A stretch of 64,000 bases of DNA from the NCBI RefSeq assembly GCF_000312445.1, contig NZ_HE997182.1, positions 842,841-906,840 of the forward strand, read 5' to 3'. Every line of letters starts with the position of its first letter. The stretch's first letter is position 1. Of this stretch, positions 1 to 64,000 are shown piece after piece. The position numbers and the translations under genes are program-made. The DNA comes from Phocaeicola abscessus CCUG 55929. GTDB taxonomy: Bacteria; Bacteroidota; Bacteroidia; Bacteroidales; Bacteroidaceae. The notes beneath the pieces are model-generated. The model made no database searches and was not told where the DNA came from. It worked only from the letters and a program-made list of their open reading frames with translations.

Positions 1-13
1 CGTCTTATCGGGT

Positions 14-307
14 TTAATCGTTCAATAAAGCGATGCAGCGGTCGACCTCACGCACCAGCTTCGACAATCTTTTCTTCGTATCCATAATGTCTCGATCGTG
101 AATGCTGATTGTCTTGGCCATTCTAAGATTGATGTACATAGTTTCCAATTCGTTTTTACTATCGTTCAACTTCTTCAGTTCGTCGCCTTTTTGTGCGAGA
201 AAATGCTTCAGGCTTTCATTTTCATGCTGCAACTGTTCATATTGATGCATCAGTTGCCTAAGCTTCGCTTCAAAAGTCGCCAATAGATTTTTGCCCTCTT
301 CCGCCAT
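14..307 (-). CDS. Small coiled-coil protein, ZapB-like
   Basis: A 97-residue protein, almost wholly predicted coiled coil: residues about 5-60 are rich in E, Q, L and K with heptad spacing, and a shorter basic helix follows, ending in RCIALLND. There is no signal peptide or membrane segment, so it should be cytosolic. In Bacteroidales a protein of this size and shape commonly sits just before zapA, and its likely downstream neighbour would lie beyond the left edge of the window, so zapA cannot be confirmed. A role in division or chromosome organisation is inferred from that context only. A -7-like box lies 20 bp upstream. Confidence 0.7.
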   Translation of the reverse strand: MAEEGKNLLATFEAKLRQLMHQYEQLQHENESLKHFLAQKGDELKKLNDSKNELETMYINLRMAKTISIHDRDIMDTKKRLSKLVREVDRCIALLND

Positions 308-325
308 TTATACCAAAATTATATA

Positions 326-333
326 CAAATATA
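326..333 (-). promoter_or_regulatory. -7 box upstream of the coiled-coil gene
   Basis: On the minus strand this reads TATATTTG, matching the Bacteroidota TAnnTTTG element, and lies about 20 bp before the ATG. No clear -33 TTTG is seen at the usual spacing. Confidence 0.4.
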
Positions 334-407
334 AAGGATTGGCGACAAATAATGAAATATTTTTCGAAGAATTTCAGTAAATGCCGTTAAAAAACTTTTG
401 GATGGCG

Positions 408-415
408 TATCTTTG
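408..415 (+). promoter_or_regulatory. -7 box for queD-queE
   Basis: TATCTTTG matches TAnnTTTG. Transcription would begin near 422, giving a leader of about 40 nt before the queD ATG at 464. It supports that start over an upstream in-frame ATG at 398, which would precede the transcript. No preQ1 riboswitch fold is recognisable in the short leader. Confidence 0.6.
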
Positions 416-463
416 TATATTAATACCGAGGTGACATTAGGTACAGATTTAAAGTTTATTTTT

Positions 464-796
464 ATGTATACAGTGATTAAACGCATGGAAATATCGGCTG
501 CTCATAGTCTGAAACTTTCCTATAGAAGTAAATGTGAGAATTTGCATGGTCACAATTGGGTTGTTACCGTTTATTGCCGTTCTGAAAAGTTGAACGAAGA
601 GGGAATGGTGGTCGATTTTACGCATATCAAAGACGTGGTGATGGGGCGGTTGGATCATCGTCATCTGAATGACGTCCTTCCCTATAATCCGACTGCAGAG
701 AACATCGCCCGATGGATTTGCGAGCAAATCCCCGCTTGCACGAAAGTGGAAGTATGCGAGTCGGAAGGCAATACGGTGGTCTATGAAAAAGATTAA
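464..796 (+). CDS. queD: 6-carboxy-5,6,7,8-tetrahydropterin synthase (QueD)
   Basis: A 110-residue member of the 6-pyruvoyl-tetrahydropterin synthase/QueD family, which makes 6-carboxytetrahydropterin from dihydroneopterin triphosphate in queuosine (7-deazaguanine) synthesis. The zinc ligands His14, His28 and His30 are present, the last two in the LHGHNW motif. So are the catalytic Cys24, the Asp64-His65 pair and a Glu in VCESEG near the C-terminus. The Cys and the neighbouring QueE favour QueD over a eukaryotic-type PTPS. The start at 464 is chosen because the -7 box at 408-415 lies upstream of it. The gene overlaps queE by 14 bp, so the two are almost certainly translationally coupled. Confidence 0.93.
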   Translation: MYTVIKRMEISAAHSLKLSYRSKCENLHGHNWVVTVYCRSEKLNEEGMVVDFTHIKDVVMGRLDHRHLNDVLPYNPTAENIARWICEQIPACTKVEVCESEGNTVVYEKD

Positions 797-1328
797 TGAA
801 ATTTTCTATAGTCTACAAGGAGAAGGTTTTTATACGGGAACTCCCGCCGTATTCATTCGTTTTTCTGGATGCAACCTCCGGTGTGCTTTTTGCGATACCC
901 GTCATGAAGAAGGTTCGATGATGTCGGATCGAGCGATTCTGCGGGAAGTGATGAAGCATCCGGCGAAGATGGTGATCCTCACAGGAGGTGAACCTGGCCT
1001 TTGGGTAGACGAGAATTTGGTGGAGCAATTGCATGCGTTAGGAAAGTATGTGTGTATCGAGACGAATGGGATGTATGCGTTGCCTGCGAATATAGATTGG
1101 GTGACTTGTTCGCCCAAGCGGGAGGGCGAGCTCCGTTTGAAACGAATGGATGAAGTGAAAGTGGTTTATCTTGGACAGGATGTTTCGATTTATTTGCAGT
1201 TGCCTGCTAAGCATTTTTTTTTACAGCCCTGTTCAGGGAAGAATACGGTGGAAGTGCTGGGTTACATTCTGAAGCATCCGGATTGGCGGCTCAGTTTACA
1301 ACTCCATAAGCTCTTGAATATTCGTTGA
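783..1328 (+). CDS. queE: 7-carboxy-7-deazaguanine synthase (QueE), radical SAM
   Basis: A 181-residue radical SAM enzyme that converts 6-carboxytetrahydropterin to 7-carboxy-7-deazaguanine, the step after QueD. The cluster motif CNLRCAFC gives Cys30, Cys34 and Cys37 (CX3CX2C). It is preceded by the family's QGEG(F)xxGxPxxFIRFxGC N-terminus and followed by TGGEP at about 67-71, which contacts SAM. The size fits the compact bacterial QueE. It overlaps queD by 14 bp. queC and queF are not in this window, so the rest of the pathway must be elsewhere. Its stop lies 7 bp from the stop of the convergent DNA glycosylase gene. Confidence 0.95.
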   Translation: MKKINEIFYSLQGEGFYTGTPAVFIRFSGCNLRCAFCDTRHEEGSMMSDRAILREVMKHPAKMVILTGGEPGLWVDENLVEQLHALGKYVCIETNGMYALPANIDWVTCSPKREGELRLKRMDEVKVVYLGQDVSIYLQLPAKHFFLQPCSGKNTVEVLGYILKHPDWRLSLQLHKLLNIR

Positions 1329-1335
1329 TCGAAAT

Positions 1336-1914
1336 TTATACTAGTTTCAATTCTTCGAACATTTTTCGGTAGATAGCCGCCTTCTTTTCTACGTTCATCG
1401 GGTAAGCACGGCTCGATGACGGCATGCGGTACAAACGCATCGATCTGTTGTCCAGCAGGAACGGTTCGCTGGTTCCTACTTTTGGGGAGATTACTTTAAT
1501 TTGCGTTCGAACGGTTTCCGTCGCTTTCTCGCCGGTGGTGACGATCGTCCGACATTGCGGGATTCGGGTTAGCAAAGCAGGGATATCTGTGGACTGGACG
1601 ATCTCTAAAAATTTGTCGGAGGCATTGTCTTTGAGTCGGCGGATAGCTCTTGCCGTATCGAAAAGAGCGATGCCCTTTTCGTGTAAGAATCGGATCAGTT
1701 TCTCCTTATCGAAAATATTTTTTTCGGAAATGATAAAATGGGTTTTGTCTCCGAAGAAGATAACGCCGAAAATCCGCCACATGTCGTTGGTGAAATTCGG
1801 ATAGTAGAAATCCATCTTCCACCGCCTCGGTTGAGGAGGAAAGCTCCCTAACATCAAGAGGACGGCATGAGGAGGGAGAAACGGTTCGAACGGATGGGTC
1901 TCGATCTCGTTCAT
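1336..1914 (-). CDS. Uracil-DNA glycosylase family protein
   Basis: A 192-residue protein of the uracil-DNA glycosylase superfamily, of the kind often labelled mismatch-specific or type-4-like in Bacteroidota. The motif LGSFPPQPRRWKMDFYYPN near residues 21-40 corresponds to the active-site loop, followed by NDMWRIFG. A later conserved stretch reads TIVTTGEKA. The C-terminal MPSSSRAYPM matches the leucine-loop (SPS/SSR) region. It should excise uracil or related damaged bases in the cytosol; exact substrate specificity cannot be read. The start at 1914 gives an ATGA overlap with the stop of the upstream gene, so the two are co-translated. A longer form starting at 1986 is possible but would overlap that gene by 75 bp. 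Confidence 0.8.
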   Translation of the reverse strand: MNEIETHPFEPFLPPHAVLLMLGSFPPQPRRWKMDFYYPNFTNDMWRIFGVIFFGDKTHFIISEKNIFDKEKLIRFLHEKGIALFDTARAIRRLKDNASDKFLEIVQSTDIPALLTRIPQCRTIVTTGEKATETVRTQIKVISPKVGTSEPFLLDNRSMRLYRMPSSSRAYPMNVEKKAAIYRKMFEELKLV

Positions 1915-2549
1915 TGGGCGGTATCTTTGGGCTTCGGCTCTTTTTTGGCCAAGAAGACGATGTGGTAAGCGTATTCCGTCATCCATGCCTCCGAGTAGTT
2001 GAGTACGCGCTGATATTGTCGAATGTTCTTACAGGTTTTGCGCACGCTATCGTCTTTGAAATTCTCTTTTGTCATGATATCGCGGATGGTCTTCTCGGTC
2101 AGCGAACGGAGCGTTTTCTTCATGATGCTCGGCATACGGAACTTCCATTGCATCAGGTTGCCGATAACCATCATCAAATCGTTGCTGAAACCTTGGAACA
2201 TGAAGAGGTAATTCTTGATGTCGTTGATGTTATGACAGTTTTTCTTTATGGAACCATCGATTTCTGTGAAGAAGATATTGCTTAATCCGTATATGTCGGA
2301 CAGCATCTTTTTGCAACGAGATCTCTCTGCGATGCCTAATTTGTTGTTTTGGGTAGGAATTTTAAGCGTACGCTTGAAGACGGCCAAGTCTGGCAAGAAG
2401 TTAATATTCGTTACCCCGATGTTACAAGCCATGACCGACTGATAATATACTCGGATCAAGGTCATGAAGTCCTCCATGCCACCTACCCTTGTTGTCTTTT
2501 CATTTCTCCTTTTGCCAAACAGACTTTTTAGTTTCGATAATATGTTCAT
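1911..2549 (-). CDS. Conserved hypothetical protein
   Basis: A 212-residue, strongly basic, mostly helical protein with no signal peptide or membrane segment. I do not recognise a named family. It opens with MNILSKLKSLFGKRR, an amphipathic basic helix that could touch the membrane surface. The body is rich in Lys, Arg, Met and Phe without a catalytic signature. It shares an ATGA junction with the downstream DNA glycosylase gene, so both proteins come from one message. A link to DNA repair is only guilt by association. A -7 box lies 25 bp upstream. Confidence 0.75.
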   Translation of the reverse strand: MNILSKLKSLFGKRRNEKTTRVGGMEDFMTLIRVYYQSVMACNIGVTNINFLPDLAVFKRTLKIPTQNNKLGIAERSRCKKMLSDIYGLSNIFFTEIDGSIKKNCHNINDIKNYLFMFQGFSNDLMMVIGNLMQWKFRMPSIMKKTLRSLTEKTIRDIMTKENFKDDSVRKTCKNIRQYQRVLNYSEAWMTEYAYHIVFLAKKEPKPKDTAQ

Positions 2550-2573
2550 ATATGCCCTTTTTTAGGATGGATG

Positions 2574-2581
2574 CAAATGTA
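2574..2581 (-). promoter_or_regulatory. -7 box for the hypothetical/DNA glycosylase pair
   Basis: On the minus strand this reads TACATTTG, matching TAnnTTTG, about 25 bp before the ATG at 2549. Confidence 0.5.
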
Positions 2582-3041
2582 CGAATTTATTTTGATAATT
2601 CCCAGCATTAGTGTTAGTTCTTATGCCGAGAAACGGAAAACAACGTGAAAAACGATGTATAAGGCGACGATCGGAGATGCCGTGCAATGGATGAGGTTTT
2701 GTTAAGTTATATAGGTGGAAGTATTATACGATATGTTTGCCCTTTAAAAACGACTATTTATTTTTGTAATACATGAAGAATATCATATCTTTATGACATT
2801 GTTAAAAAGCTATTCTGTAAGGTAATTCCCTAAATTATCATTTACATAACCGTAATTCGGATAGCAAAGACGAAATTTAAGAAGACATTATCGTGCTTGT
2901 TCGTCTTTCTGACAGCAAATATGCATACTCGGGGATTTATCGAGGAACGGAATCTTGACACTGCGCTAATCGAGCGATCTACGAACGTATGAAAGTGACG
3001 GATACGTTTTACATAGACGCTGATTACGGGAAAGATCCCGC
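2582..3041 (+). other. Gene-free stretch with an orphan promoter
   Basis: No convincing reading frame is present on either strand. One strong signal is visible: TTTG at 2736-2739, 19 bp, then TATTTTTG at 2759-2766, a full match to the Bacteroidota promoter consensus on the + strand. The only frame just after it is a 7-codon ATG frame. Any transcript would run through the repeat array that follows and then antisense into the 3' end of the cysteine desulfidase gene. A small non-coding RNA is possible but is inference. Confidence 0.4.
2736..2766 (+). promoter_or_regulatory. Orphan consensus promoter
   Basis: A TTTG -33 box and a TATTTTTG -7 box are spaced by 19 bp, one of the two best promoter matches in the window, yet no + strand gene follows before 6,771. 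Confidence 0.55.
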
Positions 3042-3319
3042 CGTTCAGGTTGTATAACCTATCCGTTTAGGTTGCGGATAGAACCGTTTAGGTTATACGA
3101 CCCCGTCGTTTAGGTTATGGGACGTAAACGTTCAGGTTCCGGATATCGTCGTTTAGGTTCCGGACGTCGGCGTTTAGGTGGGAGACCTCATCGTTTAGGT
3201 TGTCGAACGTCATCGGAGAGGTTGGAGGACATAAACGGAAGTATTCCGGACGTCGTCGGATAGGTTAGGGGACGTCATCGTTTACGTTGGGGAACGTATC
3301 CGGCGAGGTTCGGAGACAG
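3042..3319. repeat. Phased 21/22-bp degenerate tandem repeat array 1
   Basis: About 13 units with core CGTTTAGGTT, often followed by nnGGACGTnnT. Core starts fall at 3042, 3064, 3085, 3107, 3129, 3150, 3171, 3192, 3214, 3236, 3257, 3279 and 3301, so spacings are always 21 or 22 bp. Later units decay to CGGATAGGTT-like forms. The array ends exactly at the stop codon of the cysteine desulfidase gene (minus strand). A related array lies at 44607-44930. It is not CRISPR: there are no unique spacers and the units are too short. Confidence 0.85.
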
Positions 3320-4618
3320 TTAGTTGCAACTACGTTTATGGGTCATAATATTCAGTACTAACCTGTCGGTTTCGTTCATGGCTTCTTTTCCGATTCGCGT
3401 GAGATTCTGGATGCTTTGGTCGATATCGTCGTCGACGATTCCTTCGGCAGGAGTGACGCACTGATGTTCGATCGCGAGGATCGACGAGAGAATTGCCGTC
3501 GACGTACCGCTTGTAACCTTTAAGGAACAACTCGGCTTGGCCCCGTCGCAAATCATGCCGGTGATGTTGCCGATCATGTTCTTTACGGCGAAGGTGATCT
3601 GCTCGTAATTGCCTCCCATCAGGTAGGTGATTCCGCAGCTTGAACCGGTAGAAGCTACCACACACCCACAAAGTGCGGAGAGCCTTCCGAGACTTTGTTT
3701 AATGTAGATTACGGTGAGATGACTCAGGGTAAGCGCGCGGATCAACTCCTCCTCGCTCTTATGGTTGTCCTCCGCATAGATAACCACCGGCAAGGTGGCC
3801 GTAATGCCCTGATTGCCGCTGCCTGAGTTGCTCATGACGGGGATCATGGCGCCGGCCATTCGGGCATCGCATGCGGCGGAGGTGTATGAGAGTATTCGCG
3901 AGAAGGTGTTTTTTCCTAAAATCTTTTGTTTCATAGGACTGTCTTGCAGTATTTTTCCTAATTTGTGTCCATAATTCCCATTGAAAGATTGTTGCGCCGC
4001 TGCTTTGTTCAGATCTCTTGATCTCAGGATGAAGCGGATTTCGTCGAGCGGAGCGGTGGTCGCGAATTCGTAAACTTTTCGGAAGGCCAGTCGAATATCC
4101 TCTTCTTCTTTTTCGGGTGACGATGCTTTTTCTTTTCTGTCCAATAATATTTCCTGGTTATGAGCGATAAAAACGAAATGGGTATGTTCGCCCGAAATAA
4201 TGGCTTTGGCTTCTTCGCCGTCCGCTTCGCAGATGATTTCGATGTAAAGCTTTTCCGTAATATTTTCTTTCAGATTGATGCAAATCTTATTCGAGTAAAT
4301 CATTTTTTTACTTTCCTCTACGTCTGCCGGTGTACAATCTTTCAATACTTCCAAGTTATATGCCGATTTGCCGATCCGGGAACCCAAGGCAATGGCTATG
4401 GGCAGACCGATCATTCCTGTACCCGGTATTCCGACTCCCATGGCATTTTTTAGAATGTTCGCACTGAGCAAAGCGTAGATCTTTTCCGGTGCCTTGCCTA
4501 AGATCTCCGTGGCTTTCGCTGCGCAAAGCGCAACAGCGATAGGTTCGGTACAACCGATTGCAGGCACGACTTCGCGTTCTATCAAGGCGATAATTTTTTT
4601 TCTTTCTCTGTGATCCAT
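3320..4618 (-). CDS. L-cysteine desulfidase family protein (CyuA/YhaM, UPF0597)
   Basis: A 432-residue protein of the serine dehydratase alpha-like/L-cysteine desulfidase family, which uses a [4Fe-4S] cluster to break L-cysteine into pyruvate, ammonia and sulfide. The N-terminal VVPAIGCTEPIAVALC holds Cys23. Downstream are SGSGNQGITATLP, a CGCVVASTGSSCGITY stretch and MICDGAKPSCSLKV, which supply the remaining cluster cysteines. It is cytosolic. It starts 15 bp after dsbD and is probably in the same transcript; cysteine breakdown and thiol handling fit together. A related L-serine or other substrate cannot be excluded. The stop abuts repeat array 1, so its 3' UTR, if any, consists of repeats. 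Confidence 0.88.
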   Translation of the reverse strand: MDHRERKKIIALIEREVVPAIGCTEPIAVALCAAKATEILGKAPEKIYALLSANILKNAMGVGIPGTGMIGLPIAIALGSRIGKSAYNLEVLKDCTPADVEESKKMIYSNKICINLKENITEKLYIEIICEADGEEAKAIISGEHTHFVFIAHNQEILLDRKEKASSPEKEEEDIRLAFRKVYEFATTAPLDEIRFILRSRDLNKAAAQQSFNGNYGHKLGKILQDSPMKQKILGKNTFSRILSYTSAACDARMAGAMIPVMSNSGSGNQGITATLPVVIYAEDNHKSEEELIRALTLSHLTVIYIKQSLGRLSALCGCVVASTGSSCGITYLMGGNYEQITFAVKNMIGNITGMICDGAKPSCSLKVTSGTSTAILSSILAIEHQCVTPAEGIVDDDIDQSIQNLTRIGKEAMNETDRLVLNIMTHKRSCN

Positions 4619-4633
4619 TGCTGATTGCCGTTT

Positions 4634-6625
4634 TTACTTTTTATAGTTCTCTAATCCTGTCTGGAGAAATTCGAGGTAGGCGTTGATGTTTTCATCATAC
4701 GAATACGATTTGTTCAAAGGTTTTCCTTCATTATCGATCAATACGTAGAAAGGTTGTGTCAGGGCACCGAATTTAGTCATCTGCAGATGACTCCACTTGT
4801 CGCCGAAGGTACGTAAGGTACGATCTTTCCCGTTTTCAGTCACTTTTATCGGCTGGACGAGTTTTTTCTTATTATCTACGTATAAGGAAATCAGCACGTA
4901 GTCTTCATTAATCAGATTAAATATTCTCGGATCAGTCCAAACGGCAGCTTCCATTTTTCTGCAATTTACGCAACCGTAACCCGTAAAGTCGAGCATGACA
5001 GGAAGACCGTTTTCCTGAGCATATTTCATGCCCGCTTCGTAATCATCGAATTTAGCATGGATTACTTTATTATTCAAATTGAAATCTTGTGTATTCATCG
5101 GAGGAGCAAATGCGCTGACGGCTTTCAACGGAGCTCCCCAAAGTCCGGGAATCATGTAAATGGCAAAAGCTATCGAAACGAATGCTATAAAGAAACGGGA
5201 TACCGAAGTATGGGTGCTCTCGTCGTCGTGAGGAAATTTAATGATACCTAAGAGGTAGATTCCCAACAGGATGAATATAGCGATCCATAAGGATAAAAAC
5301 GTTTCTCGGTCGAGAAGGTGCCATCCATAAGCTAAATCAGCCACGGATAAAAATTTTAACGAGAACGCCAATTCGATGAAACCGAGTACCACCTTGATTA
5401 CATTCATCCAACCGCCCGATTTGGGCATCGATTTCAGCCAAGAGGGAAACATCGCGAAGACGGTAAAGGGCAAGGCCAATGCGATGGCGAATCCGAACAT
5501 GCCGATAATGGGGGCTGTCATATTGCCCGTGATGGAAACCCCGGCCAACAAAAGTCCTATGACTGGTGCCGTACACGAGAAGGAAACCAATACCAATGTG
5601 GAGGCCATGAGAAAAATACTCAAGAGTCCACTGGTCTGTTCGGCTTTACTGTCCACCGCATTGTTCCATTTCGAAGGAAGGGAAATTTCGAACCCTCCGA
5701 AGAAGGAAGCGGCGAAAACGATCAGCAAGACGAAAAGGAAAATATTGAATATGGCATTTGTCGATAATGCATTCAGAGCGTTTCCACCGAACAATAAAGT
5801 GATAACGATACCTAACGTAACGTAGATGAGTATGATGGATATGCCGTATATGACAGCACTTCGTATCCCTTTCTTCCTGTCTTTCGCACGTTTCAGGAAG
5901 AAACTGACGGTCATTGGTATAATTGGCCATACGCATGGAGTGAATAAGGCAATCAATCCTCCGGCGAATCCTGCAAAGAAAACATAGATCCACGAGCGGT
6001 TCTGTTCGACTTTCTCTTGATCGAATGCTTGTAATTCTTTCGTAACAGGTTGCCACCAGTCGGCCGAGGCATTTACATCCTCCGTAGCGGCCATGTTTTC
6101 AGCTATCGTATCGGTAGAAATAACTTCTTGGGAGGACTTGGGTGCTGTTCCCGTCTTGCCAGCCGAAGCGACAGCTCCTTGCCCGGAGAATTTGAAAGGT
6201 ACTTCCGTAGGAGGTAAACAGGTTTCGTCGTTACATGCTCCGTATTCCATATAGCCTTCTATCTGATAAGTGGGAGCGGTTAATTTCAGCGTCTGGCCAA
6301 ACGTGACTTCTTTTTCAAAATATTTCAATTTCATTTCGAAGACGTGATCGAACTTTTCTATTTCTTTTGTCAGCGGTTTAAATTTGCCAGCCAATTCTGC
6401 ACCTTCCACTTTCGTTATGTTAAAGGTGGCCGAAATTGGTCCCCCTTCCGGAAGGTCGGTGGAATAAACATGCCAACCGCTTTCGATACTTCCTTTAAAA
6501 AGGATTTGGATTTCATTATCCGAGATGGCGCTCAGGGATGTCGTAAACTTGACCGGATTGGGTAATTGCGCAACACCCCTTAGACTAATCGTCGAAAGGA
6601 GTAGTAGGAAGATAACTTTTCTCAT
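4634..6625 (-). CDS. dsbD: Thiol:disulfide interchange protein DsbD
   Basis: A 663-residue inner membrane protein that carries electrons from cytosolic thioredoxin to periplasmic thiol partners. It has a signal peptide (about 1-19) and a periplasmic DsbD-alpha-like domain with Cys131 and Cys136 (GACNDETC). A low-complexity linker rich in Ala, Thr and Ser follows. The CcdA-like membrane domain of about eight helices has Cys in LFTPCVWPIIP and in VSFSCTAP. A C-terminal thioredoxin domain carries the active site GCVNCRK. All three modules and their cysteine pairs are present, so the protein should be functional. It precedes the cysteine desulfidase gene, and a clear -7 box lies upstream. Confidence 0.93.
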   Translation of the reverse strand: MRKVIFLLLLSTISLRGVAQLPNPVKFTTSLSAISDNEIQILFKGSIESGWHVYSTDLPEGGPISATFNITKVEGAELAGKFKPLTKEIEKFDHVFEMKLKYFEKEVTFGQTLKLTAPTYQIEGYMEYGACNDETCLPPTEVPFKFSGQGAVASAGKTGTAPKSSQEVISTDTIAENMAATEDVNASADWWQPVTKELQAFDQEKVEQNRSWIYVFFAGFAGGLIALFTPCVWPIIPMTVSFFLKRAKDRKKGIRSAVIYGISIILIYVTLGIVITLLFGGNALNALSTNAIFNIFLFVLLIVFAASFFGGFEISLPSKWNNAVDSKAEQTSGLLSIFLMASTLVLVSFSCTAPVIGLLLAGVSITGNMTAPIIGMFGFAIALALPFTVFAMFPSWLKSMPKSGGWMNVIKVVLGFIELAFSLKFLSVADLAYGWHLLDRETFLSLWIAIFILLGIYLLGIIKFPHDDESTHTSVSRFFIAFVSIAFAIYMIPGLWGAPLKAVSAFAPPMNTQDFNLNNKVIHAKFDDYEAGMKYAQENGLPVMLDFTGYGCVNCRKMEAAVWTDPRIFNLINEDYVLISLYVDNKKKLVQPIKVTENGKDRTLRTFGDKWSHLQMTKFGALTQPFYVLIDNEGKPLNKSYSYDENINAYLEFLQTGLENYKK

Positions 6626-6645
6626 ATTCTTTTTATTTGATACGG

Positions 6646-6653
6646 CAAAGATA
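6646..6653 (-). promoter_or_regulatory. -7 box for dsbD
   Basis: The minus strand reads TATCTTTG, about 20 bp before the dsbD ATG at 6625. Confidence 0.6.
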
Positions 6654-6739
6654 ATGATTTATAGGATAAAAGTTGAATAAAAACAGAAAATACTATCATT
6701 AAAAAAATACGATACTATTGTAGATAAAAAATAAAGTTG

Positions 6740-6747
6740 TATCTTTG
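6740..6747 (+). promoter_or_regulatory. -7 box for tRNA-Ser
   Basis: TATCTTTG, 23 bp upstream of the tRNA, with an ATTG about 19 bp further up as a weak -33 element. Confidence 0.65.
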
Positions 6748-6770
6748 CACGACTTTCGTCATAAAGTTTT

Positions 6771-6855
6771 GGAGAGGTGGCTGAGTGGTCGATAGCGGCG
6801 GTCTTGAAAACCGTTGTACCGAGAGGTACCCGGGGTTCGAATCCCTGTCTCTCCG
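6771..6855 (+). tRNA. tRNA-Ser (anticodon UGA)
   Basis: An 85-nt class II tRNA. The acceptor GGAGAGG pairs with TCTCTCC with one G-U pair. The anticodon loop CTTGAAA gives TGA. A long variable arm is formed around GTACCGAGAGGTAC, and the T arm is CGGGG-TTCGAAT-CCCTG. The discriminator is G, as expected for serine. CCA is not encoded. Confidence 0.97.
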
Positions 6856-6900
6856 CAAAAAAGTTATAAATCAACGAGTTGCGCTTTAAGCGGGCCGTGC

Positions 6901-6948
6901 AAAAAGGAAAACCTATGAAATATTTGTATTTCATAGGTTTTCCTTTTT
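6901..6948. terminator. Bidirectional terminator between convergent tRNA genes
   Basis: A perfect 22-bp inverted repeat (6901-6922 and 6927-6948) around a TTTG loop. It has A5 at the left and T5 at the right of the stem, so it works as an intrinsic terminator on either strand. It serves both tRNA-Ser (+) and tRNA-Phe (-). Confidence 0.9.
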
Positions 6949-6964
6949 AGAAGTCTTTTGAAAG

Positions 6965-7037
6965 TGGTGCCTCCAGGAGTTGAACCGGGGACACATGGAT
7001 TTTCAGTCCATTGCTCTACCACCTGAGCTAAGGCACC
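6965..7037 (-). tRNA. tRNA-Phe (anticodon GAA)
   Basis: A 73-nt tRNA on the minus strand. The acceptor GGTGCCT pairs with AGGCACC, the discriminator is A, the anticodon loop CTGAAAA gives GAA, and the T loop is TTCAACT. CCA is not encoded. Confidence 0.97.
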
Positions 7038-7064
7038 TTTTGCTTCCTGCAACAAAAGCGAATG

Positions 7065-7072
7065 CAAAGTTA
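7065..7072 (-). promoter_or_regulatory. -7 box for tRNA-Phe
   Basis: The minus strand reads TAACTTTG, 27 bp upstream of the tRNA-Phe 5' end. Confidence 0.6.
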
Positions 7073-7144
7073 TATACATTTTCTGATTTTACAAGTTTCC
7101 GAAGAAAAATCTTCTTAAATCTTTTTCTTCTTAAAAAAATGGTT

Positions 7145-7152
7145 TACCTTTG
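7145..7152 (+). promoter_or_regulatory. -7 box for tRNA-Pro
   Basis: TACCTTTG, 16 bp upstream of the tRNA. Confidence 0.6.
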
Positions 7153-7168
7153 CCTCCGCATTTCGCAG

Positions 7169-7241
7169 CGGAATGTAGCGCAGTTGGTAGCGCACTACGT
7201 TCGGGACGTAGGGGTCGGGCGTTCGAGTCGCCTCATTCCGA
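7169..7241 (+). tRNA. tRNA-Pro (anticodon CGG)
   Basis: A 73-nt tRNA. The acceptor CGGAATG pairs with CATTCCG, the discriminator is A, the anticodon stem is CTACG/CGTAG, and the loop TTCGGGA gives CGG. The T loop is TTCGAGT. CCA is not encoded. Confidence 0.97.
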
Positions 7242-7247
7242 CAGAGG

Positions 7248-7284
7248 ATAGGCAAATGAGGGGATTTTCATTTGCCTATTTTCC
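7248..7284 (+). terminator. Intrinsic terminator after tRNA-Pro
   Basis: A 12-bp perfect stem (7248-7259 with 7268-7279) and an 8-nt loop, followed by a short T-rich run, 7 bp after the tRNA. Confidence 0.7.
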
Positions 7285-7325
7285 TATCTCTTCCTCGTAG
7301 TATGGAGCGAGAAGATGATCCGCCG

Positions 7326-7333
7326 TACTTTTG
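7326..7333 (+). promoter_or_regulatory. -7 box for cysK
   Basis: TACTTTTG, 26 bp before the cysK ATG. Confidence 0.5.
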
Positions 7334-7359
7334 CGGCGAAAATTTAGTATGCAAAGACG

Positions 7360-8307
7360 ATGGCAAAAATTTATCGAAACCTGACCGAATTGATTGGGCA
7401 TACACCGCTTATCGAGTTTCGGAATATCGAAAAGCAAGAAGATTTAAAAGCAAAGTTAATCGCTAAAGTTGAAGCTTTTAATCCTGGTAGTAGCGTGAAA
7501 GACCGCATTGCATTGGCAATGGTCGAAGATGCGGAACAAAAGGGCTTTCTAAAGCCCGGTGCGACCATCATCGAACCTACCAGTGGAAATACGGGCATCG
7601 GACTGGCTTGGGTCTCGTCAGTAAAGGGATACGAACTCCTATTAACCATGCCAGACACCATGAGCGTAGAACGCCAGAACTTATTAAAAGCCTTAGGTGC
7701 CACCTTAGTCCTTACACCGGGAAGCGAAGGTATGAAAGGAGCTATCCGCAGAGCAAACGAACTACAGGGAGAGATCGAGGGATCCGTCATGCTACAACAG
7801 TTTGAAAATCCCGCCAATCCTGCCATACATGCCCGAACCACCGCTGAAGAGATTTGGCAAGACACGGATGGAGCGGTAGATGTTTTCGTAGCAGGCGTCG
7901 GTACCGGTGGTACACTGTGCGGAACGGCAGCAGGTTTGAAGAAATATAAACCGACCATACGGGCGGTAGCCGTCGAGCCGGAAGGTTCACCCGTCTTGTC
8001 GGGAGGACAGGCCGGACCTCATCAGATTCAAGGTATCGGTGCGGGCTTTGTCCCTAAGAACTTCCGTGCGGAGCTGGTCGACCAAATCATTCGTGTAACC
8101 GATAACGACGCCATACGTACTGCTCGTTCCTTGGCCCGAAGAGAAGGACTCTTGGCGGGCATTTCCTCCGGAGCCTCCGTCTATGCGGCCATTCAATTAG
8201 CAAAGCGAGAAGAAAATGCGGGAAAGACGATCGTAGCCCTTCTCCCCGATACTGGTGAACGCTACTTATCGACAGCCTTATACGCTTTCGAGAAGGATCC
8301 TCTATAA
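7360..8307 (+). CDS. cysK: Cysteine synthase A (O-acetylserine sulfhydrylase)
   Basis: A 315-residue fold-type II PLP enzyme that makes L-cysteine from O-acetylserine and sulfide in the cytosol. The PLP lysine is Lys47 in [12 protein letters not shown]. The substrate-binding loop TSGNTG is at 74-79, and the phosphate-binding GTGGT loop lies in [12 protein letters not shown]. The C-terminal [12 protein letters not shown] is the CysK/CysM hallmark. The length is normal for CysK. It has its own -7 box and is followed by metY in the same direction, so sulfide can be fixed into cysteine here or into homocysteine by the next gene's product. Confidence 0.96.
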
Positions 8308-8387
8308 TTATAATACCGTTCACTATGCATCGTTCCTTCCCGAACGGCATTCATGAGAAGAGAAGGAGCAAAACAAAAGATTATGAT

Positions 8388-8395
8388 TAACTTTG
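8388..8395 (+). promoter_or_regulatory. -7 box for metY
   Basis: TAACTTTG, 38 bp before the ATG at 8434. It lies inside a possible 27-residue N-terminal extension and therefore argues against that longer start. Confidence 0.55.
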
Positions 8396-8433
8396 CGAAG
8401 TTTTTAAGTACGAATCATTCACGCTTTAAAGAT

Positions 8434-9723
8434 ATGACGACAACGAAATTCAAACCAGGCACCATCTGCGTACAAGCCGGCTGGAAGCCTAAGAAGGGGG
8501 AACCTCGCATCCTTCCGATCTATCAAAGTACGACTTTTAAATATGACAACAGCGAACAAATGGCCCGATTGTTCGATTTAAAAGAGGAAGGGTATTTTTA
8601 CTCTCGTCTTCAGAATCCGACAAATGATAGTGTCGCCTCCAAGATCGCAGCGTTGGAAGGGGGTATCGGCGCCATGTTGACATCTTCCGGTCAGGCGGCT
8701 AACTTTTATGCCGTGTTCAATATCTGTGAAGCCGGCGATCACTTCGTGTGCGCTTCTGCTGTTTACGGGGGGACATTCAACTTGTTCAGCGTTACGCTGA
8801 AAAAATTAGGCATCGACTGTACATTTATCGATGCCGACGCTTCGGATGAGGAAATAGATAAAGTTTTCAGACCGAACACCAAGGCCCTGTTCGGAGAAAC
8901 CTTGTCCAATCCCGGCATGGCTGTGCTCGATATAGAGAAATTCGCACGTATCGCTCACAGACATGGAGTGCCATTGATCGTCGACAACACCTTTGCCACT
9001 CCTATCAACTGTCGCCCGTTCGAGTGGGGAGCCGATATCGTTACCCATTCTACTACCAAATACATGGATGGCCACGCGTCGGCCGTGGGGGGCGCTATCG
9101 TCGACAGCGGTCATTTCGATTGGGATGCGCATGCTGATCAATTCCCCGGTTTGACACGGCCGGATGAATCGTATCACGGGTTGACTTATACCCGTGCTTT
9201 CGGGAAGATGGCTTATATTACCAAGGCTACTTCGCAATTGATGCGCGACCTAGGCTCCATTCCCTCGCCGCAAAACTCTTTCTATCTGAATATCGGATTG
9301 GAGACGTTGCACCTTCGTATGCCTCGCCATTGCGAGAACGCCCAAAAGGTAGCCGAATGGTTAAAAGTTCACCCGTCGGTCAAATGGGTTCATTATCCCG
9401 GTTTAAAAGAGGACAAGTATTATCAGCTTGCTCAAAAATACATGCCGCAGGGCTCTTGCGGAGTCATCGCTTTCGCACTGAAAGGAAATCGTGAAGACGC
9501 GATAAAATTCATGGACGCGCTTCAGATGATTTGCATTGTGACTCACGTGGCCGATGCACGCACCTGCGTGCTCCATCCGGCAAGTCATACTCATCGCCAA
9601 TTAAGCGACGAACAGTTAGGAGAAGCTGGTGTGGCTCCCGACTTAATTCGTTTATCCGTCGGTATCGAAGATGCGGAAGACATCCTTGCCGATTTGAGTC
9701 AAGCAATAAATAGCATTAGGTAA
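8434..9723 (+). CDS. metY: O-acetylhomoserine sulfhydrylase (MetY-like)
   Basis: A 429-residue Cys/Met-metabolism PLP enzyme (cystathionine gamma-synthase family). It most likely joins O-acetylhomoserine and sulfide to give homocysteine for methionine synthesis. The N-terminal TICVQAGWKP and YQSTTFKY, the SSGQAA loop and VDNTFATP are present. The PLP lysine lies in HSTTKYMDGHASAVGG, and the C-terminal LIRLSVGIED is typical. The length of about 430 residues fits MetY rather than the roughly 385-residue MetB/MetC. The start at 8434 (MTTTKFKPG) is preferred because a promoter box lies just upstream of it. Direct sulfhydrylation pairs naturally with the cysK gene before it. Confidence 0.92.
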   Translation: MTTTKFKPGTICVQAGWKPKKGEPRILPIYQSTTFKYDNSEQMARLFDLKEEGYFYSRLQNPTNDSVASKIAALEGGIGAMLTSSGQAANFYAVFNICEAGDHFVCASAVYGGTFNLFSVTLKKLGIDCTFIDADASDEEIDKVFRPNTKALFGETLSNPGMAVLDIEKFARIAHRHGVPLIVDNTFATPINCRPFEWGADIVTHSTTKYMDGHASAVGGAIVDSGHFDWDAHADQFPGLTRPDESYHGLTYTRAFGKMAYITKATSQLMRDLGSIPSPQNSFYLNIGLETLHLRMPRHCENAQKVAEWLKVHPSVKWVHYPGLKEDKYYQLAQKYMPQGSCGVIAFALKGNREDAIKFMDALQMICIVTHVADARTCVLHPASHTHRQLSDEQLGEAGVAPDLIRLSVGIEDAEDILADLSQAINSIR

Positions 9724-9753
9724 GATCCTGCCATATATCATAAAGCTATAAGT

Positions 9754-10626
9754 ATGAAAAGAGAATTAGGGTTAGGGCTGATTGGGATTCTTTTACCAAT
9801 ACTGGTCGCTTGTAGCAGTGTGCCTATTACAGGAAGGAAGCAATTACTTCTTGTTTCGGATCAAGACGTCCTTTCATCCAGTTTGACCGAATATGCCAGT
9901 TACATGAAGAAAGCCAAGCTATCTGCCAATACCGCAGAAAAAGCGATGGTAGTTAGGGTAGGCCAGAATATCGCTGCCGCTACGGAACAATATTTAAGAA
10001 ACAACGGTATGTCGAGTGAAATCAATAATTTTTCGTGGGAATTCAATCTGGTAAACAGTTCTGAGGTCAATGCTTTCTGTATGCCCGGTGGGAAAATTGT
10101 CGTCTATGACGGTTTGTTGAAGTTAGTAAATTCCGATGACGACTTGGCAGTAGTAATAGGACATGAGGTGGCACACGCTGTGGCTAAACACAGTAACGAA
10201 CGCATGAGTCAACAAGTAATGGCACAGTATGGCTCTCAGTTATTGGGAGGGGTATTGAGCGGACAGTCGGCGGCGATACGACAATTAAGCAGTGCCGTAT
10301 ATGGACTCGGGGCACAATACGGAGTAATGTTGCCCTTTTCTCGGAAGCACGAATCGGAAGCTGATTATATGGGATTGATTCTTATGACAATGGCGGGGTA
10401 CAATCCCCACGCAGCTGTCACATTCTGGGAGAAAATGTCGATGAACGGACAAACTGCCGTTCCCGAATTCATGAGTTCACATCCCAGCGATGCTACCCGT
10501 ATCAGCAACATTAAAAAACATCTTGCGGACGTTCAGAAGTATCGCCCTGCAACGCGTCCGACATCGACAAAAACCACCGCGACCAGGAAGACTATGGCGA
10601 AATCTGTAGCGACGAAGAAAAAGTAG
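9754..10626 (+). CDS. M48 family zinc metallopeptidase lipoprotein
   Basis: A 290-residue secreted lipoprotein. The signal peptide ends in a lipobox (ILVAC), with Cys20 as the lipid-modified residue, so it should be anchored in the envelope facing the periplasm. The HEXXH zinc site is HEVAH at 137-141, and the third ligand is the Glu in HESEADYMG. The closing SSHPSDATRI is typical of BepA/LoiP-like M48B peptidases, which act in outer membrane protein quality control; that role is inferred. The C-terminal tail is Thr/Lys-rich and probably disordered. It starts 30 bp after metY with no obvious promoter, so it may be read through from it. Confidence 0.9.
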   Translation: MKRELGLGLIGILLPILVACSSVPITGRKQLLLVSDQDVLSSSLTEYASYMKKAKLSANTAEKAMVVRVGQNIAAATEQYLRNNGMSSEINNFSWEFNLVNSSEVNAFCMPGGKIVVYDGLLKLVNSDDDLAVVIGHEVAHAVAKHSNERMSQQVMAQYGSQLLGGVLSGQSAAIRQLSSAVYGLGAQYGVMLPFSRKHESEADYMGLILMTMAGYNPHAAVTFWEKMSMNGQTAVPEFMSSHPSDATRISNIKKHLADVQKYRPATRPTSTKTTATRKTMAKSVATKKK

Positions 10627-10710
10627 TTTTCTTCGTCAATTCGGATTCGCAGCCCATCGACAAAAGACAAGCGTCTCTGCTTGAGCATTCTTCCATGACG
10701 CTGGGGGAAG

Positions 10711-11344
10711 CTATCTCTTTCGGAGAGGGAGCGAGAATTTGTGAACGTCGCTCATCGCTCCATTATTTTCCGTTGTATAAAGACGAAATCGAGTTACCTC
10801 GTCTTTTAAACGTTTATCAGCACGAATCGTTACCACATATCGAACCTGATCCCCTTTCGGCAGATAAGAAATCTGTTTACGAGGAGAGAAAGTCAGATGT
10901 TTGTTTTCATTCAATTCTTTTATGATGGGAATGATGTTATAAGAAGGGGAATTGCCTGCATTTATTATATCGAAGACCAATTTTGCAGATTCGTCAGCCT
11001 CTATGGTTGCGGTTATCATCGATAAAACGGATATTGCAGATATCTACGTTAGAGACATTCTTGACATGGCCTTGACTGTCTGAACAAATATCCTTGTCAT
11101 AGCATTCGCTATTTTCTGACTTTGGTGTGGTTATGACATTGCTTATGGCTGCACCGGCAATAGTGCCTATCAACGCGCCGAATTGGGATCCGTGCCAGCC
11201 GTCAGCATGATCTCCGATAATCGATCCTATCACTCCGGCGATAGACACGCCGGCAGAAACAGCGGCCGGACTGCTAGACATAGCCTGATAACATGAGGAG
11301 AAAAACAAAATCGATACGAATAAGGATATAATTATCTTTTTCAT
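10711..11344 (-). pseudogene. Glycine-zipper lipoprotein gene split by a frameshift
   Basis: Two overlapping frames together make one protein. The first (10994-11344, 116 residues) starts with a lipoprotein signal (lipobox FSSC). It has a Gly/Ala/Ile-rich glycine-zipper segment around residues 28-70 and ends in NIRFIDDNRNHRG. The second (10711-11019, 102 residues) continues as IEADESAKLVFDIINAGN, and a beta-rich domain ends in FSLPLRKR. The join FIDDNRNH plus IEADES reproduces the FxDxNxNxxIEAGE pattern of a family of Bacteroidales surface lipoproteins as I remember it. A 1-nt shift between about 10990 and 11025 therefore looks like a break, or a sequencing error, rather than two genes. The C-terminal domain resembles CARDB-like beta sandwiches. 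Function is unknown. Confidence 0.7.
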
Positions 11345-11474
11345 ATTTTTTCTTTTCGAATTCCGCAGTAAAAATAACTTTTCCTTGTTAATCTAAGCCT
11401 TTTCTCTCGTTAAAGTTTCATATAAAAGCGATGATAAAGAACGAAAAAGGATAAGCAGGCTTTTGTTATTTACT

Positions 11475-11482
11475 TATTTTTG
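11475..11482 (+). promoter_or_regulatory. -7 box for the MutS-like gene
   Basis: TATTTTTG. Transcription would start near 11489, which excludes the TTG start at 11463 and points to GTG at 11517. Confidence 0.5.
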
Positions 11483-11516
11483 TAACTTCGCCGTCGAAAT
11501 ACATAAAATAACCTGT

Positions 11517-13322
11517 GTGCAATTAGAACAACGATATCGAAACCGCATCCATGAGGCCACGATTCGGTTAAACAGAATCAAGAAACGGATGCTGCAAGTC
11601 AGCATTTTCAGGGTACTCCTGTTCGTGTCCGGCGTAGCAGGCGTTATCTGCTTTTATCATTACGAGATGGGTGTCATTTCGGTCATCGTAGGTATCACCT
11701 TCATTCCTTTTCTGCTATTAGTCAAATATCACACCGAATTATTCAGTCGAAAGGAATGGACGGAAACCCTTATTCGGGTAAATGAAGATGAAATCTCGGC
11801 TCTGCATAATGATTATATGCCTTTCGATAAGGGGGAAGAATTCGTGGATTCTGCCCATCGCTACACCTTGGATTTGGATATCTTCGGGAATCATTCTTTG
11901 TTCCAGGCTGTGAATCGAACTTGTACGTCATTCGGGAAAAACGTCTTAGCAAATTGGTTACAGCATCACTCGGAGGATAAGGACGAGATCGTATCCCGGC
12001 AGGAAACCGTCAGCGAATTGAGCCAACTGACCGATTTTCGTGAGAAGTTCCGTATTACGGGCTTATTGTACAAAGGCGAGGGTGGCGATAAAGACGAAAT
12101 CCAGCGCTGGGCGGAAGCACCTGCTCGTTTTTCCGCGAAGAGATGGGTGAAGCCTTTGATTCGCTTGGTTCCCATGACGAACGTTATCCTGTTCGGTCTC
12201 GGTCTGCTTCATCTCATCTCATTCAATTGGTTCGGGTTAGGTTTCGTCTGTTTCGTCATATTCAGCATGGGGTTGGTAAAATCCGTCACACTGTTCCAAT
12301 CCGACTTCGATAAGCGGTTCAAAATCCTTTCTACCTATGCGAAATTGATTCGACTGATCGATCGGCAGCAGACGAAAGCTTCACTGTTGACTCGGCTGAA
12401 ATCCGAATTCCATTGTCAGGACGGGAAAAGCACTTCTGAAGCATTGAAGATTCTGGAAACAGAACTGAACCGCCTGGATTTGCGGAACAATCTGCTCCTC
12501 TATATCATCTTGGAAGGATTATGTTTCTGGCAACTTCGACAAGTCATCAGGATCGAAGAATGGCAACGACAATACGGAAAATCGTTGATTCGATGGTTAG
12601 ATGCATTGGGCGAGGTAGACGCACTTTGCTCCTTGGGTAACTTCGCCTATAATCATCCTGACTACCGTTATGCTATCATCGTCGACAAACCTTTCGTCTT
12701 TAAAGCAAAGGATCTGGGACATCCACTGATGTCGAACGGGCAGTGCATAACCAACGATGTAGATGTGCCGTCGCGCCCTTACTTTCTCATTATCACGGGA
12801 GCAAACATGGCTGGAAAAAGCACCTACCTCCGAACTATCGGGATTAATTACATATTGGCCTGTACGGGTGCTCCGTGCTATGGCACGTCTTTGGAAATAT
12901 TTCCCGCCAAATTGATCACCAGTCTGCGCACTACTGACTCATTGGATAAACACGAATCTTATTTTTTCGCCGAATTAAAACGATTGAAAGAGATTATCGA
13001 CCGGCTCAACAGGGGCGAAATACTCTTTATCATATTGGACGAAATATTAAAGGGGACGAACTCGTTGGACAAGCAAAAGGGATCTTTCGCCCTGATTCGA
13101 CAATTCATGAATCTCCGAGCCAACGGCATTATCGCTACGCATGATCTCCTCTTAGGCCAGTTGATCGATTCGTTTCCCGACACCATCCGCAACAATTGTT
13201 TCGAAGCAGATATAACCGCCGGTGAATTGACGTTCTCGTACCGACTGCGGCCGGGTATCGCCCAAAATATGAATGCATGCTTTTTAATGAAGAAAATGGG
13301 GATTCGGATGGAGGATATTTGA
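11517..13322 (+). CDS. Membrane-associated MutS-like ATPase
   Basis: A protein of about 601 residues with the C-terminal ATPase of the MutS superfamily. The P-loop is in TGANMAGKSTYLRTIG, the Walker B region is ILFIILDEILKGTNS, and the ATHD switch His is present. It lacks the mismatch-recognition domain (no FxE motif) and the Smr domain of MutS2. Instead the N-terminal part carries two hydrophobic helices (about residues 30-75) and a second pair near residues 220-260, suggesting a membrane-tethered protein. Such proteins are common in Bacteroidota and usually labelled MutS, but a role in mismatch repair is unproven. Start GTG 11517 is chosen from the -7 box; ATG 11589 is an alternative. Confidence 0.82.
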   Translation: MQLEQRYRNRIHEATIRLNRIKKRMLQVSIFRVLLFVSGVAGVICFYHYEMGVISVIVGITFIPFLLLVKYHTELFSRKEWTETLIRVNEDEISALHNDYMPFDKGEEFVDSAHRYTLDLDIFGNHSLFQAVNRTCTSFGKNVLANWLQHHSEDKDEIVSRQETVSELSQLTDFREKFRITGLLYKGEGGDKDEIQRWAEAPARFSAKRWVKPLIRLVPMTNVILFGLGLLHLISFNWFGLGFVCFVIFSMGLVKSVTLFQSDFDKRFKILSTYAKLIRLIDRQQTKASLLTRLKSEFHCQDGKSTSEALKILETELNRLDLRNNLLLYIILEGLCFWQLRQVIRIEEWQRQYGKSLIRWLDALGEVDALCSLGNFAYNHPDYRYAIIVDKPFVFKAKDLGHPLMSNGQCITNDVDVPSRPYFLIITGANMAGKSTYLRTIGINYILACTGAPCYGTSLEIFPAKLITSLRTTDSLDKHESYFFAELKRLKEIIDRLNRGEILFIILDEILKGTNSLDKQKGSFALIRQFMNLRANGIIATHDLLLGQLIDSFPDTIRNNCFEADITAGELTFSYRLRPGIAQNMNACFLMKKMGIRMEDI

Positions 13323-13330
13323 AAAATCCA

Positions 13331-13338
13331 TATCTTTG
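13331..13338 (+). promoter_or_regulatory. -7 box for alkaline phosphatase
   Basis: TATCTTTG, 41 bp before the ATG at 13380. Confidence 0.6.
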
Positions 13339-13379
13339 TCCACCCTGAAGAGAAAAATCTTATATAAAATCATATCATA

Positions 13380-14783
13380 ATGAAAAAGCTTTTGTTATTA
13401 ATTTCGTTCTTTTTGTTCTCACTTTGCATCCAAGCTCAGGAAGCGAAGTATGTGTTTTATTTCATCGGCGACGGAATGGGCGTGAATCAAGTTCTCGGTA
13501 CGGAATACTATTTGTCCGCCGCTAAGGGAGAATTGGGTGTTACACCCCTCCTCTTCGCTTCGTTCCCTTATGCCACGACCGCCGCTACATGGTCGGCTGA
13601 CAGCGATGTCACCGACTCGGCTGCTTCGGGAACGGCGTTAGCGTCAGGAAATAAAACGTCGAACGGCACCTTGGGATTGTTGAAAGACTGGAAGACCAGC
13701 GTCAACAGCATAGCCGTCTGGGCTAAAGAGAGCGGGAAGCGCGTGGGCATCAGTACGAGCGTCAGTATCGACCATGCTACTCCCGCCGCCTTCTACGCGC
13801 ACGTCCCCAAGAGAGGGATGTATTATGAAATCGGTTGTCAGCTTCCCCAATCGGGTTTCGACTTCTTTGGAGGGGCTGGCTTCTTGAAACCGGTAAAGAA
13901 AGACGATCCAAACGCTCCCAATGTGTACGATTTGTGTTCTAAGGCAGGGTATACCGTAGCTCGTGGTTATAAGGATTATCAAAAGAAATCGAAAAAGGCG
14001 GACAAACTGATTCTGTTTCAGAAAGAAGGAAAGGAAAATAGCAATCTCCCTTACGCTATCGACCGTGAAAAAGACGATCTTACTTTGACGGACATTACCC
14101 GTGCCGGTATCCACTTCCTGATGAAAGAACCCGACAAAGGTTTCTTCTTCATGGTCGAAGGCGGACAAATCGATTGGGCTTGCCATAGCAACGACCCTGG
14201 AGCTTGGGTGAACGAAGTGATCGATATGGACAATGCCATTAAGGTGGCTTATGAATTCTATCAACAGCATCCGGACGAAACTCTGATTGTGATCTCCGCC
14301 GACCATGAAACAGGCGGTTTAGTGCTTACCCGAGGAGGCTATAAGCTGAACGTCGGCGCGTTGAAGTATCAAAAGGTCAGCGAGAACAAATTCACGCAAC
14401 TCTTGAGCAGACTGCGCAAGAAATACGCTGATAACATACCGTGGAACGTTATGAAACAGACTATTGCGGACTATTGGGGATTCTACGAGGGGCTGGCTCT
14501 GACGGAAGCCCAAGAAAAACTGATTCGGGAAACATACGAAAAGACGTTGAATGGACAGACTCCCGAGATGGTAAAAAGCGAATATAAAAGCGATGAACCG
14601 ATGTCGGGAGTGCTGAAAAATATCATGAACGAGATCGCCATGGTCAGTTGGGTTACGCGCGATCACTCCGCCGGATTCGTCCCCGTCTATGCCGTGGGAG
14701 CGGGCGCCGAACGTTTTGCAGCCAAGACCGACAATGCACAACTTCCATTGAAAATAGCAGAAGCTGCGGGCTATAAGCATTGA
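13380..14783 (+). CDS. Alkaline phosphatase, secreted
   Basis: A 467-residue periplasmic phosphomonoesterase of the PhoA superfamily. A signal peptide (about 1-20, ending in CIQAQ) is followed by the metal-binding FIGDGMG with Asp31. The nucleophile Ser80 sits in VTDSAASGTA, and later metal ligands are found in GGQIDWACHSND, SADHETGG and TRDHSAG. The order and spacing match bacterial alkaline phosphatases that use two zinc ions and one magnesium ion to release phosphate. It is a single gene with its own promoter and a likely terminator. No PHO-box-like repeat is evident, so regulation by phosphate cannot be read. Confidence 0.93.
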   Translation: MKKLLLLISFFLFSLCIQAQEAKYVFYFIGDGMGVNQVLGTEYYLSAAKGELGVTPLLFASFPYATTAATWSADSDVTDSAASGTALASGNKTSNGTLGLLKDWKTSVNSIAVWAKESGKRVGISTSVSIDHATPAAFYAHVPKRGMYYEIGCQLPQSGFDFFGGAGFLKPVKKDDPNAPNVYDLCSKAGYTVARGYKDYQKKSKKADKLILFQKEGKENSNLPYAIDREKDDLTLTDITRAGIHFLMKEPDKGFFFMVEGGQIDWACHSNDPGAWVNEVIDMDNAIKVAYEFYQQHPDETLIVISADHETGGLVLTRGGYKLNVGALKYQKVSENKFTQLLSRLRKKYADNIPWNVMKQTIADYWGFYEGLALTEAQEKLIRETYEKTLNGQTPEMVKSEYKSDEPMSGVLKNIMNEIAMVSWVTRDHSAGFVPVYAVGAGAERFAAKTDNAQLPLKIAEAAGYKH

Positions 14784-14812
14784 TCTGGTTGGTATTGTAT
14801 AAAAGTAGACTG

Positions 14813-14838
14813 CCCGGCAAACGACGGGTGCTTTTCAT
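14813..14838 (+). terminator. Possible intrinsic terminator after alkaline phosphatase
   Basis: A stem TGCCCG/CGGGTG (two G-U pairs) with an 8-nt loop, then a C-T4 tail, 30 bp after the stop. Confidence 0.4.
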
Positions 14839-15129
14839 GTGCTCCAGATTTGCTATCGCAAGCGATGCTTGAAGGGATCCACAATCTCGACAACTATTGT
14901 GAAGGCTATGGCTGGATTAACAAGTAGAGAAAGAGATATTTGAGTATCGCGAATACTCCCACAAACGCCGAAAGTAAATATCATCGATATGGGAGAAATA
15001 ACAAATATCGATCGAATAAAGATTATAGCGACAGGGACGTTCCATATAGAATAAACATTCAAGATAGAAGTGCAATTTCTTATCGTGTGTTTGTAAGAGA
15101 GGAATAGAAACAACCGGCAATACAAAAAA
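14839..15129 (+). other. Gene-free stretch, possible truncated gene tail
   Basis: No complete gene is visible. One short frame, 14855-14929, reads LSQAMLEGIHNLDNYCEGYG then WINK and a TAG stop. It looks like the C-terminus of a real protein whose body has been lost, but it is too short to assign. It lies between the phosphatase and a truncated IS30 gene, consistent with a deletion or insertion scar. Confidence 0.3.
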
Positions 15130-15147
15130 GGGAGACCGCCGTCTCCC
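15130..15147 (-). terminator. Hairpin at the IS30 remnant's left side
   Basis: GGGAGAC, a CGCC loop, then GTCTCCC. On the minus strand it is followed by T6, so it can act as a terminator for transcription coming from the right. Insertion sequences often carry such barriers near their ends. Confidence 0.5.
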
Positions 15148-15157
15148 AAGGATTAAT

Positions 15158-15165
15158 TACTTTTG
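15158..15165 (+). promoter_or_regulatory. -7 box in front of the IS30 remnant
   Basis: TACTTTTG, only 8 bp before the ATG at 15173, so a transcript would be nearly leaderless. It could now drive the broken protease gene downstream. Confidence 0.45.
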
Positions 15166-15172
15166 TATTGTT

Positions 15173-15262
15173 ATGTACAAGCATTTAACCCGTGAGCAAA
15201 GGTATGCAATCTACCTGGGAAAACAAAAGAAACTGACCAATAAGGCAATTGCTCGGCTGATA
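15173..15262 (+). mobile_element. N-terminal fragment of an IS30-family transposase
   Basis: The first 30 codons read MYKHLTREQRYAIYLGKQKK then LTNKAIARLI. This is the classic IS30 N-terminus (HLTxEQRYxI...G.s..eIA..I) just before the helix-turn-helix. It stops where the serine/arginine-rich DNA-binding part should begin and runs in frame into the signal peptide of the next gene. No catalytic DDE domain or right end is nearby, so this is a dead remnant. Confidence 0.75.
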
Positions 15263-15274
15263 AAAGAGATCCTT

Positions 15275-17477
15275 ATGACCTTGGCCATGTTGACATTCTG
15301 TATCGACATGACAGCGCAAAGCATTACGAAACCCTCGACGAAGACGCCAACCGGTTTTGCTATTTTCATTGATCGAACCAGTTATGAGAAAGCCAAGATC
15401 GCCGTTGACGCCTATCGTCGAAGCATAGAAGCCGATGGACTCGGGACTTATCTCGTGATTGACGATTTTAAGTCGTCGGAACCTATTCGGGAACTGCTCG
15501 TTAAATATCACGCCGATAAAAGACAGCCGCTCGAAGGATGTGTCTTTATTGGCGATATTCCGATCCCGATAATTCGGGATGCTCAGCACCTTACTTCTGC
15601 ATTCAAGATGAATCAGCATGTCGATTGGAAGAAATCAAGTGTAGCAAGCGACCGGTTTTACGACGATTTCTCGCTGAAGTTCGATTTCATCAAACAGGAT
15701 GGCGACTTACCTCTTTATTTCTATTATTCGCTCAGTCCCGATTCCAAACCGTATCTTTTCCCCCGACATCTATTCCGGTCATATCAAACCGAATGAGATG
15801 GAAGATACTGACAAATATCAACTTCTGAGCGATTATCTGATGAAAGCAGTGCGGGAGAAGCAGTATACCGACAACGTGATAGATCATCTCTCGATAGCTC
15901 GTGGACATAGCTACAATTCGCAGGATAAGCTGGCGTGGACTGGAGAGCAGATCGCCTTGCGAGAACAGATGCCGCAGCTTTTCTGTCTGGGCAACACGGT
16001 GAAGTTCTTCGATTATGATGATGTCTATCTGATGAGGAACATCTTTCTCAACGAGGTTCAAAACCCCGAACTTGACGTCATGCTCTTTCATCATCATGGG
16101 GCTGTCGATACGGAATATATCAACGGTTATCCCGAGAGCTCGTCCATAACCGAAAACATCGGGGCTATTAAACGCTACTTGCGCAGCAAGTTGCCCGCAA
16201 GAGCTCAAAAGGTGGGTAAGGAAGAGGCTGTGAAAGAATATATGAACTATTTGGAAGTACCAAAGAAGTGGTGCGAAGAGGCTTTCGACTCGATAAAGCT
16301 CGTACGAGACTTTATTTTCAATGAGACACTCGATATCCATGCTTACGATGTGCATAAGCTCCATCCGGGTGCCAAATTCATTCTCTTCGACGTTTGTTTC
16401 AACGGTTCATTCTACAAGAAAGATTACCTTGCCGGAGCCTATATCTTCGCTCCGGGGCATACCGTCGCTGTCATCGGAAATACGGTGAACGCCTTACAAG
16501 ACAAATGGCCTGACGAGTTTGCAGGACTTTTGGCTGCCGGCATGAGAGTGGGACAGTTCAATCGATTTACCGGTTACTTGGAAAGCCATGTTATCGGTGA
16601 TCCGACCTTTCACTTCAAGAACAACAGCAAATTTACCGCTAACATCAACCGGGCACTCGTTCTGCACGACCGCAATGCAGCCTATTGGCGCAAGCAGTTG
16701 TCGAGTCCAATGCCCGATATTCAAGCAATGGCATTGCGTCAACTGCTGTATGCCGGCGAAAAGAATCTCCGGAAGCTTTATCGGCAGATCTATTGGGGCT
16801 CAGATAATTTCGTCGTCCGTATGGAAGCGATAAAACTTCTTTCGCTCTACTATCCAGCGCATGCTGTTTCTACGCTTAAAGAGAGTCTCAACGATAGCTA
16901 CGAACTTGTACGTCGTCTCTCGGGAGAGTATGTTGAACGCATTGCTGACCCTTCGCTGATTCCCGCTTTTGTAAGTACGTTTCTCCACAGAGGCCATGAG
17001 AAACGACTCGCATTTCGTCTGACCGGTGCCACGGCGTCCTTTGATCCTGATACCTTGGAGTAGGAACTGGACCGCCAGATCCGAGGCAGATACCTTTATA
17101 GCGATACCATTGTCAGGAAACTCAGGCGATCATTTAGCACCGACAGGCGCCGTATAACAAATGATAAGAAGGAACTCGCGGAACCCAATCGGAAACCGAG
17201 TGTTTATCGCAACGTCATCTATGGGTATCGCAATCATCCAAGTCCTCTGATGATCGATGAACTGTTGAAAATCGCAGCCGATGAGAATCGTCCGGTGGAA
17301 GTGCGTACGGATGCCGTTCATACGCTGGGTTGGTATGACATCAGTTACCGTGGGGCAGACATTGCCAAGACATTGGGGTTGATAAAGACTGATGATCAAA
17401 AACTGAATACTGAGCTCAAGCGCTCTCTCCGCAGATTGCAAGGGATACGAGACTTCCTCTCTCGATCGCTCCCGTGA
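15275..17477 (+). pseudogene. Gingipain-like (C25) protease with HEAT-like tail, broken twice
   Basis: The natural start is probably ATG 15275, a short signal peptide ending in DMTAQS. The first frame runs to 15796, but the sense continues from about 15757 in another frame (SPDIYSGHIKPNEMEDTDKY). The switch lies in the T4C5 run at 15755-15763. The second frame contains the C25/caspase-like dyad region LFHHHGAVDTEYINGYPESS and FDVCFNGSFYK, then AVIGNTVNA and HVIGDPTFHF, which match gingipain-type peptidases. A helical-repeat (HEAT-like) segment follows. A TAG at 17061 interrupts the frame, and the same frame then runs on to a stop at 17477, still HEAT-like. The frameshift plus the nonsense codon make it a pseudogene unless sequencing errors explain both. 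Confidence 0.78.
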
Positions 17478-17576
17478 ATGCCGTAACCAGCGTCGTCTCG
17501 TCACAGAATCTGCGAGAGGCTACGTATCTATGCTTCTGACGCTTTTGTTCGTCGCACCGTTTACCTTCGTCCTTTT

Positions 17577-18488
17577 TTATTCAAAAGCGAAGTAGGGTGC
17601 CAGCCGTTCCAAATCTTCCTTCGTAAATTCTTCATAAAGGGATAATTGTGCCGGATTCTTTATCGGTCCCCTTTTCTTCCGATGTTCTGTGATTACTTTC
17701 GCTTGGTAAAAGTTTATGTAAGGATGGTTTCGGAGTCGGTCAAGTCCTGCTTTATTGATATCGATTTTTTGTAAAGGCGCTTCCTCCACCTTGAGCCAGT
17801 GCAGCATATGGGGCGTTATCCACTTCAACTCCTCCAACTGTTCCACTTTGTAGAAACCGCCCAAACGTCGCCGGTAATCGACGATCTGTCGGGCGATAAA
17901 ACTCCCGATGCCCGGTATCTTCTTCAATTCGGCCGTATCGGCGGCATTTGCATCGACTTGCACGCCGGCTGGATACTTAAACTGCCTTTCCAATGGCCGA
18001 TTTATAGGTTTTTCCCGAAGAGGCGCCGACTTTTCTCGAGCCGCTTCTTTCCGTTCCGATGCTTCTAAACGGATATAAGGTCTCAACTCGTTAAACTTTT
18101 CCTTCGACAGACCGTATATTTTCGCCAGCGCATCCGGAGTCTCGAATGTTCCGCCCGCCCTCCGGTATTTCAATAAATTACGGATCGCGAAAGCCGGTAA
18201 TCCGAGCCGTAGCAGCGATAGAGAATCGGCCGTGTTCGGATCGAACCTCGACAGCACGCTTTCCACCTTCTTTGGAGAAGAAGGGTAGCGGTTCCTTCTT
18301 CCGTCGATGCTATCCAGTTGATTCAGAAAGAGAGACAGCTTTTCGAAAGAAGGCTCTTCTTCCTCGACTTTGTCAGTACATAAGTAGGGATAACCCATCC
18401 ATAGGGCAAGCATCGCACCGATGAGAAACAGTAAGAGCAGTACGGCTCTGCGCTCGCTTTTCGAATAGTAAAAAAAGTCTTTCCACAT
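17577..18488 (-). CDS. Helix-hairpin-helix (ComEA-like) membrane protein
   Basis: A 303-residue protein with one N-terminal membrane helix (about residues 14-33) after a short cytosolic stretch MWKDFFYYSK. Three helix-hairpin-helix DNA-binding units follow: FDPNTADSLSLLRLGLP, VDANAADTAELKKIPGIG and IDINKAGLDRLRNHPYI. The repeated D-N-A/K-A-x-x-x-x-L pattern is that of ComEA. A basic linker rich in Glu, Lys and Arg separates the first and second. It could bind DNA at the outer face of the inner membrane, as in DNA uptake, but no competence genes are nearby. The start at 18488 is preferred over TTG 18521, because the -7 box overlaps the latter. Confidence 0.82.
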   Translation of the reverse strand: MWKDFFYYSKSERRAVLLLLFLIGAMLALWMGYPYLCTDKVEEEEPSFEKLSLFLNQLDSIDGRRNRYPSSPKKVESVLSRFDPNTADSLSLLRLGLPAFAIRNLLKYRRAGGTFETPDALAKIYGLSKEKFNELRPYIRLEASERKEAAREKSAPLREKPINRPLERQFKYPAGVQVDANAADTAELKKIPGIGSFIARQIVDYRRRLGGFYKVEQLEELKWITPHMLHWLKVEEAPLQKIDINKAGLDRLRNHPYINFYQAKVITEHRKKRGPIKNPAQLSLYEEFTKEDLERLAPYFAFE

Positions 18489-18518
18489 GTCAAGTCTATC
18501 GTAATTATCGTATACGGA

Positions 18519-18526
18519 CAAAAGTA
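18519..18526 (-). promoter_or_regulatory. -7 box for the helix-hairpin-helix gene
   Basis: The minus strand reads TACTTTTG, 31 bp before the ATG at 18488. Confidence 0.5.
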
Positions 18527-18588
18527 ATCATTTTTTCTTCTGTTTTTCAAAATAATGTCGTAACTTTCCGCACTAATTGGCCACTTTC

Positions 18589-20460
18589 ATGAGAAAGTAT
18601 AACTTATCCGTTTTTCTTTTCTCTTTTTCTCTCCTGCTGGGAGGTTGCAGGCAAGCGAAAGAAGTCCATTTCGTCCAACAAGTAACCTTTCCCGAAGGTG
18701 CGACGCCCGAAGAGAAGATAGATATGGCTGCCCGCGTGGTTCCTTCCGAACCGCAATTAGCTTGGCAACAGTGCGAGCTGACGGCCTTCCTACATTTCGG
18801 CATGAATACATTCACCGGCAACGAATGGGGAGGCGGTGCGGACGATCCCGCCGTTTTCAACCCGACGGATTTCGACGCAGAACAATGGGTAAAAGCGCTG
18901 CAGGAAGGAGGTTATAAAATGGCGATCCTCACAGCGAAACATCATGACGGATTTTGCCTTTGGCCGACAAGCACGACCGATTATTCCGTAGCTTCTTCGA
19001 AATGGATGGATGGAAAAGGAGACGTAGTCAAAGCGTTGAGCGAAGCTTGTAGAAAATACGGTGTCAAATTCGGAGTTTATCTTTCTCCGTGGGATCGGCA
19101 TGCTCCATGCTATGGCGATTCGCCCCAATATAATGAATATTTCATTCGGCAATTGACCGAACTGTTGACCGATTATGGAGAGATCCACGAGGTATGGTTC
19201 GACGGCGCTTGCGGGGAAGGGCCGAACGGGAAGAAACAGGAGTATGATTTCCCGGCTTTTCGTGACGTCATCGCCAGGCTCCAGCCTGAAGCCGTGACTG
19301 CCATCGTAGGGAACGACGTACGATGGGTGGGGAATGAAAACGGGCTCGGCCGCGAGACGGAATGGAGCGTGACGCCCCTCACTTCCGGGGTTCATCCTCA
19401 TCACATCGAATGGAATGCAGAATTGGGCATCGACAATATGTCGAAAGATTTAGGAAGCAGGGCGCTGCTCGTCAAAGCAAAAGAAGTATACTGGTATCCC
19501 TCCGAAGTCGACGTTTCTATTCGCCCGGGATGGTTCTATCATCAGGAGCAAGACAATCAGGTCAAATCCTTAGAGAAATTGGTCGATATCTATTTCCAAT
19601 CCGTCGGTTACAACGCCGTATTGTTATTAAATATTCCTCCCGACCGAAGAGGCAGGCTCCATGACGTGGATGTCCGGCGCATCAAGGAATTGAATCTGTA
19701 TTTGCAGAAGATGTACGCGACGGATTTTATTACGGATAAGAAGCGTTCGTTCGACGGAAAAGACGGCGATTCGAAAATATACGGCCTGTCCGCGGAGCAT
19801 GAAGGAAATGTCGTCCTGATTCAGGAGGATATCACCCAAGGACAGCGCGTAGAAAACTTTAAAATAGAAAAACGGGAAGGAAATCGATGGACCTTGCTCT
19901 GCGAAGGAACGACCATCGGTTACAAACGATTGTTCCGCGTTCCCGCTTTTAAAACCGATCGGATCAGGGTAACGGTTACCTCGGCAAGGAAAGAATTTCA
20001 TATCGCGAATGTAGAAGTCCTCTTTGCACCTATCCTTTCCGATAACGAAACGGCAGTCAGTTTGTCGGATATAAATGACTTGAAAGTATTAGGTGACGAG
20101 GCGGAATTGAGTAAAATCGTCGACGGGAAACGAGAAACCGTTTATCGAACTCCTTCTCTTTCCCCCATCGTGTTGGATTGCGGAAAGGAATTCGATCTCG
20201 CCGGCTTTACGTACGCTCCCGTGCAAGGAGAAAACGTGAGAGGCACTATCTATAAATATCGAGTTTCCCTGAGCAGGGACGGAACCAGCTGGACCAAATG
20301 CGATGTCCGCGGCGAGTTCAGTAACGTCGCCCGTAATCCGATCCCCCAATTCGTCCGTTGGGGAAAGCAGCCCGCCCGTTATCTGAAGTTGGAACCCTTA
20401 GAAGAAATAAACGGGGAGTCGTTCGTCTCCATTGCCGAAATAGGTGTTCTGACGGAATAA
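18589..20460 (+). CDS. GH29 alpha-L-fucosidase lipoprotein with F5/8-type C-terminal domain
   Basis: A 623-residue exported lipoprotein (lipobox LLGGC, Cys at about residue 20) of glycoside hydrolase family 29, which removes terminal L-fucose from glycans. The N-terminal FLHFGMNTFTG and LTAKHHDGFCLWPT are characteristic. The nucleophile Asp is in EVWFDGACGEG, and VDVSIRPGWFYH follows. The last 120 residues or so (from IVLDCGKEFDLAGF) look like a coagulation factor 5/8 C-type carbohydrate-binding domain. The start is taken as ATG 18589, four codons after a TTG. It stands alone, without a SusC/D pair, and may act on host mucin or another fucosylated glycan after import or at the surface. Confidence 0.9.
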   Translation: MRKYNLSVFLFSFSLLLGGCRQAKEVHFVQQVTFPEGATPEEKIDMAARVVPSEPQLAWQQCELTAFLHFGMNTFTGNEWGGGADDPAVFNPTDFDAEQWVKALQEGGYKMAILTAKHHDGFCLWPTSTTDYSVASSKWMDGKGDVVKALSEACRKYGVKFGVYLSPWDRHAPCYGDSPQYNEYFIRQLTELLTDYGEIHEVWFDGACGEGPNGKKQEYDFPAFRDVIARLQPEAVTAIVGNDVRWVGNENGLGRETEWSVTPLTSGVHPHHIEWNAELGIDNMSKDLGSRALLVKAKEVYWYPSEVDVSIRPGWFYHQEQDNQVKSLEKLVDIYFQSVGYNAVLLLNIPPDRRGRLHDVDVRRIKELNLYLQKMYATDFITDKKRSFDGKDGDSKIYGLSAEHEGNVVLIQEDITQGQRVENFKIEKREGNRWTLLCEGTTIGYKRLFRVPAFKTDRIRVTVTSARKEFHIANVEVLFAPILSDNETAVSLSDINDLKVLGDEAELSKIVDGKRETVYRTPSLSPIVLDCGKEFDLAGFTYAPVQGENVRGTIYKYRVSLSRDGTSWTKCDVRGEFSNVARNPIPQFVRWGKQPARYLKLEPLEEINGESFVSIAEIGVLTE

Positions 20461-20538
20461 GATCACAGAGGAATTGAACCTCATCGTAGCCTTTGACTGA
20501 CAGGGCAACTGTTCGCATTCGGCGAAATATAGATCTCT

Positions 20539-21129
20539 TTAGTTAAAACAGAACAGGAGGGCGCACAGGGGCAGATAGTCTTTCAAGGCTTTTTGCAAAG
20601 TTTTGAGAGCCTTTGTGATATGATATTCGATACTCTTTTCGGAAAGTTTGAGCCGGCAGGCGATCTGTTTGTTGCTGAGTTCTTCGAAACGACTCATATA
20701 AAAGATTCGCCGTGTTTTTTCGGATAAGGAATGAAGGGTGGAATGGATGATGGCTGTCATTTCTTGGGAGAAGATATCATGGGGATTGCAGGCTTCGAGG
20801 GCCTCGATTTGAATGTCCAATTCTTGCTGTTCCCAGACATGGAGGGTTTCCACGACCGAAAGCTCTGTCCGCCTGTGTTTTAAATAGTCTAAGGCCTTAT
20901 TCTTCAGAATATTCAGCAGGAAAGCATGAATCGTCTTTTGCCTTTTGTTATCCCAGTGTTTCCATAAGGTTATCATGGAGTCGGCCACGATATCTTCGGC
21001 CGCGAAATCGTTTTGTACGTACGATTTGGCAAACAAGAACGCCTTTCTATAATAGGTATTGTAGATTTCGTTGAAAGTGAGGCAATCCTCCGTTTCTGCT
21101 CGAGCGTCTGTAGATTCCGAGCTATTCAT
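20539..21129 (-). CDS. ECF-type RNA polymerase sigma factor
   Basis: A 196-residue sigma-70 family factor of the Bacteroidota ECF type. Region 2 is seen in FNEIYNTYYRKAFLFAKSYV and AEDIVADSMITLWKHW. Region 4 is in TLHSLSEKTRRIFYMSRFEE and the helix-turn-helix KQIACRLKLSEKSIEYHITK. The C-terminal YLPLCALLFCFN is the hydrophobic tail common in this group. Such factors are normally followed by a FecR-like anti-sigma gene and a TonB-dependent receptor. Here there is none: only 78 bp separate it from the convergent fucosidase gene. Its partner and targets are therefore unknown. Confidence 0.92.
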   Translation of the reverse strand: MNSSESTDARAETEDCLTFNEIYNTYYRKAFLFAKSYVQNDFAAEDIVADSMITLWKHWDNKRQKTIHAFLLNILKNKALDYLKHRRTELSVVETLHVWEQQELDIQIEALEACNPHDIFSQEMTAIIHSTLHSLSEKTRRIFYMSRFEELSNKQIACRLKLSEKSIEYHITKALKTLQKALKDYLPLCALLFCFN

Positions 21130-21174
21130 GGGCGGGGGGAGAGGGCCGGTGAAAACCTCGATATTTTCCGTACT

Positions 21175-21444
21175 TCATCGTTTACTCGGGATGATTTTTA
21201 TTCCTTCCGGAACCTCGACGGTAGAACGGATTTCCCCGTCGGCCGTTTTTGACATGCTTGATATAGACTGCACCTTTCGGTACGGCGGTTGCTTACCCAC
21301 GCCACGCGGCGCGATATAGACACGCACTGATTTATTCCGCCGTACGTTTGCCGTATCGATGCCGAAGATCGGCGAAAGGGTGGCTTGGGCATGGGCTGAA
21401 AGGGGAATAAGCAGACGAAACGGAAGTAGTAAGATTCTTTTCAT
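21175..21444 (-). CDS. Small putative exported protein
   Basis: An 89-residue frame with a signal peptide (MKRILLLPFRLLIPLSAHAQ, cleavage after AHA or AQA). The mature part is basic and Pro/Arg-rich without a recognised domain. It lies just upstream of the ECF sigma factor gene in the same direction with a 45-bp gap, so co-expression is possible. The composition is ordinary. It may be a real small secreted protein or a chance frame in a GC-rich patch. Confidence 0.45.
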   Translation of the reverse strand: MKRILLLPFRLLIPLSAHAQATLSPIFGIDTANVRRNKSVRVYIAPRGVGKQPPYRKVQSISSMSKTADGEIRSTVEVPEGIKIIPSKR

Positions 21445-21606
21445 GTGAATGGACTCATGAGGATAAACATAACGCGAATATAACTGTTTTTGTTGGAAGA
21501 ATGCACGAACCGGTCGGATATTTATGAATAAATCCGTTTCGATGAGGTAAAAACGGGGGATCGTAATCGGAATATGCTTACTTTTGTATGTTTCAAATGA
21601 AGACTT

Positions 21607-21981
21607 ATGTTAGAAGAAGGATTGACTCATACGAGTACGTTGGTGGTTGCCCGAGAGCATACGGCCGTTGCCTTGGGCTCGGGGGACATGGACGTTCTGG
21701 CCACACCTGCGATGATGGCGTTGATGGAAAATGCCGCGATGTGGGCTGTCGTTCACGCCTTGCCGGAAGGCAGTACGACGGTAGGCGGATCTATGACCTC
21801 GTCTCATCTCCGCCCGTCGAAAATAGGAACGCTCATCGCGGCGACGGCTTTGCTGGAGAAAATCGAAGGGCGCAAGTTGACTTTCAGGGTAGAGGCCCGT
21901 CAGCACGGAACGGTGATTGGCGAAGGCGTTCACGTGCGGTTTATCGTGGACAGGGAGACGTTTCTCGCCAAATTGGGATAG
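21607..21981 (+). CDS. Hot-dog fold thioesterase (FlK-like)
   Basis: A 124-residue hot-dog fold protein resembling the fluoroacetyl-CoA thioesterase/FlK group. The pattern SGDMDVLATPAMMALMENAA carries the conserved Glu/Asn of the active-site helix. VGGSMTSSHLRPSKIGTLIAA follows, with the conserved His. Proteins of this type hydrolyse small acyl-CoA thioesters or act as housekeeping detoxifiers; the substrate is not evident. Its stop is 12 bp from the stop of the convergent nadK. Confidence 0.85.
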   Translation: MLEEGLTHTSTLVVAREHTAVALGSGDMDVLATPAMMALMENAAMWAVVHALPEGSTTVGGSMTSSHLRPSKIGTLIAATALLEKIEGRKLTFRVEARQHGTVIGEGVHVRFIVDRETFLAKLG

Positions 21982-21993
21982 GCTGAACGCGCA

Positions 21994-22881
21994 CTATACT
22001 CTGCCGTCTGCTCCCCACATCATCTTCTGATGCAGCGTCTCGAAGAAATGATGCCCGAGGCGTTTGATGAGCTTCACCGTAAAAGGAGCTTTCCGGATAA
22101 TCAATCGGCTGCCCTGACGGCAAGTTTCGCTCCGGCCGTCGATGGAAACCAGAAAGTTATGGCTTCGGCTCTCTACTTCCAGGATGATCTGACAGTCGTC
22201 GGTCAGTACGATCGGGCGCATGTTCAGACTGTGCGGGGCAACCGGCGTCATGGCAATGGTATTGCTCTGGGGCGCGATGATCGGCCCGCCTACGCTCAGC
22301 GAGTAAGCGGTGGAGCCGGTAGGCGTAGCCAGAATCAAACCGTCGGCCTGGTAAGTGTTCAAATAGATATCGTTGACCGTGGTGCGAATGGAGATCATCG
22401 AAGAGCTGTCTCTTTTCAGCACCGAAATCTCGTTGAGCCCGAAAGGGTAACCGCGTAACGGCTGTTCAGGACATTCGACTTGTAAGAGACTTCTGGATTC
22501 TATTTGATAACGATGCTGGAAAATATCGTCGAACGTCTGTTTCATTTCGGCGGGGGTCGTATCGGCTAAGAAACCCAATCTCCCCGTATTGATGCCCAGT
22601 ATGGGCGTATCCCGCCCGCCTACGTTGCTGGCGGCCTGAAGGAAGGTCCCGTCGCCGCCGATGCTCAATACGATATCGGCTTCATAATCGGTGGTATCGA
22701 ATACTCCGTCGACCGCAAAAGGCCGTTTGAGCGTATTTTTTAAGTATTGGTAAAAGTTTCGGGCAATGACGATCTTTCCCCCTCTTTCCTTGAGCATGGA
22801 AAGTAATGCTTCGATGTAGACCGATTTCTCCGCTTGGAAAGTATGGCCGAATAAGGCGAATGTAAGTTTTTTCTCCGACAC
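21994..22881 (-). CDS. nadK: NAD kinase
   Basis: A 295-residue cytosolic enzyme that phosphorylates NAD to NADP. The GGDGTFL motif is at about 74-80 ([12 protein letters not shown]). The NAD-binding INTGRLGFL follows, then [10 protein letters not shown], and the Gly-rich [16 protein letters not shown] loop. The length matches bacterial NadK. From memory, related Bacteroidales carry pdxJ between nadK and the exbB-like gene; here that space (22882-23357) holds no gene. Confidence 0.96.
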
Positions 22882-23285
22882 GTCGTTTCATTTTTCTCGG
22901 GCATAAAGATAAACCAATTCGAAGGTATATGAAAGAATTCTTGAAAATAAATCTTGAAAACGGAGAACGTGTGGATGCCGGCGTTTGTCCCGATTGGGCG
23001 TGAGCTGCAGTATGGCGCATTTTAGCATCCGGTAAGGAGCCTGTCCGCGGCAGCCGCGGTTTATTCGTTTCATGCTGATAAAAAAATGTTAACGTAGGCA
23101 CGTTAATAAATTTTTATGCCTACGAAATTTCTGTTTCGTACCTATAAAATTTTCGATGCACGGCTACGTCTCTTCGGACTTCGGGGCACCCGACGGAGGA
23201 AGGCCGTGCTTTTCCGCCCTTCCCGCAAACAAGTCGGACCGTCCTTTTTGAAAATTCGTACGATATCATAAAATCATTAAAAAAC
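22882..23285. other. Gene-free stretch with two hairpins
   Basis: No supported frame. A near-perfect GC palindrome lies at 23045-23059 (CCGCGG, CAG, CCGCGG). A CGTAGGCA/TGCCTACG inverted repeat pairs 23093-23100 with 23117-23124. The GC content swings from very AT-rich to very GC-rich, as in a decayed spacer. The exbB promoter follows. Confidence 0.4.
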
Positions 23286-23317
23286 TTTGCTTCTGCTTTC
23301 GATTTGCCGTATCTTTG
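23286..23317 (+). promoter_or_regulatory. Consensus promoter for exbB-exbD-tonB
   Basis: TTTG at 23286-23289, 20 bp, then TATCTTTG at 23310-23317, a full match to the Bacteroidota promoter. The first ATG is 41 bp downstream. Confidence 0.75.
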
Positions 23318-23357
23318 CTCGCAACAGAAAATGGAATAGAAAGAAATAATAATAAGC

Positions 23358-24071
23358 ATGATAAATGTTGGCTTGATGGTTGCGCAGGCAGCCTTGACGG
23401 ATACTTTGACAGGTAATCCCGTTCTTACGCAGGCTTCGGGTGAAGCGCAGATGAATTTATGGGATATGACGGAAAAAGGAGGATGGATCATGATCGTTCT
23501 GGCTGTCTTATCTGTTGTTTGTTTTTATATTTTCTTCGAACGCTTGGCGGTAATACGAAGAGCGGGGAAAGACGACCCCTTGTTTATGGAACGTATCCGT
23601 GATTATATCCGTACGGGCGAGATCAAATCGGCTCTGAACTATTGTCGGATAACCAACACGCCGGCTGCTCACATGATAGAAAAAGGTATCAGTCGGATGA
23701 AGCATCCCGTCCAGGATGTACAGGCGGCCATCGAGAACACGGGAAATATAGAAATCGCCAAGATGGAAAACGGATTGGCCATCGTGTCGACCATCGCCAG
23801 CGGCGCCCCCATGATCGGTTTCCTCGGAACGGTGACAGGCATGGTGAAAGCCTTTTTCGAAATGGCTAATGCCGGGAACAATATTGACATCACCTTGCTT
23901 TCGGGTGGCATTTACGAAGCCATGATCACCACGGTGGGCGGTTTGATCGTAGGTATTGCAGCGATGTTCGCCTATAATTATTTGGTGACTCGCATTGATA
24001 AAGTCGTAGGACAGATGGAAGCGAAGACGATGGAATTCATGGACTTGCTCAATGAACCGAGTCAAAACTGA
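23358..24071 (+). CDS. exbB: ExbB/TolQ-family proton channel protein
   Basis: A 237-residue inner membrane protein of the MotA/TolQ/ExbB family. It has an N-terminal membrane helix (GGWIMIVLAVLSVVCFYIFF), a long cytosolic loop, and a C-terminal helix pair (IASGAPMIGFLGTVTGMVKAF and TVGGLIVGIAAMFAYNYL) with the conserved Thr and Pro/Gly residues. With ExbD it uses proton flow to energise TonB. Next are exbD (5 bp gap) and tonB (5 bp gap), forming one operon that would drive outer membrane uptake, including through SusC and the receptor at 41.5-44.3 kb. Confidence 0.93.
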   Translation: MINVGLMVAQAALTDTLTGNPVLTQASGEAQMNLWDMTEKGGWIMIVLAVLSVVCFYIFFERLAVIRRAGKDDPLFMERIRDYIRTGEIKSALNYCRITNTPAAHMIEKGISRMKHPVQDVQAAIENTGNIEIAKMENGLAIVSTIASGAPMIGFLGTVTGMVKAFFEMANAGNNIDITLLSGGIYEAMITTVGGLIVGIAAMFAYNYLVTRIDKVVGQMEAKTMEFMDLLNEPSQN

Positions 24072-24076
24072 GACTT

Positions 24077-24493
24077 ATGGCACTTAAAAGAAGACACCGA
24101 ATTTCACCGCAGTTCAGTATGTCGTCGATGACGGACATCATCTTCCTTTTGCTGATCTTCTTTATGATTACCTCGACGATGGTTTCGCCGAACGCCATCA
24201 AGGTACTGCTCCCTCAAGGGAAACAACAAACTTCGGCAAAGCCGTTGACAAGGGTGATTATCGATAAGCATCTCAACTATTATGCGGGATTCGGCAAGGA
24301 GGCGGAGATGCCCGTAGGCGAAACCGAACTGCCCTCTTTTCTGAAACAATGCGCCGCAAAGGAGCCGGATATGTATGTGGCCCTTTATGCCGATGAAACG
24401 GTTCCTTATGCGGAAATCGTAAAGGTATTGAATATCGCGAACGAAAATCATTTCAAGATGGTCTTGGCCACGCGGCCGCCCCAAAAGAAGTAG
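24077..24493 (+). CDS. exbD: ExbD/TolR-family protein
   Basis: A 138-residue protein with a single N-terminal membrane helix (MTDIIFLLLIFFMITSTMV) that contains the essential Asp of the ExbD/TolR family, followed by a periplasmic alpha/beta domain ending in MVLATRPPQKK. It forms the proton channel with ExbB. It lies 5 bp after exbB and 5 bp before tonB. Confidence 0.93.
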   Translation: MALKRRHRISPQFSMSSMTDIIFLLLIFFMITSTMVSPNAIKVLLPQGKQQTSAKPLTRVIIDKHLNYYAGFGKEAEMPVGETELPSFLKQCAAKEPDMYVALYADETVPYAEIVKVLNIANENHFKMVLATRPPQKK

Positions 24494-24498
24494 CATTC

Positions 24499-25398
24499 AT
24501 GGCAATGAGAAAAGATAAAATAACAGGATTGGTAGGTACGGCGATACTGCATATCGCAATGCTTCTGATCTTGTTTTTCGTCTTTATCCATCGCCCCGAG
24601 GTGCAGGCGGAGGGGGGCGTGCCCGTCGTGCTCGGAGAGATCGATATTGCTTCGGGCGATGCGGATCCGGCGATGTCGACTCGAGTCGATAGGGTGGAAA
24701 CGGGCATGCCGCAAGCTGAAGCCGTATCTGTCGAACCGGAGCCGCCTTCCAAAGCGGATGCCGATAAGTTGATAGTGCAAGAGGAAGAAAAAACGGTGGA
24801 AATGCCTGCGTCGAAGAACGACAAGAATACTGCAAAGACAAAGCCGAAAAAAGAGACGGCAAAGCCTGCGGAAAAGCATAGAAAGTCGACGGTTAAACAT
24901 GAAGAAAAGTCGGAAGTCGAGAAGAAGGCGGAAGCGGATCGGATAGCCGCCGAAAAGAAAGTGGCGGCGGAAAAAGCGGCTGCGGCCCAGGCCGCCCAGT
25001 CCGTGGCCGGCGCCTTCGGGAAAGGAATGAAAATGGGGAGCCGCGGTACTGGCGAGAGAGGAGAAGGAATACAAGGCAGCCCGACAGGAAATTCGGACAC
25101 GGGAAAGAGTTCGGGCATAGGCGGTTACGGTGCGTTCGATTTGAACGGACGGTCTCTTGGACCGGGAGGCCTGCCCGTACCTGTCTATAATGTGCAGGAC
25201 GAAGGGCGCGTGGTCGTTACGATCACTGTCGATCCGGACGGCCGGGTGAGTCGGACGAGCATCAACAAACGGACGAATACGGTAAATGAAAAATTGCGCG
25301 AAGCAGCGATGAATGCGGCGAAAAAAGCCCGGTTCAACCGAATCGACGGCGTGAACGATCAAATCGGTACGATTACCTATTATTTTAAGTTGAAATGA
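24499..25398 (+). CDS. tonB: TonB-family energy transducer
   Basis: A 299-residue protein with a short cytosolic start and one membrane helix (TAILHIAMLLILFFVFI). A long charged spacer rich in Glu, Lys and Ala (about residues 60-180) spans the periplasm, followed by a Gly-rich hinge. The C-terminal TonB domain (VVVTITVDPDGRVSRTSINK to TITYYFKLK) binds the TonB box of outer membrane receptors. It is the last gene of the exbB-exbD-tonB set. The spacer has coiled-coil character (AEADRIAAEKKVAAEKAAA), more TolA-like than the usual Pro-rich TonB linker, so a TolA-type role is an alternative. Confidence 0.88.
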   Translation: MAMRKDKITGLVGTAILHIAMLLILFFVFIHRPEVQAEGGVPVVLGEIDIASGDADPAMSTRVDRVETGMPQAEAVSVEPEPPSKADADKLIVQEEEKTVEMPASKNDKNTAKTKPKKETAKPAEKHRKSTVKHEEKSEVEKKAEADRIAAEKKVAAEKAAAAQAAQSVAGAFGKGMKMGSRGTGERGEGIQGSPTGNSDTGKSSGIGGYGAFDLNGRSLGPGGLPVPVYNVQDEGRVVVTITVDPDGRVSRTSINKRTNTVNEKLREAAMNAAKKARFNRIDGVNDQIGTITYYFKLK

Positions 25399-25416
25399 TC
25401 TTAAAACAGATAACTT

Positions 25417-25965
25417 ATGAAGACGATTTGTGTTTTTTTAGCGGAAGGTTTTGAAGAAGTGGAGGCGTTGACTCCGGTAGATGTGTTGCGTCGGGCGGGA
25501 ATCCCCGTATCGACCGTTTCTGTAACGGGCGATAAAACCGTAAGAGGGGCCCATCAAGTCCCTGTGATAGCCGATAAATTGTTCGAGGAAATCAAAGAAG
25601 AAGATATCGCGATGATCGTACTTCCCGGAGGTATGCCGGGAGCGACCCATTTGGACGCTCATACCGGATTGAACGAACTGATCTGTCGTTTCGCCCGAGC
25701 AGGCAAACCCTTATCGGCTATTTGCGCTGCCCCCTTGGTTTATGGAAAACGCGGGCTGCTGAAAGGGAAGAAAGTCACCTGCTATCCCGGTTTTGAGAGA
25801 TTCCTTGAAGGCGCCGATTATACTGCGGCTTTGATTCAGGAAGATGGTAATTTTATTACGGGGAAGGGGCCTGGAGCTGCCATGGAATTCGCTTTTGCCA
25901 TCGTTAGGAAATATATCGACCCGGCGAAGGTAAAAGAACTTCGCACAGGCATGATAGTCGAATGA
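25417..25965 (+). CDS. DJ-1/PfpI family protein
   Basis: A 182-residue DJ-1-type protein (YajL/ThiJ group). The conserved Glu lies in GFEEVEAL, the nucleophile-elbow Cys103 in [11 protein letters not shown], and LPGGMPGA precedes it. Such proteins protect against oxidative or glyoxal damage, acting as deglycase, glyoxalase or chaperone; the exact activity is debated. It overlaps ispD by 4 bp (ATGA), so the two are coupled, though no biochemical link is obvious. Confidence 0.9.
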
Positions 25966-26642
25966 ATAAATACGTGATTATCGTAGCAGGAGGGAAAGGC
26001 CTTCGAATGGGAGGAGAGATTCCCAAACAGTTTTTACCCCTATCGGGGAAACCGGTATTGATGCGCACGGCGGAAGCCTTTTACCGTTACGATAATCGAA
26101 TACGTATCGTTTTGGTGCTTCCGGCCGATCAGCAAACGTATTGGCAGAGACTTTGCGAACGGTATCAATTTACCGTTCCTCACCAGGTCGCCGCAGGAGG
26201 AGAGACCCGCTTTCAATCTGTAAAGAATGGATTGACGCTGATTAAGGAAGAGAAAGAAGGAATAGTTGGCGTTCACGACGGGGTGCGCCCCTTTGTCTCG
26301 AAGGAGATGATAACGCGCTGTTACGAAATGGCGGAAACAAAGAGAGCCGTTATCCCGGTTACCGAGATGATGGAAACGGTTCGTCATACGGTAGGTGAGG
26401 AGAGTGAAACCGTTCCGCGAGATGAATATAAGCTGGTACAAACGCCGCAAGTGTTTGCTGTTTCTTTGTTGAAGAAAGCTTATCGGCAAACTTATTCCTC
26501 GCAATTTACCGATGATGCTTCGGTGGTGGAGGCATTAGGAGAAAAAGTGTATCTGACGGAAGGTAATTGGGAAAACATAAAAATTACGACGCCATTTGAT
26601 TGGCAAATCGGAGAATTATTGGCGAAACGGCAGTTGAGCTGA
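25962..26642 (+). CDS. ispD: 2-C-methyl-D-erythritol 4-phosphate cytidylyltransferase
   Basis: A 226-residue cytosolic enzyme of the MEP isoprenoid pathway that joins CTP and MEP to give CDP-ME. The nucleotide-binding [19 protein letters not shown] gives the family's GxGxRMxxxxPKQ signature. [10 protein letters not shown] and the C-terminal [15 protein letters not shown] (the N(I/L)KIT.P.D motif) follow. The start overlaps the DJ-1 gene by 4 bp; recG follows after 3 bp. Confidence 0.95.
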
Positions 26643-26645
26643 GTC

Positions 26646-28742
26646 ATGCTTGATATAACTGCATTTGATATAAAATACGTCCCGGGAGTCGGTCCGCAAC
26701 GGGCTTTTTTATTAAACAAGGAATTGAATATCTATTCCTTGCACGATTTCTTCTATTATTTCCCTTATAAATACATCGATCGAAGCCACCTGTACACCAT
26801 TCGGGAAATAGATGGCAATATGCCTTTCATTCAGTTGAAAGGACAGATTCTAAGCTTCGAGACGATGGGGGAAGGACGAACCCGTCGACTGATAGCCCAC
26901 TTTTCCGATGGAACGGGGATGATCGATCTGGTTTGGTTCCGAGGGATCAAATATATGATGAAGGCGTATAAGGTGCGTCAGGATTATATCGTCTTTGGAA
27001 AACCGACCGTCTTTAACGGACGCATTCAAGTAGCGCATCCCGATATCGATCCGGTAAACGAATTGGTGCTATCTTCGATGGGAATGCAACCTTTTTATAA
27101 CACTACCGAGAGAATGAAGCGAAACAATTTGACTTCCCATGTGCTGGAAAAATTGATGCGACATGCGTTCGATTTGCTGAAAGAACCGTTGGCAGAGACG
27201 TTGAGCGAACGCATTGTAACGAAACACAGGCTGATGAGCCTGGACGAAGCGCTTCATGCCATTCATTTCCCTCAAACTCCGACACATTTGCGAAATGCGC
27301 AACATCGGTTGAAGTTCGAAGAACTCTTTTATATTCAGCTTCACATTTTGCGCTATGCGAAAGAACGACGGAAAAAATATACGGGGCTGCGCTTTGAACA
27401 GGTAGGTGAGATCTTTAATACCTTCTATGCGGAAAAACTTCCGTTTCGGTTGACCGACGCTCAAAAACGCGTGATTAAAGAGATTCGTACCGATACCGGA
27501 AGTGGTCGGCAAATGAATCGACTGTTACAGGGAGATGTGGGAAGCGGAAAAACGTTGGTGGCTTTAATGTCAATGCTCCTGGCTTTGGATAATGGTTATC
27601 AGGCCTGTATTATCGCGCCGACGGAGATATTGGCCTCTCAGCATTATGAAACCCTTACCCATTTGCTGCACGGAATGAATATTCAGGTAGAGCTGTTGAT
27701 GGGGACGGTAAAAGGAAAAAAACGGGAACAAATACTGAGCGACCTGATAACCGGCGAAGTGAAAATATTGATAGGAACCCATGCGATTTTCGAAAATACG
27801 GTGAACTTTTCCCGATTGGGATTGGTAGTGATCGACGAACAACACCGGTTTGGCGTGGCTCAACGGGCGAAGATGTGGACGAAGAACGCCTGTCCGCCTC
27901 ATGTCTTGGTCATGACGGCGACACCCATTCCGAGAACGTTGGCGATGACCCTTTATGGAGATTTGGATGTGTCCGTGATCGATGAACTTCCTCCGGGTAG
28001 AAAATCCGTGAAAACGATTCATACTTTTGAGAATCACCGGGAGGAGCTGTATGCTTTTATAGCTTCGCAAATGGAGTTCGGCCACCAGGTGTATATTGTC
28101 TATCCTTTAATTAAAGAAAATGAGAAATTGTCTTTAAAGAATTTGGAAGATGGCTACGAAAGGATTTGCGAGGCTTTCCCCTATTGTAAGGTTGGTAAAG
28201 TGCATGGAAAACTAAAGCCGTCAGAGAAAGACGCCGAAATGCAACGCTTTGTGAATGGAGAGACCCGAATCATGGTAGCGACGACGGTCATAGAGGTAGG
28301 AATCAATGTGCCCAACGCATCGGTGATGGTGATCGAAAATGCCGAGCGTTTCGGCTTGTCACAACTGCACCAGTTGCGGGGAAGAGTAGGGCGCGGTGCC
28401 GAACAATCCTATTGTGTGTTGGTAACTTCTTATAAATTGTCGAAAGATACGAGGAAACGTATAGAGATCATGGTTCAGACGAATGATGGCTTTGAAATTG
28501 CCGAAGCGGATTTAAAACTTCGAGGCCCCGGAGATCTGGAGGGAACCCAACAAAGCGGCATTGCCTTTGACCTGAAGATCGCGGATCTGGCGCATGACGG
28601 GCAGCTTTTACAGTATGTACGTGATATAGCGGAGAGGCTCATCGAGGAAGATCCTTCTGCATCCTTGCCCGAAAATAGAATTGTTTGGAAGCAATTAGCC
28701 GTCATGCGTAAGACAAATGTGGATTGGTCGATTATTTCTTAA
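26646..28742 (+). CDS. recG: ATP-dependent DNA helicase RecG
   Basis: A 698-residue superfamily 2 helicase that reverses stalled replication forks and branch-migrates recombination intermediates. The N-terminal wedge/OB domain includes FIQLKGQILSFETMGEGRTR. Helicase motifs follow in order: LLQGDVGSGKTLVALM (Walker A), VIDEQHRFGVAQR (DEQH box), MTATPIPRTLAMT (motif III), MVATTVIEVGINVPNA (V) and QLRGRVGRGAEQSYC (VI). The C-terminal TRL-like FEIAEADLKLRGPGDLEGTQ is present. The length is standard. It sits 3 bp after ispD and probably ends that operon. Confidence 0.96.
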   Translation: MLDITAFDIKYVPGVGPQRAFLLNKELNIYSLHDFFYYFPYKYIDRSHLYTIREIDGNMPFIQLKGQILSFETMGEGRTRRLIAHFSDGTGMIDLVWFRGIKYMMKAYKVRQDYIVFGKPTVFNGRIQVAHPDIDPVNELVLSSMGMQPFYNTTERMKRNNLTSHVLEKLMRHAFDLLKEPLAETLSERIVTKHRLMSLDEALHAIHFPQTPTHLRNAQHRLKFEELFYIQLHILRYAKERRKKYTGLRFEQVGEIFNTFYAEKLPFRLTDAQKRVIKEIRTDTGSGRQMNRLLQGDVGSGKTLVALMSMLLALDNGYQACIIAPTEILASQHYETLTHLLHGMNIQVELLMGTVKGKKREQILSDLITGEVKILIGTHAIFENTVNFSRLGLVVIDEQHRFGVAQRAKMWTKNACPPHVLVMTATPIPRTLAMTLYGDLDVSVIDELPPGRKSVKTIHTFENHREELYAFIASQMEFGHQVYIVYPLIKENEKLSLKNLEDGYERICEAFPYCKVGKVHGKLKPSEKDAEMQRFVNGETRIMVATTVIEVGINVPNASVMVIENAERFGLSQLHQLRGRVGRGAEQSYCVLVTSYKLSKDTRKRIEIMVQTNDGFEIAEADLKLRGPGDLEGTQQSGIAFDLKIADLAHDGQLLQYVRDIAERLIEEDPSASLPENRIVWKQLAVMRKTNVDWSIIS

Positions 28743-28902
28743 TAGGTTACTCCTTCCTGTTAAATTTGTTATTTTGTGTTGTGTAACATAAAATATCTCT
28801 TTCCTGCACATACATAGCGAGTTACAGGCTTTGGAAAGAAGAAAAAACGGAATCGGATATGAAAAAGAGTTAAGCGATAGTTGCATCTAAAAAGAAAAAG
28901 GT

Positions 28903-28910
28903 TATATTTG
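28903..28910 (+). promoter_or_regulatory. -7 box for the M23 peptidase gene
   Basis: TATATTTG, about 85 bp before the ATG at 28995. Confidence 0.4.
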
Positions 28911-28994
28911 AACCGAATTTTTGAAAAAAGATAGTCGTAAGCTCGAACTTTATGCCGTTTAGGCGGATTCGTAATAGTGTTTAAAAAGAAATTG

Positions 28995-29888
28995 ATGATC
29001 TTTAAATGTTCCAAAATAATCGTTACCGTAGCTATTGCCTTTGTGAGCCATCATGTGTCCGGTCAAGATCTGTTAGCTAAGCAGGCTCCTATAGATAAGA
29101 AGTTGAAGGCAGTCGATTCGGTCGCTTTGGCTCGTCAGATAAAAGCAGAACAGTCGGCATATCCCGCATACGACATCTACCCTGATTGGCAGAACAGTTT
29201 TGTCAATACGTACGGCAAGGATGTCCAAATTCCCGATACATTTAGCATTCATTTGGCCGATTTTTGTATGCCTACAGATCATACTCGAATTACGGATGTT
29301 TTTGGATATCGTCCTCGACGTCGACGTATGCATTATGGATTGGATGTAAAAGTCTATATCGGCGATACGATTCGCGCGGCATTCTCGGGAAGGGTGCGTA
29401 TCGTTAAATATGAAGGTCGAGGCTATGGACGCTATATTGTCATTCGCCATGAAAATGGATTGGAAACCATATACGGTCATCTTTCCAAACAACTTGTAGC
29501 GGAAAATCAATATGTCGAGGTCGGCGAAGCGATAGGCTTAGGCGGAAGCACCGGTCGATCGAGTGGCTCGCATCTGCACTTCGAAACCCGATTCTTGGGG
29601 CAACCTATCAATCCTGCCTTATTGTTTGATTTTGAAAAGCAGGACATTGTAGCGGATACTTATCTCTTCCGTAAAGGATATGATCGGTATGATAGAAGGG
29701 GCCGCGCGGGCAATTCCAAACAAATGGCCTCGTCAGACGCTTCTCCGCAATATTATAAAGTTCGTAAAGGTGATTCCTTGAGCAAGATTGCACGATCTGT
29801 CGGGCTTTCTGTCAATCAGTTGTGTAAATTGAATCATATTTCACAGGATAAGACACTCCGACCGGGGCAGGTCCTTCGATGTTCTTAA
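28995..29888 (+). CDS. M23 family metallopeptidase with LysM domain
   Basis: A protein of about 297 residues with an N-terminal signal peptide (cleavage near HHVSGQ). Its LytM/M23 zinc peptidase domain has HYGLDVKVYIGD (His and Asp ligands) and HLHFETRFLGQPINP (catalytic His and ligand His). A C-terminal LysM repeat from YYKVRKGDSLSKIA to LRPGQVLRC binds peptidoglycan. It should cut cell wall cross-links in the periplasm or, if the site were degenerate, regulate an amidase; both zinc motifs look intact. Start ATG 28995 is preferred over GTG 28977, with the same frame and a better signal peptide length. Confidence 0.88.
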   Translation: MIFKCSKIIVTVAIAFVSHHVSGQDLLAKQAPIDKKLKAVDSVALARQIKAEQSAYPAYDIYPDWQNSFVNTYGKDVQIPDTFSIHLADFCMPTDHTRITDVFGYRPRRRRMHYGLDVKVYIGDTIRAAFSGRVRIVKYEGRGYGRYIVIRHENGLETIYGHLSKQLVAENQYVEVGEAIGLGGSTGRSSGSHLHFETRFLGQPINPALLFDFEKQDIVADTYLFRKGYDRYDRRGRAGNSKQMASSDASPQYYKVRKGDSLSKIARSVGLSVNQLCKLNHISQDKTLRPGQVLRCS

Positions 29889-29918
29889 GAAGTTAATTTA
29901 TAACGAAATAGATAAATG

Positions 29919-29947
29919 GCGGGAAAAATTGACTTTTCCGCTTTTTT
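29919..29947 (+). terminator. Intrinsic terminator after the M23 peptidase
   Basis: A stem GCGGGAAAA/TTTTCCGC (one bulged G) with a 6-nt loop, followed by T6, 30 bp after the stop. Confidence 0.65.
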
Positions 29948-29972
29948 ATTTATTCCTCTATGGAAAATTATA

Positions 29973-29980
29973 TAACTTTG
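29973..29980 (+). promoter_or_regulatory. -7 box for the DUF1599-tpiA block
   Basis: TAACTTTG, 17 bp before the ATG at 29998. Confidence 0.55.
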
Positions 29981-29997
29981 TTGCCTAATTAGGAAAA

Positions 29998-30540
29998 ATG
30001 GAAGATACCAATAAACAATTTGAACGAATCATTGCCATTTGTCGGGATTTGTTTATAAAAAAACTGAAAGATTATGGCGCATCGTGGCGTATTATGCGTG
30101 CTACCTCTTTGACAGACCAGATTTTTATCAAGGCTAAACGAATCAGAACACTCGAGACGCCCCATATCGCTATGATTGACGAAGGGATTCGGTCGGAACT
30201 GATAGGTATCATTAATTACGGCATCATTGCGTTGATTCAATTGGAGAAAGGTTATTCCGATACGATAGATATTAGTGCGGACGAAGCTGTACAGCTTTAT
30301 GATAAGTATGCTAAGGAGACGCTTGAATTGATGAAAGCAAAAAATCATGATTATAATGAAGCCTGGAGAGATATGCGGGCATCTTCGTATACTGATTTTA
30401 TATTGACCAAAATTAATCGTACGAAAGAAATTGAAAGTAATAACGGAAGTACATTGATCTCGGAAGGTATAAATGCCAATTACATGGATATGATCAACTA
30501 TGCCGTTTTCGGACTGATTAAATTAGAATTTGGAGATTAA
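29998..30540 (+). CDS. DUF1599 (nucleotide-modification-associated) domain protein
   Basis: A 180-residue helical protein made of two repeats of the same unit. Each begins with a K-x-x-D/H-Y-x-x-x-W-R-x-M-R motif (KKLKDYGASWRIMRATSLTD and AKNHDYNEAWRDMRASSYTD) and ends with a NYGIIALIQLE-like helix. I recognise this as DUF1599, a MazG-like nucleotide-associated family. No enzyme activity is established for it. It overlaps the next gene by 11 bp and belongs to a conserved Bacteroidales block leading to tpiA. Confidence 0.88.
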   Translation: MEDTNKQFERIIAICRDLFIKKLKDYGASWRIMRATSLTDQIFIKAKRIRTLETPHIAMIDEGIRSELIGIINYGIIALIQLEKGYSDTIDISADEAVQLYDKYAKETLELMKAKNHDYNEAWRDMRASSYTDFILTKINRTKEIESNNGSTLISEGINANYMDMINYAVFGLIKLEFGD

Positions 30541-31849
30541 ACACCTTTTGAAACAGCAACAATTACATACGATAGTGAGCTTGTGGACAAATGTATGCCG
30601 CTTTGTATTAGCTGTAGTATTTATCTTTTCAGGTTTTGTCAAAGCAATTGATCCGTTAGGTACGACTTATAAGATCCAGGACTATCTGGAGGCAGTAGGC
30701 TGGGGATCGTTTGTCCATACCTCCGCGTCTTTCTTGTTCGCTCTATTGTTGGCGGTTATCGAGTTCGTTTTAGGCGTTTTCTTGCTTTTCGGTTTCCGGC
30801 GGCGTATTTCTACTGCAGCTGTTTTCGTCGTAATGAGTGTAATGACATTATTGACCCTATGGCTTGTTTGGGCGAACCCAATCTCCGATTGCGGTTGTTT
30901 TGGAGATGCTATTCGGTTGACTAATTGGCAGACACTGGGGAAGAATATATGTTTGTTTGTAGCTGCGGCCTCTGTTTTCAAATGGAGAGACAGGATAAGA
31001 CCCTTGGTGACGAAACGCTTCGATTGGCTGCTGGAGCTCTACGCCTTTCTCTTCGTAGGGGGAGTGATGCTCTATTCGTGGAGGAATTTGCCGATCTTCG
31101 ATTTTCGTCCTTATCGTATAGGTGCTAATATCAAGGCAGGAATGGAAATACCTGAAGGGAAATCTCCTTCGGTTTATGAAACTTATTTTATACTGGAGAA
31201 AGACGGTCGGAAGAAAGAGTTTACCGTAGAGGATTATCCTGACAGTACGTGGACATTCGTCGATTCCAGAACAGTGATGGTCAAGAAAGGGTACGAACCT
31301 CCTATTCGTGATTTTTCCGTCATCCGGCAGGAGGATGGGACGGAGCTGACAGAAGAGATGCTGAATGATAAAAATTTCTCTTTTCTGTTGATCGCTCCTC
31401 AGCTGAATCGTGCCGACGATAGCAGCGTCGATTTGATCAATGAACTCTATGATTATTGCATGGAGTATGGTTATGCGTTTTATTGCCTGACAGCTTCTGC
31501 CGACGAGGATATCCGGTGTTGGAAAGAGCGGACCGGAGCGGAATATCCGTTTGCCATATCTGACGACACGACGCTTCGCACGATCATTCGCTCCAATCCG
31601 GGACTGTTATTGTTAAAAGACGGGACAGTCATCAATAAATGGAGCGTGAATAATTTCCCAGACGAATATCAGTTGACGGACAGATTGGAAAAATTGCCTT
31701 TGGCGCAAATCAACCGATGCAGTTTTCTTTATCGAGTGGTATTGGTTGTTATATGCTTCTTCCTGCCATTGCTTTTCTTCTGTATGATTGACATGGTTTG
31801 GGAACGATATAAAACTATTCAAAATAAACCCTTAAATAAAAACAATTAA
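30530..31849 (+). CDS. BT_3928-like DoxX-type membrane protein with thioredoxin-like C-terminal domain
   Basis: A protein of about 439 residues. The N-terminal half has four or five membrane helices of DoxX type ([20 protein letters not shown] to a conserved SDCGCFGDA). The SDCGCFGD Cys pair is also seen in methylamine-utilisation MauE-type proteins. After a fifth helix, the C-terminal part holds a thioredoxin-like fold without a CxxC pair, and a last membrane helix ([18 protein letters not shown]) near the end. Start TTG 30530 overlaps the previous gene; internal GTG/TTG starts are possible, and there is no ATG before the first helix. A membrane redox role is plausible but unproven. Confidence 0.82.
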
Positions 31850-31850
31850 A

Positions 31851-32609
31851 ATGAGACGAAAAATTGTAGCAGGCAATTGGAAAATGAATATGAACCTGCA
31901 AGATGGTGTGGCTCTCGCCAAAGAGTTGAACGAAACTTTGAAAGTAGAAAAACTCCGTTGCGGCGTGGTCATCTGTACTCCGTTCATTCATTTGGCAAGC
32001 ATTGCATCATTCTTGGATCAAGAGATTATTGAACTGGGGGCGGAAAACTGCGCCGACAAAGAAAGCGGCGCTTATACCGGAGAGGTATCTGCCGAGATGG
32101 TCAGGAGCACCGGAGCTCATTATGTGATAATAGGGCATTCGGAACGTCGAGAATATTATCACGAAACGCCCGAGATATTGAAAGAAAAGGTACGACTTGC
32201 ATTGAAACAGGATTTGAAGGTGATCTTCTGTATCGGAGAGAGTCTGGCGGAACGCGAAGCTGGCAGACAGAACGAAGTGGTCAAAGCGGAATTGGAAGGC
32301 AGCGTGTTCGATCTGACCGCAGAAGATTTCGCAAAGATCATCATTGCGTACGAACCCATCTGGGCTATTGGTACCGGCAAGACGGCGACGGCCGACCAGG
32401 CGCAAGAAATCCATGCATACATTCGCAGTACGATTGCGGACAGGTATGGCAAAAAGGTCGCAGAAGAGACCACGATCCTCTATGGGGGTAGCTGCAAGGC
32501 CGGCAATGCTCCCGAATTATTCGGGAAACCGGATATCGATGGCGGGCTCATTGGCGGCGCCTCTTTAAAGGTAGCCGACTTTAAAGGGATCATCGATGCT
32601 TGGAAATAA
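31851..32609 (+). CDS. tpiA: Triosephosphate isomerase
   Basis: A 252-residue TIM-barrel enzyme that interconverts dihydroxyacetone phosphate and glyceraldehyde 3-phosphate in glycolysis. The catalytic Lys11 is in VAGNWKMNM, the catalytic His in [12 protein letters not shown] and the catalytic Glu in [15 protein letters not shown]. The phosphate-binding [10 protein letters not shown] and [10 protein letters not shown] are present. The start is 1 bp after the preceding stop, so it is part of the same operon; a terminator follows at 32628-32660. Confidence 0.97.
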
Positions 32610-32627
32610 TATTCTTTGTACCCTAAT

Positions 32628-32660
32628 GCAGTGAGTAAGAGAGACCTGCTCACTGCTTTT
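32628..32660 (+). terminator. Intrinsic terminator after tpiA
   Basis: A perfect 8-bp stem GCAGTGAG/CTCACTGC with a 13-nt loop and T4 tail, 18 bp after tpiA. It lies inside a possible N-terminal extension of the next gene and supports the shorter start at 32682. Confidence 0.75.
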
Positions 32661-32681
32661 AATCGTTTAAACAGAAAGAGT

Positions 32682-33131
32682 ATGAAATGCTTAGTGGCCA
32701 TCGTCCTGTTGTGTTTTGCAGTAGTTTCTAAGGCGCAGAACAGTATTTTAGTCGAATTGCAGAAGAACGTGCCGATGCAAGGTACGGTTACCGTTCATCA
32801 AGATCCGGCTATTACCGCATTGATCGGTACGGTACCGAAATATGAGGAAGGAAAAAGAGAATTGAAAGCGCGCGGATACAGGGTACAAGTTTATGCCGGA
32901 AACAATTCTCGCGATGCGCGCAGTCAAGCTAACAGCATGGCGAAACAGGTAGAGGCCGAATTCCCGGAACTACCGGTCTATGCCTATTTTCGCCCTCCTC
33001 GCTGGCTTTGTTGCGTCGGCGATTTCAAAACCATCGAAGAAGCCGATGCAGTGATGCGTCGCTTGAAGGCTACGGGACATTATAAAGAGGTATCTATTGT
33101 ACGCGAACAGATTAATATTTCATGGGAATGA
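32682..33131 (+). CDS. SPOR domain-containing exported protein
   Basis: A 149-residue secreted protein with a signal peptide ([19 protein letters not shown]). Its C-terminal SPOR domain ([20 protein letters not shown] to [17 protein letters not shown]) binds denuded peptidoglycan at division sites or elsewhere in the wall. Start ATG 32682 is chosen because the signal peptide begins there and a terminator precedes it. folE overlaps its 3' end by 4-10 bp. In related genomes the same tpiA-SPOR-folE order is kept. Confidence 0.88.
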
Positions 33132-33727
33132 TCACAGATGAGTTGGCGCATCCGGAATGGACGGAGGAGAAGATCATGGCGTTGATGGAACATTATGCGG
33201 CCATATTGAAACTGTTAGGGGAAGATACGAATCGCGAAGGACTCTTGAAGACGCCGGAGAGGGTCGCCAAGGCCATGCTTACATTGACCAGAGGTTATGA
33301 ACAGGATCCGCACGAGATATTGATGACTGCCCGTTTCAGGGAACCTTATAGCCAAATGGTGATTGTGAAAGATATCGATTTCTTCTCCCTCTGTGAACAT
33401 CATCTGATTCCTTTCTATGGAAAAGCCCACATCGGGTATATCCCCAACGGCTATATCACGGGCCTCAGTAAGATTGCCAGGGTGGTAGACGTGTTCTCTC
33501 ACCGGCTTCAGGTGCAGGAACGACTGACTCTTCAAATAAAGGAATGTATCCAACGGACATTACAACCATTAGGCGTAATGGTTGTTCTGGAGGCTAAGCA
33601 CATGTGTATGCAGATGCGAGGAGTGGAAAAGCAAGGGGCTGTTACTACGACTTCTGATTTTACCGGCGCGTTTAATCAGGCTAAAACTCGTCAGGAATTT
33701 ATGAATCTGATACGAGGAGAGCATTGA
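33122..33727 (+). CDS. folE: GTP cyclohydrolase I
   Basis: A 201-residue cytosolic enzyme that converts GTP to dihydroneopterin triphosphate, the first step of tetrahydrofolate and also the source for QueD at the left of the window. The zinc Cys and His are in [19 protein letters not shown], and the second zinc Cys is in [10 protein letters not shown]. Conserved [19 protein letters not shown] and TSDFTGAF close the active site. ATG 33122 and ATG 33128 are both possible; the second gives an ATGA junction with the SPOR gene. No folE-type riboswitch is evident. Confidence 0.96.
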
Positions 33728-33935
33728 ATACACCCCGTATCTTAAAGACGATATCGATTGCTAAATGCTTCATGTGCGAGTGCTCTTTCTTAGTCAGCTA
33801 ATCGAAGAAGCTTCTTATCGGCTGTCATCTCTCTATTATCATTGCATTATCTTTGAACGTAGCGTGAAGCGTAGTGCAATTTGCAGTGTTATCCGTTTTA
33901 AAGAATACTAAACGAACGCTAAAATGGACTTTCGA
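33728..33935. other. Spacer at the edge of the acquired segment
   Basis: No gene is seen. A -7-like TATCTTTG lies at 33848-33855 on the + strand but leads to nothing. The spacer joins folE to the recombinase remnant. Confidence 0.35.
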
Positions 33936-33963
33936 GGGGTTGTCCAAAAAGTCGGATAGCCCC
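33936..33963. repeat. Hairpin of insertion-sequence-end type
   Basis: A 10-bp stem with two G-U pairs (GGGGTTGTCC and GGATAGCCCC) around an 8-nt loop. The GGGGTTGTCC word resembles ends of Bacteroidota insertion sequences, but no transposase is present. It sits inside the 3' part of the recombinase remnant. Confidence 0.35.
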
Positions 33964-33974
33964 AGAGGCTGATT

Positions 33975-34351
33975 TGCATATTTCTTTTATGGTAATGCTG
34001 CGCTTCACCGTCTTATCGTTGCCCGTGAACACGCCTTTGAACGGCTCTTTGGCCTTCACGAGGCGTTTCGTGGCGGCTTTGTTGTAGATGGCACGCAGGC
34101 AGGGAGCGCATGTAGCAGGAGGAGGTGTTGGGGCATACGCCACGGTCTTGCAGCCACCGCTCGTAGCTTCGCACATTGTCGGCGTTGAAGACGGATAGCG
34201 GCACGTCCGTGCCGCCGCTGAAGCGAATGAAGGAGCGCACTGCTGTACGGTAATTCTCGGCTGTGGATGCACTTACGCCACAGGTTGCCTGTTCGGCACA
34301 AACGGAAAGCATCGGAACCGGCTTCCGCTTTTTCCCGGCAGGCTGCTCCAT
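33975..34351 (-). pseudogene. Truncated, frameshifted tyrosine recombinase (integrase)
   Basis: The minus strand shows the SAM-like core-binding domain of a Bacteroidales phage-type integrase: ASTAENYRTAVRSFIRFSGG and DNVRSYERWLQDRGVCPNTS. A frame change follows, and the sense resumes as LRAIYNKAATKRLVKAKEPF and VFTGNDKTVKRSIT. The shift coincides with a tandem CAGGCAGG at 34096-34103 (a 4-bp duplication). Sequence similarity ends near 33990, before the catalytic domain (no R-H-R-Y residues). It is a dead remnant that marks the left side of the segment running to about 44.3 kb. Confidence 0.72.
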
Positions 34352-34552
34352 GCCCGGCTCACCTGTACTGCCCGCCTACCTAAAACTTGGTAGAAAATAG
34401 ATCATCTCTTGATTCGTTTAAGTGATTATGCAGGCAAAAATAAACGTTTTCCTTACATGGACGATGTGCAACTGCGAAAGTGAGTGTGAGCTTTCGGTGT
34501 TTATCACCCTTTCAGGGAAACGTTTTATCTTATGGAGAACAAGCGGCGCTTG
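34352..34552. other. Spacer between recombinase remnant and DUF4857 gene
   Basis: No gene. Similar words AAACGTTTTCC (near 34443) and GGGAAACGTTT (near 34516) form an imperfect inverted repeat about 85 bp across, of unknown role. Confidence 0.3.
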
Positions 34553-35587
34553 TCAGAAGAAGTGCGGCTTGACGTACTTATCCGTGTAGGAGGTGAAGTG
34601 CAGTCCGGGCATCGGGCCGTCGGAGGTCGGGATGCGCATCGAGTCGATGAGCGAGAAGTCGTCGGCAGACAGCGCATAGTATTCTTCCGCCTCGGGCGTT
34701 GTGACGCAAACCGTCCAGTCGAACATATTGCCGAAGATGGTGAGCTTGTCCGTCTCCGGATTGTAGGCGGGTAGCCCGGTCTTTATCACTTCGTAGGTCT
34801 TGTTCATCAATACGTAGAAGGAGTGGCCGGCATCGGTGAGGTACCCCAGCGTTCGGCGGTCGGAGAATTCCGTGATGAAGAGGTATTCGGCGTGCAGCCC
34901 TTCGGGCAGGGGGATGGAGCGCACGTAGGGACGGCCCCACACCTGCTTCAGGTGGAACAGCTTGCCCGCATCATCCAGAATGAGGTATCCTTCGTCGTAT
35001 TCTTTCCGGGGGTTGGGGTTGCCGGCTATACGAGAGGCGGGAAAGCGGAAGCCTTTCTTCACAAGCGCCTCCGTAAACTTCGCGCTTTTCTCCCTGTCTA
35101 CGCTGTTACTGTCCATCACGACGAACTCAATGCCTCTCCGGGTGATGCGGAACACATCGTCCGGCATGGCCAGGTCCACCCGCTTCGACATGCTCTCCAA
35201 CAACGGATACAATGGGACGGCGGCGGTGTTGACTTCCGACGCCGATACGCGGAAGTTGAAGTTGGTGCGCTGCACCTCGCGCGGCGTGACGGGCACCCCC
35301 TTCAGGCTGTCGGGGAAGCGCTCGTCGGCCATCAGTTGCCGGACGTAGAACAGGGGCAGGATGCTGTCGGTCTGCTCCTGCGTATAATTGTTGCCCGAGC
35401 GGTCGCGCCGTATCATGCCGGTGGTCTCGTCGTAGCCTATGGAGAGAAAATCGCCTATCACGCAGCTGTATAGGGCGAAAGGCGTGCGCGAAGGCTTGGA
35501 GGCAAAGAAAGCGTAGCACCACGGCAGTTGCCAGAGGAGCAACAACGCCACCGTGAGGTATAGGAATAGTTGACTAAAACGTTTCAT
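34553..35587 (-). CDS. DUF4857 domain-containing membrane-anchored protein
   Basis: A 344-residue protein with one N-terminal membrane helix (LFLYLTVALLLLWQLPWCYAFF) and a large extracytoplasmic beta-rich domain (about residues 50-344). I recognise it as DUF4857, a Bacteroidota family found beside ABC transporters. The domain ends in YTDKYVKPHFF, and no catalytic motif is apparent. The start at 35587 is chosen because the hydrophobic helix begins right after it. It is the last gene of the acquired operon, 37 bp after the permease gene. Its likely role is a periplasmic partner or sensor of the transporter, by context only. Confidence 0.78.
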   Translation of the reverse strand: MKRFSQLFLYLTVALLLLWQLPWCYAFFASKPSRTPFALYSCVIGDFLSIGYDETTGMIRRDRSGNNYTQEQTDSILPLFYVRQLMADERFPDSLKGVPVTPREVQRTNFNFRVSASEVNTAAVPLYPLLESMSKRVDLAMPDDVFRITRRGIEFVVMDSNSVDREKSAKFTEALVKKGFRFPASRIAGNPNPRKEYDEGYLILDDAGKLFHLKQVWGRPYVRSIPLPEGLHAEYLFITEFSDRRTLGYLTDAGHSFYVLMNKTYEVIKTGLPAYNPETDKLTIFGNMFDWTVCVTTPEAEEYYALSADDFSLIDSMRIPTSDGPMPGLHFTSYTDKYVKPHFF

Positions 35588-35624
35588 CTCTTTGTTATGC
35601 TTTAATGATTGAATGGGGGTGAGG

Positions 35625-36293
35625 TCAGTCTTGCCTGCCCGCCTTGAAGCGCAGGACGGAAATCCACGAGAGGCTGACGCACAGCAGGCTGTAGACGACA
35701 AGCCACGGCAGAAAGCCGTTGTATGCCTCGGGCTCAGGGGAGAGGAAGAAGATGCGTAGCAGCAACAGCGTCACCGCCAGATTGAACACCCGCCGTTTCC
35801 AGGTAGGCTCCAGACACACCCATGCCGTGAGCGAATAGGCGCAGAGGCCGGCCACGTACCAAGTGGCGGCCGTCAGCAGGATGCGCGTGTAGAGCTCGGA
35901 GGCAAGCACGCCCTGCAGATAGACGAACATCAGCAGGAAGTTCGCGGCAAAGCAGGCGGTGAGTGCCAGCAGGCCGTAGAACAGCATGAGGTTTATCATC
36001 CGCAGTTGCGGATAGGGCAGGTGCAACGTCAGTTTCAGGCATTTGTGATACATCTCGGGGATGAACTGCACCAATGCCAGCAAGATGCCCGCCAGCAGGG
36101 GGATGTATTGCAGCAAGTCCACGAAGATGGCGTCGCGCATCAGCATCACTTCCCAGACGTGGGCGGCGCCTTTCAGTTCGACCACGCGATTGACGCGCAG
36201 CATGCAGTATCCGGCAAAGCCCGTGGTGACGAAGAAAGCGAGCAGCAGGTACCAACGCGTCTTAATCCATTCTTTATAAAATATAGCGTTCAT
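35625..36293 (-). CDS. ABC transporter permease-like membrane protein
   Basis: A 222-residue integral membrane protein with six predicted helices. It begins with MNAIFYKEWIKTRWYLLLAF, the K-E-x-x-K-x-R start typical of ABC-2 type permeases. The first large loop (VVELKGAAHVWEVMLMRDAI) is extracytoplasmic. It follows the ATPase gene after 7 bp, so the two should form one transporter. It is short for an exporter half, and there is no clear substrate clue. The start at 36293 is used rather than a 20-codon extension that would overlap the ATPase gene. Confidence 0.75.
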   Translation of the reverse strand: MNAIFYKEWIKTRWYLLLAFFVTTGFAGYCMLRVNRVVELKGAAHVWEVMLMRDAIFVDLLQYIPLLAGILLALVQFIPEMYHKCLKLTLHLPYPQLRMINLMLFYGLLALTACFAANFLLMFVYLQGVLASELYTRILLTAATWYVAGLCAYSLTAWVCLEPTWKRRVFNLAVTLLLLRIFFLSPEPEAYNGFLPWLVVYSLLCVSLSWISVLRFKAGRQD

Positions 36294-36300
36294 TTCTTTC

Positions 36301-37188
36301 TTAATATTTCCCGGTGAGGCCGATGAAGGCGTCTTCCAGATTGACGGTTTCACATTTCAGTTGACTGTAGGGCACTTGCAGGGCGGCGAACCGAGCTTCC
36401 ACTTCTTGCCGAGTGAGGAAGGAGAATGTCTCCAGCGTGTTGCGTATCACGGCGGGATGATGGAAGTCCGCATCCTCCGGCAAGGTATAGCCTTCGGGCA
36501 CGGTGCAGGTGTAGCAGCGTATCGTGTCGAGCAGTTCCCTGACGGGTTGTTGAATCAGGATGCTGCCGTAGTCCATGATGATGCAGTCGTCTATCAGGCG
36601 TTCCATGTCTTGAATGATGTGCGAGGTCAGGAAGACGGTTTTGTTCTCCGAGCGGGCATAGTCGCGCAGGTAATCTACGAAGAGACGGCGGTAGCCGGGG
36701 TCGAGCCCTAACGAGAAGTCGTCCAGCACCAGCAGTGCCGGGTTCTGTGCCAGAATGAGCCCCAGTGCCACTTGCGACCGCTGTCCGCACGACATACGCG
36801 AAATGCGTTGTCCGGGGGCTACTTTCAGCTTGTTCATCAAGTCGTAGTAGGCCTCTTTCCGCCACTGCCCGGGATAGAAGGCGGCATAAAACCGCTCAAT
36901 CTCGCGGATGGTCATGAACTGGTATTGCACATGTCCCTCGATGAGCAGTCCGATATTTCGGCGCAAGGCCGGCGGCATGGTCTGTATGTTCTCTCCGAAG
37001 ATGAAACATTGTCCCGAACGGGGTGTCAGGTAGCCGCTCAAGATGTTGATGGTGGTGGTCTTGCCCGTCCCGTTCTTTCCCAACAGCCCCAATATGCGCC
37101 CTTGCGGAACGCTGAAGCTAAGATTTTCGTATATCAACCGTTTGCCGTAGTAGTGCGTCAGGTTATTGCATTCAATGATATTTTCCAT
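36301..37188 (-). CDS. ABC transporter ATPase with atypical catalytic motifs
   Basis: A 295-residue nucleotide-binding protein. The Walker A is standard (GLLGKNGTGKTTTIN). The signature reads MSCGQRSQ instead of LSGGQ, and the Walker B region LLVLDDFSLGLDP has Asp where the catalytic Glu normally stands and FS where P-T/S is usual. The switch His is in FLTSHIIQDMERL. Such changes usually slow ATP hydrolysis. A C-terminal extension of about 80 residues after the core resembles that of CcmA/gliding-type ATPases. It pairs with the permease downstream. The product may be a gated or slow transporter, or an assembly factor, rather than a fast pump; that is inference. Confidence 0.83.
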   Translation of the reverse strand: MENIIECNNLTHYYGKRLIYENLSFSVPQGRILGLLGKNGTGKTTTINILSGYLTPRSGQCFIFGENIQTMPPALRRNIGLLIEGHVQYQFMTIREIERFYAAFYPGQWRKEAYYDLMNKLKVAPGQRISRMSCGQRSQVALGLILAQNPALLVLDDFSLGLDPGYRRLFVDYLRDYARSENKTVFLTSHIIQDMERLIDDCIIMDYGSILIQQPVRELLDTIRCYTCTVPEGYTLPEDADFHHPAVIRNTLETFSFLTRQEVEARFAALQVPYSQLKCETVNLEDAFIGLTGKY

Positions 37189-37225
37189 TGATTATTATAA
37201 GAAATCCATCAAGCCTCTCCCCCGG

Positions 37226-37370
37226 CCCATAGGGAGGGGAGAGGGGAAAGAGTAGAAAGGAGATGAAATAAAAAAGTTCATATTACATATTATACATATT
37301 GCCCTTGCAAGTATAAAATGCTCCTTGCAGGGATTAAACAGCCCAAACTCCCTCCTCCCCTCCCTATGGG
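37226..37370. repeat. Inverted-repeat element (MITE-like) between ABC and PepSY genes
   Basis: A perfect 14-bp inverted repeat, CCCATAGGGAGGGG (37226-37239) and CCCCTCCCTATGGG (37357-37370), encloses an AT-rich core of 117 bp. The flanks (CCTCTCCC) extend the symmetry imperfectly to about 165 bp. No gene is inside. It sits in the only gap over 100 bp within the operon and could be a small mobile repeat or an attenuator. Confidence 0.65.
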
Positions 37371-37392
37371 ACAGGGGACGGTGGGAGAGGTT

Positions 37393-38028
37393 TTAGAGAA
37401 AGAGAAACAACAGCGGAATCAATATCCCCGCCGCCAACTCTATTCCTCCGCGTCCCCACAACCCTTTCGGGCCCTTCAGCATGATGAGGCCTGTAAACGT
37501 GATGAGAATAAGCCCTACCGCGAACAAGTCGGAGAAGTGTGTCCACCAGCTGCCGGGGTTATAGTGCAGCTTGGTCAGGGTGCTCAGCAATGGGCGACGT
37601 GTCAGTTTCTCATACACCACATGGTGGCCGGCAAGGTCTATCATCACGTTGGAGCCTCCTTTCAGAAACACCTTCATCTCTCCCTCTTTGGGGAAGTAAT
37701 GCTTGGTGTAGTTGTCTGCTTCGTTGATGGGTTCCAGCAACTTCAACACATCTTCTTTGCGGATGTCGGCTTGTGCTGGCAAGGCTTCGGTCAACTTGTA
37801 TTCCTGCCGTTCTATCGAGTAGTGAGGGTTGAAGCTGCCGCGGTGGTTCATCGCAATGCCCGAAACGGCATATATCAGCACCATCCCCGAGAAGAAGAAC
37901 GACACGTCGCGGTGCACCAGGCGGCACCACTTGCGCAGGAGCGTGCCGGCTTTGCCTTGGTTGTTGCGTTGCCGCCCACCCTTTGCTTCCGGCATGTTCT
38001 CTTCCACCGACGGCTTACTGAATCTCAT
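37393..38028 (-). CDS. PepSY-associated transmembrane protein
   Basis: A 211-residue membrane protein of the PepSY-TM family, related to the ferric-reductase-like or iron-uptake membrane proteins found with siderophore receptors. One helix (VSFFFSGMVLIYAVSGIAM) follows the RLVHRDVS start. A periplasmic PepSY-like domain comes next (EALPAQADIRKEDVLKLLEP), then the H-x-x-P-G-x-W-W motif in LHYNPGSWWTHFSDLFAVGL and two final helices. The His residues of the helices could bind heme. It overlaps the preceding lipoprotein gene by 14 bp; an internal ATG at 37995 would avoid that. Confidence 0.83.
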   Translation of the reverse strand: MRFSKPSVEENMPEAKGGRQRNNQGKAGTLLRKWCRLVHRDVSFFFSGMVLIYAVSGIAMNHRGSFNPHYSIERQEYKLTEALPAQADIRKEDVLKLLEPINEADNYTKHYFPKEGEMKVFLKGGSNVMIDLAGHHVVYEKLTRRPLLSTLTKLHYNPGSWWTHFSDLFAVGLILITFTGLIMLKGPKGLWGRGGIELAAGILIPLLFLFL

Positions 38029-38602
38029 AGCCGGTGGCCTGTATGTAGTAGAAAGACAGATAGGCTTTCCCCTCCTTTGCCTGACGGTCGGCTATCTTGG
38101 CACGGAAGTCGGCGATGCGCGCTTCGGGTGTGTTGGCCGTTTCGTTGCGTGCTTTCTTCTCGGTGCTGCATCCGCCTTCACCCTCTTCGCTGTGCTTTTG
38201 GGCAGAAGCTTCTTTCAGTTGAGATTCCCATTGTTGCAGGTAGGCTTCGTCCACACGCTGCTCCATGAGCGTGCCTTTCACACGGACGATGCTGTTGACG
38301 CATTTCGTGTCGAACGAACCCAGTTCGCCGGCTTCCACGCGAATGGTCTGCGTATCGTCGCTGCCCATCAGGAAAATCTTGGTGGCGCCGTGCTTGCAGG
38401 CATGTGTACACACCCCTTCGACGGTCACTTCCTTATTGGTCAGTACCTCGGCATCGGCCAGCAAGCTGTCTATTCCGAGTACGTCCGAAGTTTGTTCGGC
38501 GGTTGTAGAACTGTCCGCATTCTTGACTTGCTTGTTGCCACATGCGGTGAATGTGAGTGCTGTTGCAGCAATGGCTGCGATGAGAATGTTCTTGGTTTTC
38601 AT
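38015..38602 (-). CDS. OB-fold-like lipoprotein
   Basis: A 195-residue lipoprotein (signal peptide ending in LTFTAC, Cys21 lipid-modified). The middle part, VLTNKEVTVEGVCTHACKHG to NSIVRVKGTLMEQ, has the beta-strand pattern of an OB-fold (tRNA_anti/YgiW-like) domain. It holds Cys-x-x-x-Cys (CTHAC), which could bind a metal or thiol. An acidic/basic helical tail follows and contains GGCSTEKK. It overlaps the PepSY gene, so the two are made together, and sits after the DUF6850 barrel gene. Function is unknown; a periplasmic carrier role is a guess. Confidence 0.75.
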   Translation of the reverse strand: MKTKNILIAAIAATALTFTACGNKQVKNADSSTTAEQTSDVLGIDSLLADAEVLTNKEVTVEGVCTHACKHGATKIFLMGSDDTQTIRVEAGELGSFDTKCVNSIVRVKGTLMEQRVDEAYLQQWESQLKEASAQKHSEEGEGGCSTEKKARNETANTPEARIADFRAKIADRQAKEGKAYLSFYYIQATGYEIQ

Positions 38603-38657
38603 TGTTCTTTTGTTATTAGTTAGTATAAAAATGTTGTTTGCAAATGGTTAAACAGGC

Positions 38658-40190
38658 CTACAGATACACTCCGATGCCTGCTTGGAATGAACGGTTCTTC
38701 TCGTGGTTGGCGTATAGCGTATGTTGCCACCCGACTTCCGCGTAGCCCAAATTCTTTCCGATGTATCGAGACCATCGCAGAGAGAAGCCGTATGTCGTAC
38801 GGCTGCCGCTCAGCATCTCGAGGTTCTGTTGCAAGACGGTCAGGGCATACGGGTGCGCCGTTTGCCCGGCGATGTTCAGCGAGGCGTCTATCTTTTCTTG
38901 GTAAATGCCGTAAACACGTGCGTACAGCAGGCTTTTGCTCCATTTATGGGTCGAAGCAAAGTCCAGCGAAGCGCTCCACAGACTGTACTTCATGCTCTTG
39001 GCAGGCGTGTGGTAGGTGTCTTCCCGTTGCAGATACCCGATGGCAGGTTGCAGGCTCCATCGCCACTTCTCCGTCTGTTCCTGCTCATAACTGCCGCTTG
39101 CCGTTCCGTGCAGCGCCTTGCTGCCGAACTGCTCTACGGCGGAAATATGCGGATAGATGTGGTTCACTGCGTCGCCGTAGAGGTTTTCCGTCCCTTTCCG
39201 CTCGTTGTAGGCTACCGATGCCTTAAGGCCGAAAAACCGGCGGGCATGCCGTAAGAAAGTCCGGGTTACCTCGCCTTGCAGGTTGTTTTCTTTCAGCTCG
39301 TTTAGCGTGAGGTCGTTAGACTCGGGCAGCATCTTCTCGTAGAAAGAATGACGATAATGGAAGCTACCGCTCCATCTGCCATCGGCTTGTACGGGCAGCA
39401 GGTTGATTCCTGCACCGTAGCTGTGTCCTTGATAACGCACGTTTGTGCGCGTACCGTCGAAGCGGGTGTAGCTGTTCCCCAATCCCGTAAGGTGGAACGT
39501 CTTCGATACCCCCAGTTCGTTGTAGTAGGCCAGAGAGCCGTTTTGCTTGTATTTGCGCGCTTCGGCGGACAGAGCCACCGCATACGGGGCCCGGATGCCG
39601 TAAGAAGCGCCGACTTTGGCCTGCAGGTCGGCCGCCTTATTGTTGGGGCGAGGGTCTATGTCGCGAAACTCTTGCACCGCCCGGTACGAGAATTCCCCTC
39701 CGAATGTCCACCGTCCGGTTGCAGCGGCATATCCGCCTCTGAAGAAGTAGATTTCCGACTTCATATCTCCGCCTATGGTGTCGGCGGCAACGTACGGGTA
39801 GAGCAGTTCATAGTCCGAACTTTCGTTCCACTGCACATTCCGGCGCGTGCCGTTCCGGTAGTAGGCATCTCCCCATATACGCGATTTCTCGGACGTGCAT
39901 ACGTACGAGTCGCCCGCCACAAGGAATCCTTTCCATCCGTCTCCCAGTTCCGCCTTTGTCGCTCGGCTTTGTCCGTTCCACTCGCCCGTTGCCCCGAGGG
40001 TGGAGAGCGAATAAGATTGCCGATAATAATTCAAGGCCGGATTAAGGAAAGGACGTGTAAGGAACTCCCGTTTGGCCGCGGAGTGCATAAATGCCCTTTT
40101 CTGTATGAAAACCGTGTCCTCCCCTTGAGCCCAAGAGGAGGATACGGTCATCGATAGGAATAGAAGTGAAGATATGAGCCCTTTCTTCAT
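38658..40190 (-). CDS. DUF6850 family outer membrane beta-barrel protein
   Basis: A 510-residue outer membrane protein with a signal peptide (MKKGLISSLLFLSMTVSSSWAQ). It is almost entirely made of alternating beta strands with aromatic girdles, and the last strand ends in SFQAGIGVYL, typical of barrels. I recognise it as DUF6850. Features are YRQSYSLSTLGATGEW and repeated GY/YxR patterns. It has no plug, so it is not TonB-dependent. It lies between the DUF4876 gene and the OB-fold lipoprotein. Its job is unknown; a passive pore or a surface partner for the receptor is possible. Confidence 0.8.
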   Translation of the reverse strand: MKKGLISSLLFLSMTVSSSWAQGEDTVFIQKRAFMHSAAKREFLTRPFLNPALNYYRQSYSLSTLGATGEWNGQSRATKAELGDGWKGFLVAGDSYVCTSEKSRIWGDAYYRNGTRRNVQWNESSDYELLYPYVAADTIGGDMKSEIYFFRGGYAAATGRWTFGGEFSYRAVQEFRDIDPRPNNKAADLQAKVGASYGIRAPYAVALSAEARKYKQNGSLAYYNELGVSKTFHLTGLGNSYTRFDGTRTNVRYQGHSYGAGINLLPVQADGRWSGSFHYRHSFYEKMLPESNDLTLNELKENNLQGEVTRTFLRHARRFFGLKASVAYNERKGTENLYGDAVNHIYPHISAVEQFGSKALHGTASGSYEQEQTEKWRWSLQPAIGYLQREDTYHTPAKSMKYSLWSASLDFASTHKWSKSLLYARVYGIYQEKIDASLNIAGQTAHPYALTVLQQNLEMLSGSRTTYGFSLRWSRYIGKNLGYAEVGWQHTLYANHEKNRSFQAGIGVYL

Positions 40191-40209
40191 TTTGCCTTCG
40201 GAGAATAAT

Positions 40210-41505
40210 TTATTCGTGGAACTTGAAATAAGGATCCGCTTTCTGCTCAGGCAGGAAGTCCGCGGACGAGTCGTTGGTGTCCTGCAGGGTGATGCCTGAA
40301 AGCACCTTGCGACGCACGCTCTTGCCGTAGCGGGTCTTGTCGCTGTTAACTTTTCCGCAGTACGTCCAGCCTCTGTCCAAAGCAGGCGATGTTACGTTCC
40401 ATTCGTATTCGCTTTCTACACTGAGGTTGACGGCATCCAACACCCATTTGTTAGGAATCTTGTAGCCTTTGGAAGGTCCCATTTCGTACACGTTTCCGTT
40501 GATAATCATGTTGTACTTGTATTCGTAAACATAGTCTTTCAGATACTGCTCGGCAGAGAGCTGGTTGTTCTCGTCGTCGCCCAGACGTGCCAGCACGAAC
40601 GCCTTGAAGCCGCGGTTGTGAGGGCCCCAGATGGTGCGCGTGTAGCAATAAATCTTTTCCATGTTGGGTACAGGGGTATCAGTATCTGTGAATTTCGGGT
40701 TGGTACTTTCGTCATACCATTCGAAGTCGGCTTTCGTCAGGTCGAAAGAATTGGAGTTGACGGTAGTATGATCCTTACCGATGTCACACAGCAACAGAGA
40801 CTTTCCCGGGGCAACCATGATTTTACCTCCCAGCGGGACGCGGTAGATAGCGTCGGTGGTGAAGGCTTCGTTCATAATGTCCGGAGAATAGGCATACTTG
40901 CTTACCGTGAGGAATGCAGACTCGGCGATGGTGAGTCCGTCTGCGCAGAGCGTATCGCCCGAGTTGTTGTAGATACGTATGTATTTGTCGCCGTTGTATT
41001 GCTTATTCTCCGGGGTTTCTGTTCCGGTGAAGAAGATTTCGGCAATGACGAAGCTTCCTCCCTCTTTGCTGTCGTTATATACATAGCCCGTAAGGTTGAG
41101 CGGGGTAGCGGCAGAGGCTTCGGTCAGAGTTACCGACTCTTTATAGGCCCGTATCTTGGAATGGATGGTCTCTCCATTCAGGCGGTAGGTCAGAGAACCT
41201 TCCATGCTGATGGTGTATAGCCCTTCCGGCACACTCACGGCGATGCTTACAGTAGAAGAAGAAAGAACATTGGCACGAGTAGCGGGTTTCACGACGGTGG
41301 TCTTCTCTCCCGTATTGATGTTCTTCAATACCAGTTCCTGAATGCCGATAACGGGATTCTGATTCTGCAACTCGGCAGGCGCGTTGAACTGCATGGTCAC
41401 ATTGGCCATCTTTACACTGTTGTCATCGTCACTGCTACAAGCGGTGAACGCCAAACCTGCAATCACTGTCATGCAGATTACATAAAATACTCTTTTCATT
41501 TTCAT
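40210..41505 (-). CDS. DUF4876 surface lipoprotein
   Basis: A 431-residue lipoprotein (lipobox AFTAC, followed by SSDDD, a lipoprotein export-like acidic run that often marks surface exposure in Bacteroidota). It carries an N-terminal Ig-like beta domain and then a lamin-tail-like domain (FVIAEIFFTGTETPENKQYN, EYYIRIYNNSG-type). I recognise DUF4876. It is encoded just after the TonB-dependent receptor gene, as a SusD-like or surface-receptor lipoprotein would be, so it probably caps or feeds the receptor. No SusD helical repeats are present. The ligand is unknown. Confidence 0.82.
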   Translation of the reverse strand: MKMKRVFYVICMTVIAGLAFTACSSDDDNSVKMANVTMQFNAPAELQNQNPVIGIQELVLKNINTGEKTTVVKPATRANVLSSSTVSIAVSVPEGLYTISMEGSLTYRLNGETIHSKIRAYKESVTLTEASAATPLNLTGYVYNDSKEGGSFVIAEIFFTGTETPENKQYNGDKYIRIYNNSGDTLCADGLTIAESAFLTVSKYAYSPDIMNEAFTTDAIYRVPLGGKIMVAPGKSLLLCDIGKDHTTVNSNSFDLTKADFEWYDESTNPKFTDTDTPVPNMEKIYCYTRTIWGPHNRGFKAFVLARLGDDENNQLSAEQYLKDYVYEYKYNMIINGNVYEMGPSKGYKIPNKWVLDAVNLSVESEYEWNVTSPALDRGWTYCGKVNSDKTRYGKSVRRKVLSGITLQDTNDSSADFLPEQKADPYFKFHE

Positions 41506-41536
41506 CTTCTTTTGATTTTCTGTTTGATTAGGATTA

Positions 41537-44308
41537 TTATAGTTTTAGTTTCAGCTCCATCCCGAAATAGGGACTCGCTGCTGTTCTTCGTATGAGGTAT
41601 CCGTTTCGCGTGTAGTCGGGCACATAGTCCAGAATACGGTTGGCGAAGAGTGCGATGGACATATTCTTGCCGAACTCTTTGGTGGCTTTGAAGTTGACGT
41701 ACATATAGAAAGGCGTGATCATCTTCTCGAACAAGGCCGAGGAACGAGCAATGACCAAGTGCTGCTTGTAAGTATCCTTTTTGTCTTCCTCGGTGTAGGG
41801 CGATACCTTTCCTGTGGCGGCATCCATGTAGGCGATGGGAGTGCCGCTTGCTCTGGGGCTCTGCCTGCTTTGAAACCACATGCACTCCGAAGTGGCGGAA
41901 AGGGTCAGGCCTAATTCCTTTAGATAGGTATCTACCGTGAAGTTGGTGTTGAACTGCCCGTAGTGAGAACTGTCGTCTGTTTCGTAGATGCCCACGTACT
42001 TGTCGCTCAGAGCTACGCCGTTTACTACCGCGGAAACGCTTTTGGCTATGGGCTGACTGTTCTCGTAGATGGTGTACAGCCATGCTCCGTTCACGGTGAA
42101 GCGGGTGTTGAGTGCCTTGAAGCGTTCGGTGGAAAGTTGGAACTCCACTCCTTCTTTCTGTGTCCGGCTGCCGTTTCCAGTGTAAGAGTAGCCTCTCAAG
42201 ATGGTTCTCATCTCATAAGGCAGGTCTTCCAGAGCCGGCGGGCCGGTCAGTGTAGAGCCGTCTATCTGGCTGGAGTCGTACACCTTGTATTCGTACGGAG
42301 AATAGGTCGGGATATGGCGGAAGCCGGAATTCATCCGTTCGTGGAAGTAAGTGACGGAAAGCATGTTCTTGCCGTATTCCAGACTCAGACGCACCTCCTG
42401 CTTGAAGTTGCGAGCCGGCTTCAGGTCGTAGTTAGTAGGGTTCACGATGTAGGTACGCAAGTTGATGCGCTTGTATGCGGGGTTGGCATGCCAATAGTTC
42501 AGCTGCGTGAAGTCCATGTAGATGTTGTTCGGATGGAGTTGCGAGAGGGTAGGCATCAACAGCAGCCGTCCCATTCCTCCGCCCAGTCTTATTACCAGCC
42601 TTTTACATCCGAGGCTAATGCTCGGAAATCGCCATTGCACGTTGATACGCGGATCGAGGAACATCTTTCCGCCTAAGGCGTACTGCTTGTCGAGATTTAG
42701 CATCATGTTGCCGTTTATCCCGGCTTGCACTTCCAATGAATGGTCTCCTATGGGGATGTTGACATTGTCCTCTACGTACACATGCCACAATTCGGAGGCA
42801 GGAATGTCGCTGTATTTGCGCGGACGCAGGAAGCTGCTTCCGGGGTCGAGCGGACGTGCCGGGTCGTAGATTTGTCCGCCTCCGAAATTCTTGTCGTACC
42901 TGAAGGTGCTTCCGACCAACAGTTTGTGACCCGCCAAACCGGTCTGCATCCCGAACTCCGCAGCCAACTTGACGTATAAGTTCAGCGGCTTGCCGTCCAC
43001 TATGGTATAAGCAGTGTATTTGTAGGGCAGTATTTCCGCATCATGTTCACCCGCTTTCATGTGGGTGGGCACTGCCCAATCACGGTCCAGCTGGATGAAT
43101 CGGGCGCGCTTTATTTCGTCCCACGACATGCCGGCAGAGAGGTCCAACTCCAATTTCCGGAAGGCTTTCCCTTTGGACGCCATCCATTCCAGCAGGCTGT
43201 GCCATTTCCCGCTATGGAAGCCGGAACGGTAACTCTCTTCTTTCAGCCTCTCTATGTCGGGGTCGTTCTTCACATGGTCGATGTTTCCGGAATAGCTTAC
43301 GCCGGTTTCCCACTTCAAGGCATGCCCGTCGTGCAATGTCCATTTCTTATGGAAGCGTGCGGAGGTAGTGATTCGTTTATACAAGTCGTAACGGTCGCGC
43401 GGGTCGTTCTGCGCATTCAGAAAGTCGATATCGACCGAAAGCCCCATGTCCTTGTTTTTCCATTCCATGCCTTTGTTGGCCGAAAAGAGTTTGCTGCTTT
43501 GGTCGGCCTTGAAGCGCACCTCCAGCGGGGTGGCTTTCTGCTTGCGTTTGATGATGACCACTCCGTTTGTCAGGTTGTTGTATTGCACGGAGGGAATGCC
43601 ACGGACGATTTCCACGCTTTCTATATTGTCGGTGGGGATGTTACGCATATCCACGCCGGCGTTCACGGCATTGTATCCGTCGAAAGAGGTCGTGATGTCC
43701 GAGGCGACGCGTTGCATGTTGGAGGCGGTACTGACGGGTATGCCGTCCATCACGAATTGTGTGCCCAAAGACCCGGTGCTGTAGTCCGAATCGCCTGTTC
43801 CCACTTCGCGCAGGTGGATGATGTTGGCCCCGCCCATGTTCGGCGTGCTTGTGCTTCCGCCCGGCAGCAACGCCAGCAGGTCGGTGAAGCTGGAGGGTTG
43901 CAGGTGCTCCATGGCCGTGCGGTCTATCTTCGAAGCGCTGGTGATGCCTTTCGATTCGGAGGCGGTGACTACCACCTCGTTCAGCGTGGTGGACGAAGGC
44001 AGCAGCCGGAAGTCTCGATGGATGTCTCCGTCTATCCGGATACGTTTTTCCTGTGTTTCGTATCCTATGTAAGAGATGATGAGCAAGTAATCTCCCGTCC
44101 CCAGACCCCGAATGCCGAACTTGCCGTCCGCATCGCTGGTGGTTCCGTAGAACTTGCCTGCATCGGACTTCAGCCGTATCGTGGCGAAAGGCAATACATC
44201 CTTGCTTTGAGCATCGAAAACACGACCGCTGAAATTATGGGATGATTGTGCCGAACAGAGGATACAGATGAATGACAGAAGACTTATCAGTGAGAACTTT
44301 CTCGACAT
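41537..44308 (-). CDS. TonB-dependent outer membrane receptor
   Basis: A 923-residue receptor. A signal peptide (CILCSAQ) is followed by a carboxypeptidase-regulatory-like domain (FSGRVFDAQSKDVLPFATI). The plug comes next, with the NEVVVTASESKG TonB-box-like segment and VESVEIVRGIPS. A large barrel ends in SPYFGMELKLKL. It lacks the SusC-type STN region and the long SusC barrel, fitting classic iron, heme or vitamin receptors rather than SusC. It starts the acquired operon, with a -7 box and nested inverted repeats upstream. Energy would come from a TonB system such as the one at 23.3-25.4 kb. Confidence 0.9.
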   Translation of the reverse strand: MSRKFSLISLLSFICILCSAQSSHNFSGRVFDAQSKDVLPFATIRLKSDAGKFYGTTSDADGKFGIRGLGTGDYLLIISYIGYETQEKRIRIDGDIHRDFRLLPSSTTLNEVVVTASESKGITSASKIDRTAMEHLQPSSFTDLLALLPGGSTSTPNMGGANIIHLREVGTGDSDYSTGSLGTQFVMDGIPVSTASNMQRVASDITTSFDGYNAVNAGVDMRNIPTDNIESVEIVRGIPSVQYNNLTNGVVIIKRKQKATPLEVRFKADQSSKLFSANKGMEWKNKDMGLSVDIDFLNAQNDPRDRYDLYKRITTSARFHKKWTLHDGHALKWETGVSYSGNIDHVKNDPDIERLKEESYRSGFHSGKWHSLLEWMASKGKAFRKLELDLSAGMSWDEIKRARFIQLDRDWAVPTHMKAGEHDAEILPYKYTAYTIVDGKPLNLYVKLAAEFGMQTGLAGHKLLVGSTFRYDKNFGGGQIYDPARPLDPGSSFLRPRKYSDIPASELWHVYVEDNVNIPIGDHSLEVQAGINGNMMLNLDKQYALGGKMFLDPRINVQWRFPSISLGCKRLVIRLGGGMGRLLLMPTLSQLHPNNIYMDFTQLNYWHANPAYKRINLRTYIVNPTNYDLKPARNFKQEVRLSLEYGKNMLSVTYFHERMNSGFRHIPTYSPYEYKVYDSSQIDGSTLTGPPALEDLPYEMRTILRGYSYTGNGSRTQKEGVEFQLSTERFKALNTRFTVNGAWLYTIYENSQPIAKSVSAVVNGVALSDKYVGIYETDDSSHYGQFNTNFTVDTYLKELGLTLSATSECMWFQSRQSPRASGTPIAYMDAATGKVSPYTEEDKKDTYKQHLVIARSSALFEKMITPFYMYVNFKATKEFGKNMSIALFANRILDYVPDYTRNGYLIRRTAASPYFGMELKLKL

Positions 44309-44333
44309 TGTGTATTTATATAATTGGCGGATG

Positions 44334-44341
44334 CAAAATTA
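44334..44341 (-). promoter_or_regulatory. -7 box for the acquired receptor operon
   Basis: The minus strand reads TAATTTTG, 26 bp before the receptor ATG at 44308. Confidence 0.5.
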
Positions 44342-44369
44342 TGTAAATATAAAAGGATGGTCAATCGCT

Positions 44370-44440
44370 ATAAATAGGTATTTCTTGACTGCGGATGGCA
44401 GGCTTACGGTCAAGAATCGAGGAGAACGATACCTATTTAT
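44370..44440. promoter_or_regulatory. Nested inverted repeats upstream of the receptor promoter
   Basis: ATAAATAGGTAT (44370-44381) pairs perfectly with ATACCTATTTAT (44429-44440). Directly inside, TTCTTGAC (44382-44389) pairs with GTCAAGAA (44409-44416). The left arm starts about 43 bp upstream of the expected transcription start. It could be a pair of operator sites for a dimeric regulator, a cruciform, or an attachment-type site. No regulator gene is adjacent. Confidence 0.6.
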
Positions 44441-44606
44441 GGTTATATCTATACCTGTCGCTGACTTAAAAGTGTGGCTATTAGACTTATGTCAATACTT
44501 GCACCCATGCTGTAAGTAATATTATCTTCTACGATTAATATGGACGTCATAGTCTTTGGTCTTTGTGTTTTGTTTCTTTTGAGGAAGGAAAAGAAGTTCA
44601 TCGAAA

Positions 44607-44930
44607 ACGTGGCCGGATACGTCCCATAACGTGTCTGGATACGTCCCGGACCCCGTCGGCGAGATTGTTTATCCCGTCGGACAGGTGGTACCACCTATCC
44701 GGATATGTCCGGAACGTCAAATTTGAGGTCGTCTAACGTGTCCGGCGGGATTCGGGACGTCGAATTTGAGGTCGTCTAACGTGTCCGGCGGGATTCGGAA
44801 CGTAGACGGCAGGTTACCCAACGTATCCGGCGGGATTCGGAACGTCGAATTTGAGGTCGTCTAACGTGTCCGGCGGGATTCGGAACGTAGACGGACAGGT
44901 TACCCAACGTATCCGGCGGGATCCCTGCCC
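44607..44930. repeat. Phased 21/22-bp degenerate tandem repeat array 2
   Basis: An ACGT core recurs at 44714, 44736, 44757, 44779, 44800, 44821, 44842, 44864, 44885 and 44907, always 21 or 22 bp apart; earlier copies at 44607-44641 are spaced 10-12 bp. At a higher level it forms units of about 43 bp in two types, one with AATTTGAGGTCGTCT and one with CAGGTTACCCAACGT. They are arranged A-A-B-A-B and separated by CCGGCGGGATTCGG. The period and words match array 1 at 3042-3319. Confidence 0.85.
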
Positions 44931-45466
44931 TGTAAAAGGCATACCCGCGTGGAGGATAAGCGCGAGGGAAGAAACGGTGTGTCTTGAGTAAAGCCGGAAA
45001 ATGAAATAAATACGCCCCGATTGATGAAAACCTGAAAAGATCTTTCTATACCTCTTCCTGTATCATAGTCTGATTTATCGATCAGGCAGGAGAGCATTTT
45101 ATGTCCCAGCTCGCAAGTTTGAGGATGAATACCATTGTTGTCCGGTCGAAATGAATGACTGTGCTACAACACGATGTTTCAAACCTCTCAAAACACTGAA
45201 AAATATGGAATAAAAAGCTTCCGATTTAATAAAAATCGATGCGATATTAGCCGATAAGTTTTATTGGTCGACAAAAACTGTAGGAAACCTTGTTTGTGGA
45301 AGTACCTCCCATGTCGACACATTCCATTGCGAAAATCCGACGATTGTATCGGACACTCATGGATGAATGAGGCGTTTTGTTAAAATGCGAAGTATCTTTT
45401 AGGGTTTTTTTATTCTGAATTGCCTTATTCACATGAAAGATTAACGAAATTCTTTTACTGTGAAAG
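44931..45466. other. Gene-free stretch upstream of the small frame
   Basis: No supported gene on either strand. Frames here are short and lack recognisable features or good starts. Confidence 0.35.
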
Positions 45467-45610
45467 ATGATCGTCGATAAAAAATTGTTGAAAAATTATT
45501 ATGATATTCCCATTGTGCTCAAAGATAAAACACGATTGACGGACAAACATGCACATGCCGGTAAATTCTATCACTTGGACGGCATCGAGCATGCTTTACG
45601 TATACTGTAG
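45467..45610 (+). CDS. Possible small protein or gene remnant
   Basis: A 47-codon frame starting MIVDKKLLKNYYDIPIVLKD and ending DGIEHALRIL, with ordinary amino acid composition, well-formed start and stop codons and no signal peptide. I do not recognise it. It could be a short gene or the front part of a decayed one: the bases after its stop keep a coding-like look for another 10 codons or so. Confidence 0.3.
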   Translation: MIVDKKLLKNYYDIPIVLKDKTRLTDKHAHAGKFYHLDGIEHALRIL

Positions 45611-45723
45611 GAAAAAATGAAATCTCGTTATGAACGAGATGATCGGTAGCAGATTATTTATGTTTTATAAAAGATGGAGGAGATAGCCTATGCGAGAGAC
45701 AAGATGATTCGAAAATATGAAAT

Positions 45724-45751
45724 ACCGACAAGTGTCGTGGCACTCGTCGGT
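45724..45751 (+). promoter_or_regulatory. Hairpin in the leader of the SusC gene
   Basis: ACCGACAAGTG and CACTCGTCGGT form an 11-bp stem with one mismatch and a 6-nt loop, 61 bp before the SusC ATG. No T run follows, so it is not a simple terminator. A regulatory leader is possible. Confidence 0.4.
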
Positions 45752-45812
45752 AATGCTAAAACTAACACAACTACATTACTTAAAGCGTATTAATATTTAA
45801 CTCAGCAAAGAT

Positions 45813-48800
45813 ATGCATAATTATAAGATTGAAACAGAGCGTGTGCGATATAAGCATAATTTTAAGTTTATTTATGTCTTCGTCATCCTTTTGGTTTGTA
45901 TTCCTTTTCAGGTGAAGGCACAGAGAACTTTCAGTCGATCCATGAAAATTACACTCAAAAAGACGAATATAACCTTAGAAGAAGTATTAGGCGATATCGA
46001 GCGTCAGAGTAAATTTTTATTTATTTATGACAACGATGTCGACTTAAAACAACAGGTATCCATCAATGTGAAAAATGAAACCGTAGAGGGAACGCTAAAT
46101 AAATTATTCGCGGGGAAGAATATCACGTATCAAGTGAAGGAGAGACACATTCTACTTTCGTCGAAACAAAAAGAAAATTTACTGCAAAAAAAGCGAATTT
46201 CCGGCTCGGTAAAAGATGCGAAGGGAGAGGCTATCATAGGAGCTAATATCGTGGAAGAGGGTACTCCGGCAAACGGAACGGTAACCGACCTCGACGGTAA
46301 TTTCTTCTTGTCTATCGCTCCCGATGCCTCCATCCGGATCTCGTATATCGGTTATGTGGAACAGAAATTGAATACGATCGGGAAAACGAATTTTCATATT
46401 GTGCTTCAGGAAGATACGAAAGCGTTGGATGAAGTGGTGGTGGTAGGATACGGTACGGTGAGAAAGAGAGATTTGACGGGATCGGTATCGTCTATTTCTC
46501 CCAACAGTTTTAAGAATCAACCTGTGACGGAATTGAGTCAAATTCTGCAAGGACGTGCGCCTGGGCTTTCCGTCTCGAATGTAAACGGTTCTCCCAATGC
46601 GGGAGCGAAGATCCGAATTCGGGGCGCCAATTCCATCAATGGCGGGAATTCCCCCTTGTTTGTGGTCGACGGGGTAACCACCAGCTCTACTCCTGCACCG
46701 AACGATATCGAATCGATAGAAGTGCTGAAGGACGCTTCCGCTACAGCGATTTACGGATCGAGAGGGGCTAACGGAGTCATTATCATCACCTCCAAAAAGG
46801 GAAAATGGGGTACGCCTCAAATAGAGATTTCCTATAACCATCAATATGATCGCGTACCTAAAAAATACGACCTTTTGGATGCCTATGATTATGCCGTTTA
46901 TTATAATAAATCCACTGGAACGAATTACTTTTCAGAGGCGGATTTGTCTCGATTTAAGAAAGAGGGAGGTACTGATTGGCAGGATATCATATTCAGAACC
47001 GGTCATAAGAATACGGTGCAAGCTTCTCTTTCCGGCAGTCTGAACAAATCGAGATATTACGTATCGACATACGTGTCGGACGCGAAAGGAATTTTAATCA
47101 ATACCGACAGCCATTCATACCATGTCAGGACGAACGTAACTACTGAGTTTAATAAGCGTTTGCATACTTCGCTCGTCGTAACCGCCGGGAAGAGTTCTAA
47201 TACCAATGGAAACTTAAGTACTGGCGGAAGCAAAGATCATCCGATTTGGAACAGTTTGATCTTTTCTCCCACCGTTTCGATCTACAACGAAGAGGGCAAA
47301 TACAATCGAAACGATCCGGTGGGCTCTACCATGTTGAATCCATATATGTATGCTATGGAATCGAGAAACAAACCGAGCTCCTATTTCTATGCAGCCAACG
47401 GGGATATGCAATACAAGTTGTTCGACGATCTGCTATATTCTTTCGGTTTCGGCATTCACGAATCTGTCAGCATGGGGCAGGATTTTACGAGTACTTACCT
47501 TTCGTCTGTCTCGTCTGCCGGAAAAAGCACATCGCACGGTTCGTCATGGGAGGTGCATCATTTATTGAATTATACGAAAAGTTTTAGAGACATGCATCAT
47601 TTATCGGCGCTGGCCGGTTATGAAGAATCTTATTCTTCGTGGGACGGCTTTTCGGCAAGAGCATCTGACCTTGCTATCGAATCGGTAGGATATGACAATT
47701 TGTCTTTAGGGAACGTACATTCGAATTCATCTTATTGGGGAGAGGGCTCTTTGCGGTCTTTCTTTGGACGCATCAATTATGATTATAAGTCGAGATACTT
47801 CTTCACAGGTACCTATCGGGCTGACGGCTCTTCTAAGTTCCGGGACAAAAACAGATACGGATATTTTCCTTCTTTTGCATTAAGTTGGGATGCCGCCCAA
47901 GAGCCATTCGTCAAAAATTGGAATATTTTCGACCAGTTTAAAGTGCGTTTCAGTTGGGGACAAACCGGGAACCAAGCCGTTTCCGCATACTCTACGCTGT
48001 CTTCTCTCTCTTATACTACCTATGGGTACGGCACCGATGTGCAGCACCCGGGGTATTACCCCTCTTCACCTGCCAACAAAGACTTGAAATGGGAAACCAC
48101 TACTCAAAAAGACATAGGGATCGATATTAGTATTTGGTCAGGTAAAATCAATTTGACAGTCGATTATTTCGTAAAGCAAACCAAAGATTTGCTGATGCCC
48201 AAACAACTCCCTTATTACAATGGAGGAGGAAGCACCACCGTGAATATCGGAGAGATGCGAAATAAAGGCTTTGAAACAAGTTTGACCTGTTACCCGATAG
48301 AGCAAAAAGACTGGAATTGGAATTTCAGCATGAATTTTTCTACCGTGAAAAATAAAATTATTTCTTTGGGAGGAGATAAAAAAATTTACGGAAGTAGATA
48401 TGCTGTAGGCACGTTGAATTCGAGTCCATTCGTCCTTATTCCCGGAGAGTCCATGGGTACTTTTTGGGGGGTGAAATTCCTTGGGGTATGGGGGACCGAC
48501 GAGATTGCCGAAGCTGAGAAATTCGGAAATAAACCGGGGGATTCGAAGTATGAAGATGTCAATCACGATAACAAAATTACGGCAGATGATTACCAGATTA
48601 TCGGAAACGGCTACCCTACATTTTCGTGGGGATTCAACAATTCCGTTTCTTATAAGAATATAGGGTTGAATATTTTATTGGAAGGCGTTCACGGACAGGA
48701 TGTATTCAATCTGACTTATGCCACGACTGCTGCCATTACAGGAGATGCTAGGACAATCACGTTGAAAGAACCGGTTGAAAATATCTGGTCTCCTTCCAAC

Positions 48801-49109
48801 CAACATTCGATTTGGCCGATACACAGTTCGTCGAATGTCAATTACATGAACTCCTCCAAATGGATACAGAACGGAAGTTTTATCAAATTGAGGAATGTCA
48901 GTATCTGGTATAACATCCCTAAAAAAGTAATCAAATTCGGGGAGGTGAGATTATCGCTTAGTGGACAAAATCTGCTGACATTGACCCGATATAAAGGTTT
49001 TGATCCGGAAATTTCCTCTACAGGACACAGTGATACAGATTTAAGTCTGGATTTCGGGGTATACCCCTCACCGAGGAGTATTACGATGGGTATTTCTTTT
49101 CTTTTTTAA
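45813..49109 (+). CDS. SusC/RagA-family TonB-linked outer membrane protein with STN domain
   Basis: A 1098-residue outer membrane transporter for glycans. After a signal peptide (VCIPFQVKAQ) comes an STN domain (about residues 45-115, KTNITLEEVLGDIERQSKFL). The regulatory-like domain GSVKDAKGEAIIGANIVEEG follows, then the TonB box DEVVVVGYGTVRKRD. The plug (LSQILQGRAPGLSV to ASATAIYGSRGANGVIIITSKKG) and the barrel ending in TMGISFLF complete it. STN-bearing SusC proteins usually signal to an anti-sigma/ECF pair, but none is encoded next to it. It is followed after 6 bp by the SusD gene and then a DUF4091 protein gene, forming a short utilisation locus. Confidence 0.94.
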   Translation: MHNYKIETERVRYKHNFKFIYVFVILLVCIPFQVKAQRTFSRSMKITLKKTNITLEEVLGDIERQSKFLFIYDNDVDLKQQVSINVKNETVEGTLNKLFAGKNITYQVKERHILLSSKQKENLLQKKRISGSVKDAKGEAIIGANIVEEGTPANGTVTDLDGNFFLSIAPDASIRISYIGYVEQKLNTIGKTNFHIVLQEDTKALDEVVVVGYGTVRKRDLTGSVSSISPNSFKNQPVTELSQILQGRAPGLSVSNVNGSPNAGAKIRIRGANSINGGNSPLFVVDGVTTSSTPAPNDIESIEVLKDASATAIYGSRGANGVIIITSKKGKWGTPQIEISYNHQYDRVPKKYDLLDAYDYAVYYNKSTGTNYFSEADLSRFKKEGGTDWQDIIFRTGHKNTVQASLSGSLNKSRYYVSTYVSDAKGILINTDSHSYHVRTNVTTEFNKRLHTSLVVTAGKSSNTNGNLSTGGSKDHPIWNSLIFSPTVSIYNEEGKYNRNDPVGSTMLNPYMYAMESRNKPSSYFYAANGDMQYKLFDDLLYSFGFGIHESVSMGQDFTSTYLSSVSSAGKSTSHGSSWEVHHLLNYTKSFRDMHHLSALAGYEESYSSWDGFSARASDLAIESVGYDNLSLGNVHSNSSYWGEGSLRSFFGRINYDYKSRYFFTGTYRADGSSKFRDKNRYGYFPSFALSWDAAQEPFVKNWNIFDQFKVRFSWGQTGNQAVSAYSTLSSLSYTTYGYGTDVQHPGYYPSSPANKDLKWETTTQKDIGIDISIWSGKINLTVDYFVKQTKDLLMPKQLPYYNGGGSTTVNIGEMRNKGFETSLTCYPIEQKDWNWNFSMNFSTVKNKIISLGGDKKIYGSRYAVGTLNSSPFVLIPGESMGTFWGVKFLGVWGTDEIAEAEKFGNKPGDSKYEDVNHDNKITADDYQIIGNGYPTFSWGFNNSVSYKNIGLNILLEGVHGQDVFNLTYATTAAITGDARTITLKEPVENIWSPSNQHSIWPIHSSSNVNYMNSSKWIQNGSFIKLRNVSIWYNIPKKVIKFGEVRLSLSGQNLLTLTRYKGFDPEISSTGHSDTDLSLDFGVYPSPRSITMGISFLF

Positions 49110-49115
49110 TGCTAA

Positions 49116-50591
49116 ATGATCGTGAATATGAAAAAAATATGTTATCTACTTTTAATCGTTGGATTGTTTTCTTCGTGTGTAGACTTGGAAGAAGACCCGA
49201 AAGGCCGGGTGGCCCCGGAAGCATTTTTCAGCAACGAGGTCGAATTGAATATGGCGCTGACCGGAATGTACAGTTGGCTTAACGAAACTTTTTTCATGAT
49301 ATATCATATTGAACCGTTGATGGGAGGAGACGACATGATGAGTGAAAGGCCGGCCCTTCAACAGCACGATGTGTTTATCCGGTCGGGAGCCAATCCTGAA
49401 ATTACCCGTTTTTGGAAAGAGTCGTATAAAGCCATCCAAGCTGCAAATAATGTGATACTTAACTATGAACGAGTAAATGCATCGGAAAAAGTGAAAAACG
49501 AAGGTGTGGGGCAAGCATATTTTGTTCGAGCTTTTATGTATTTTTATTTGGTTCGAATCTATAACCGTTTACCTTTAATAATGGATTTAGGGATTGATTT
49601 TAATGTCGGAAAGTCAGGACCGGAGGAAATTTATAAAGTGATTGTCGACGACTTGTTAAAAGCGGAGAAAATGCTTCCCGACAGTTGGAGCGATACTCGC
49701 AAAGGAATCGTTGTCAACGCTGGCGCCGCTAAATCTCTTTTGGCTTCAGTTTATCTCACTATGGCCGGATATCCTCTTAAAGACGTATCCAAATATGCAT
49801 TGGCTGCCCAGAAGGCAAAGGAAGTGATTGACAACGAGGCGGTATACGGTTATCGGTTATTGGATGACTGTGCTGATTTATGGACTCGTAAGCGAATTAA
49901 TGACGAAACTGTTTTCGGAATATATTACAGTGTAATCCTCGGTGGGGGGAATCAGCATGCACCTTTTGCCAGTATGCCGATAGAATATACCGGCTGGTAT
50001 TGCTATTTCCCGGAAATCACGTTTTTCAATGCATTCCCCGAAGGCTCGCGGAAAGAGGCTACCTTTGCAACAAAACTCAAGATTCCTAAAGATGACAAGG
50101 TGGTCGAAATAGATTGGGAGGAAACGATCGCCAAGCATCCCTGCTATAAAAAGATGTGGGATATTGACGGATTGGATTGGGATCGCTTGTGGGTGTATGT
50201 CGACTGGCAATCGAGCAGGACGGTGATGGCCATCCGCTATGCTGAAGTGTTATTGACCTACGCTGAGGCGCAAGCCATGTCTTCTGGTCCCGATGTTACC
50301 GCCTACAGCGCCGTAAACAGGATTCGAAAACGGGCTGGACTCCCTGATTTGCCGGCTGGACTCTCCAAAGAAGCTTTTAGAGATTCCGTCGTTGCAGAAC
50401 GAGGATGGGAGTTTGCCGGAGCAGAATGTTGCGCCCGATGGTTCGATTTGGTTCGCTTGGAAAGAGTGGAGGAAGCCAATTCGCATCGTTCTCCGTTGGA
50501 CCCGCCGCTGGTGAATCAACCTACGAAAGAACATTATTTCTCGGTGATTCCCGATGATGAGGTGTTGAAAAATCCGAATTTGAAAGATTAA
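49116..50591 (+). CDS. SusD/RagB-family nutrient-binding lipoprotein
   Basis: A 491-residue surface lipoprotein (lipobox LFSSC, then VDLEEDPKG with the typical D-L-x-x-x-P start). The SusD fold is shown by TPR-like helices (FWKESYKAIQAANNVILNYE, GQAYFVRAFMYFYLVRIYNR) and the C-terminal RYAEVLLTYAEAQA, AVNRIRKRAGLPDL and VVAERGWEFAGAECCARWFD. It caps the SusC barrel and binds the glycan at the cell surface. ATG 49116 is used; ATG 49128, four codons later, would give the same lipobox. The substrate cannot be read from sequence. Confidence 0.94.
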   Translation: MIVNMKKICYLLLIVGLFSSCVDLEEDPKGRVAPEAFFSNEVELNMALTGMYSWLNETFFMIYHIEPLMGGDDMMSERPALQQHDVFIRSGANPEITRFWKESYKAIQAANNVILNYERVNASEKVKNEGVGQAYFVRAFMYFYLVRIYNRLPLIMDLGIDFNVGKSGPEEIYKVIVDDLLKAEKMLPDSWSDTRKGIVVNAGAAKSLLASVYLTMAGYPLKDVSKYALAAQKAKEVIDNEAVYGYRLLDDCADLWTRKRINDETVFGIYYSVILGGGNQHAPFASMPIEYTGWYCYFPEITFFNAFPEGSRKEATFATKLKIPKDDKVVEIDWEETIAKHPCYKKMWDIDGLDWDRLWVYVDWQSSRTVMAIRYAEVLLTYAEAQAMSSGPDVTAYSAVNRIRKRAGLPDLPAGLSKEAFRDSVVAERGWEFAGAECCARWFDLVRLERVEEANSHRSPLDPPLVNQPTKEHYFSVIPDDEVLKNPNLKD

Positions 50592-50622
50592 TAATTGGTC
50601 GCATGTCTTCTCTTTTGATAAC

Positions 50623-52932
50623 ATGGCAATGAAGAAATACAATATATTTTGGATACTGTTGTCGATTTATCTATTAAATCCCTCTGTGGTTTTTAGCCGA
50701 ATAAACGAAGGGTACTTATTGGTAAAAAACGATTTCTGCCAAATATGGTGGGTGGAAAACACGTACAAAGTGTTTCGGGATTCGCCTGTCCCTAAAAGAA
50801 AAAGAGCGATAGAACTCCGATCGGCGAAAAATGAATCGGAAGGCTTCCAATTGGTGCTCAATCCGGCTTCGGAGATGGAAGACGTCACGATAACGGTCAG
50901 CGATTTCAAAAATCGTTCGGGGAATGTGATACCTGCGAAAAATGTGACGATTCGGAATATAGCGTATGTTCACGTAACCAAACCGTCAGGGATTCGGCAT
51001 CGGGCCGGATGGTATCCGGATCCCCTTCCTCTTTATCAAGGAGCTTTTCAGGTAGAGGGCGGAGGAAATACGGCGGTATGGTTTTCCGTGAAAACACCTG
51101 CGGATGCCGTGGAGGGACTCTATTCGGCAACAATTCAAATAGCAGCCCAAGGTTATCGGGCGACAATTCCGGTAGCGCTTACCGTCTGGAATTTCGTATT
51201 GCCCGATACCCCGTATATGCGATCTTCTTTCGGATTGAATGAGAGTATGATCCGTGACTATCACCGTATGGAAAATGCCGATGAACTTGAGAAACAGATT
51301 GATTGGTATTATCGATCTTTCAAACATTACCGAATTTCGCCGGCCGAAGTCTTCGGATCGATCACGAAGACGGTGACCGGCAACGGATGGACGGGAGGGA
51401 CGTACGATCCAGACACGCTTTATGAAGGGAGATATTCTTATCAGATTACGAACAACAGCATTTATTCCGATGTTTCGGGAACTCCGGTTTCGCTCGTCGA
51501 AATCGTTCCTGGGAAGCCCTATTTCGTGAAATGGATGGCCAAAAATTCGAATGATGGACAATCTTATTACGTAACCATCAAAAGTTATACGGCTGATAAA
51601 AAGCCTATCGATTGGCAATTGCAGGGAAAAATTTATCCAGGGAATAGAGTGTGGCATGCCGACAGTCTGTTTTTAGATCCTGTGAATCCGGTCATCGTCG
51701 ACGATATACTTATGTACAGGCCCATACCGGAAAATGCAAGCTATATCGACGTACGGTTTTATCCCTGTATTCCTGGAAAAAATGGGAACGTCCCTAACAC
51801 AATCTGGCTTGATAATGTACAGGTGATCGATATGCAGGATGGAAAGAACCTGCTACCTGAAGGTGATTTTGAACAGGATATTCGTTTGTTAGACGTTACG
51901 CTCGATTTTTCGGCCTTTGACAAGACGGCGAAAAAGTATTTTGACGAATACGGTTTTAACGGTTTCAGCATTTCTCTACCCGAATTGTGTCCGGGGCCGT
52001 TTGTCGGGAGGAAGACCGGATGGTTCCACGGTTTTGTCAATGGAACACCGGAGTATAAAAAGCTGATGACTTTATATCTGAAAGGATTACAAGATCATCT
52101 GGAAATTAACGGATGGTTGGGGAAAGAATACCTGTATTGGATCGATGAACCGAAACAGGAAGATTACGGTTTCGTGAGGGAAGGTATGAAAACCATTCAC
52201 GAAGCGGCTCCCCAACTGAAACGTTTTATTACGGAAAATAATCCCGGACCGGAGATTATGGACGTAACGGATATAGGATGCCCCGTATTGGCAAAATTGG
52301 ATTTACAAAAATCGAGAAAATGGATAGACGAGGGGAGAGAAATGTGGACCTATTTGATGTGTTGGCCCAAAGCACCGCACAATAATCTGTTTATCGATAG
52401 CGATGCCATCAACTTGAGGATGTGGCTGTGGATGTCTTACAGATATCGCTTAAAGGGGATCCTGGTGTGGTCTTCCAATTTCTGGAATGAATCTGATTGC
52501 TCTCCGGCGGGAATTTGGCAGAACCCGTGGGAAGATCCGATGGCCTATAATGACGTTCCGTTGCCCCGAGGATCCTCTTGTGAATTCGGAAATGGAGACG
52601 GCCGTTTTTTTTATCCTCCTCGGAGAGACCCAAATAAAGATAAATCGAAATGTATCTGCGAACCGATTCCTTCGCTGCGGTTGGAAATACTTCGCGAAGG
52701 ATTGGAGGATTACGACTACATGATATTATTGGAAAAAGCGATCGAACGGGGAGGGACTAACCGGCAAGATTGGGTGGAAAGGGCTAAGAAAGCACTCTCT
52801 TTCGGTTCGGAACTATTTGTTTCGGAACAAGAGTACAGCAAGGATCACCGAGTGTTGATGAAAAAGAGAGAGGAACTGGGCGAGCTGTTGCATCGGTATT
52901 ATTCCGATACACGAAGATTTCCGATTCCATAA
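50623..52932 (+). CDS. DUF4091/GH123-like exported glycan-active protein
   Basis: A 769-residue protein with a signal peptide (IFWILLSIYLLNPSVVFS). It has an N-terminal beta-sandwich (about 40-200) and an inserted carbohydrate-binding-like jelly roll (about 245-425, from VTGNGWTGGTYDPDTLYEGR). A C-terminal TIM-barrel-like DUF4091 domain follows, with WGLMxx-type strands. The segment KEYLYWIDEPKQEDYG has an adjacent Asp-Glu pair. Adjacent Asp-Glu is the catalytic pair of GH123 N-acetylgalactosaminidases, which share this DUF4091 region, so it may be a beta-hexosaminidase-like enzyme. The substrate is unproven. It is the last gene of the SusC/D locus; a terminator lies 147 bp on. Confidence 0.8.
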   Translation: MAMKKYNIFWILLSIYLLNPSVVFSRINEGYLLVKNDFCQIWWVENTYKVFRDSPVPKRKRAIELRSAKNESEGFQLVLNPASEMEDVTITVSDFKNRSGNVIPAKNVTIRNIAYVHVTKPSGIRHRAGWYPDPLPLYQGAFQVEGGGNTAVWFSVKTPADAVEGLYSATIQIAAQGYRATIPVALTVWNFVLPDTPYMRSSFGLNESMIRDYHRMENADELEKQIDWYYRSFKHYRISPAEVFGSITKTVTGNGWTGGTYDPDTLYEGRYSYQITNNSIYSDVSGTPVSLVEIVPGKPYFVKWMAKNSNDGQSYYVTIKSYTADKKPIDWQLQGKIYPGNRVWHADSLFLDPVNPVIVDDILMYRPIPENASYIDVRFYPCIPGKNGNVPNTIWLDNVQVIDMQDGKNLLPEGDFEQDIRLLDVTLDFSAFDKTAKKYFDEYGFNGFSISLPELCPGPFVGRKTGWFHGFVNGTPEYKKLMTLYLKGLQDHLEINGWLGKEYLYWIDEPKQEDYGFVREGMKTIHEAAPQLKRFITENNPGPEIMDVTDIGCPVLAKLDLQKSRKWIDEGREMWTYLMCWPKAPHNNLFIDSDAINLRMWLWMSYRYRLKGILVWSSNFWNESDCSPAGIWQNPWEDPMAYNDVPLPRGSSCEFGNGDGRFFYPPRRDPNKDKSKCICEPIPSLRLEILREGLEDYDYMILLEKAIERGGTNRQDWVERAKKALSFGSELFVSEQEYSKDHRVLMKKREELGELLHRYYSDTRRFPIP

Positions 52933-53078
52933 TGGATTAGTTTTTCCTTACGGATGTTGTCGTATGAATTGTCTCCGAGTGAATGTGGCATTTTTACAAA
53001 CGAATTTTAAGAGTATATGTAACCGGATGCTATGGTTTGCAATCAGGGATACTTCCGAAGAATTCTTTTGTGTCACAA

Positions 53079-53112
53079 AGAGGGTGTGCCAAACCGACAC
53101 ACCCTCTCTTGT
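53079..53112 (+). terminator. Intrinsic terminator of the SusC/D locus
   Basis: A perfect 10-bp stem AGAGGGTGTG/CACACCCTCT (53079-53088 and 53098-53107) with a 9-nt loop and a CTTGTT tail. Confidence 0.65.
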
Positions 53113-54123
53113 TAATAAACACTCCATAAAAGAAATAAAGGAGTGTACGCAGAACAGTTTAGCTATCTGAAAGTTTAGCCTTTTACATGATTTTTAGAGT
53201 AGAATAATAGATTGTTGAAAATCACATAATCCATATTTACTCCATCATGGTGTTGCTAAACGAGGTTCCTTCACAGGATGGCTGAGTTAAGCAGCCTTGC
53301 TGCCGACTTGTATGATGTTTTTGCTTTCTGTAAAAGGGAATGAATGGTAAAAAGGCATAAAAGTCCGTAAATTGACTCGTACGTCTCTCGATCGGTTTGA
53401 CTATTATTTGCATCTTTCCCACTGAAGCCAACGCTCGATCGGATACTTGTTTACACTCTGCATGATTACATGTACAAAAGATAACATTTGTCAGTAATGC
53501 CAGAGAGTTCAATTGCTCCTTCATGTTATTTAAGGTTAGCCAAAAACGTACCAATTGAGTCAAATCAGTTTGTTTTTGTATTTAATAAATAGTATTTATA
53601 CAATTAAAATTTATTCTTGATCACAAATATCGGTATTCTTATTTATGTAAACAAAATTTTTATCCATAAAAAATGTTAAAATCGTAATTTCCTTTTTATT
53701 TGTTATTTTATAAGTTTCTCTTTTGTTTTACCTCCTTAAGGCAAATGTTCGCTCTATCGAAATTACTTTCAAAACCAAGCAGGCATGTTCGGATTTGTAG
53801 GTCCTAATTCCATGTAACATCTTCGATCTTTTTCCTTGCGACATCGGTTGACACGATTTTTGTCGATGCAGCCGCTAAAAGTATATGCGTTATGTTCGTT
53901 GTATTTAGTAGGCTTTTATTGACAAACCAACACCTGCACGTTCCCCTCCGAAATACCTCCGATGGATACTTTTGTTTGTCATAATGTCAGGAAATATATT
54001 CTTTTTCGAACTTACGATTACCACGAGAAGCGAAAAGAATCTCTGGCAGGCATTTTAGACTGCTAAAGATTCCCCCAACCCAGGTTCAGGTTTCGGTAAG
54101 TTTTTGGCCCTTCTGCTTTTCCG
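53113..54123. other. AT-rich gene-free stretch between the SusC/D locus and the efflux operon
   Basis: About 1 kb with no supported gene. The longest frame (108 codons, minus, 53237-53563) is rich in Cys, Phe and His and has no recognised features. A -7-like TACTTTTG occurs at 53967-53974 on the + strand without a following gene. Poly-A/T runs at 53580-53720 suggest old decayed sequence. Confidence 0.4.
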
Positions 54124-56523
54124 TTATTCCGTTCTGAGGTTTTCGGTGGGATTGGCTCTTGCTGCCCGGTATACCAGCATAGATGCTACGGAGAGCACGA
54201 CGAGTAGGACGAAGAGCATACAACCGACGAATAGGTACCATGTCAAGTCAATTTTCACGCTGAACATTTGAAGGATGTATTGGCTGACTTTCCAGGCGGC
54301 CAGCGCACCGATGAGAATGCCCGGAACAGCCATGTAAATCAGGTTCTTTTGGAAAATCTTCTGGAGATCTTTTAAGGTCGCTCCAAAGATGGCGCGGATA
54401 GCGATTTCCGACCGGCGGCGACCGACTTCATCGAGGATATAGGCGATCAGTCCGGCAAGGGCGATGAGCAAGATGCTGATTCCGGCGAATAAGACACTAT
54501 TGCGCACATGCTTCAACTGGTCGTAGTTGTTACCGATTTCCATGCGAAGCATTAGTACCTGCTTGGGATTCTCTTTGATCGTGTTGTCTACAAGCTGCTG
54601 AATGCGTTGGATATGGTCGGAATCGAATCGGTTCAGGCGGACATAAAAACGCTCGATCCAAGGGGAATTAATTGTGCCGTAATACATGACAGTCGGCCGA
54701 AGATTCATTCCGGAAGTCAACGATCCGGTTTGGATATGATCGTAAATGCCGATAATGGTATAAGGCCCTCTATGGCTGGTGATATGTACCGTTTTACCGA
54801 TGGCGGATCCTTTCCAGCCAGCTACTTGCTCCATTTTCTTTACGAAATCCCGATCGACCATTACCTCCTTACTCAGGCTGTCGACAGCTACGGGAGTGAA
54901 TGTTCTCCCTTCCACGACAGGAATCTCGAACGTATGGAAGAAGTCGTCGCCTACCGAGAACAAGTTGGAAATGTTGGTATATTCTTCGTTCGTCTCTGCA
55001 TTCCATACATTATCTCCACTCGGGATGTCTGCCATGTTATGGGTAGCCCACGTTACGCCGGATACGTTCAGATCTTTTTTCAATTCCTGATAGCACCGTT
55101 CCCGTTCGTTCTTATTTACTCCATCGAGGTCGATCATCAGGGTATTCTTATAATTGAACCCTAAATTATAGTTGGTCAGTTTGTTGTATTGCAGCCCGAT
55201 CACAACCAATATGCTGATGAAGAAACTGGTCATTAGGAATTGAACGAACAGCAGGGCCAATTTCCAGCGCCGCTTGTTCTCCGTGTATCTGCGGTAGGCA
55301 TAGGTAAGGGGAATCTTCGTATACAGATATCCGGGAAGCCATCCGCAAATTCCTATTATGGCCAAGGTGATGAGTATGCATACGATAACGGTAGAGAATG
55401 GGAAAAGGCTTTTCAAACTGTGTCCGATCTGTTCCTGCAAGATATTTTGCGAACCGAAAATGAGAAGGATAGCCAACGGCAGACTGATACAGAATATATG
55501 CAGGAACGATTCGCTCAGGATCATTTTGTAGATGTCTTTACTCTCGGCGCCGTAGCAGCGGTAGGTGGCGATGCTCTTGGCACGGTTCACCATCGACGAG
55601 ATAACCAGCAGGATATAGTTGAATACCGAGACGAGGAGCATGATGATGCCGAAGCCGAGGAACACGAAGTTCATGACACGGTTGTTGTCGGATTGCAAAT
55701 AGATTCCTTTCACCGGTTGCAGGTTGAATCGGACTTGGGTTCCGGCCTCTTTCAACTTTTGGCCGACACGGTCTTCGATCCATTGATCCATCCGTCCCTG
55801 CAAGTCGTCGGGATTTGTCCCGTGCCGAAGACGGATATAGCCCAGATACCGGTCGTTTCCGATTATATTGTTTGGGCTGTCCCATCCCCATAGTTGTTGG
55901 GCTGTCGGCATGGCCACCATGATGTCGATCTTATTCAAGTGCGTATTCTCGGGCAGGTCTTCGAAGACGCCGATAACCGTTAGTCGAAAGGCTTTGTTTA
56001 CTCTCAGGCTGATCGTTTTCCCGATGATCTCTTGCCCGACCGTTTTGAACAACTTTTCTGAGATATACGCCTGTCCCGTTTTGTTTAACCCCGTCTTCGG
56101 ATCTTCGCCCATAAAGACTTTGCGGGGGAAGACGTCGAAGAAGGAAGAATCGCACAGGAATGTATTCCCCGTCAATTCCTCGTTGTCTTCGGTGACGAAG
56201 GTGGCAGATTCGCGGAGCCATGTATAGCGGGTGGCGGCTTCTACTTCAGGACAAACCGACTTGATGCCCGGAGCGTGAGCACCGGAACATTGCGGGAAGT
56301 TATGCCATCCTTCACCTTTCATTTTATAGTTCTCCTGAATTTGATAGGTATCTTCCAGGCGCGGAATAAAACTGTCGGCCGAACGTTCGTAGATGACTTC
56401 GGCCAGCATGGTCAGCCCAATGGCTAAGCCGATGCTGAGGCAAAGAATCTTGGTGAAATTCGACTGTCCCTTTCTAAATAATGACTTTATTGCTCGTTTC
56501 ATTTTCAATGACCCATTCTTCAT
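54124..56523 (-). CDS. MacB/FtsX-type ABC permease 3
   Basis: A 799-residue protein with the Bacteroidota double-FtsX layout. One N-terminal membrane helix (FTKILCLSIGLAIGLTMLAE) is followed by a MacB periplasmic core domain and three helices. A second helix-periplasmic core-three-helix set comes after that, and the end is ANPTENLRTE. The conserved cytoplasmic start is KSLFRKGQSNF. It would form the membrane part of a tripartite efflux system with the ATPase encoded 9 bp upstream. It is the last gene of the operon. Among the three permeases here it is the most diverged, but it keeps the same domain order. Confidence 0.88.
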   Translation of the reverse strand: MKNGSLKMKRAIKSLFRKGQSNFTKILCLSIGLAIGLTMLAEVIYERSADSFIPRLEDTYQIQENYKMKGEGWHNFPQCSGAHAPGIKSVCPEVEAATRYTWLRESATFVTEDNEELTGNTFLCDSSFFDVFPRKVFMGEDPKTGLNKTGQAYISEKLFKTVGQEIIGKTISLRVNKAFRLTVIGVFEDLPENTHLNKIDIMVAMPTAQQLWGWDSPNNIIGNDRYLGYIRLRHGTNPDDLQGRMDQWIEDRVGQKLKEAGTQVRFNLQPVKGIYLQSDNNRVMNFVFLGFGIIMLLVSVFNYILLVISSMVNRAKSIATYRCYGAESKDIYKMILSESFLHIFCISLPLAILLIFGSQNILQEQIGHSLKSLFPFSTVIVCILITLAIIGICGWLPGYLYTKIPLTYAYRRYTENKRRWKLALLFVQFLMTSFFISILVVIGLQYNKLTNYNLGFNYKNTLMIDLDGVNKNERERCYQELKKDLNVSGVTWATHNMADIPSGDNVWNAETNEEYTNISNLFSVGDDFFHTFEIPVVEGRTFTPVAVDSLSKEVMVDRDFVKKMEQVAGWKGSAIGKTVHITSHRGPYTIIGIYDHIQTGSLTSGMNLRPTVMYYGTINSPWIERFYVRLNRFDSDHIQRIQQLVDNTIKENPKQVLMLRMEIGNNYDQLKHVRNSVLFAGISILLIALAGLIAYILDEVGRRRSEIAIRAIFGATLKDLQKIFQKNLIYMAVPGILIGALAAWKVSQYILQMFSVKIDLTWYLFVGCMLFVLLVVLSVASMLVYRAARANPTENLRTE

Positions 56524-56532
56524 TCATTAATC

Positions 56533-57210
56533 CTATAATCCTTTCGCTGTCGATATGACCTGACCGTCGAACAGGTTGATGATACGGCTTGCAAAGGCGG
56601 CATCTCGTTGAGAGTGAGTGACCATGACGATCGTCGTTCCCTCCTTGTTCAAATCGGTCAGCAGTTCCATCACTTCCTGACCGTTTTTGGAGTCCAAGTT
56701 ACCTGTCGGCTCGTCGGCGAGGATCATTTTCGGCCCGCAAACTACGGCGCGGGCGATAGCTACGCGTTGCTGCTGACCGCCGGAGAGTTGTTGCGGGTAA
56801 TGTTTGGCCCGATGGCTGATGTTCATCCGTTTCAGTATTTCGTTCACACGGCGTTTCCGTTCGCCGGCCGGAATGTTTAAATAAGTCAGTGGCAGTTCCA
56901 CGTTTTCGTAAACGTTCAATTCGTCGATCAGGTTGAAGCTTTGGAATACGAAACCGATATTTCCTTTGCGGACTTTGGTGCGGTCTTTCTCTTTCAGATG
57001 TCCTACTTCCTCCTTATTCAGGTAGTAGTTGCCGGAGGTCGGATTGTCGAGCAATCCCATGATGTTCAACAAGGTGGATTTACCGCAGCCGGAAGGTCCC
57101 ATTACCGCTACGAATTCCCTGTCGGCCACATCTAAATTTACATTGTTCAGTGCGATGGTCTCAACTTCTGTCGTTGTGAACTTCTTTGTCAAATTTTCAA
57201 TCTTAATCAT
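56533..57210 (-). CDS. MacB/LolD-type ABC transporter ATPase
   Basis: A 225-residue ATPase of the LolD/MacB (o228) family. Walker A is GPSGCGKST, the Q-loop FVFQSFNLID, the signature LSGGQQQRVAIARAV, Walker B MILADEPTGNLD and the switch His VMVTHSQRDAA. All motifs are canonical, unlike the ATPase at 36.3 kb. It is encoded between the second and third permease genes and is the only ATPase in the operon, so it must power all three permeases or form alternative complexes with them. Confidence 0.93.
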   Translation of the reverse strand: MIKIENLTKKFTTTEVETIALNNVNLDVADREFVAVMGPSGCGKSTLLNIMGLLDNPTSGNYYLNKEEVGHLKEKDRTKVRKGNIGFVFQSFNLIDELNVYENVELPLTYLNIPAGERKRRVNEILKRMNISHRAKHYPQQLSGGQQQRVAIARAVVCGPKMILADEPTGNLDSKNGQEVMELLTDLNKEGTTIVMVTHSQRDAAFASRIINLFDGQVISTAKGL

Positions 57211-57241
57211 GTTTTTATTCTTTTAAAATGATGGATTTTTC

Positions 57242-59608
57242 TTATTCTGTTTTTATACTGTTTATCGGGTTCTCGTTGGTAGCTTTGCGGCTGATGACGT
57301 AAACCGAGCCCAAGGATACAGCCGTTACGAAGGCGATAGCCGTCAGCGGCGCCCACCAGGGACAATGGAATCCTTCGACCGGAATCAAGGCGTGCAGTTT
57401 TTTTATTCCGAACCACATCAACGGGATGGCTATTACCAAGCTGATGCATAGCGAATGGAGCGTGAATTTCATCAGGCTGAGCAGTTCGATCCGGTTGGTC
57501 GAACCGAACACTTTACGAATAGCCATATCCCTTCTGCGCTGAGCGATGAAATAGATGCTCATGGCTGTCAATCCCAACAGTGAGATGACCAAGGCGGCGA
57601 AAGTGAATATCCCGATCGTCTTGCTCAGTTGATATACGGATTCGTATTCCTCTGCCACCCGGTCTCCGTACCACTTCGAGTTAAAAGGCATGCCGTTGGC
57701 CAACCCGGCGTACGTGGAGTCGATCCGCTCTTTATAGGTTTTCAAATCGCCGTCGTATACCTGTACACAGATACCTCCGGGATATTTGATGCTGTCGTTC
57801 GGCACGATATTCATCAGTACATACTCAGAGGAAGGAAACAATACCGTGCGTATGCTGATATCGCCTATCGTTCCTCCGATCACGTATTTGTCGTCGTAAT
57901 CGGTCACGATATAATCGGTATAGCCCAATTCGTGCGCTACTTTTACGGTGTTTTCGCTGAAAAACCAATTATGTTTGTCGGGTTGCAATTTTCGGTCTTC
58001 CGTGATGCGAATGCCGAACATTTTGATAAAGGCGGAGTCCACGTTCAATTGCTCGAAACTCATCGATTTGTTGGGGCCTCCTTTGGCATTTTTTATGTTC
58101 TGCGTATTGTTATGCCCGCCTTCGATCATCAATCCGTTCGAAAAGGAGACCGCTTTCACGAAGGGCAATTTCCCGAGTTCGTTTCTGAAGGTGCGATACC
58201 CTGCATTGTCGAGTACGGGATCCAACGTGAGTACGTTTTCGTAGCTGTACCCCAGCGGCAGGTGCAGCAAATAGTGGAACATCGAAGTCATAAACAAGGC
58301 GCAGGACAGCAATGCGATAGTCAATCCGCTCTGAACGATGTTGAGCAGACGCAGATAGATGGCTTTCGTCTTGTGGCGGAATGTACCTTTCACCACGTCC
58401 ATCGGGTTGTAATGCGATAGGATAGAAGCCGGGAACAGTCCCGAAACAAAAGCCAGCATAGCAATGAAAGATGCATATATCCATACGGTCGTCGCATGCA
58501 GGTCACCCGTCAGGTCTATCTTGGTTTGGAAAAGGTCTATCGCCACAGGCTCTACTGCTTTGGCCAACAGAAAGCCTAACAGGAAAGCGACCAGCGTCAT
58601 CAGGAAAGATTCTTCGATCATTCGCCAAAAAATATCTTTCCTGTTCGAACCCAACAAACGTCGGGTCGCCATTTCCTTCGCCCGGTAACTCGTTTGAGCG
58701 ACGCTCATGCTGATATAGTTGAACATCGCCATCAGTAGGATGATAAGGCCTACGACCAGGTAAATGATCACTTGGGTGAAATCGTACTGATTCAGGCCGT
58801 TGAAATCCTTGATATCCGAGAAGTAGAACTCTTTCATCGGGATGAACCGTACTTCGTTGACTGCTTCTTGCGAGTATATCCAGAAGAATGTTTTCAGATA
58901 CTCTTTTACTTCCTCCCTTTTGCGATTAAAATCGATTCCGTGCAGCGTCTTTATGAAGAGCTCGGCACCCGCTGCATTGTTCATCATTTCCGCTTTGATG
59001 GATGAGCTGTAATTCACGTACTCCATGACTTCGTAGGGGAAAACGGCTTCCGTTTCGTCGGGAAAGATCGAATTGTCGATATTTTCGGCAATGCCGCTCA
59101 CCACATAATTGATGCTTTTGGAGCCTTGGATCAGGAGGAGCATTTTCCCTATCGCCTGTTCGGTACCGAACAGTTTAAGGGCTCCCTTGCGGGTGAGCAC
59201 GATGTTGGTAGCGCTCTGCAGTACGTCTTCCGCTCGGCCCTCCACCAATCGATAGCCGAAGAACGAAAAAAAGTTCTTACGCGCAATCAGTGCATTCAGT
59301 TCATATTTCGCATCGCCTGCCTTGACCACTACCGTGTGATACGGGCTCGTACCGCACCAGTCTTCGATCTCCGGGTAACGGCTTTGCAACTTATCGCCCA
59401 GATTGTAATGAGCGCCGACGAACTCTTCGGTGGCAAACAGGCTGATGCGATCGGCATCCGCCACCTGCGCGTCTACGTTGAGCTGGCGGGTGATCATATT
59501 GGCGATCAGCAATACGAACATCAGCGATATGCTTAAACCGAGCGTGTTGACAAAGGTGAACAGCTTGTTACGATTCAAAAAATAGAAATAGGTCTTTAAT
59601 CCTTTCAT
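57242..59608 (-). CDS. MacB/FtsX-type ABC permease 2
   Basis: A 788-residue double-FtsX permease. An N-terminal helix (LFTFVNTLGLSISLMFVLL) is followed by a MacB periplasmic core domain and three helices with the FtsX word SYRAKEMATRRLLGSNRKDI. A second core domain and three helices end in NPINSIKTE. The SxxRRxxMAIRKVFGST-like motif (RRRDMAIRKVFGSTNRIELL) in the last cytoplasmic loop contacts the ATPase. It lies 23 bp after permease 1 and shares with it the same C-terminal NENPINSIKTE, indicating descent from one duplicated gene. Confidence 0.88.
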   Translation of the reverse strand: MKGLKTYFYFLNRNKLFTFVNTLGLSISLMFVLLIANMITRQLNVDAQVADADRISLFATEEFVGAHYNLGDKLQSRYPEIEDWCGTSPYHTVVVKAGDAKYELNALIARKNFFSFFGYRLVEGRAEDVLQSATNIVLTRKGALKLFGTEQAIGKMLLLIQGSKSINYVVSGIAENIDNSIFPDETEAVFPYEVMEYVNYSSSIKAEMMNNAAGAELFIKTLHGIDFNRKREEVKEYLKTFFWIYSQEAVNEVRFIPMKEFYFSDIKDFNGLNQYDFTQVIIYLVVGLIILLMAMFNYISMSVAQTSYRAKEMATRRLLGSNRKDIFWRMIEESFLMTLVAFLLGFLLAKAVEPVAIDLFQTKIDLTGDLHATTVWIYASFIAMLAFVSGLFPASILSHYNPMDVVKGTFRHKTKAIYLRLLNIVQSGLTIALLSCALFMTSMFHYLLHLPLGYSYENVLTLDPVLDNAGYRTFRNELGKLPFVKAVSFSNGLMIEGGHNNTQNIKNAKGGPNKSMSFEQLNVDSAFIKMFGIRITEDRKLQPDKHNWFFSENTVKVAHELGYTDYIVTDYDDKYVIGGTIGDISIRTVLFPSSEYVLMNIVPNDSIKYPGGICVQVYDGDLKTYKERIDSTYAGLANGMPFNSKWYGDRVAEEYESVYQLSKTIGIFTFAALVISLLGLTAMSIYFIAQRRRDMAIRKVFGSTNRIELLSLMKFTLHSLCISLVIAIPLMWFGIKKLHALIPVEGFHCPWWAPLTAIAFVTAVSLGSVYVISRKATNENPINSIKTE

Positions 59609-59631
59609 GTTTCTTTCACATTATTGTTTTC

Positions 59632-61983
59632 TTATTCCGTCTTTATACTGTTGATGGGGTTTTCATTGGCGTTCTTCCAGCTCTGGTAGGTGACGGTCAG
59701 GATCGTAATCAACGCGATCAGGAGGAAGGCGAGGAGGAAGAGCAGAGGCGAGATGGGAGTCTTTTCCGCAAAACCTTTCAACCAGTCGATGCCGAGTATG
59801 TATCCGATGGGGGCTGCGATGACGAAGCAGATCCCCAACAGGATCAGGTACCGTTTGTTGAACATGTACAGGATCTCTCTCGTCGAGCTGCCGAAAACCT
59901 TTCTTACGCCGATTTCTTTCCTGCGATATTCGCTTTCGAACATCGTGAGACCGAATACGCCGATGATGCTAATCAGAACGGCGAGCAGCGAGAAGAGCAG
60001 GATTTGCTTGGTAAAACGCATCTCCCGCCGATAGGTATTGTCGAATACCTGATCCATGAACTTGAAGTTGAAGTCGTGATGCGGCGTAAATTTTTCCAGT
60101 GTTTTCTGCAAAGTCTTCATGATTTCCGTTTTATCCACACCTTTACCGATACGGACATTGATCGCTCCCCGCCAAAACCAATCTTTGTACATTCCATCTT
60201 TGCCGAAGATCATGAAAGCGATCGGTTTTTTCTGATCGTTGCGAAACGTGGAATAGCGGATATCCTCGCAGATGCCTACGACGGGATAGTCGTTCTGGAG
60301 TATGGGTTTGTCCATCTCCAACCACGGATATGTCTTCTTGGCCGCTTCATTGAAAATATACACATCTTGGTCGTGTTCCGTGAAATCGCGCCCTTCCGTG
60401 ATCCGGATGCCCATTGTCTTTAAGAAACGAAAATCGACGGGGAAACATTCGAAATACATCTTATGTTCGTTATCGCCGCGTCCCCAGCCCATGTACCCGT
60501 CGGCCGAGCTTAAAATATCTTTGGAGAAAGAAACGTTTTCTATGCCCGGAACCTGAGTCAGCTCGGCAATCACGGCATCCGGCTGGTTAGCGACTTCTTT
60601 CGTCAAATTCCCGGAATAAGCGATTTGATCCTTGTCGTAGCCATAATCGGAGGTCCGTATGAAATGGCTTTGCAAATACATGATGCCGACACCTAAAAGG
60701 AGCATAAAGGAGATGATGAACTGAACGCCGACCAAAATCGTTCGTAAGGCGCGCCCTTTCGGAGAAAGTCCGAACGATCCTTTCAATACCAATGCGGGTG
60801 GGAAGGAGGTGACGTAATAGGAAGGGTAAGCGCCGGCCAGCAATCCGACCGTCACGCTCAGTAATCCCGTGAATGCCAATAATGCCGGATGGGATGCGAA
60901 GGATATCTTCGACTGAACCAGTTCCTGCAAGCCCAAGTCGTTGGCCAGATAGATCCATAAGAGACCGAGGAGGAAAGCAACGATACTGATTGTAAGAGAT
61001 TCGACGAGCAGACTCCCCCGCAGTTCGGCGACGCCGGCCCCCAACACCTTTTGCGTGTTGATGCTTCGGATGCGCATGGGCGTCTCGGCCAGCGAGAAGT
61101 TCGTGAAGTTAACGGCGGCGATGACGATAATCAGCAACGAGAAACAAATTAACAGATAGACGGAGGTTTTGTCGGCGGTCGATCGTCCTTTTATTTTGGC
61201 GAAATACACGTCGCCGATGTTGACCATGTTGAAAGCTACTTTTGCAAGTTCTTCTTCCGTTACGGATTGCCGTCGTTTCATTATTTCGATGAACTTATCC
61301 GTCAACAGTTTCTCGACTTCCGCTTTCGTTGCGGGATTATCCAGTCGGAGATAGAACGTATAATTCCAGTTATTCCAATTCCCGTCATTGCCGTTATCGC
61401 CGCTAAGGGCGCAATCGGCGAAGAAACTGTTTTCCGCAAAGTTTTTGTATACGCCCTTGACTATAAAGTCGCCGTTGTCCGACTTCAGTATTTTATCGAG
61501 CACGTCGGTTGTCCCGAATATCCGAAAGGCTTCGCTTTCGGGGAGAATCAGGCAGTTAGAGGTATGGTCCATGTCGTCTGCAGAACCGACGATCATTTCC
61601 GGTTTGAAAGCCTTCGTAAAGTTTTTGATACCGGTCTGTATTTTTAAGGTTATTTCTTTTTCGCCGTCTTTTAAGTTCGAGGTGTACGATCCGCCTTGTA
61701 CGATGGCGTACTCGGTGATATGCGGAGAAGTCTTCCCGAGGGTTTCGCACAGAGGGCGCGGGAGGGTCATGCCGAAGTTCTCGTTTTCCGGTCCCAGTTC
61801 CAGATAGCCGTAAAACAGGTTTTTATAATCCGGGAATGTTTGATTGTACGTATAATCGTAATTCACTTGTGCCATGATGACGAAGAAAGAGGCGAAAGCG
61901 AGGCTTAGCCCGAACAGATTCAGCAAGTTTGCCGTCACGAAGCGTTTAAAGGTAGAGGTGAAGTTTCGTATAATTGTCTTCAT
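59632..61983 (-). CDS. MacB/FtsX-type ABC permease 1
   Basis: A 783-residue double-FtsX permease with the same layout as its two neighbours: a first helix (VTANLLNLFGLSLAFASFFV), core domain, three helices, second core domain, three helices. The coupling motif is EYRRKEIGVRKVFGSSTREIL, and the end is NENPINSIKTE, identical to permease 2. It follows the periplasmic adaptor gene. Together with the TolC- and HlyD-type proteins it makes a MacAB-TolC-like exporter for peptides, lipids or small molecules; the substrate is unknown. Confidence 0.88.
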   Translation of the reverse strand: MKTIIRNFTSTFKRFVTANLLNLFGLSLAFASFFVIMAQVNYDYTYNQTFPDYKNLFYGYLELGPENENFGMTLPRPLCETLGKTSPHITEYAIVQGGSYTSNLKDGEKEITLKIQTGIKNFTKAFKPEMIVGSADDMDHTSNCLILPESEAFRIFGTTDVLDKILKSDNGDFIVKGVYKNFAENSFFADCALSGDNGNDGNWNNWNYTFYLRLDNPATKAEVEKLLTDKFIEIMKRRQSVTEEELAKVAFNMVNIGDVYFAKIKGRSTADKTSVYLLICFSLLIIVIAAVNFTNFSLAETPMRIRSINTQKVLGAGVAELRGSLLVESLTISIVAFLLGLLWIYLANDLGLQELVQSKISFASHPALLAFTGLLSVTVGLLAGAYPSYYVTSFPPALVLKGSFGLSPKGRALRTILVGVQFIISFMLLLGVGIMYLQSHFIRTSDYGYDKDQIAYSGNLTKEVANQPDAVIAELTQVPGIENVSFSKDILSSADGYMGWGRGDNEHKMYFECFPVDFRFLKTMGIRITEGRDFTEHDQDVYIFNEAAKKTYPWLEMDKPILQNDYPVVGICEDIRYSTFRNDQKKPIAFMIFGKDGMYKDWFWRGAINVRIGKGVDKTEIMKTLQKTLEKFTPHHDFNFKFMDQVFDNTYRREMRFTKQILLFSLLAVLISIIGVFGLTMFESEYRRKEIGVRKVFGSSTREILYMFNKRYLILLGICFVIAAPIGYILGIDWLKGFAEKTPISPLLFLLAFLLIALITILTVTYQSWKNANENPINSIKTE

Positions 61984-62072
61984 TATTATTTGGTTTTATT
62001 TCTTGGTACTGGTTGTATAAATGGCTGCCCTGAGTGAGGAGAACTGTCTGCAAGCCGGTATGCGGAACTAAT

Positions 62073-63323
62073 TTAATTAAGGATCAACACTTCGTTATCT
62101 CTAAAACTTTCGTAACCGGAGATGATGACCTGTTCGCCTTTTTCCAAGCCCTCGACGACTTCGTAGTATTGAGGATTCTGCCGTCCGATGCGGATATTGC
62201 GGCGATAGGCTTTCTTCCCGTCCTTGTCGACGACGAAGATCCAATTTCCGCCCGTTACCTGAAAGAAGGTTCCTTTGGGGACGAGTACGCTTTGTGTGGG
62301 CTCGCCCAGTTGCAGGTCGATGTAATAGGTCTGTCCGCTGCGAATGTTATCCGGTCGATCGCCTACGAAGACGAAATCGGTGCGGAAGCGTCCCTCTCGT
62401 ACTTCTGGGTAAACCTTACGGACCTTCAGGCCGAATTTCTTGTCCTGCCGTTCGAAGGTGGCGGGCAGGCCGTTAGTCACCCGGTCGATATAATGTTCGT
62501 CGACGTGCGCTTCCACCTTGTAATCGGAGAGGTCGTTGATCTGTCCTACCATTTGTCCGGCGGAGATGTTCTGTCCGAGTTCCACGTCCAAGAGCCCGAG
62601 TTCGCCGCTAATGGTCGCCCGGACTTCCAGTTTGTCTTTCCGTTCGCGGATTAAAGCTACGTTTTGGCGCATGTTTTGCAAATTGTCTTCCATCTGATCC
62701 ATCTGAATGTACCGATAGAGGGAATCTTGTTTGAGTCGTTCCGTAATGAGTTCATGCTTTTTCTGCGAGAGTTCCCAGTCTTCCTGCGCTTTCATGTACT
62801 CTTCCCTGCTGATAAGCTTCTCGTCGTACAGGCGGGAATATTGCCGGTAGGTGCGTGCTTTCTGCCGGGTATCGATATCCAAGGAGGCTTTTTCCGTTTC
62901 ATTGTTCAGCTTGTCTTGTTGCATGGTGACCTGGGTGTTGCGCAACATGTTCTGTTTTTCGGCCACTTCCGATTCGGCGTTCAGGATTTGCAAGTCCAGG
63001 TTCGAATTGCTCAGTCTGAGGATCACGTCTCCCTTGTTTACATGGACACCTTCTTCCACTACTTTTTCGCGGACGATGCCTCCTTCCTCCGGACTGATCT
63101 GTACGATCTGAATCGGCTGGACTTGTCCGTTAAGACGGATATAGTCGTTGAACTCTCCGTACGACACGTCGGCGATATTGATCGATTTACCGTCGATCCG
63201 CATGGTCGAGGCATGATTTCCGAACACCACCCAGGTCAATAAAAGCAGGATTACACTGCCTCCGATCAGGTAGGGGATGTGTTTCTTTTGAATACCTTTT
63301 TTCTTTTCTAACTGTATATCCAT
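62073..63323 (-). CDS. Periplasmic adaptor (HlyD/MacA-type membrane fusion protein)
   Basis: A 416-residue adaptor with one N-terminal membrane helix (HIPYLIGGSVILLLLTWVVF). A lipoyl-like half follows (GIVREKVVEEGVHVNKGDVI), then a long alpha-helical hairpin (about residues 105-215, rich in Q, E and K). The second lipoyl half is LGLLDVELGQNISAGQMVGQ, and beta-barrel and membrane-proximal domains end in QVIISGYESFRDNEVLILN. It bridges the inner membrane permeases and the TolC channel. It is encoded 12 bp after the TolC-family gene and 89 bp before permease 1. Confidence 0.9.
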   Translation of the reverse strand: MDIQLEKKKGIQKKHIPYLIGGSVILLLLTWVVFGNHASTMRIDGKSINIADVSYGEFNDYIRLNGQVQPIQIVQISPEEGGIVREKVVEEGVHVNKGDVILRLSNSNLDLQILNAESEVAEKQNMLRNTQVTMQQDKLNNETEKASLDIDTRQKARTYRQYSRLYDEKLISREEYMKAQEDWELSQKKHELITERLKQDSLYRYIQMDQMEDNLQNMRQNVALIRERKDKLEVRATISGELGLLDVELGQNISAGQMVGQINDLSDYKVEAHVDEHYIDRVTNGLPATFERQDKKFGLKVRKVYPEVREGRFRTDFVFVGDRPDNIRSGQTYYIDLQLGEPTQSVLVPKGTFFQVTGGNWIFVVDKDGKKAYRRNIRIGRQNPQYYEVVEGLEKGEQVIISGYESFRDNEVLILN

Positions 63324-63335
63324 AGTGTGTTTCGT

Positions 63336-64000
63336 TTATTTTCGTTTGATCAGTTCTTCGCCGCTGTAATAATTCACGAGGCGGCATTTCAGGAAGTAGG
63401 TTAGCTTGCTTTGCAGCAGGTTTGTCCGGCTTTCCGACCACGTAGCCGCATTGTTTTGCACATCCAGCGAGGTCATCAGTCCTTCTTCGTATTTGCGCTT
63501 GGTGACGCGGTAGGCGATCGAGTCGGACGCCGCTTTCTTTTCCATCTGCATGCTTTCTTTCAGATACCCTTCTCTGTCCGCTACGGCTTGTTCCACCAAC
63601 TTGCGGAGTTCGGCCTGCTGTTCCTCGAATTGTTCGCGGGCGATGCGGTAATGGTATCGGGCTTTCTTCACATTGGTATAACTCTTCAGATTATTCAGGA
63701 CGGGGATTCTCAGCGTGAAGCCGAAGTAGTATCCGTAGTTGTTTTTCCATTGGTCGCGGAAACTCGGATAGGTCGTTTTATGAAGCTCTTTGTAATACGA
63801 GGTGCTGATGCCTCCGAACATGCTGATCGAGGGGAGTGCGTTCCCCCATGCGATATATTGTCCGATCTTCATGGCTTTGGCATTCATCGCCGACTTTCGG
63901 AGTGTCGGGTTGGTCTGCAGCGCCGCCCGAACCGCCTCGTCCTTGCCCACGGCGGGCAGTTTCGCGTCAGCGAAAACGGATGAATCGAGGAGGGTGGAGT
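63336..64000 (-). CDS. TolC-family outer membrane channel protein (5' end outside window)
   Basis: A partial gene: the frame is open to the right edge, so the N-terminus is missing. The 221 residues seen are the C-terminal part of an outer membrane efflux protein. Long helices (VKKARYHYRIAREQFEEQQA, RKLVEQAVADREGYLKES) and a strand segment with SFRDQWKNNYGYYFGFTLRI end in YYSGEELIKRK. It is the first visible gene of the minus-strand efflux operon and would supply the outer membrane channel. No promoter is seen because the start lies outside. Confidence 0.88.
   Translation of the reverse strand, partial: STLLDSSVFADAKLPAVGKDEAVRAALQTNPTLRKSAMNAKAMKIGQYIAWGNALPSISMFGGISTSYYKELHKTTYPSFRDQWKNNYGYYFGFTLRIPVLNNLKSYTNVKKARYHYRIAREQFEEQQAELRKLVEQAVADREGYLKESMQMEKKAASDSIAYRVTKRKYEEGLMTSLDVQNNAATWSESRTNLLQSKLTYFLKCRLVNYYSGEELIKRK

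Follow-up and report, generated by a model that had tools for sequence, protein, structure and literature searches.

We describe an eight-gene operon of Phocaeicola abscessus CCUG 55929, located at positions 34553-44308 of the window, by which we mean the whole stretch of 64,000 nucleotides that was analysed. All eight frames are open and all are on the minus strand, in agreement with an earlier interpretation made from the letters alone (the sequence-only reading). From the first gene to the last, they are:

41537..44308, minus strand: TonB-dependent receptor, 923 aa, first gene of the operon, with Plug (Pfam E 6.2e-10) and CarboxypepD_reg domains
40210..41505, minus strand: DUF4876 lipoprotein, 431 aa (Pfam E 5.9e-62)
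38658..40190, minus strand: DUF6850 protein, 510 aa, putative outer-membrane barrel (Pfam E 7e-100)
38015..38602, minus strand: OB-fold lipoprotein with CTHAC, 195 aa (AlphaFold2 model, structural matches, conserved HxCxH)
37393..38028, minus strand: PepSY_TM_like_2 membrane protein, 211 aa (Pfam E 3.5e-15), with three hydrophobic segments by hydropathy
36301..37188, minus strand: ABC transporter ATPase, 295 aa (Pfam ABC_tran E 1.1e-22)
35625..36293, minus strand: ABC-2-like permease with six hydrophobic segments by hydropathy
34553..35587, minus strand: DUF4857 protein, membrane-anchored with a periplasmic beta-rich domain, last gene (Pfam E 2.5e-113)

As judged from the translations, the likely start ATGs of DUF4857 and the permease are at 35587 and 36293, respectively.

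Among solved structures, the receptor has no close relative by sequence, and the DUF4876 profile matches 4q1z with an E-value of 3.1e-77. Acidic residues follow the lipid cysteine in 39 of the 51 DUF4876 relatives with a recognised lipobox, and the lipoprotein is probably surface-exposed. The lipobox finder is a crude pattern, and rows in which it recognised no lipobox were dropped (10 of 61 for DUF4876 and 8 of 43 for the OB-fold lipoprotein).

For the CTHAC lipoprotein there is nothing above the cut-off in Pfam, and the OB-like fold suspected earlier is borne out in the AlphaFold2 model (structural matches with Z 12.3, rmsd 2.0, 89 aligned). Its HxCxH motif, made up of H67, C69 and H71, is conserved. 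The modelled fold resembles that of CcmE, and a CcmE/CcmAB-like handling of heme, which would combine the OB fold with the ABC-2-like permease, was considered and set aside for want of a CcmE profile match (neither Pfam nor NCBIfam gave one at E <= 0.1). The PepSY protein scores 57 bits against PF16357 (cut-off 27), while its match to PF03929, PepSY_TM, stays below the cut-off of 28.8 (26.9 bits, E 5.3e-6). Three of its histidines, H39, H62 and H155, are invariant across 23 sequences and are predicted to flank the membrane.

The permease has no match in Pfam, and its label rests on relatives, with ABC2_membrane_4 and ABC2_membrane_2 each found in 1 of 39. DUF4857 matches no other Pfam family. 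Its AlphaFold2 model (pLDDT 78) gives modest propeller-like matches (Z 9.1, rmsd 3.7, 151 aligned; Foldseek TM-scores 0.2-0.3), which weakly suggest that the periplasmic domain could be a propeller. Profiles of the permease, DUF4857, the OB-fold lipoprotein and the PepSY protein yielded no meaningful sequence relative among solved structures. Kinship to NosY or NosD could not be demonstrated.

Origin of the segment

Two further features may bear on how the operon arrived in this genome:

34013..34351, minus strand: N-terminal fragment of a tyrosine recombinase (Phage_int_SAM_5, E 1.2e-9), a neighbour outside the system
33990..44448, no strand assigned: segment that the window has in common with B. 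heparinolyticus, where it lies elsewhere in the genome (blastn identities of 86.2%, 89.9% and 91.9% in three pieces)

The higher GC content that had been noticed by eye is confirmed by 1-kb steps over the window, in which it is 0.48-0.59 across 34-45 kb, compared to 0.39-0.51 in every step before 34 kb and 0.36-0.46 in the eight steps directly after 45 kb. The third codon positions agree, with GC of 0.64-0.81 in the eight operon genes, 0.41-0.59 in 13 upstream genes and 0.47 in the next SusC gene. The dead recombinase reported at the edge of the segment is indeed a remnant of 112 aa beside the operon, and B. heparinolyticus (L111) has a relative of 365 aa in the corresponding position. The flanking core genes have only 63-73% identity to that species. 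Because the identity of the operon DNA exceeds that of the core genes, at another site and with an agreeing tree, these comparisons show, at the level of sequence, that the operon was acquired, as the sequence-only reading had proposed, with a relative as the source. The tree comprises the window and 22 of the 24 named loci; L079, which is cut, and L093, whose permease is below the score limit, were dropped.

A search for exact 11-mers common to both segment ends gave one direct match, which lies outside both ends, and no integration site is therefore claimed. Rfam at the gathering threshold returned three tRNAs in the window and nothing else.

Recurrence of the operon in Bacteroidales

The sequence-only reading had regarded the eight genes as one system and had made this idea depend on whether the families occur together elsewhere. 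In the neighbourhood comparison they do. Of 30 genomes with DUF4857, 29 also have DUF4876 and 28 have DUF6850 above the cut-off, while DUF4876 is present in 41 of the 247 genomes overall; the Fisher values, uncorrected for kinship, are 4.5e-27 for DUF4876 and 1.0e-25 for DUF6850. The exact eight-gene order is repeated in 13 of the 24 named loci. The co-occurrence and the recurring order together argue for one system.

The ATPase, the permease and DUF4857 follow each other in this order in 54 of the 56 DUF4857 loci, several of which share a genome, and in the other two the locus is truncated by the end of a contig. A natural fusion of the permease with DUF4857 is seen in three genomes of one genus. 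The constant order and the fusion support the view that the three proteins would form one membrane unit.

One could imagine instead that the two halves of the operon have separate jobs, the receptor and the PepSY protein importing iron and the ATPase-permease-DUF4857 unit exporting an emptied siderophore, a toxic by-product, or a lipid or protein to the periplasm or beyond. ABC-2-type permeases are for the most part exporters, so a role of the unit in import is something that we infer, and a block of receptor, DUF4876 and DUF6850 exists without the ABC part (e.g. L068, L069, L071 and L072). However, the converse is rare, as the receptor is missing from 4 of the 32 other and 3 of the 24 named DUF4857 loci in the stretch read, several of these being cut by contig ends. 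Moreover, both blocks here belong to one operon and thus have the same promoter box (see below). We consider a division of this kind quite unlikely.

The PepSY and OB-fold lipoprotein genes are less tightly bound to the operon. By our own HMMs, the former is missing from 21 of the 32 other DUF4857 loci versus 2 of the 24 named ones, and the latter from 13 versus 1, which means that this putative redox pair need not sit in the operon. In 19 of 20 non-operon contexts the lipoprotein gene adjoins a PepSY gene, and in the remaining one, L131, the full HxCxH is missing too. These contexts were hand-picked, non-randomly: 128 genomes had a match, the weakest near E 1e-3, and the choice fell on better-scoring ones that lay on usable contigs.

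In loci outside the eight-gene order, a NosR/NapH-like membrane polyferredoxin is present in 6 of 9, and FecR adjoins the receptor in 4 of 9. These polyferredoxins have an HMA/MerTP-like part without an extra CxxC. The permease-DUF4857 fusion, the HxCxH OB fold beside PepSY and the polyferredoxin that joins outside the order are newly seen here.

The promoter box and iron

Two copies of a palindromic box precede the receptor gene:

44364..44381, minus strand: promoter box ATACCTATTTATAGCGAT, 55 bp upstream of the receptor start
44429..44446, plus strand: second copy, facing the first, with one mismatch, 120 bp upstream of the receptor start

The hairpin predicted at this position (3 of 200 shuffles fold equally well, z -2.46) can be put down to the two facing copies. 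The genome has seven exact copies of the box, which stand 27-57 bp ahead of listed frames, namely those of FeoAB, a flavodoxin, a hemerythrin (in a hemerythrin-LuxR operon), a porin, a methyltransferase, a C10 protease and the present receptor. The HmuY gene of the same genome is preceded by the box at one mismatch, at which level several sites fall inside genes. The genome has a second DUF4876/DUF6850 locus, at which no box within one mismatch was found. Among receptor upstream regions, 15 of 21 contain the box with at most two mismatches, versus 0 of 21 in the reversed control, a count that is partly circular because the box was derived from these very regions; the independent test is given by the other genes that bear it. 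The genomes of B. fragilis and P. vulgatus each have three exact sites, one of which lies at this operon (controls 0). Neither of the remaining two in B. fragilis is followed by a recognised iron gene, and those of P. vulgatus are at genes named by eye as porin-like and esterase-like.

Expression of a putative counterpart has been published. In B. thetaiotaomicron, BT3625-BT3633 is reported to be up 36.7-128-fold without iron, with values of 14-19 in the colitis column, and the mechanism of the regulator CdhR is termed unclear in the excerpt of PMC10434189 used here. By its annotated gene list, this locus combines DUF4857, an ABC ATPase, PepSY, DUF4876 and a TonB receptor, and differs in having a gene annotated as fimbrillin. 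The description of the system as poorly described therefore holds for the mechanism, none being proposed in that excerpt, but not for expression, since induction by iron limitation and colitis is already in print. Judging from the box and this counterpart, the present operon would be induced by iron starvation, and iron is its likely cargo.

The iron regulation is also why copper, or another soft metal, is ranked low. Here, the receptor and PepSY protein would resemble CrtA/CrpH, and the lipoprotein and ABC unit the NosL-NosDFY copper relay. HxCxH could bind Cu(I), the polyferredoxins of loci outside the order are NosR/NapH-like and include an HMA/MerTP-like part, and in B. pertussis heme-copper oxidases are supported by a PepSY_TM protein whose gene shares an operon with that of a TonB-dependent copper transporter (PMC13038864, in excerpt). 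However, iron depletion induces the BT3625-3633 genes, the box is common to FeoAB, flavodoxin and HmuY, and an extra CxxC is absent from the HMA-like part. To our knowledge, Bacteroides does not use heme-copper oxidases. This reading is very improbable.

Uptake of heme or heme proteins is a further reading, with the receptor importing heme, the HxCxH lipoprotein relaying it and the ABC/DUF4857 unit passing it on. HmuY has the box as well, and in a hemin experiment the P. gingivalis DUF4876 gene stands at log2 -5.42 beside HmuY at -6.11, taken as lower with hemin excess from a table excerpt lacking its column heads (PMC10470040). Secreted-type proteins are encoded within the operon in L035, L036, L037, L040 and L096, and in L160 and, judged by sequence, in L161, a PepSY gene next to the fused transporter is flanked by genes for CbiX-like lipoproteins. 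Against this, the CbiX genes lie on the other strand, the eight proteins include no HmuY, CobN-like (HmuS) or other known heme family, the genome holds a separate HmuY, and the polyferredoxin and FecR neighbours suit ferric chelates at least equally well. We therefore regard heme as an unlikely cargo.

Proposed function

We favour, with a probability of roughly 55%, an operon induced by iron starvation for the TonB-dependent uptake of a ferric complex, from which the iron would be freed by reduction in the periplasm. The complex would most likely be a siderophore or similar chelate from another organism. Metal uptake with a reductive step, one of the options judged plausible in the sequence-only reading, is supported by the iron-gene box, the redox partners and the induction of BT3625-3633 (PMC10434189, in excerpt). 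Reduction in particular is suggested by the invariant PepSY histidines, the lipoprotein gene beside PepSY and the NosR/NapH-like polyferredoxin neighbours.

In this mechanism, the surface DUF4876 protein would capture the complex or present it to the receptor, with DUF6850 as an outer-membrane partner, and the receptor, by its family, would carry it into the periplasm. The PepSY protein and the HxCxH lipoprotein, whose genes are paired, may then work together as a pair, reducing Fe(III) and retaining the freed metal. The ATP-driven ATPase-permease-DUF4857 unit, with its periplasmic domain, could hand over iron or remove the emptied carrier, and Fe(II) would finally enter via FeoAB, whose gene bears the same promoter box.

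Several known systems stand close to this scheme. NosDFYL(R) comprises an ATPase, an ABC-2-type permease, a periplasmic partner and a metal-site lipoprotein, a set that the present operon may mirror, and a NosR-like polyferredoxin is found in relatives outside the eight-gene order; the partner here would instead be DUF4857, which follows the permease or is fused to it and has no NosD match, and the regulation is probably by iron. NosDFY is thought to do mechanical work for a copper relay. By analogy, and only tentatively, the exporter-type ABC unit with its possible propeller might act mechanically on a metal relay in the periplasm that is fed with reduced iron by the PepSY/HxCxH OB-fold pair, which would be a general periplasmic redox module, kept stand-alone in Bacteroidales without the operon. 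On this view the operon would encode an iron-acquisition machine of a new kind.

The PepSY_TM reductases of FoxB, HiuABC and CrpH share a PepSY-type protein with conserved histidines in a TonB-receptor operon, but here the PepSY form is short, with three helices, and is joined by the OB-fold HxCxH lipoprotein (excerpts of PMC13038864 and PMC13001220). XusABC, described in PMC13142918 and taken here from an excerpt, is iron-regulated and has a TonB receptor, a surface lipoprotein and a PepSY inner-membrane protein. Its lipoprotein is DUF4374 rather than DUF4876 (no DUF4374 match at E <= 0.1 among the eight proteins), and this three-gene system is without the ABC unit, DUF4857, DUF6850 and the OB-fold lipoprotein. 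According to the same excerpt, ferric enterobactin use in B. thetaiotaomicron depends on xusAB, so the counterpart operon there does not supply it. B. fragilis without xusAB still uses ferric enterobactin, and BLAST found no paralogous locus (PMC13142918). Since two B. fragilis genomes of our sample, from strains not matched to that one, carry the operon, it is a candidate for the missing route.

Siderophore synthesis is not known in gut Bacteroidota, whose iron acquisition bears on survival in the inflamed gut (PMC13142918, in excerpt). With its transporter and small paired redox module, the operon probably lets a gut-type bacterium draw iron-bearing molecules across the outer membrane and release their iron by reduction, and the promoter box gives the iron-limitation response of Bacteroidales a concrete DNA site that is open to test.

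The acquired segment

The features of the window concerned here are the following.

34553-44308, minus strand: operon of eight genes, from the TonB-dependent receptor (start 44308) to DUF4857 (end 34553)
44606-44922: tandem repeats of 22, 43 and 85 bp, rich in GC, separating the acquired operon from the next SusC-type gene

All eight genes named in the sequence-only reading were found to be intact and in one direction. Pfam recognizes DUF4857, ABC_tran, PepSY_TM_like_2, DUF6850, DUF4876 and the TonB plug; the permease has no Pfam match, and the OB-fold lipoprotein (195 aa) none exceeding a cut-off. The high GC content, previously seen by eye, is borne out by the GC profile, and third-position GC, 0.64–0.81 in the operon, is 0.41–0.59 across 13 genes upstream and 0.47 for the SusC gene that comes next.

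The segment thus described has been acquired. Positions 33990-44448 match Bacteroides heparinolyticus DNA in three pieces of 86.2, 89.9 and 91.9% identity, versus 63.5–73.3% for the genes flanking the insertion point (25705-33714) and 80% for the GTP cyclohydrolase proteins of the two genomes, and the neighbours of the segment differ between them. The adjoining recombinase, earlier taken to be dead, is indeed a 112-aa fragment; at the matching place B. heparinolyticus has an Abi_2 gene and a 365-aa tyrosine recombinase, which is a candidate mover of the segment.

In a tree built from ATPase, permease and DUF4857 (the window plus 22 loci of the 24-locus set introduced below), the window is sister to B. 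heparinolyticus with support 100/100, in a group that also takes in B. cellulosilyticus and B. timonensis. P. vulgatus, P. sartorii and P. faecium fall outside this group, and B. fragilis is placed with them. Exchange of the operon therefore seems to be common.

Distribution and gene order

The system is widespread yet patchy across the phylum, with DUF4857 present in 15/395 genomes of a phylum sample, 18/201 sampled genomes of the window's family and 11/61 of its genus. Order-wide (247 genomes), DUF4857 occurs in 30, DUF4876 in 41 and DUF6850 in 39 above the cut-off (47 with weak matches). The families had been expected to co-occur, and in raw counts, related genomes included, DUF4876 is found in 29 and DUF6850 in 28 of the 30 DUF4857 genomes, and DUF4876 in 39/39 DUF6850 genomes. 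The eight genes, judged from such sequence comparisons, form one system.

We compared 56 DUF4857 loci in two sets, of 32 and 24. ATPase, permease and DUF4857 are consecutive, in that order, at 54 of them, and the remaining two end at contig ends. The receptor is present at 28/32 and 21/24 loci, the OB-fold lipoprotein at 19/32 and 23/24, the PepSY gene (by HMM) at 11/32 and 22/24, and the exact eight-gene order at 3/32 and 13/24; at other loci the outer-membrane block (receptor, DUF4876, DUF6850) and the inner-membrane block are swapped or divergent. The outer-membrane block is also found without the ABC part, at one such locus (L068, 9902-12061) with a HEAT-repeat protein immediately after it. 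Elsewhere in the window genome (L067, 5568-12955, on C2) there is a second, diverged one-direction set of OB-fold-type lipoprotein, DUF4876, TonB receptor, DUF6850 and peroxiredoxin; it has neither an ABC unit (19 kb read) nor a promoter box at ≤1 mismatch (see below). Between the operon blocks of five loci lie large secreted-type proteins (L096 3008-7195; L035 7683-9425; L036 7447-9309; L037 8336-10774; L040 7217-9289), which have Flg_new_2 or DUF6383 domains, some weak, and possibly serve in substrate capture.

Outside the order, nine loci (L163–L171) and three fusion loci (L160–L162) were read. The fusions, from three genomes of one genus, are single frames of 662–680 aa, permease then DUF4857, and may represent one event; permease and DUF4857 act as one unit. 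At six of the nine loci there is a membrane polyferredoxin carrying two 4Fe-4S motifs (the locus end cuts two of them); the two searched are NosR/NapH-like, plus an HMA/MerTP-like part without further CxxC. An M16 metalloprotease family lies near the ABC unit at six (L163–L167 and L170; one by Pfam, the rest by blastp), and FecR adjoins the receptor at four (two by Pfam, the rest by blastp). PepSY genes occur at L165, L166 and L169 and near the fusions at L160 and L161, and weak OB-fold lipoprotein matches at L165 and L166. At L160 (310-2980) and L161 (10807-13366), lipoprotein CbiX-like chelatase genes flank the PepSY gene on both sides, and this cluster adjoins the fused permease-DUF4857 and TonB receptors.

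Components of the system

Hydropathy gives six membrane segments for the permease, three for the PepSY protein and one for the short DUF4857 of the window; the long form has three hydrophobic segments in the three proteins inspected. A helix at the N-terminus and a domain rich in beta strands make up the AlphaFold2 model of DUF4857 (mean pLDDT 78.1). VIA-align ranks propellers as the best matches of the model (Z 9.1, rmsd 3.7, 151 aligned), but Foldseek TM-scores are only about 0.2–0.3, so that the predicted propeller likeness is a modest match.

The proposed OB fold of the lipoprotein is supported by a confident core in the model, in which the signal region and residues 137–155 are disordered. 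The CTHAC motif was confirmed in part: across 34 relatives, H67 and C69 never vary and H71 is kept in ≥90%, and the first cysteine is lost in distant members, and the conserved motif is therefore HxCxH. The family occurs in 128/247 genomes of the order (E 1e-3), far exceeding the spread of the operon. In 19 of 20 non-operon contexts fetched, a PepSY_TM-like gene (identified by Pfam at three of the 19) lies directly 3' in the same direction; the pair carried by the operon therefore also exists on its own. Such stand-alone pairs (L112–L130) adjoin unrelated genes.

The surface-export signal of Bacteroidota lipoproteins lies just after the lipid cysteine. At least two acidic residues follow this cysteine in 39/51 DUF4876 relatives versus 0/35 OB-fold lipoproteins, and by this signal DUF4876 is predicted to face outward and the OB-fold protein to be periplasmic. 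The solved relative of DUF4876 (4q1z, E 3.1e-77) is titled only "putative lipoprotein".

Regulation and a putative role in iron uptake

The receptor upstream regions have in common a palindrome, ATACCTA-N4-TRGGTAT, found at ≤2 mismatches in 15/21 of them (reversed control 0/21). This box consists of two inverted heptamers spaced 7-2-7, which is the arrangement of NarL-type regulators. With a looser pattern, the window genome has seven exact sites, 27–57 bp upstream of the listed frames, which are a C10 protease, a porin, the operon receptor, a hemerythrin protein, a flavodoxin, a methyltransferase and FeoAB; the HmuY gene has a site with one mismatch. Allowing up to one mismatch gives 14 and 13 rows on the two strands (reversed control 5 and 5); of the one-mismatch sites, several fall within genes. 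B. fragilis Q1F2 and P. vulgatus each have three sites with the exact pattern, one of them at the operon, and the control has none in either. The other P. vulgatus sites lie upstream of porin-like and esterase-like genes (assigned by eye); the other two in B. fragilis Q1F2 have no recognised iron gene downstream.

The hemerythrin gene of the window genome precedes a LuxR-type gene (L135 751-1443, L144 1558-2157; about 131.2-132.6 kb of C2); the palindrome is found 57 bp before this pair, and two imperfect copies of it come behind the LuxR gene. The pair resembles PG1236-cdhR and BT_0519-0520 as reported in PMC10434189. A CdhR-like regulator is the candidate reader of the box, and the LuxR-type protein of this locus a candidate iron-limitation regulator of the Bacteroidales.

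In published expression data, BT3625-3633, a locus with the same families, rise 36.7–128-fold without iron, with 14–19 in the colitis column, and PG1019-1022 rise 20.8–214.5-fold (PMC10434189). In a PG_0686 mutant, PG_1019 and PG_1020 rise together with hmuY and cdhR (reported in PMC10101095), and an experiment with hemin gives a DUF4876 gene a log2 value of −5.42 (PMC10470040).

The mechanism that we propose has as its observed basis the co-inherited unit, the iron-gene promoter box, the permease-DUF4857 union, the lipoprotein-PepSY pairing and the HxCxH OB fold. The substrate would be a ferric chelate, the PepSY protein and OB-fold lipoprotein would reduce and hold the iron, and its handover would be ATP-driven. 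Most PepSY_TM proteins of known function are described as reductases of ferrisiderophores in the periplasm that bind heme through histidines, one being tied to copper (PMC13038864, PMC13001220), and three-helix PepSY-like proteins are linked to iron reduction in PMC8238504. Counting against the mechanism, the PepSY gene is missing (by HMM) from 21 loci of the 32-locus set, and B. thetaiotaomicron is reported to require xusAB for ferric enterobactin (PMC13142918).

The receptor-plus-PepSY logic is already known. Among the open-licence papers searched, none mentions DUF6850 or PF16149, and we found neither the DUF4857-bearing ABC unit nor its HxCxH OB-fold partner described. We regard the operon as an accessory iron system that is patchily distributed and moves horizontally, and that is in print as an expression signature.
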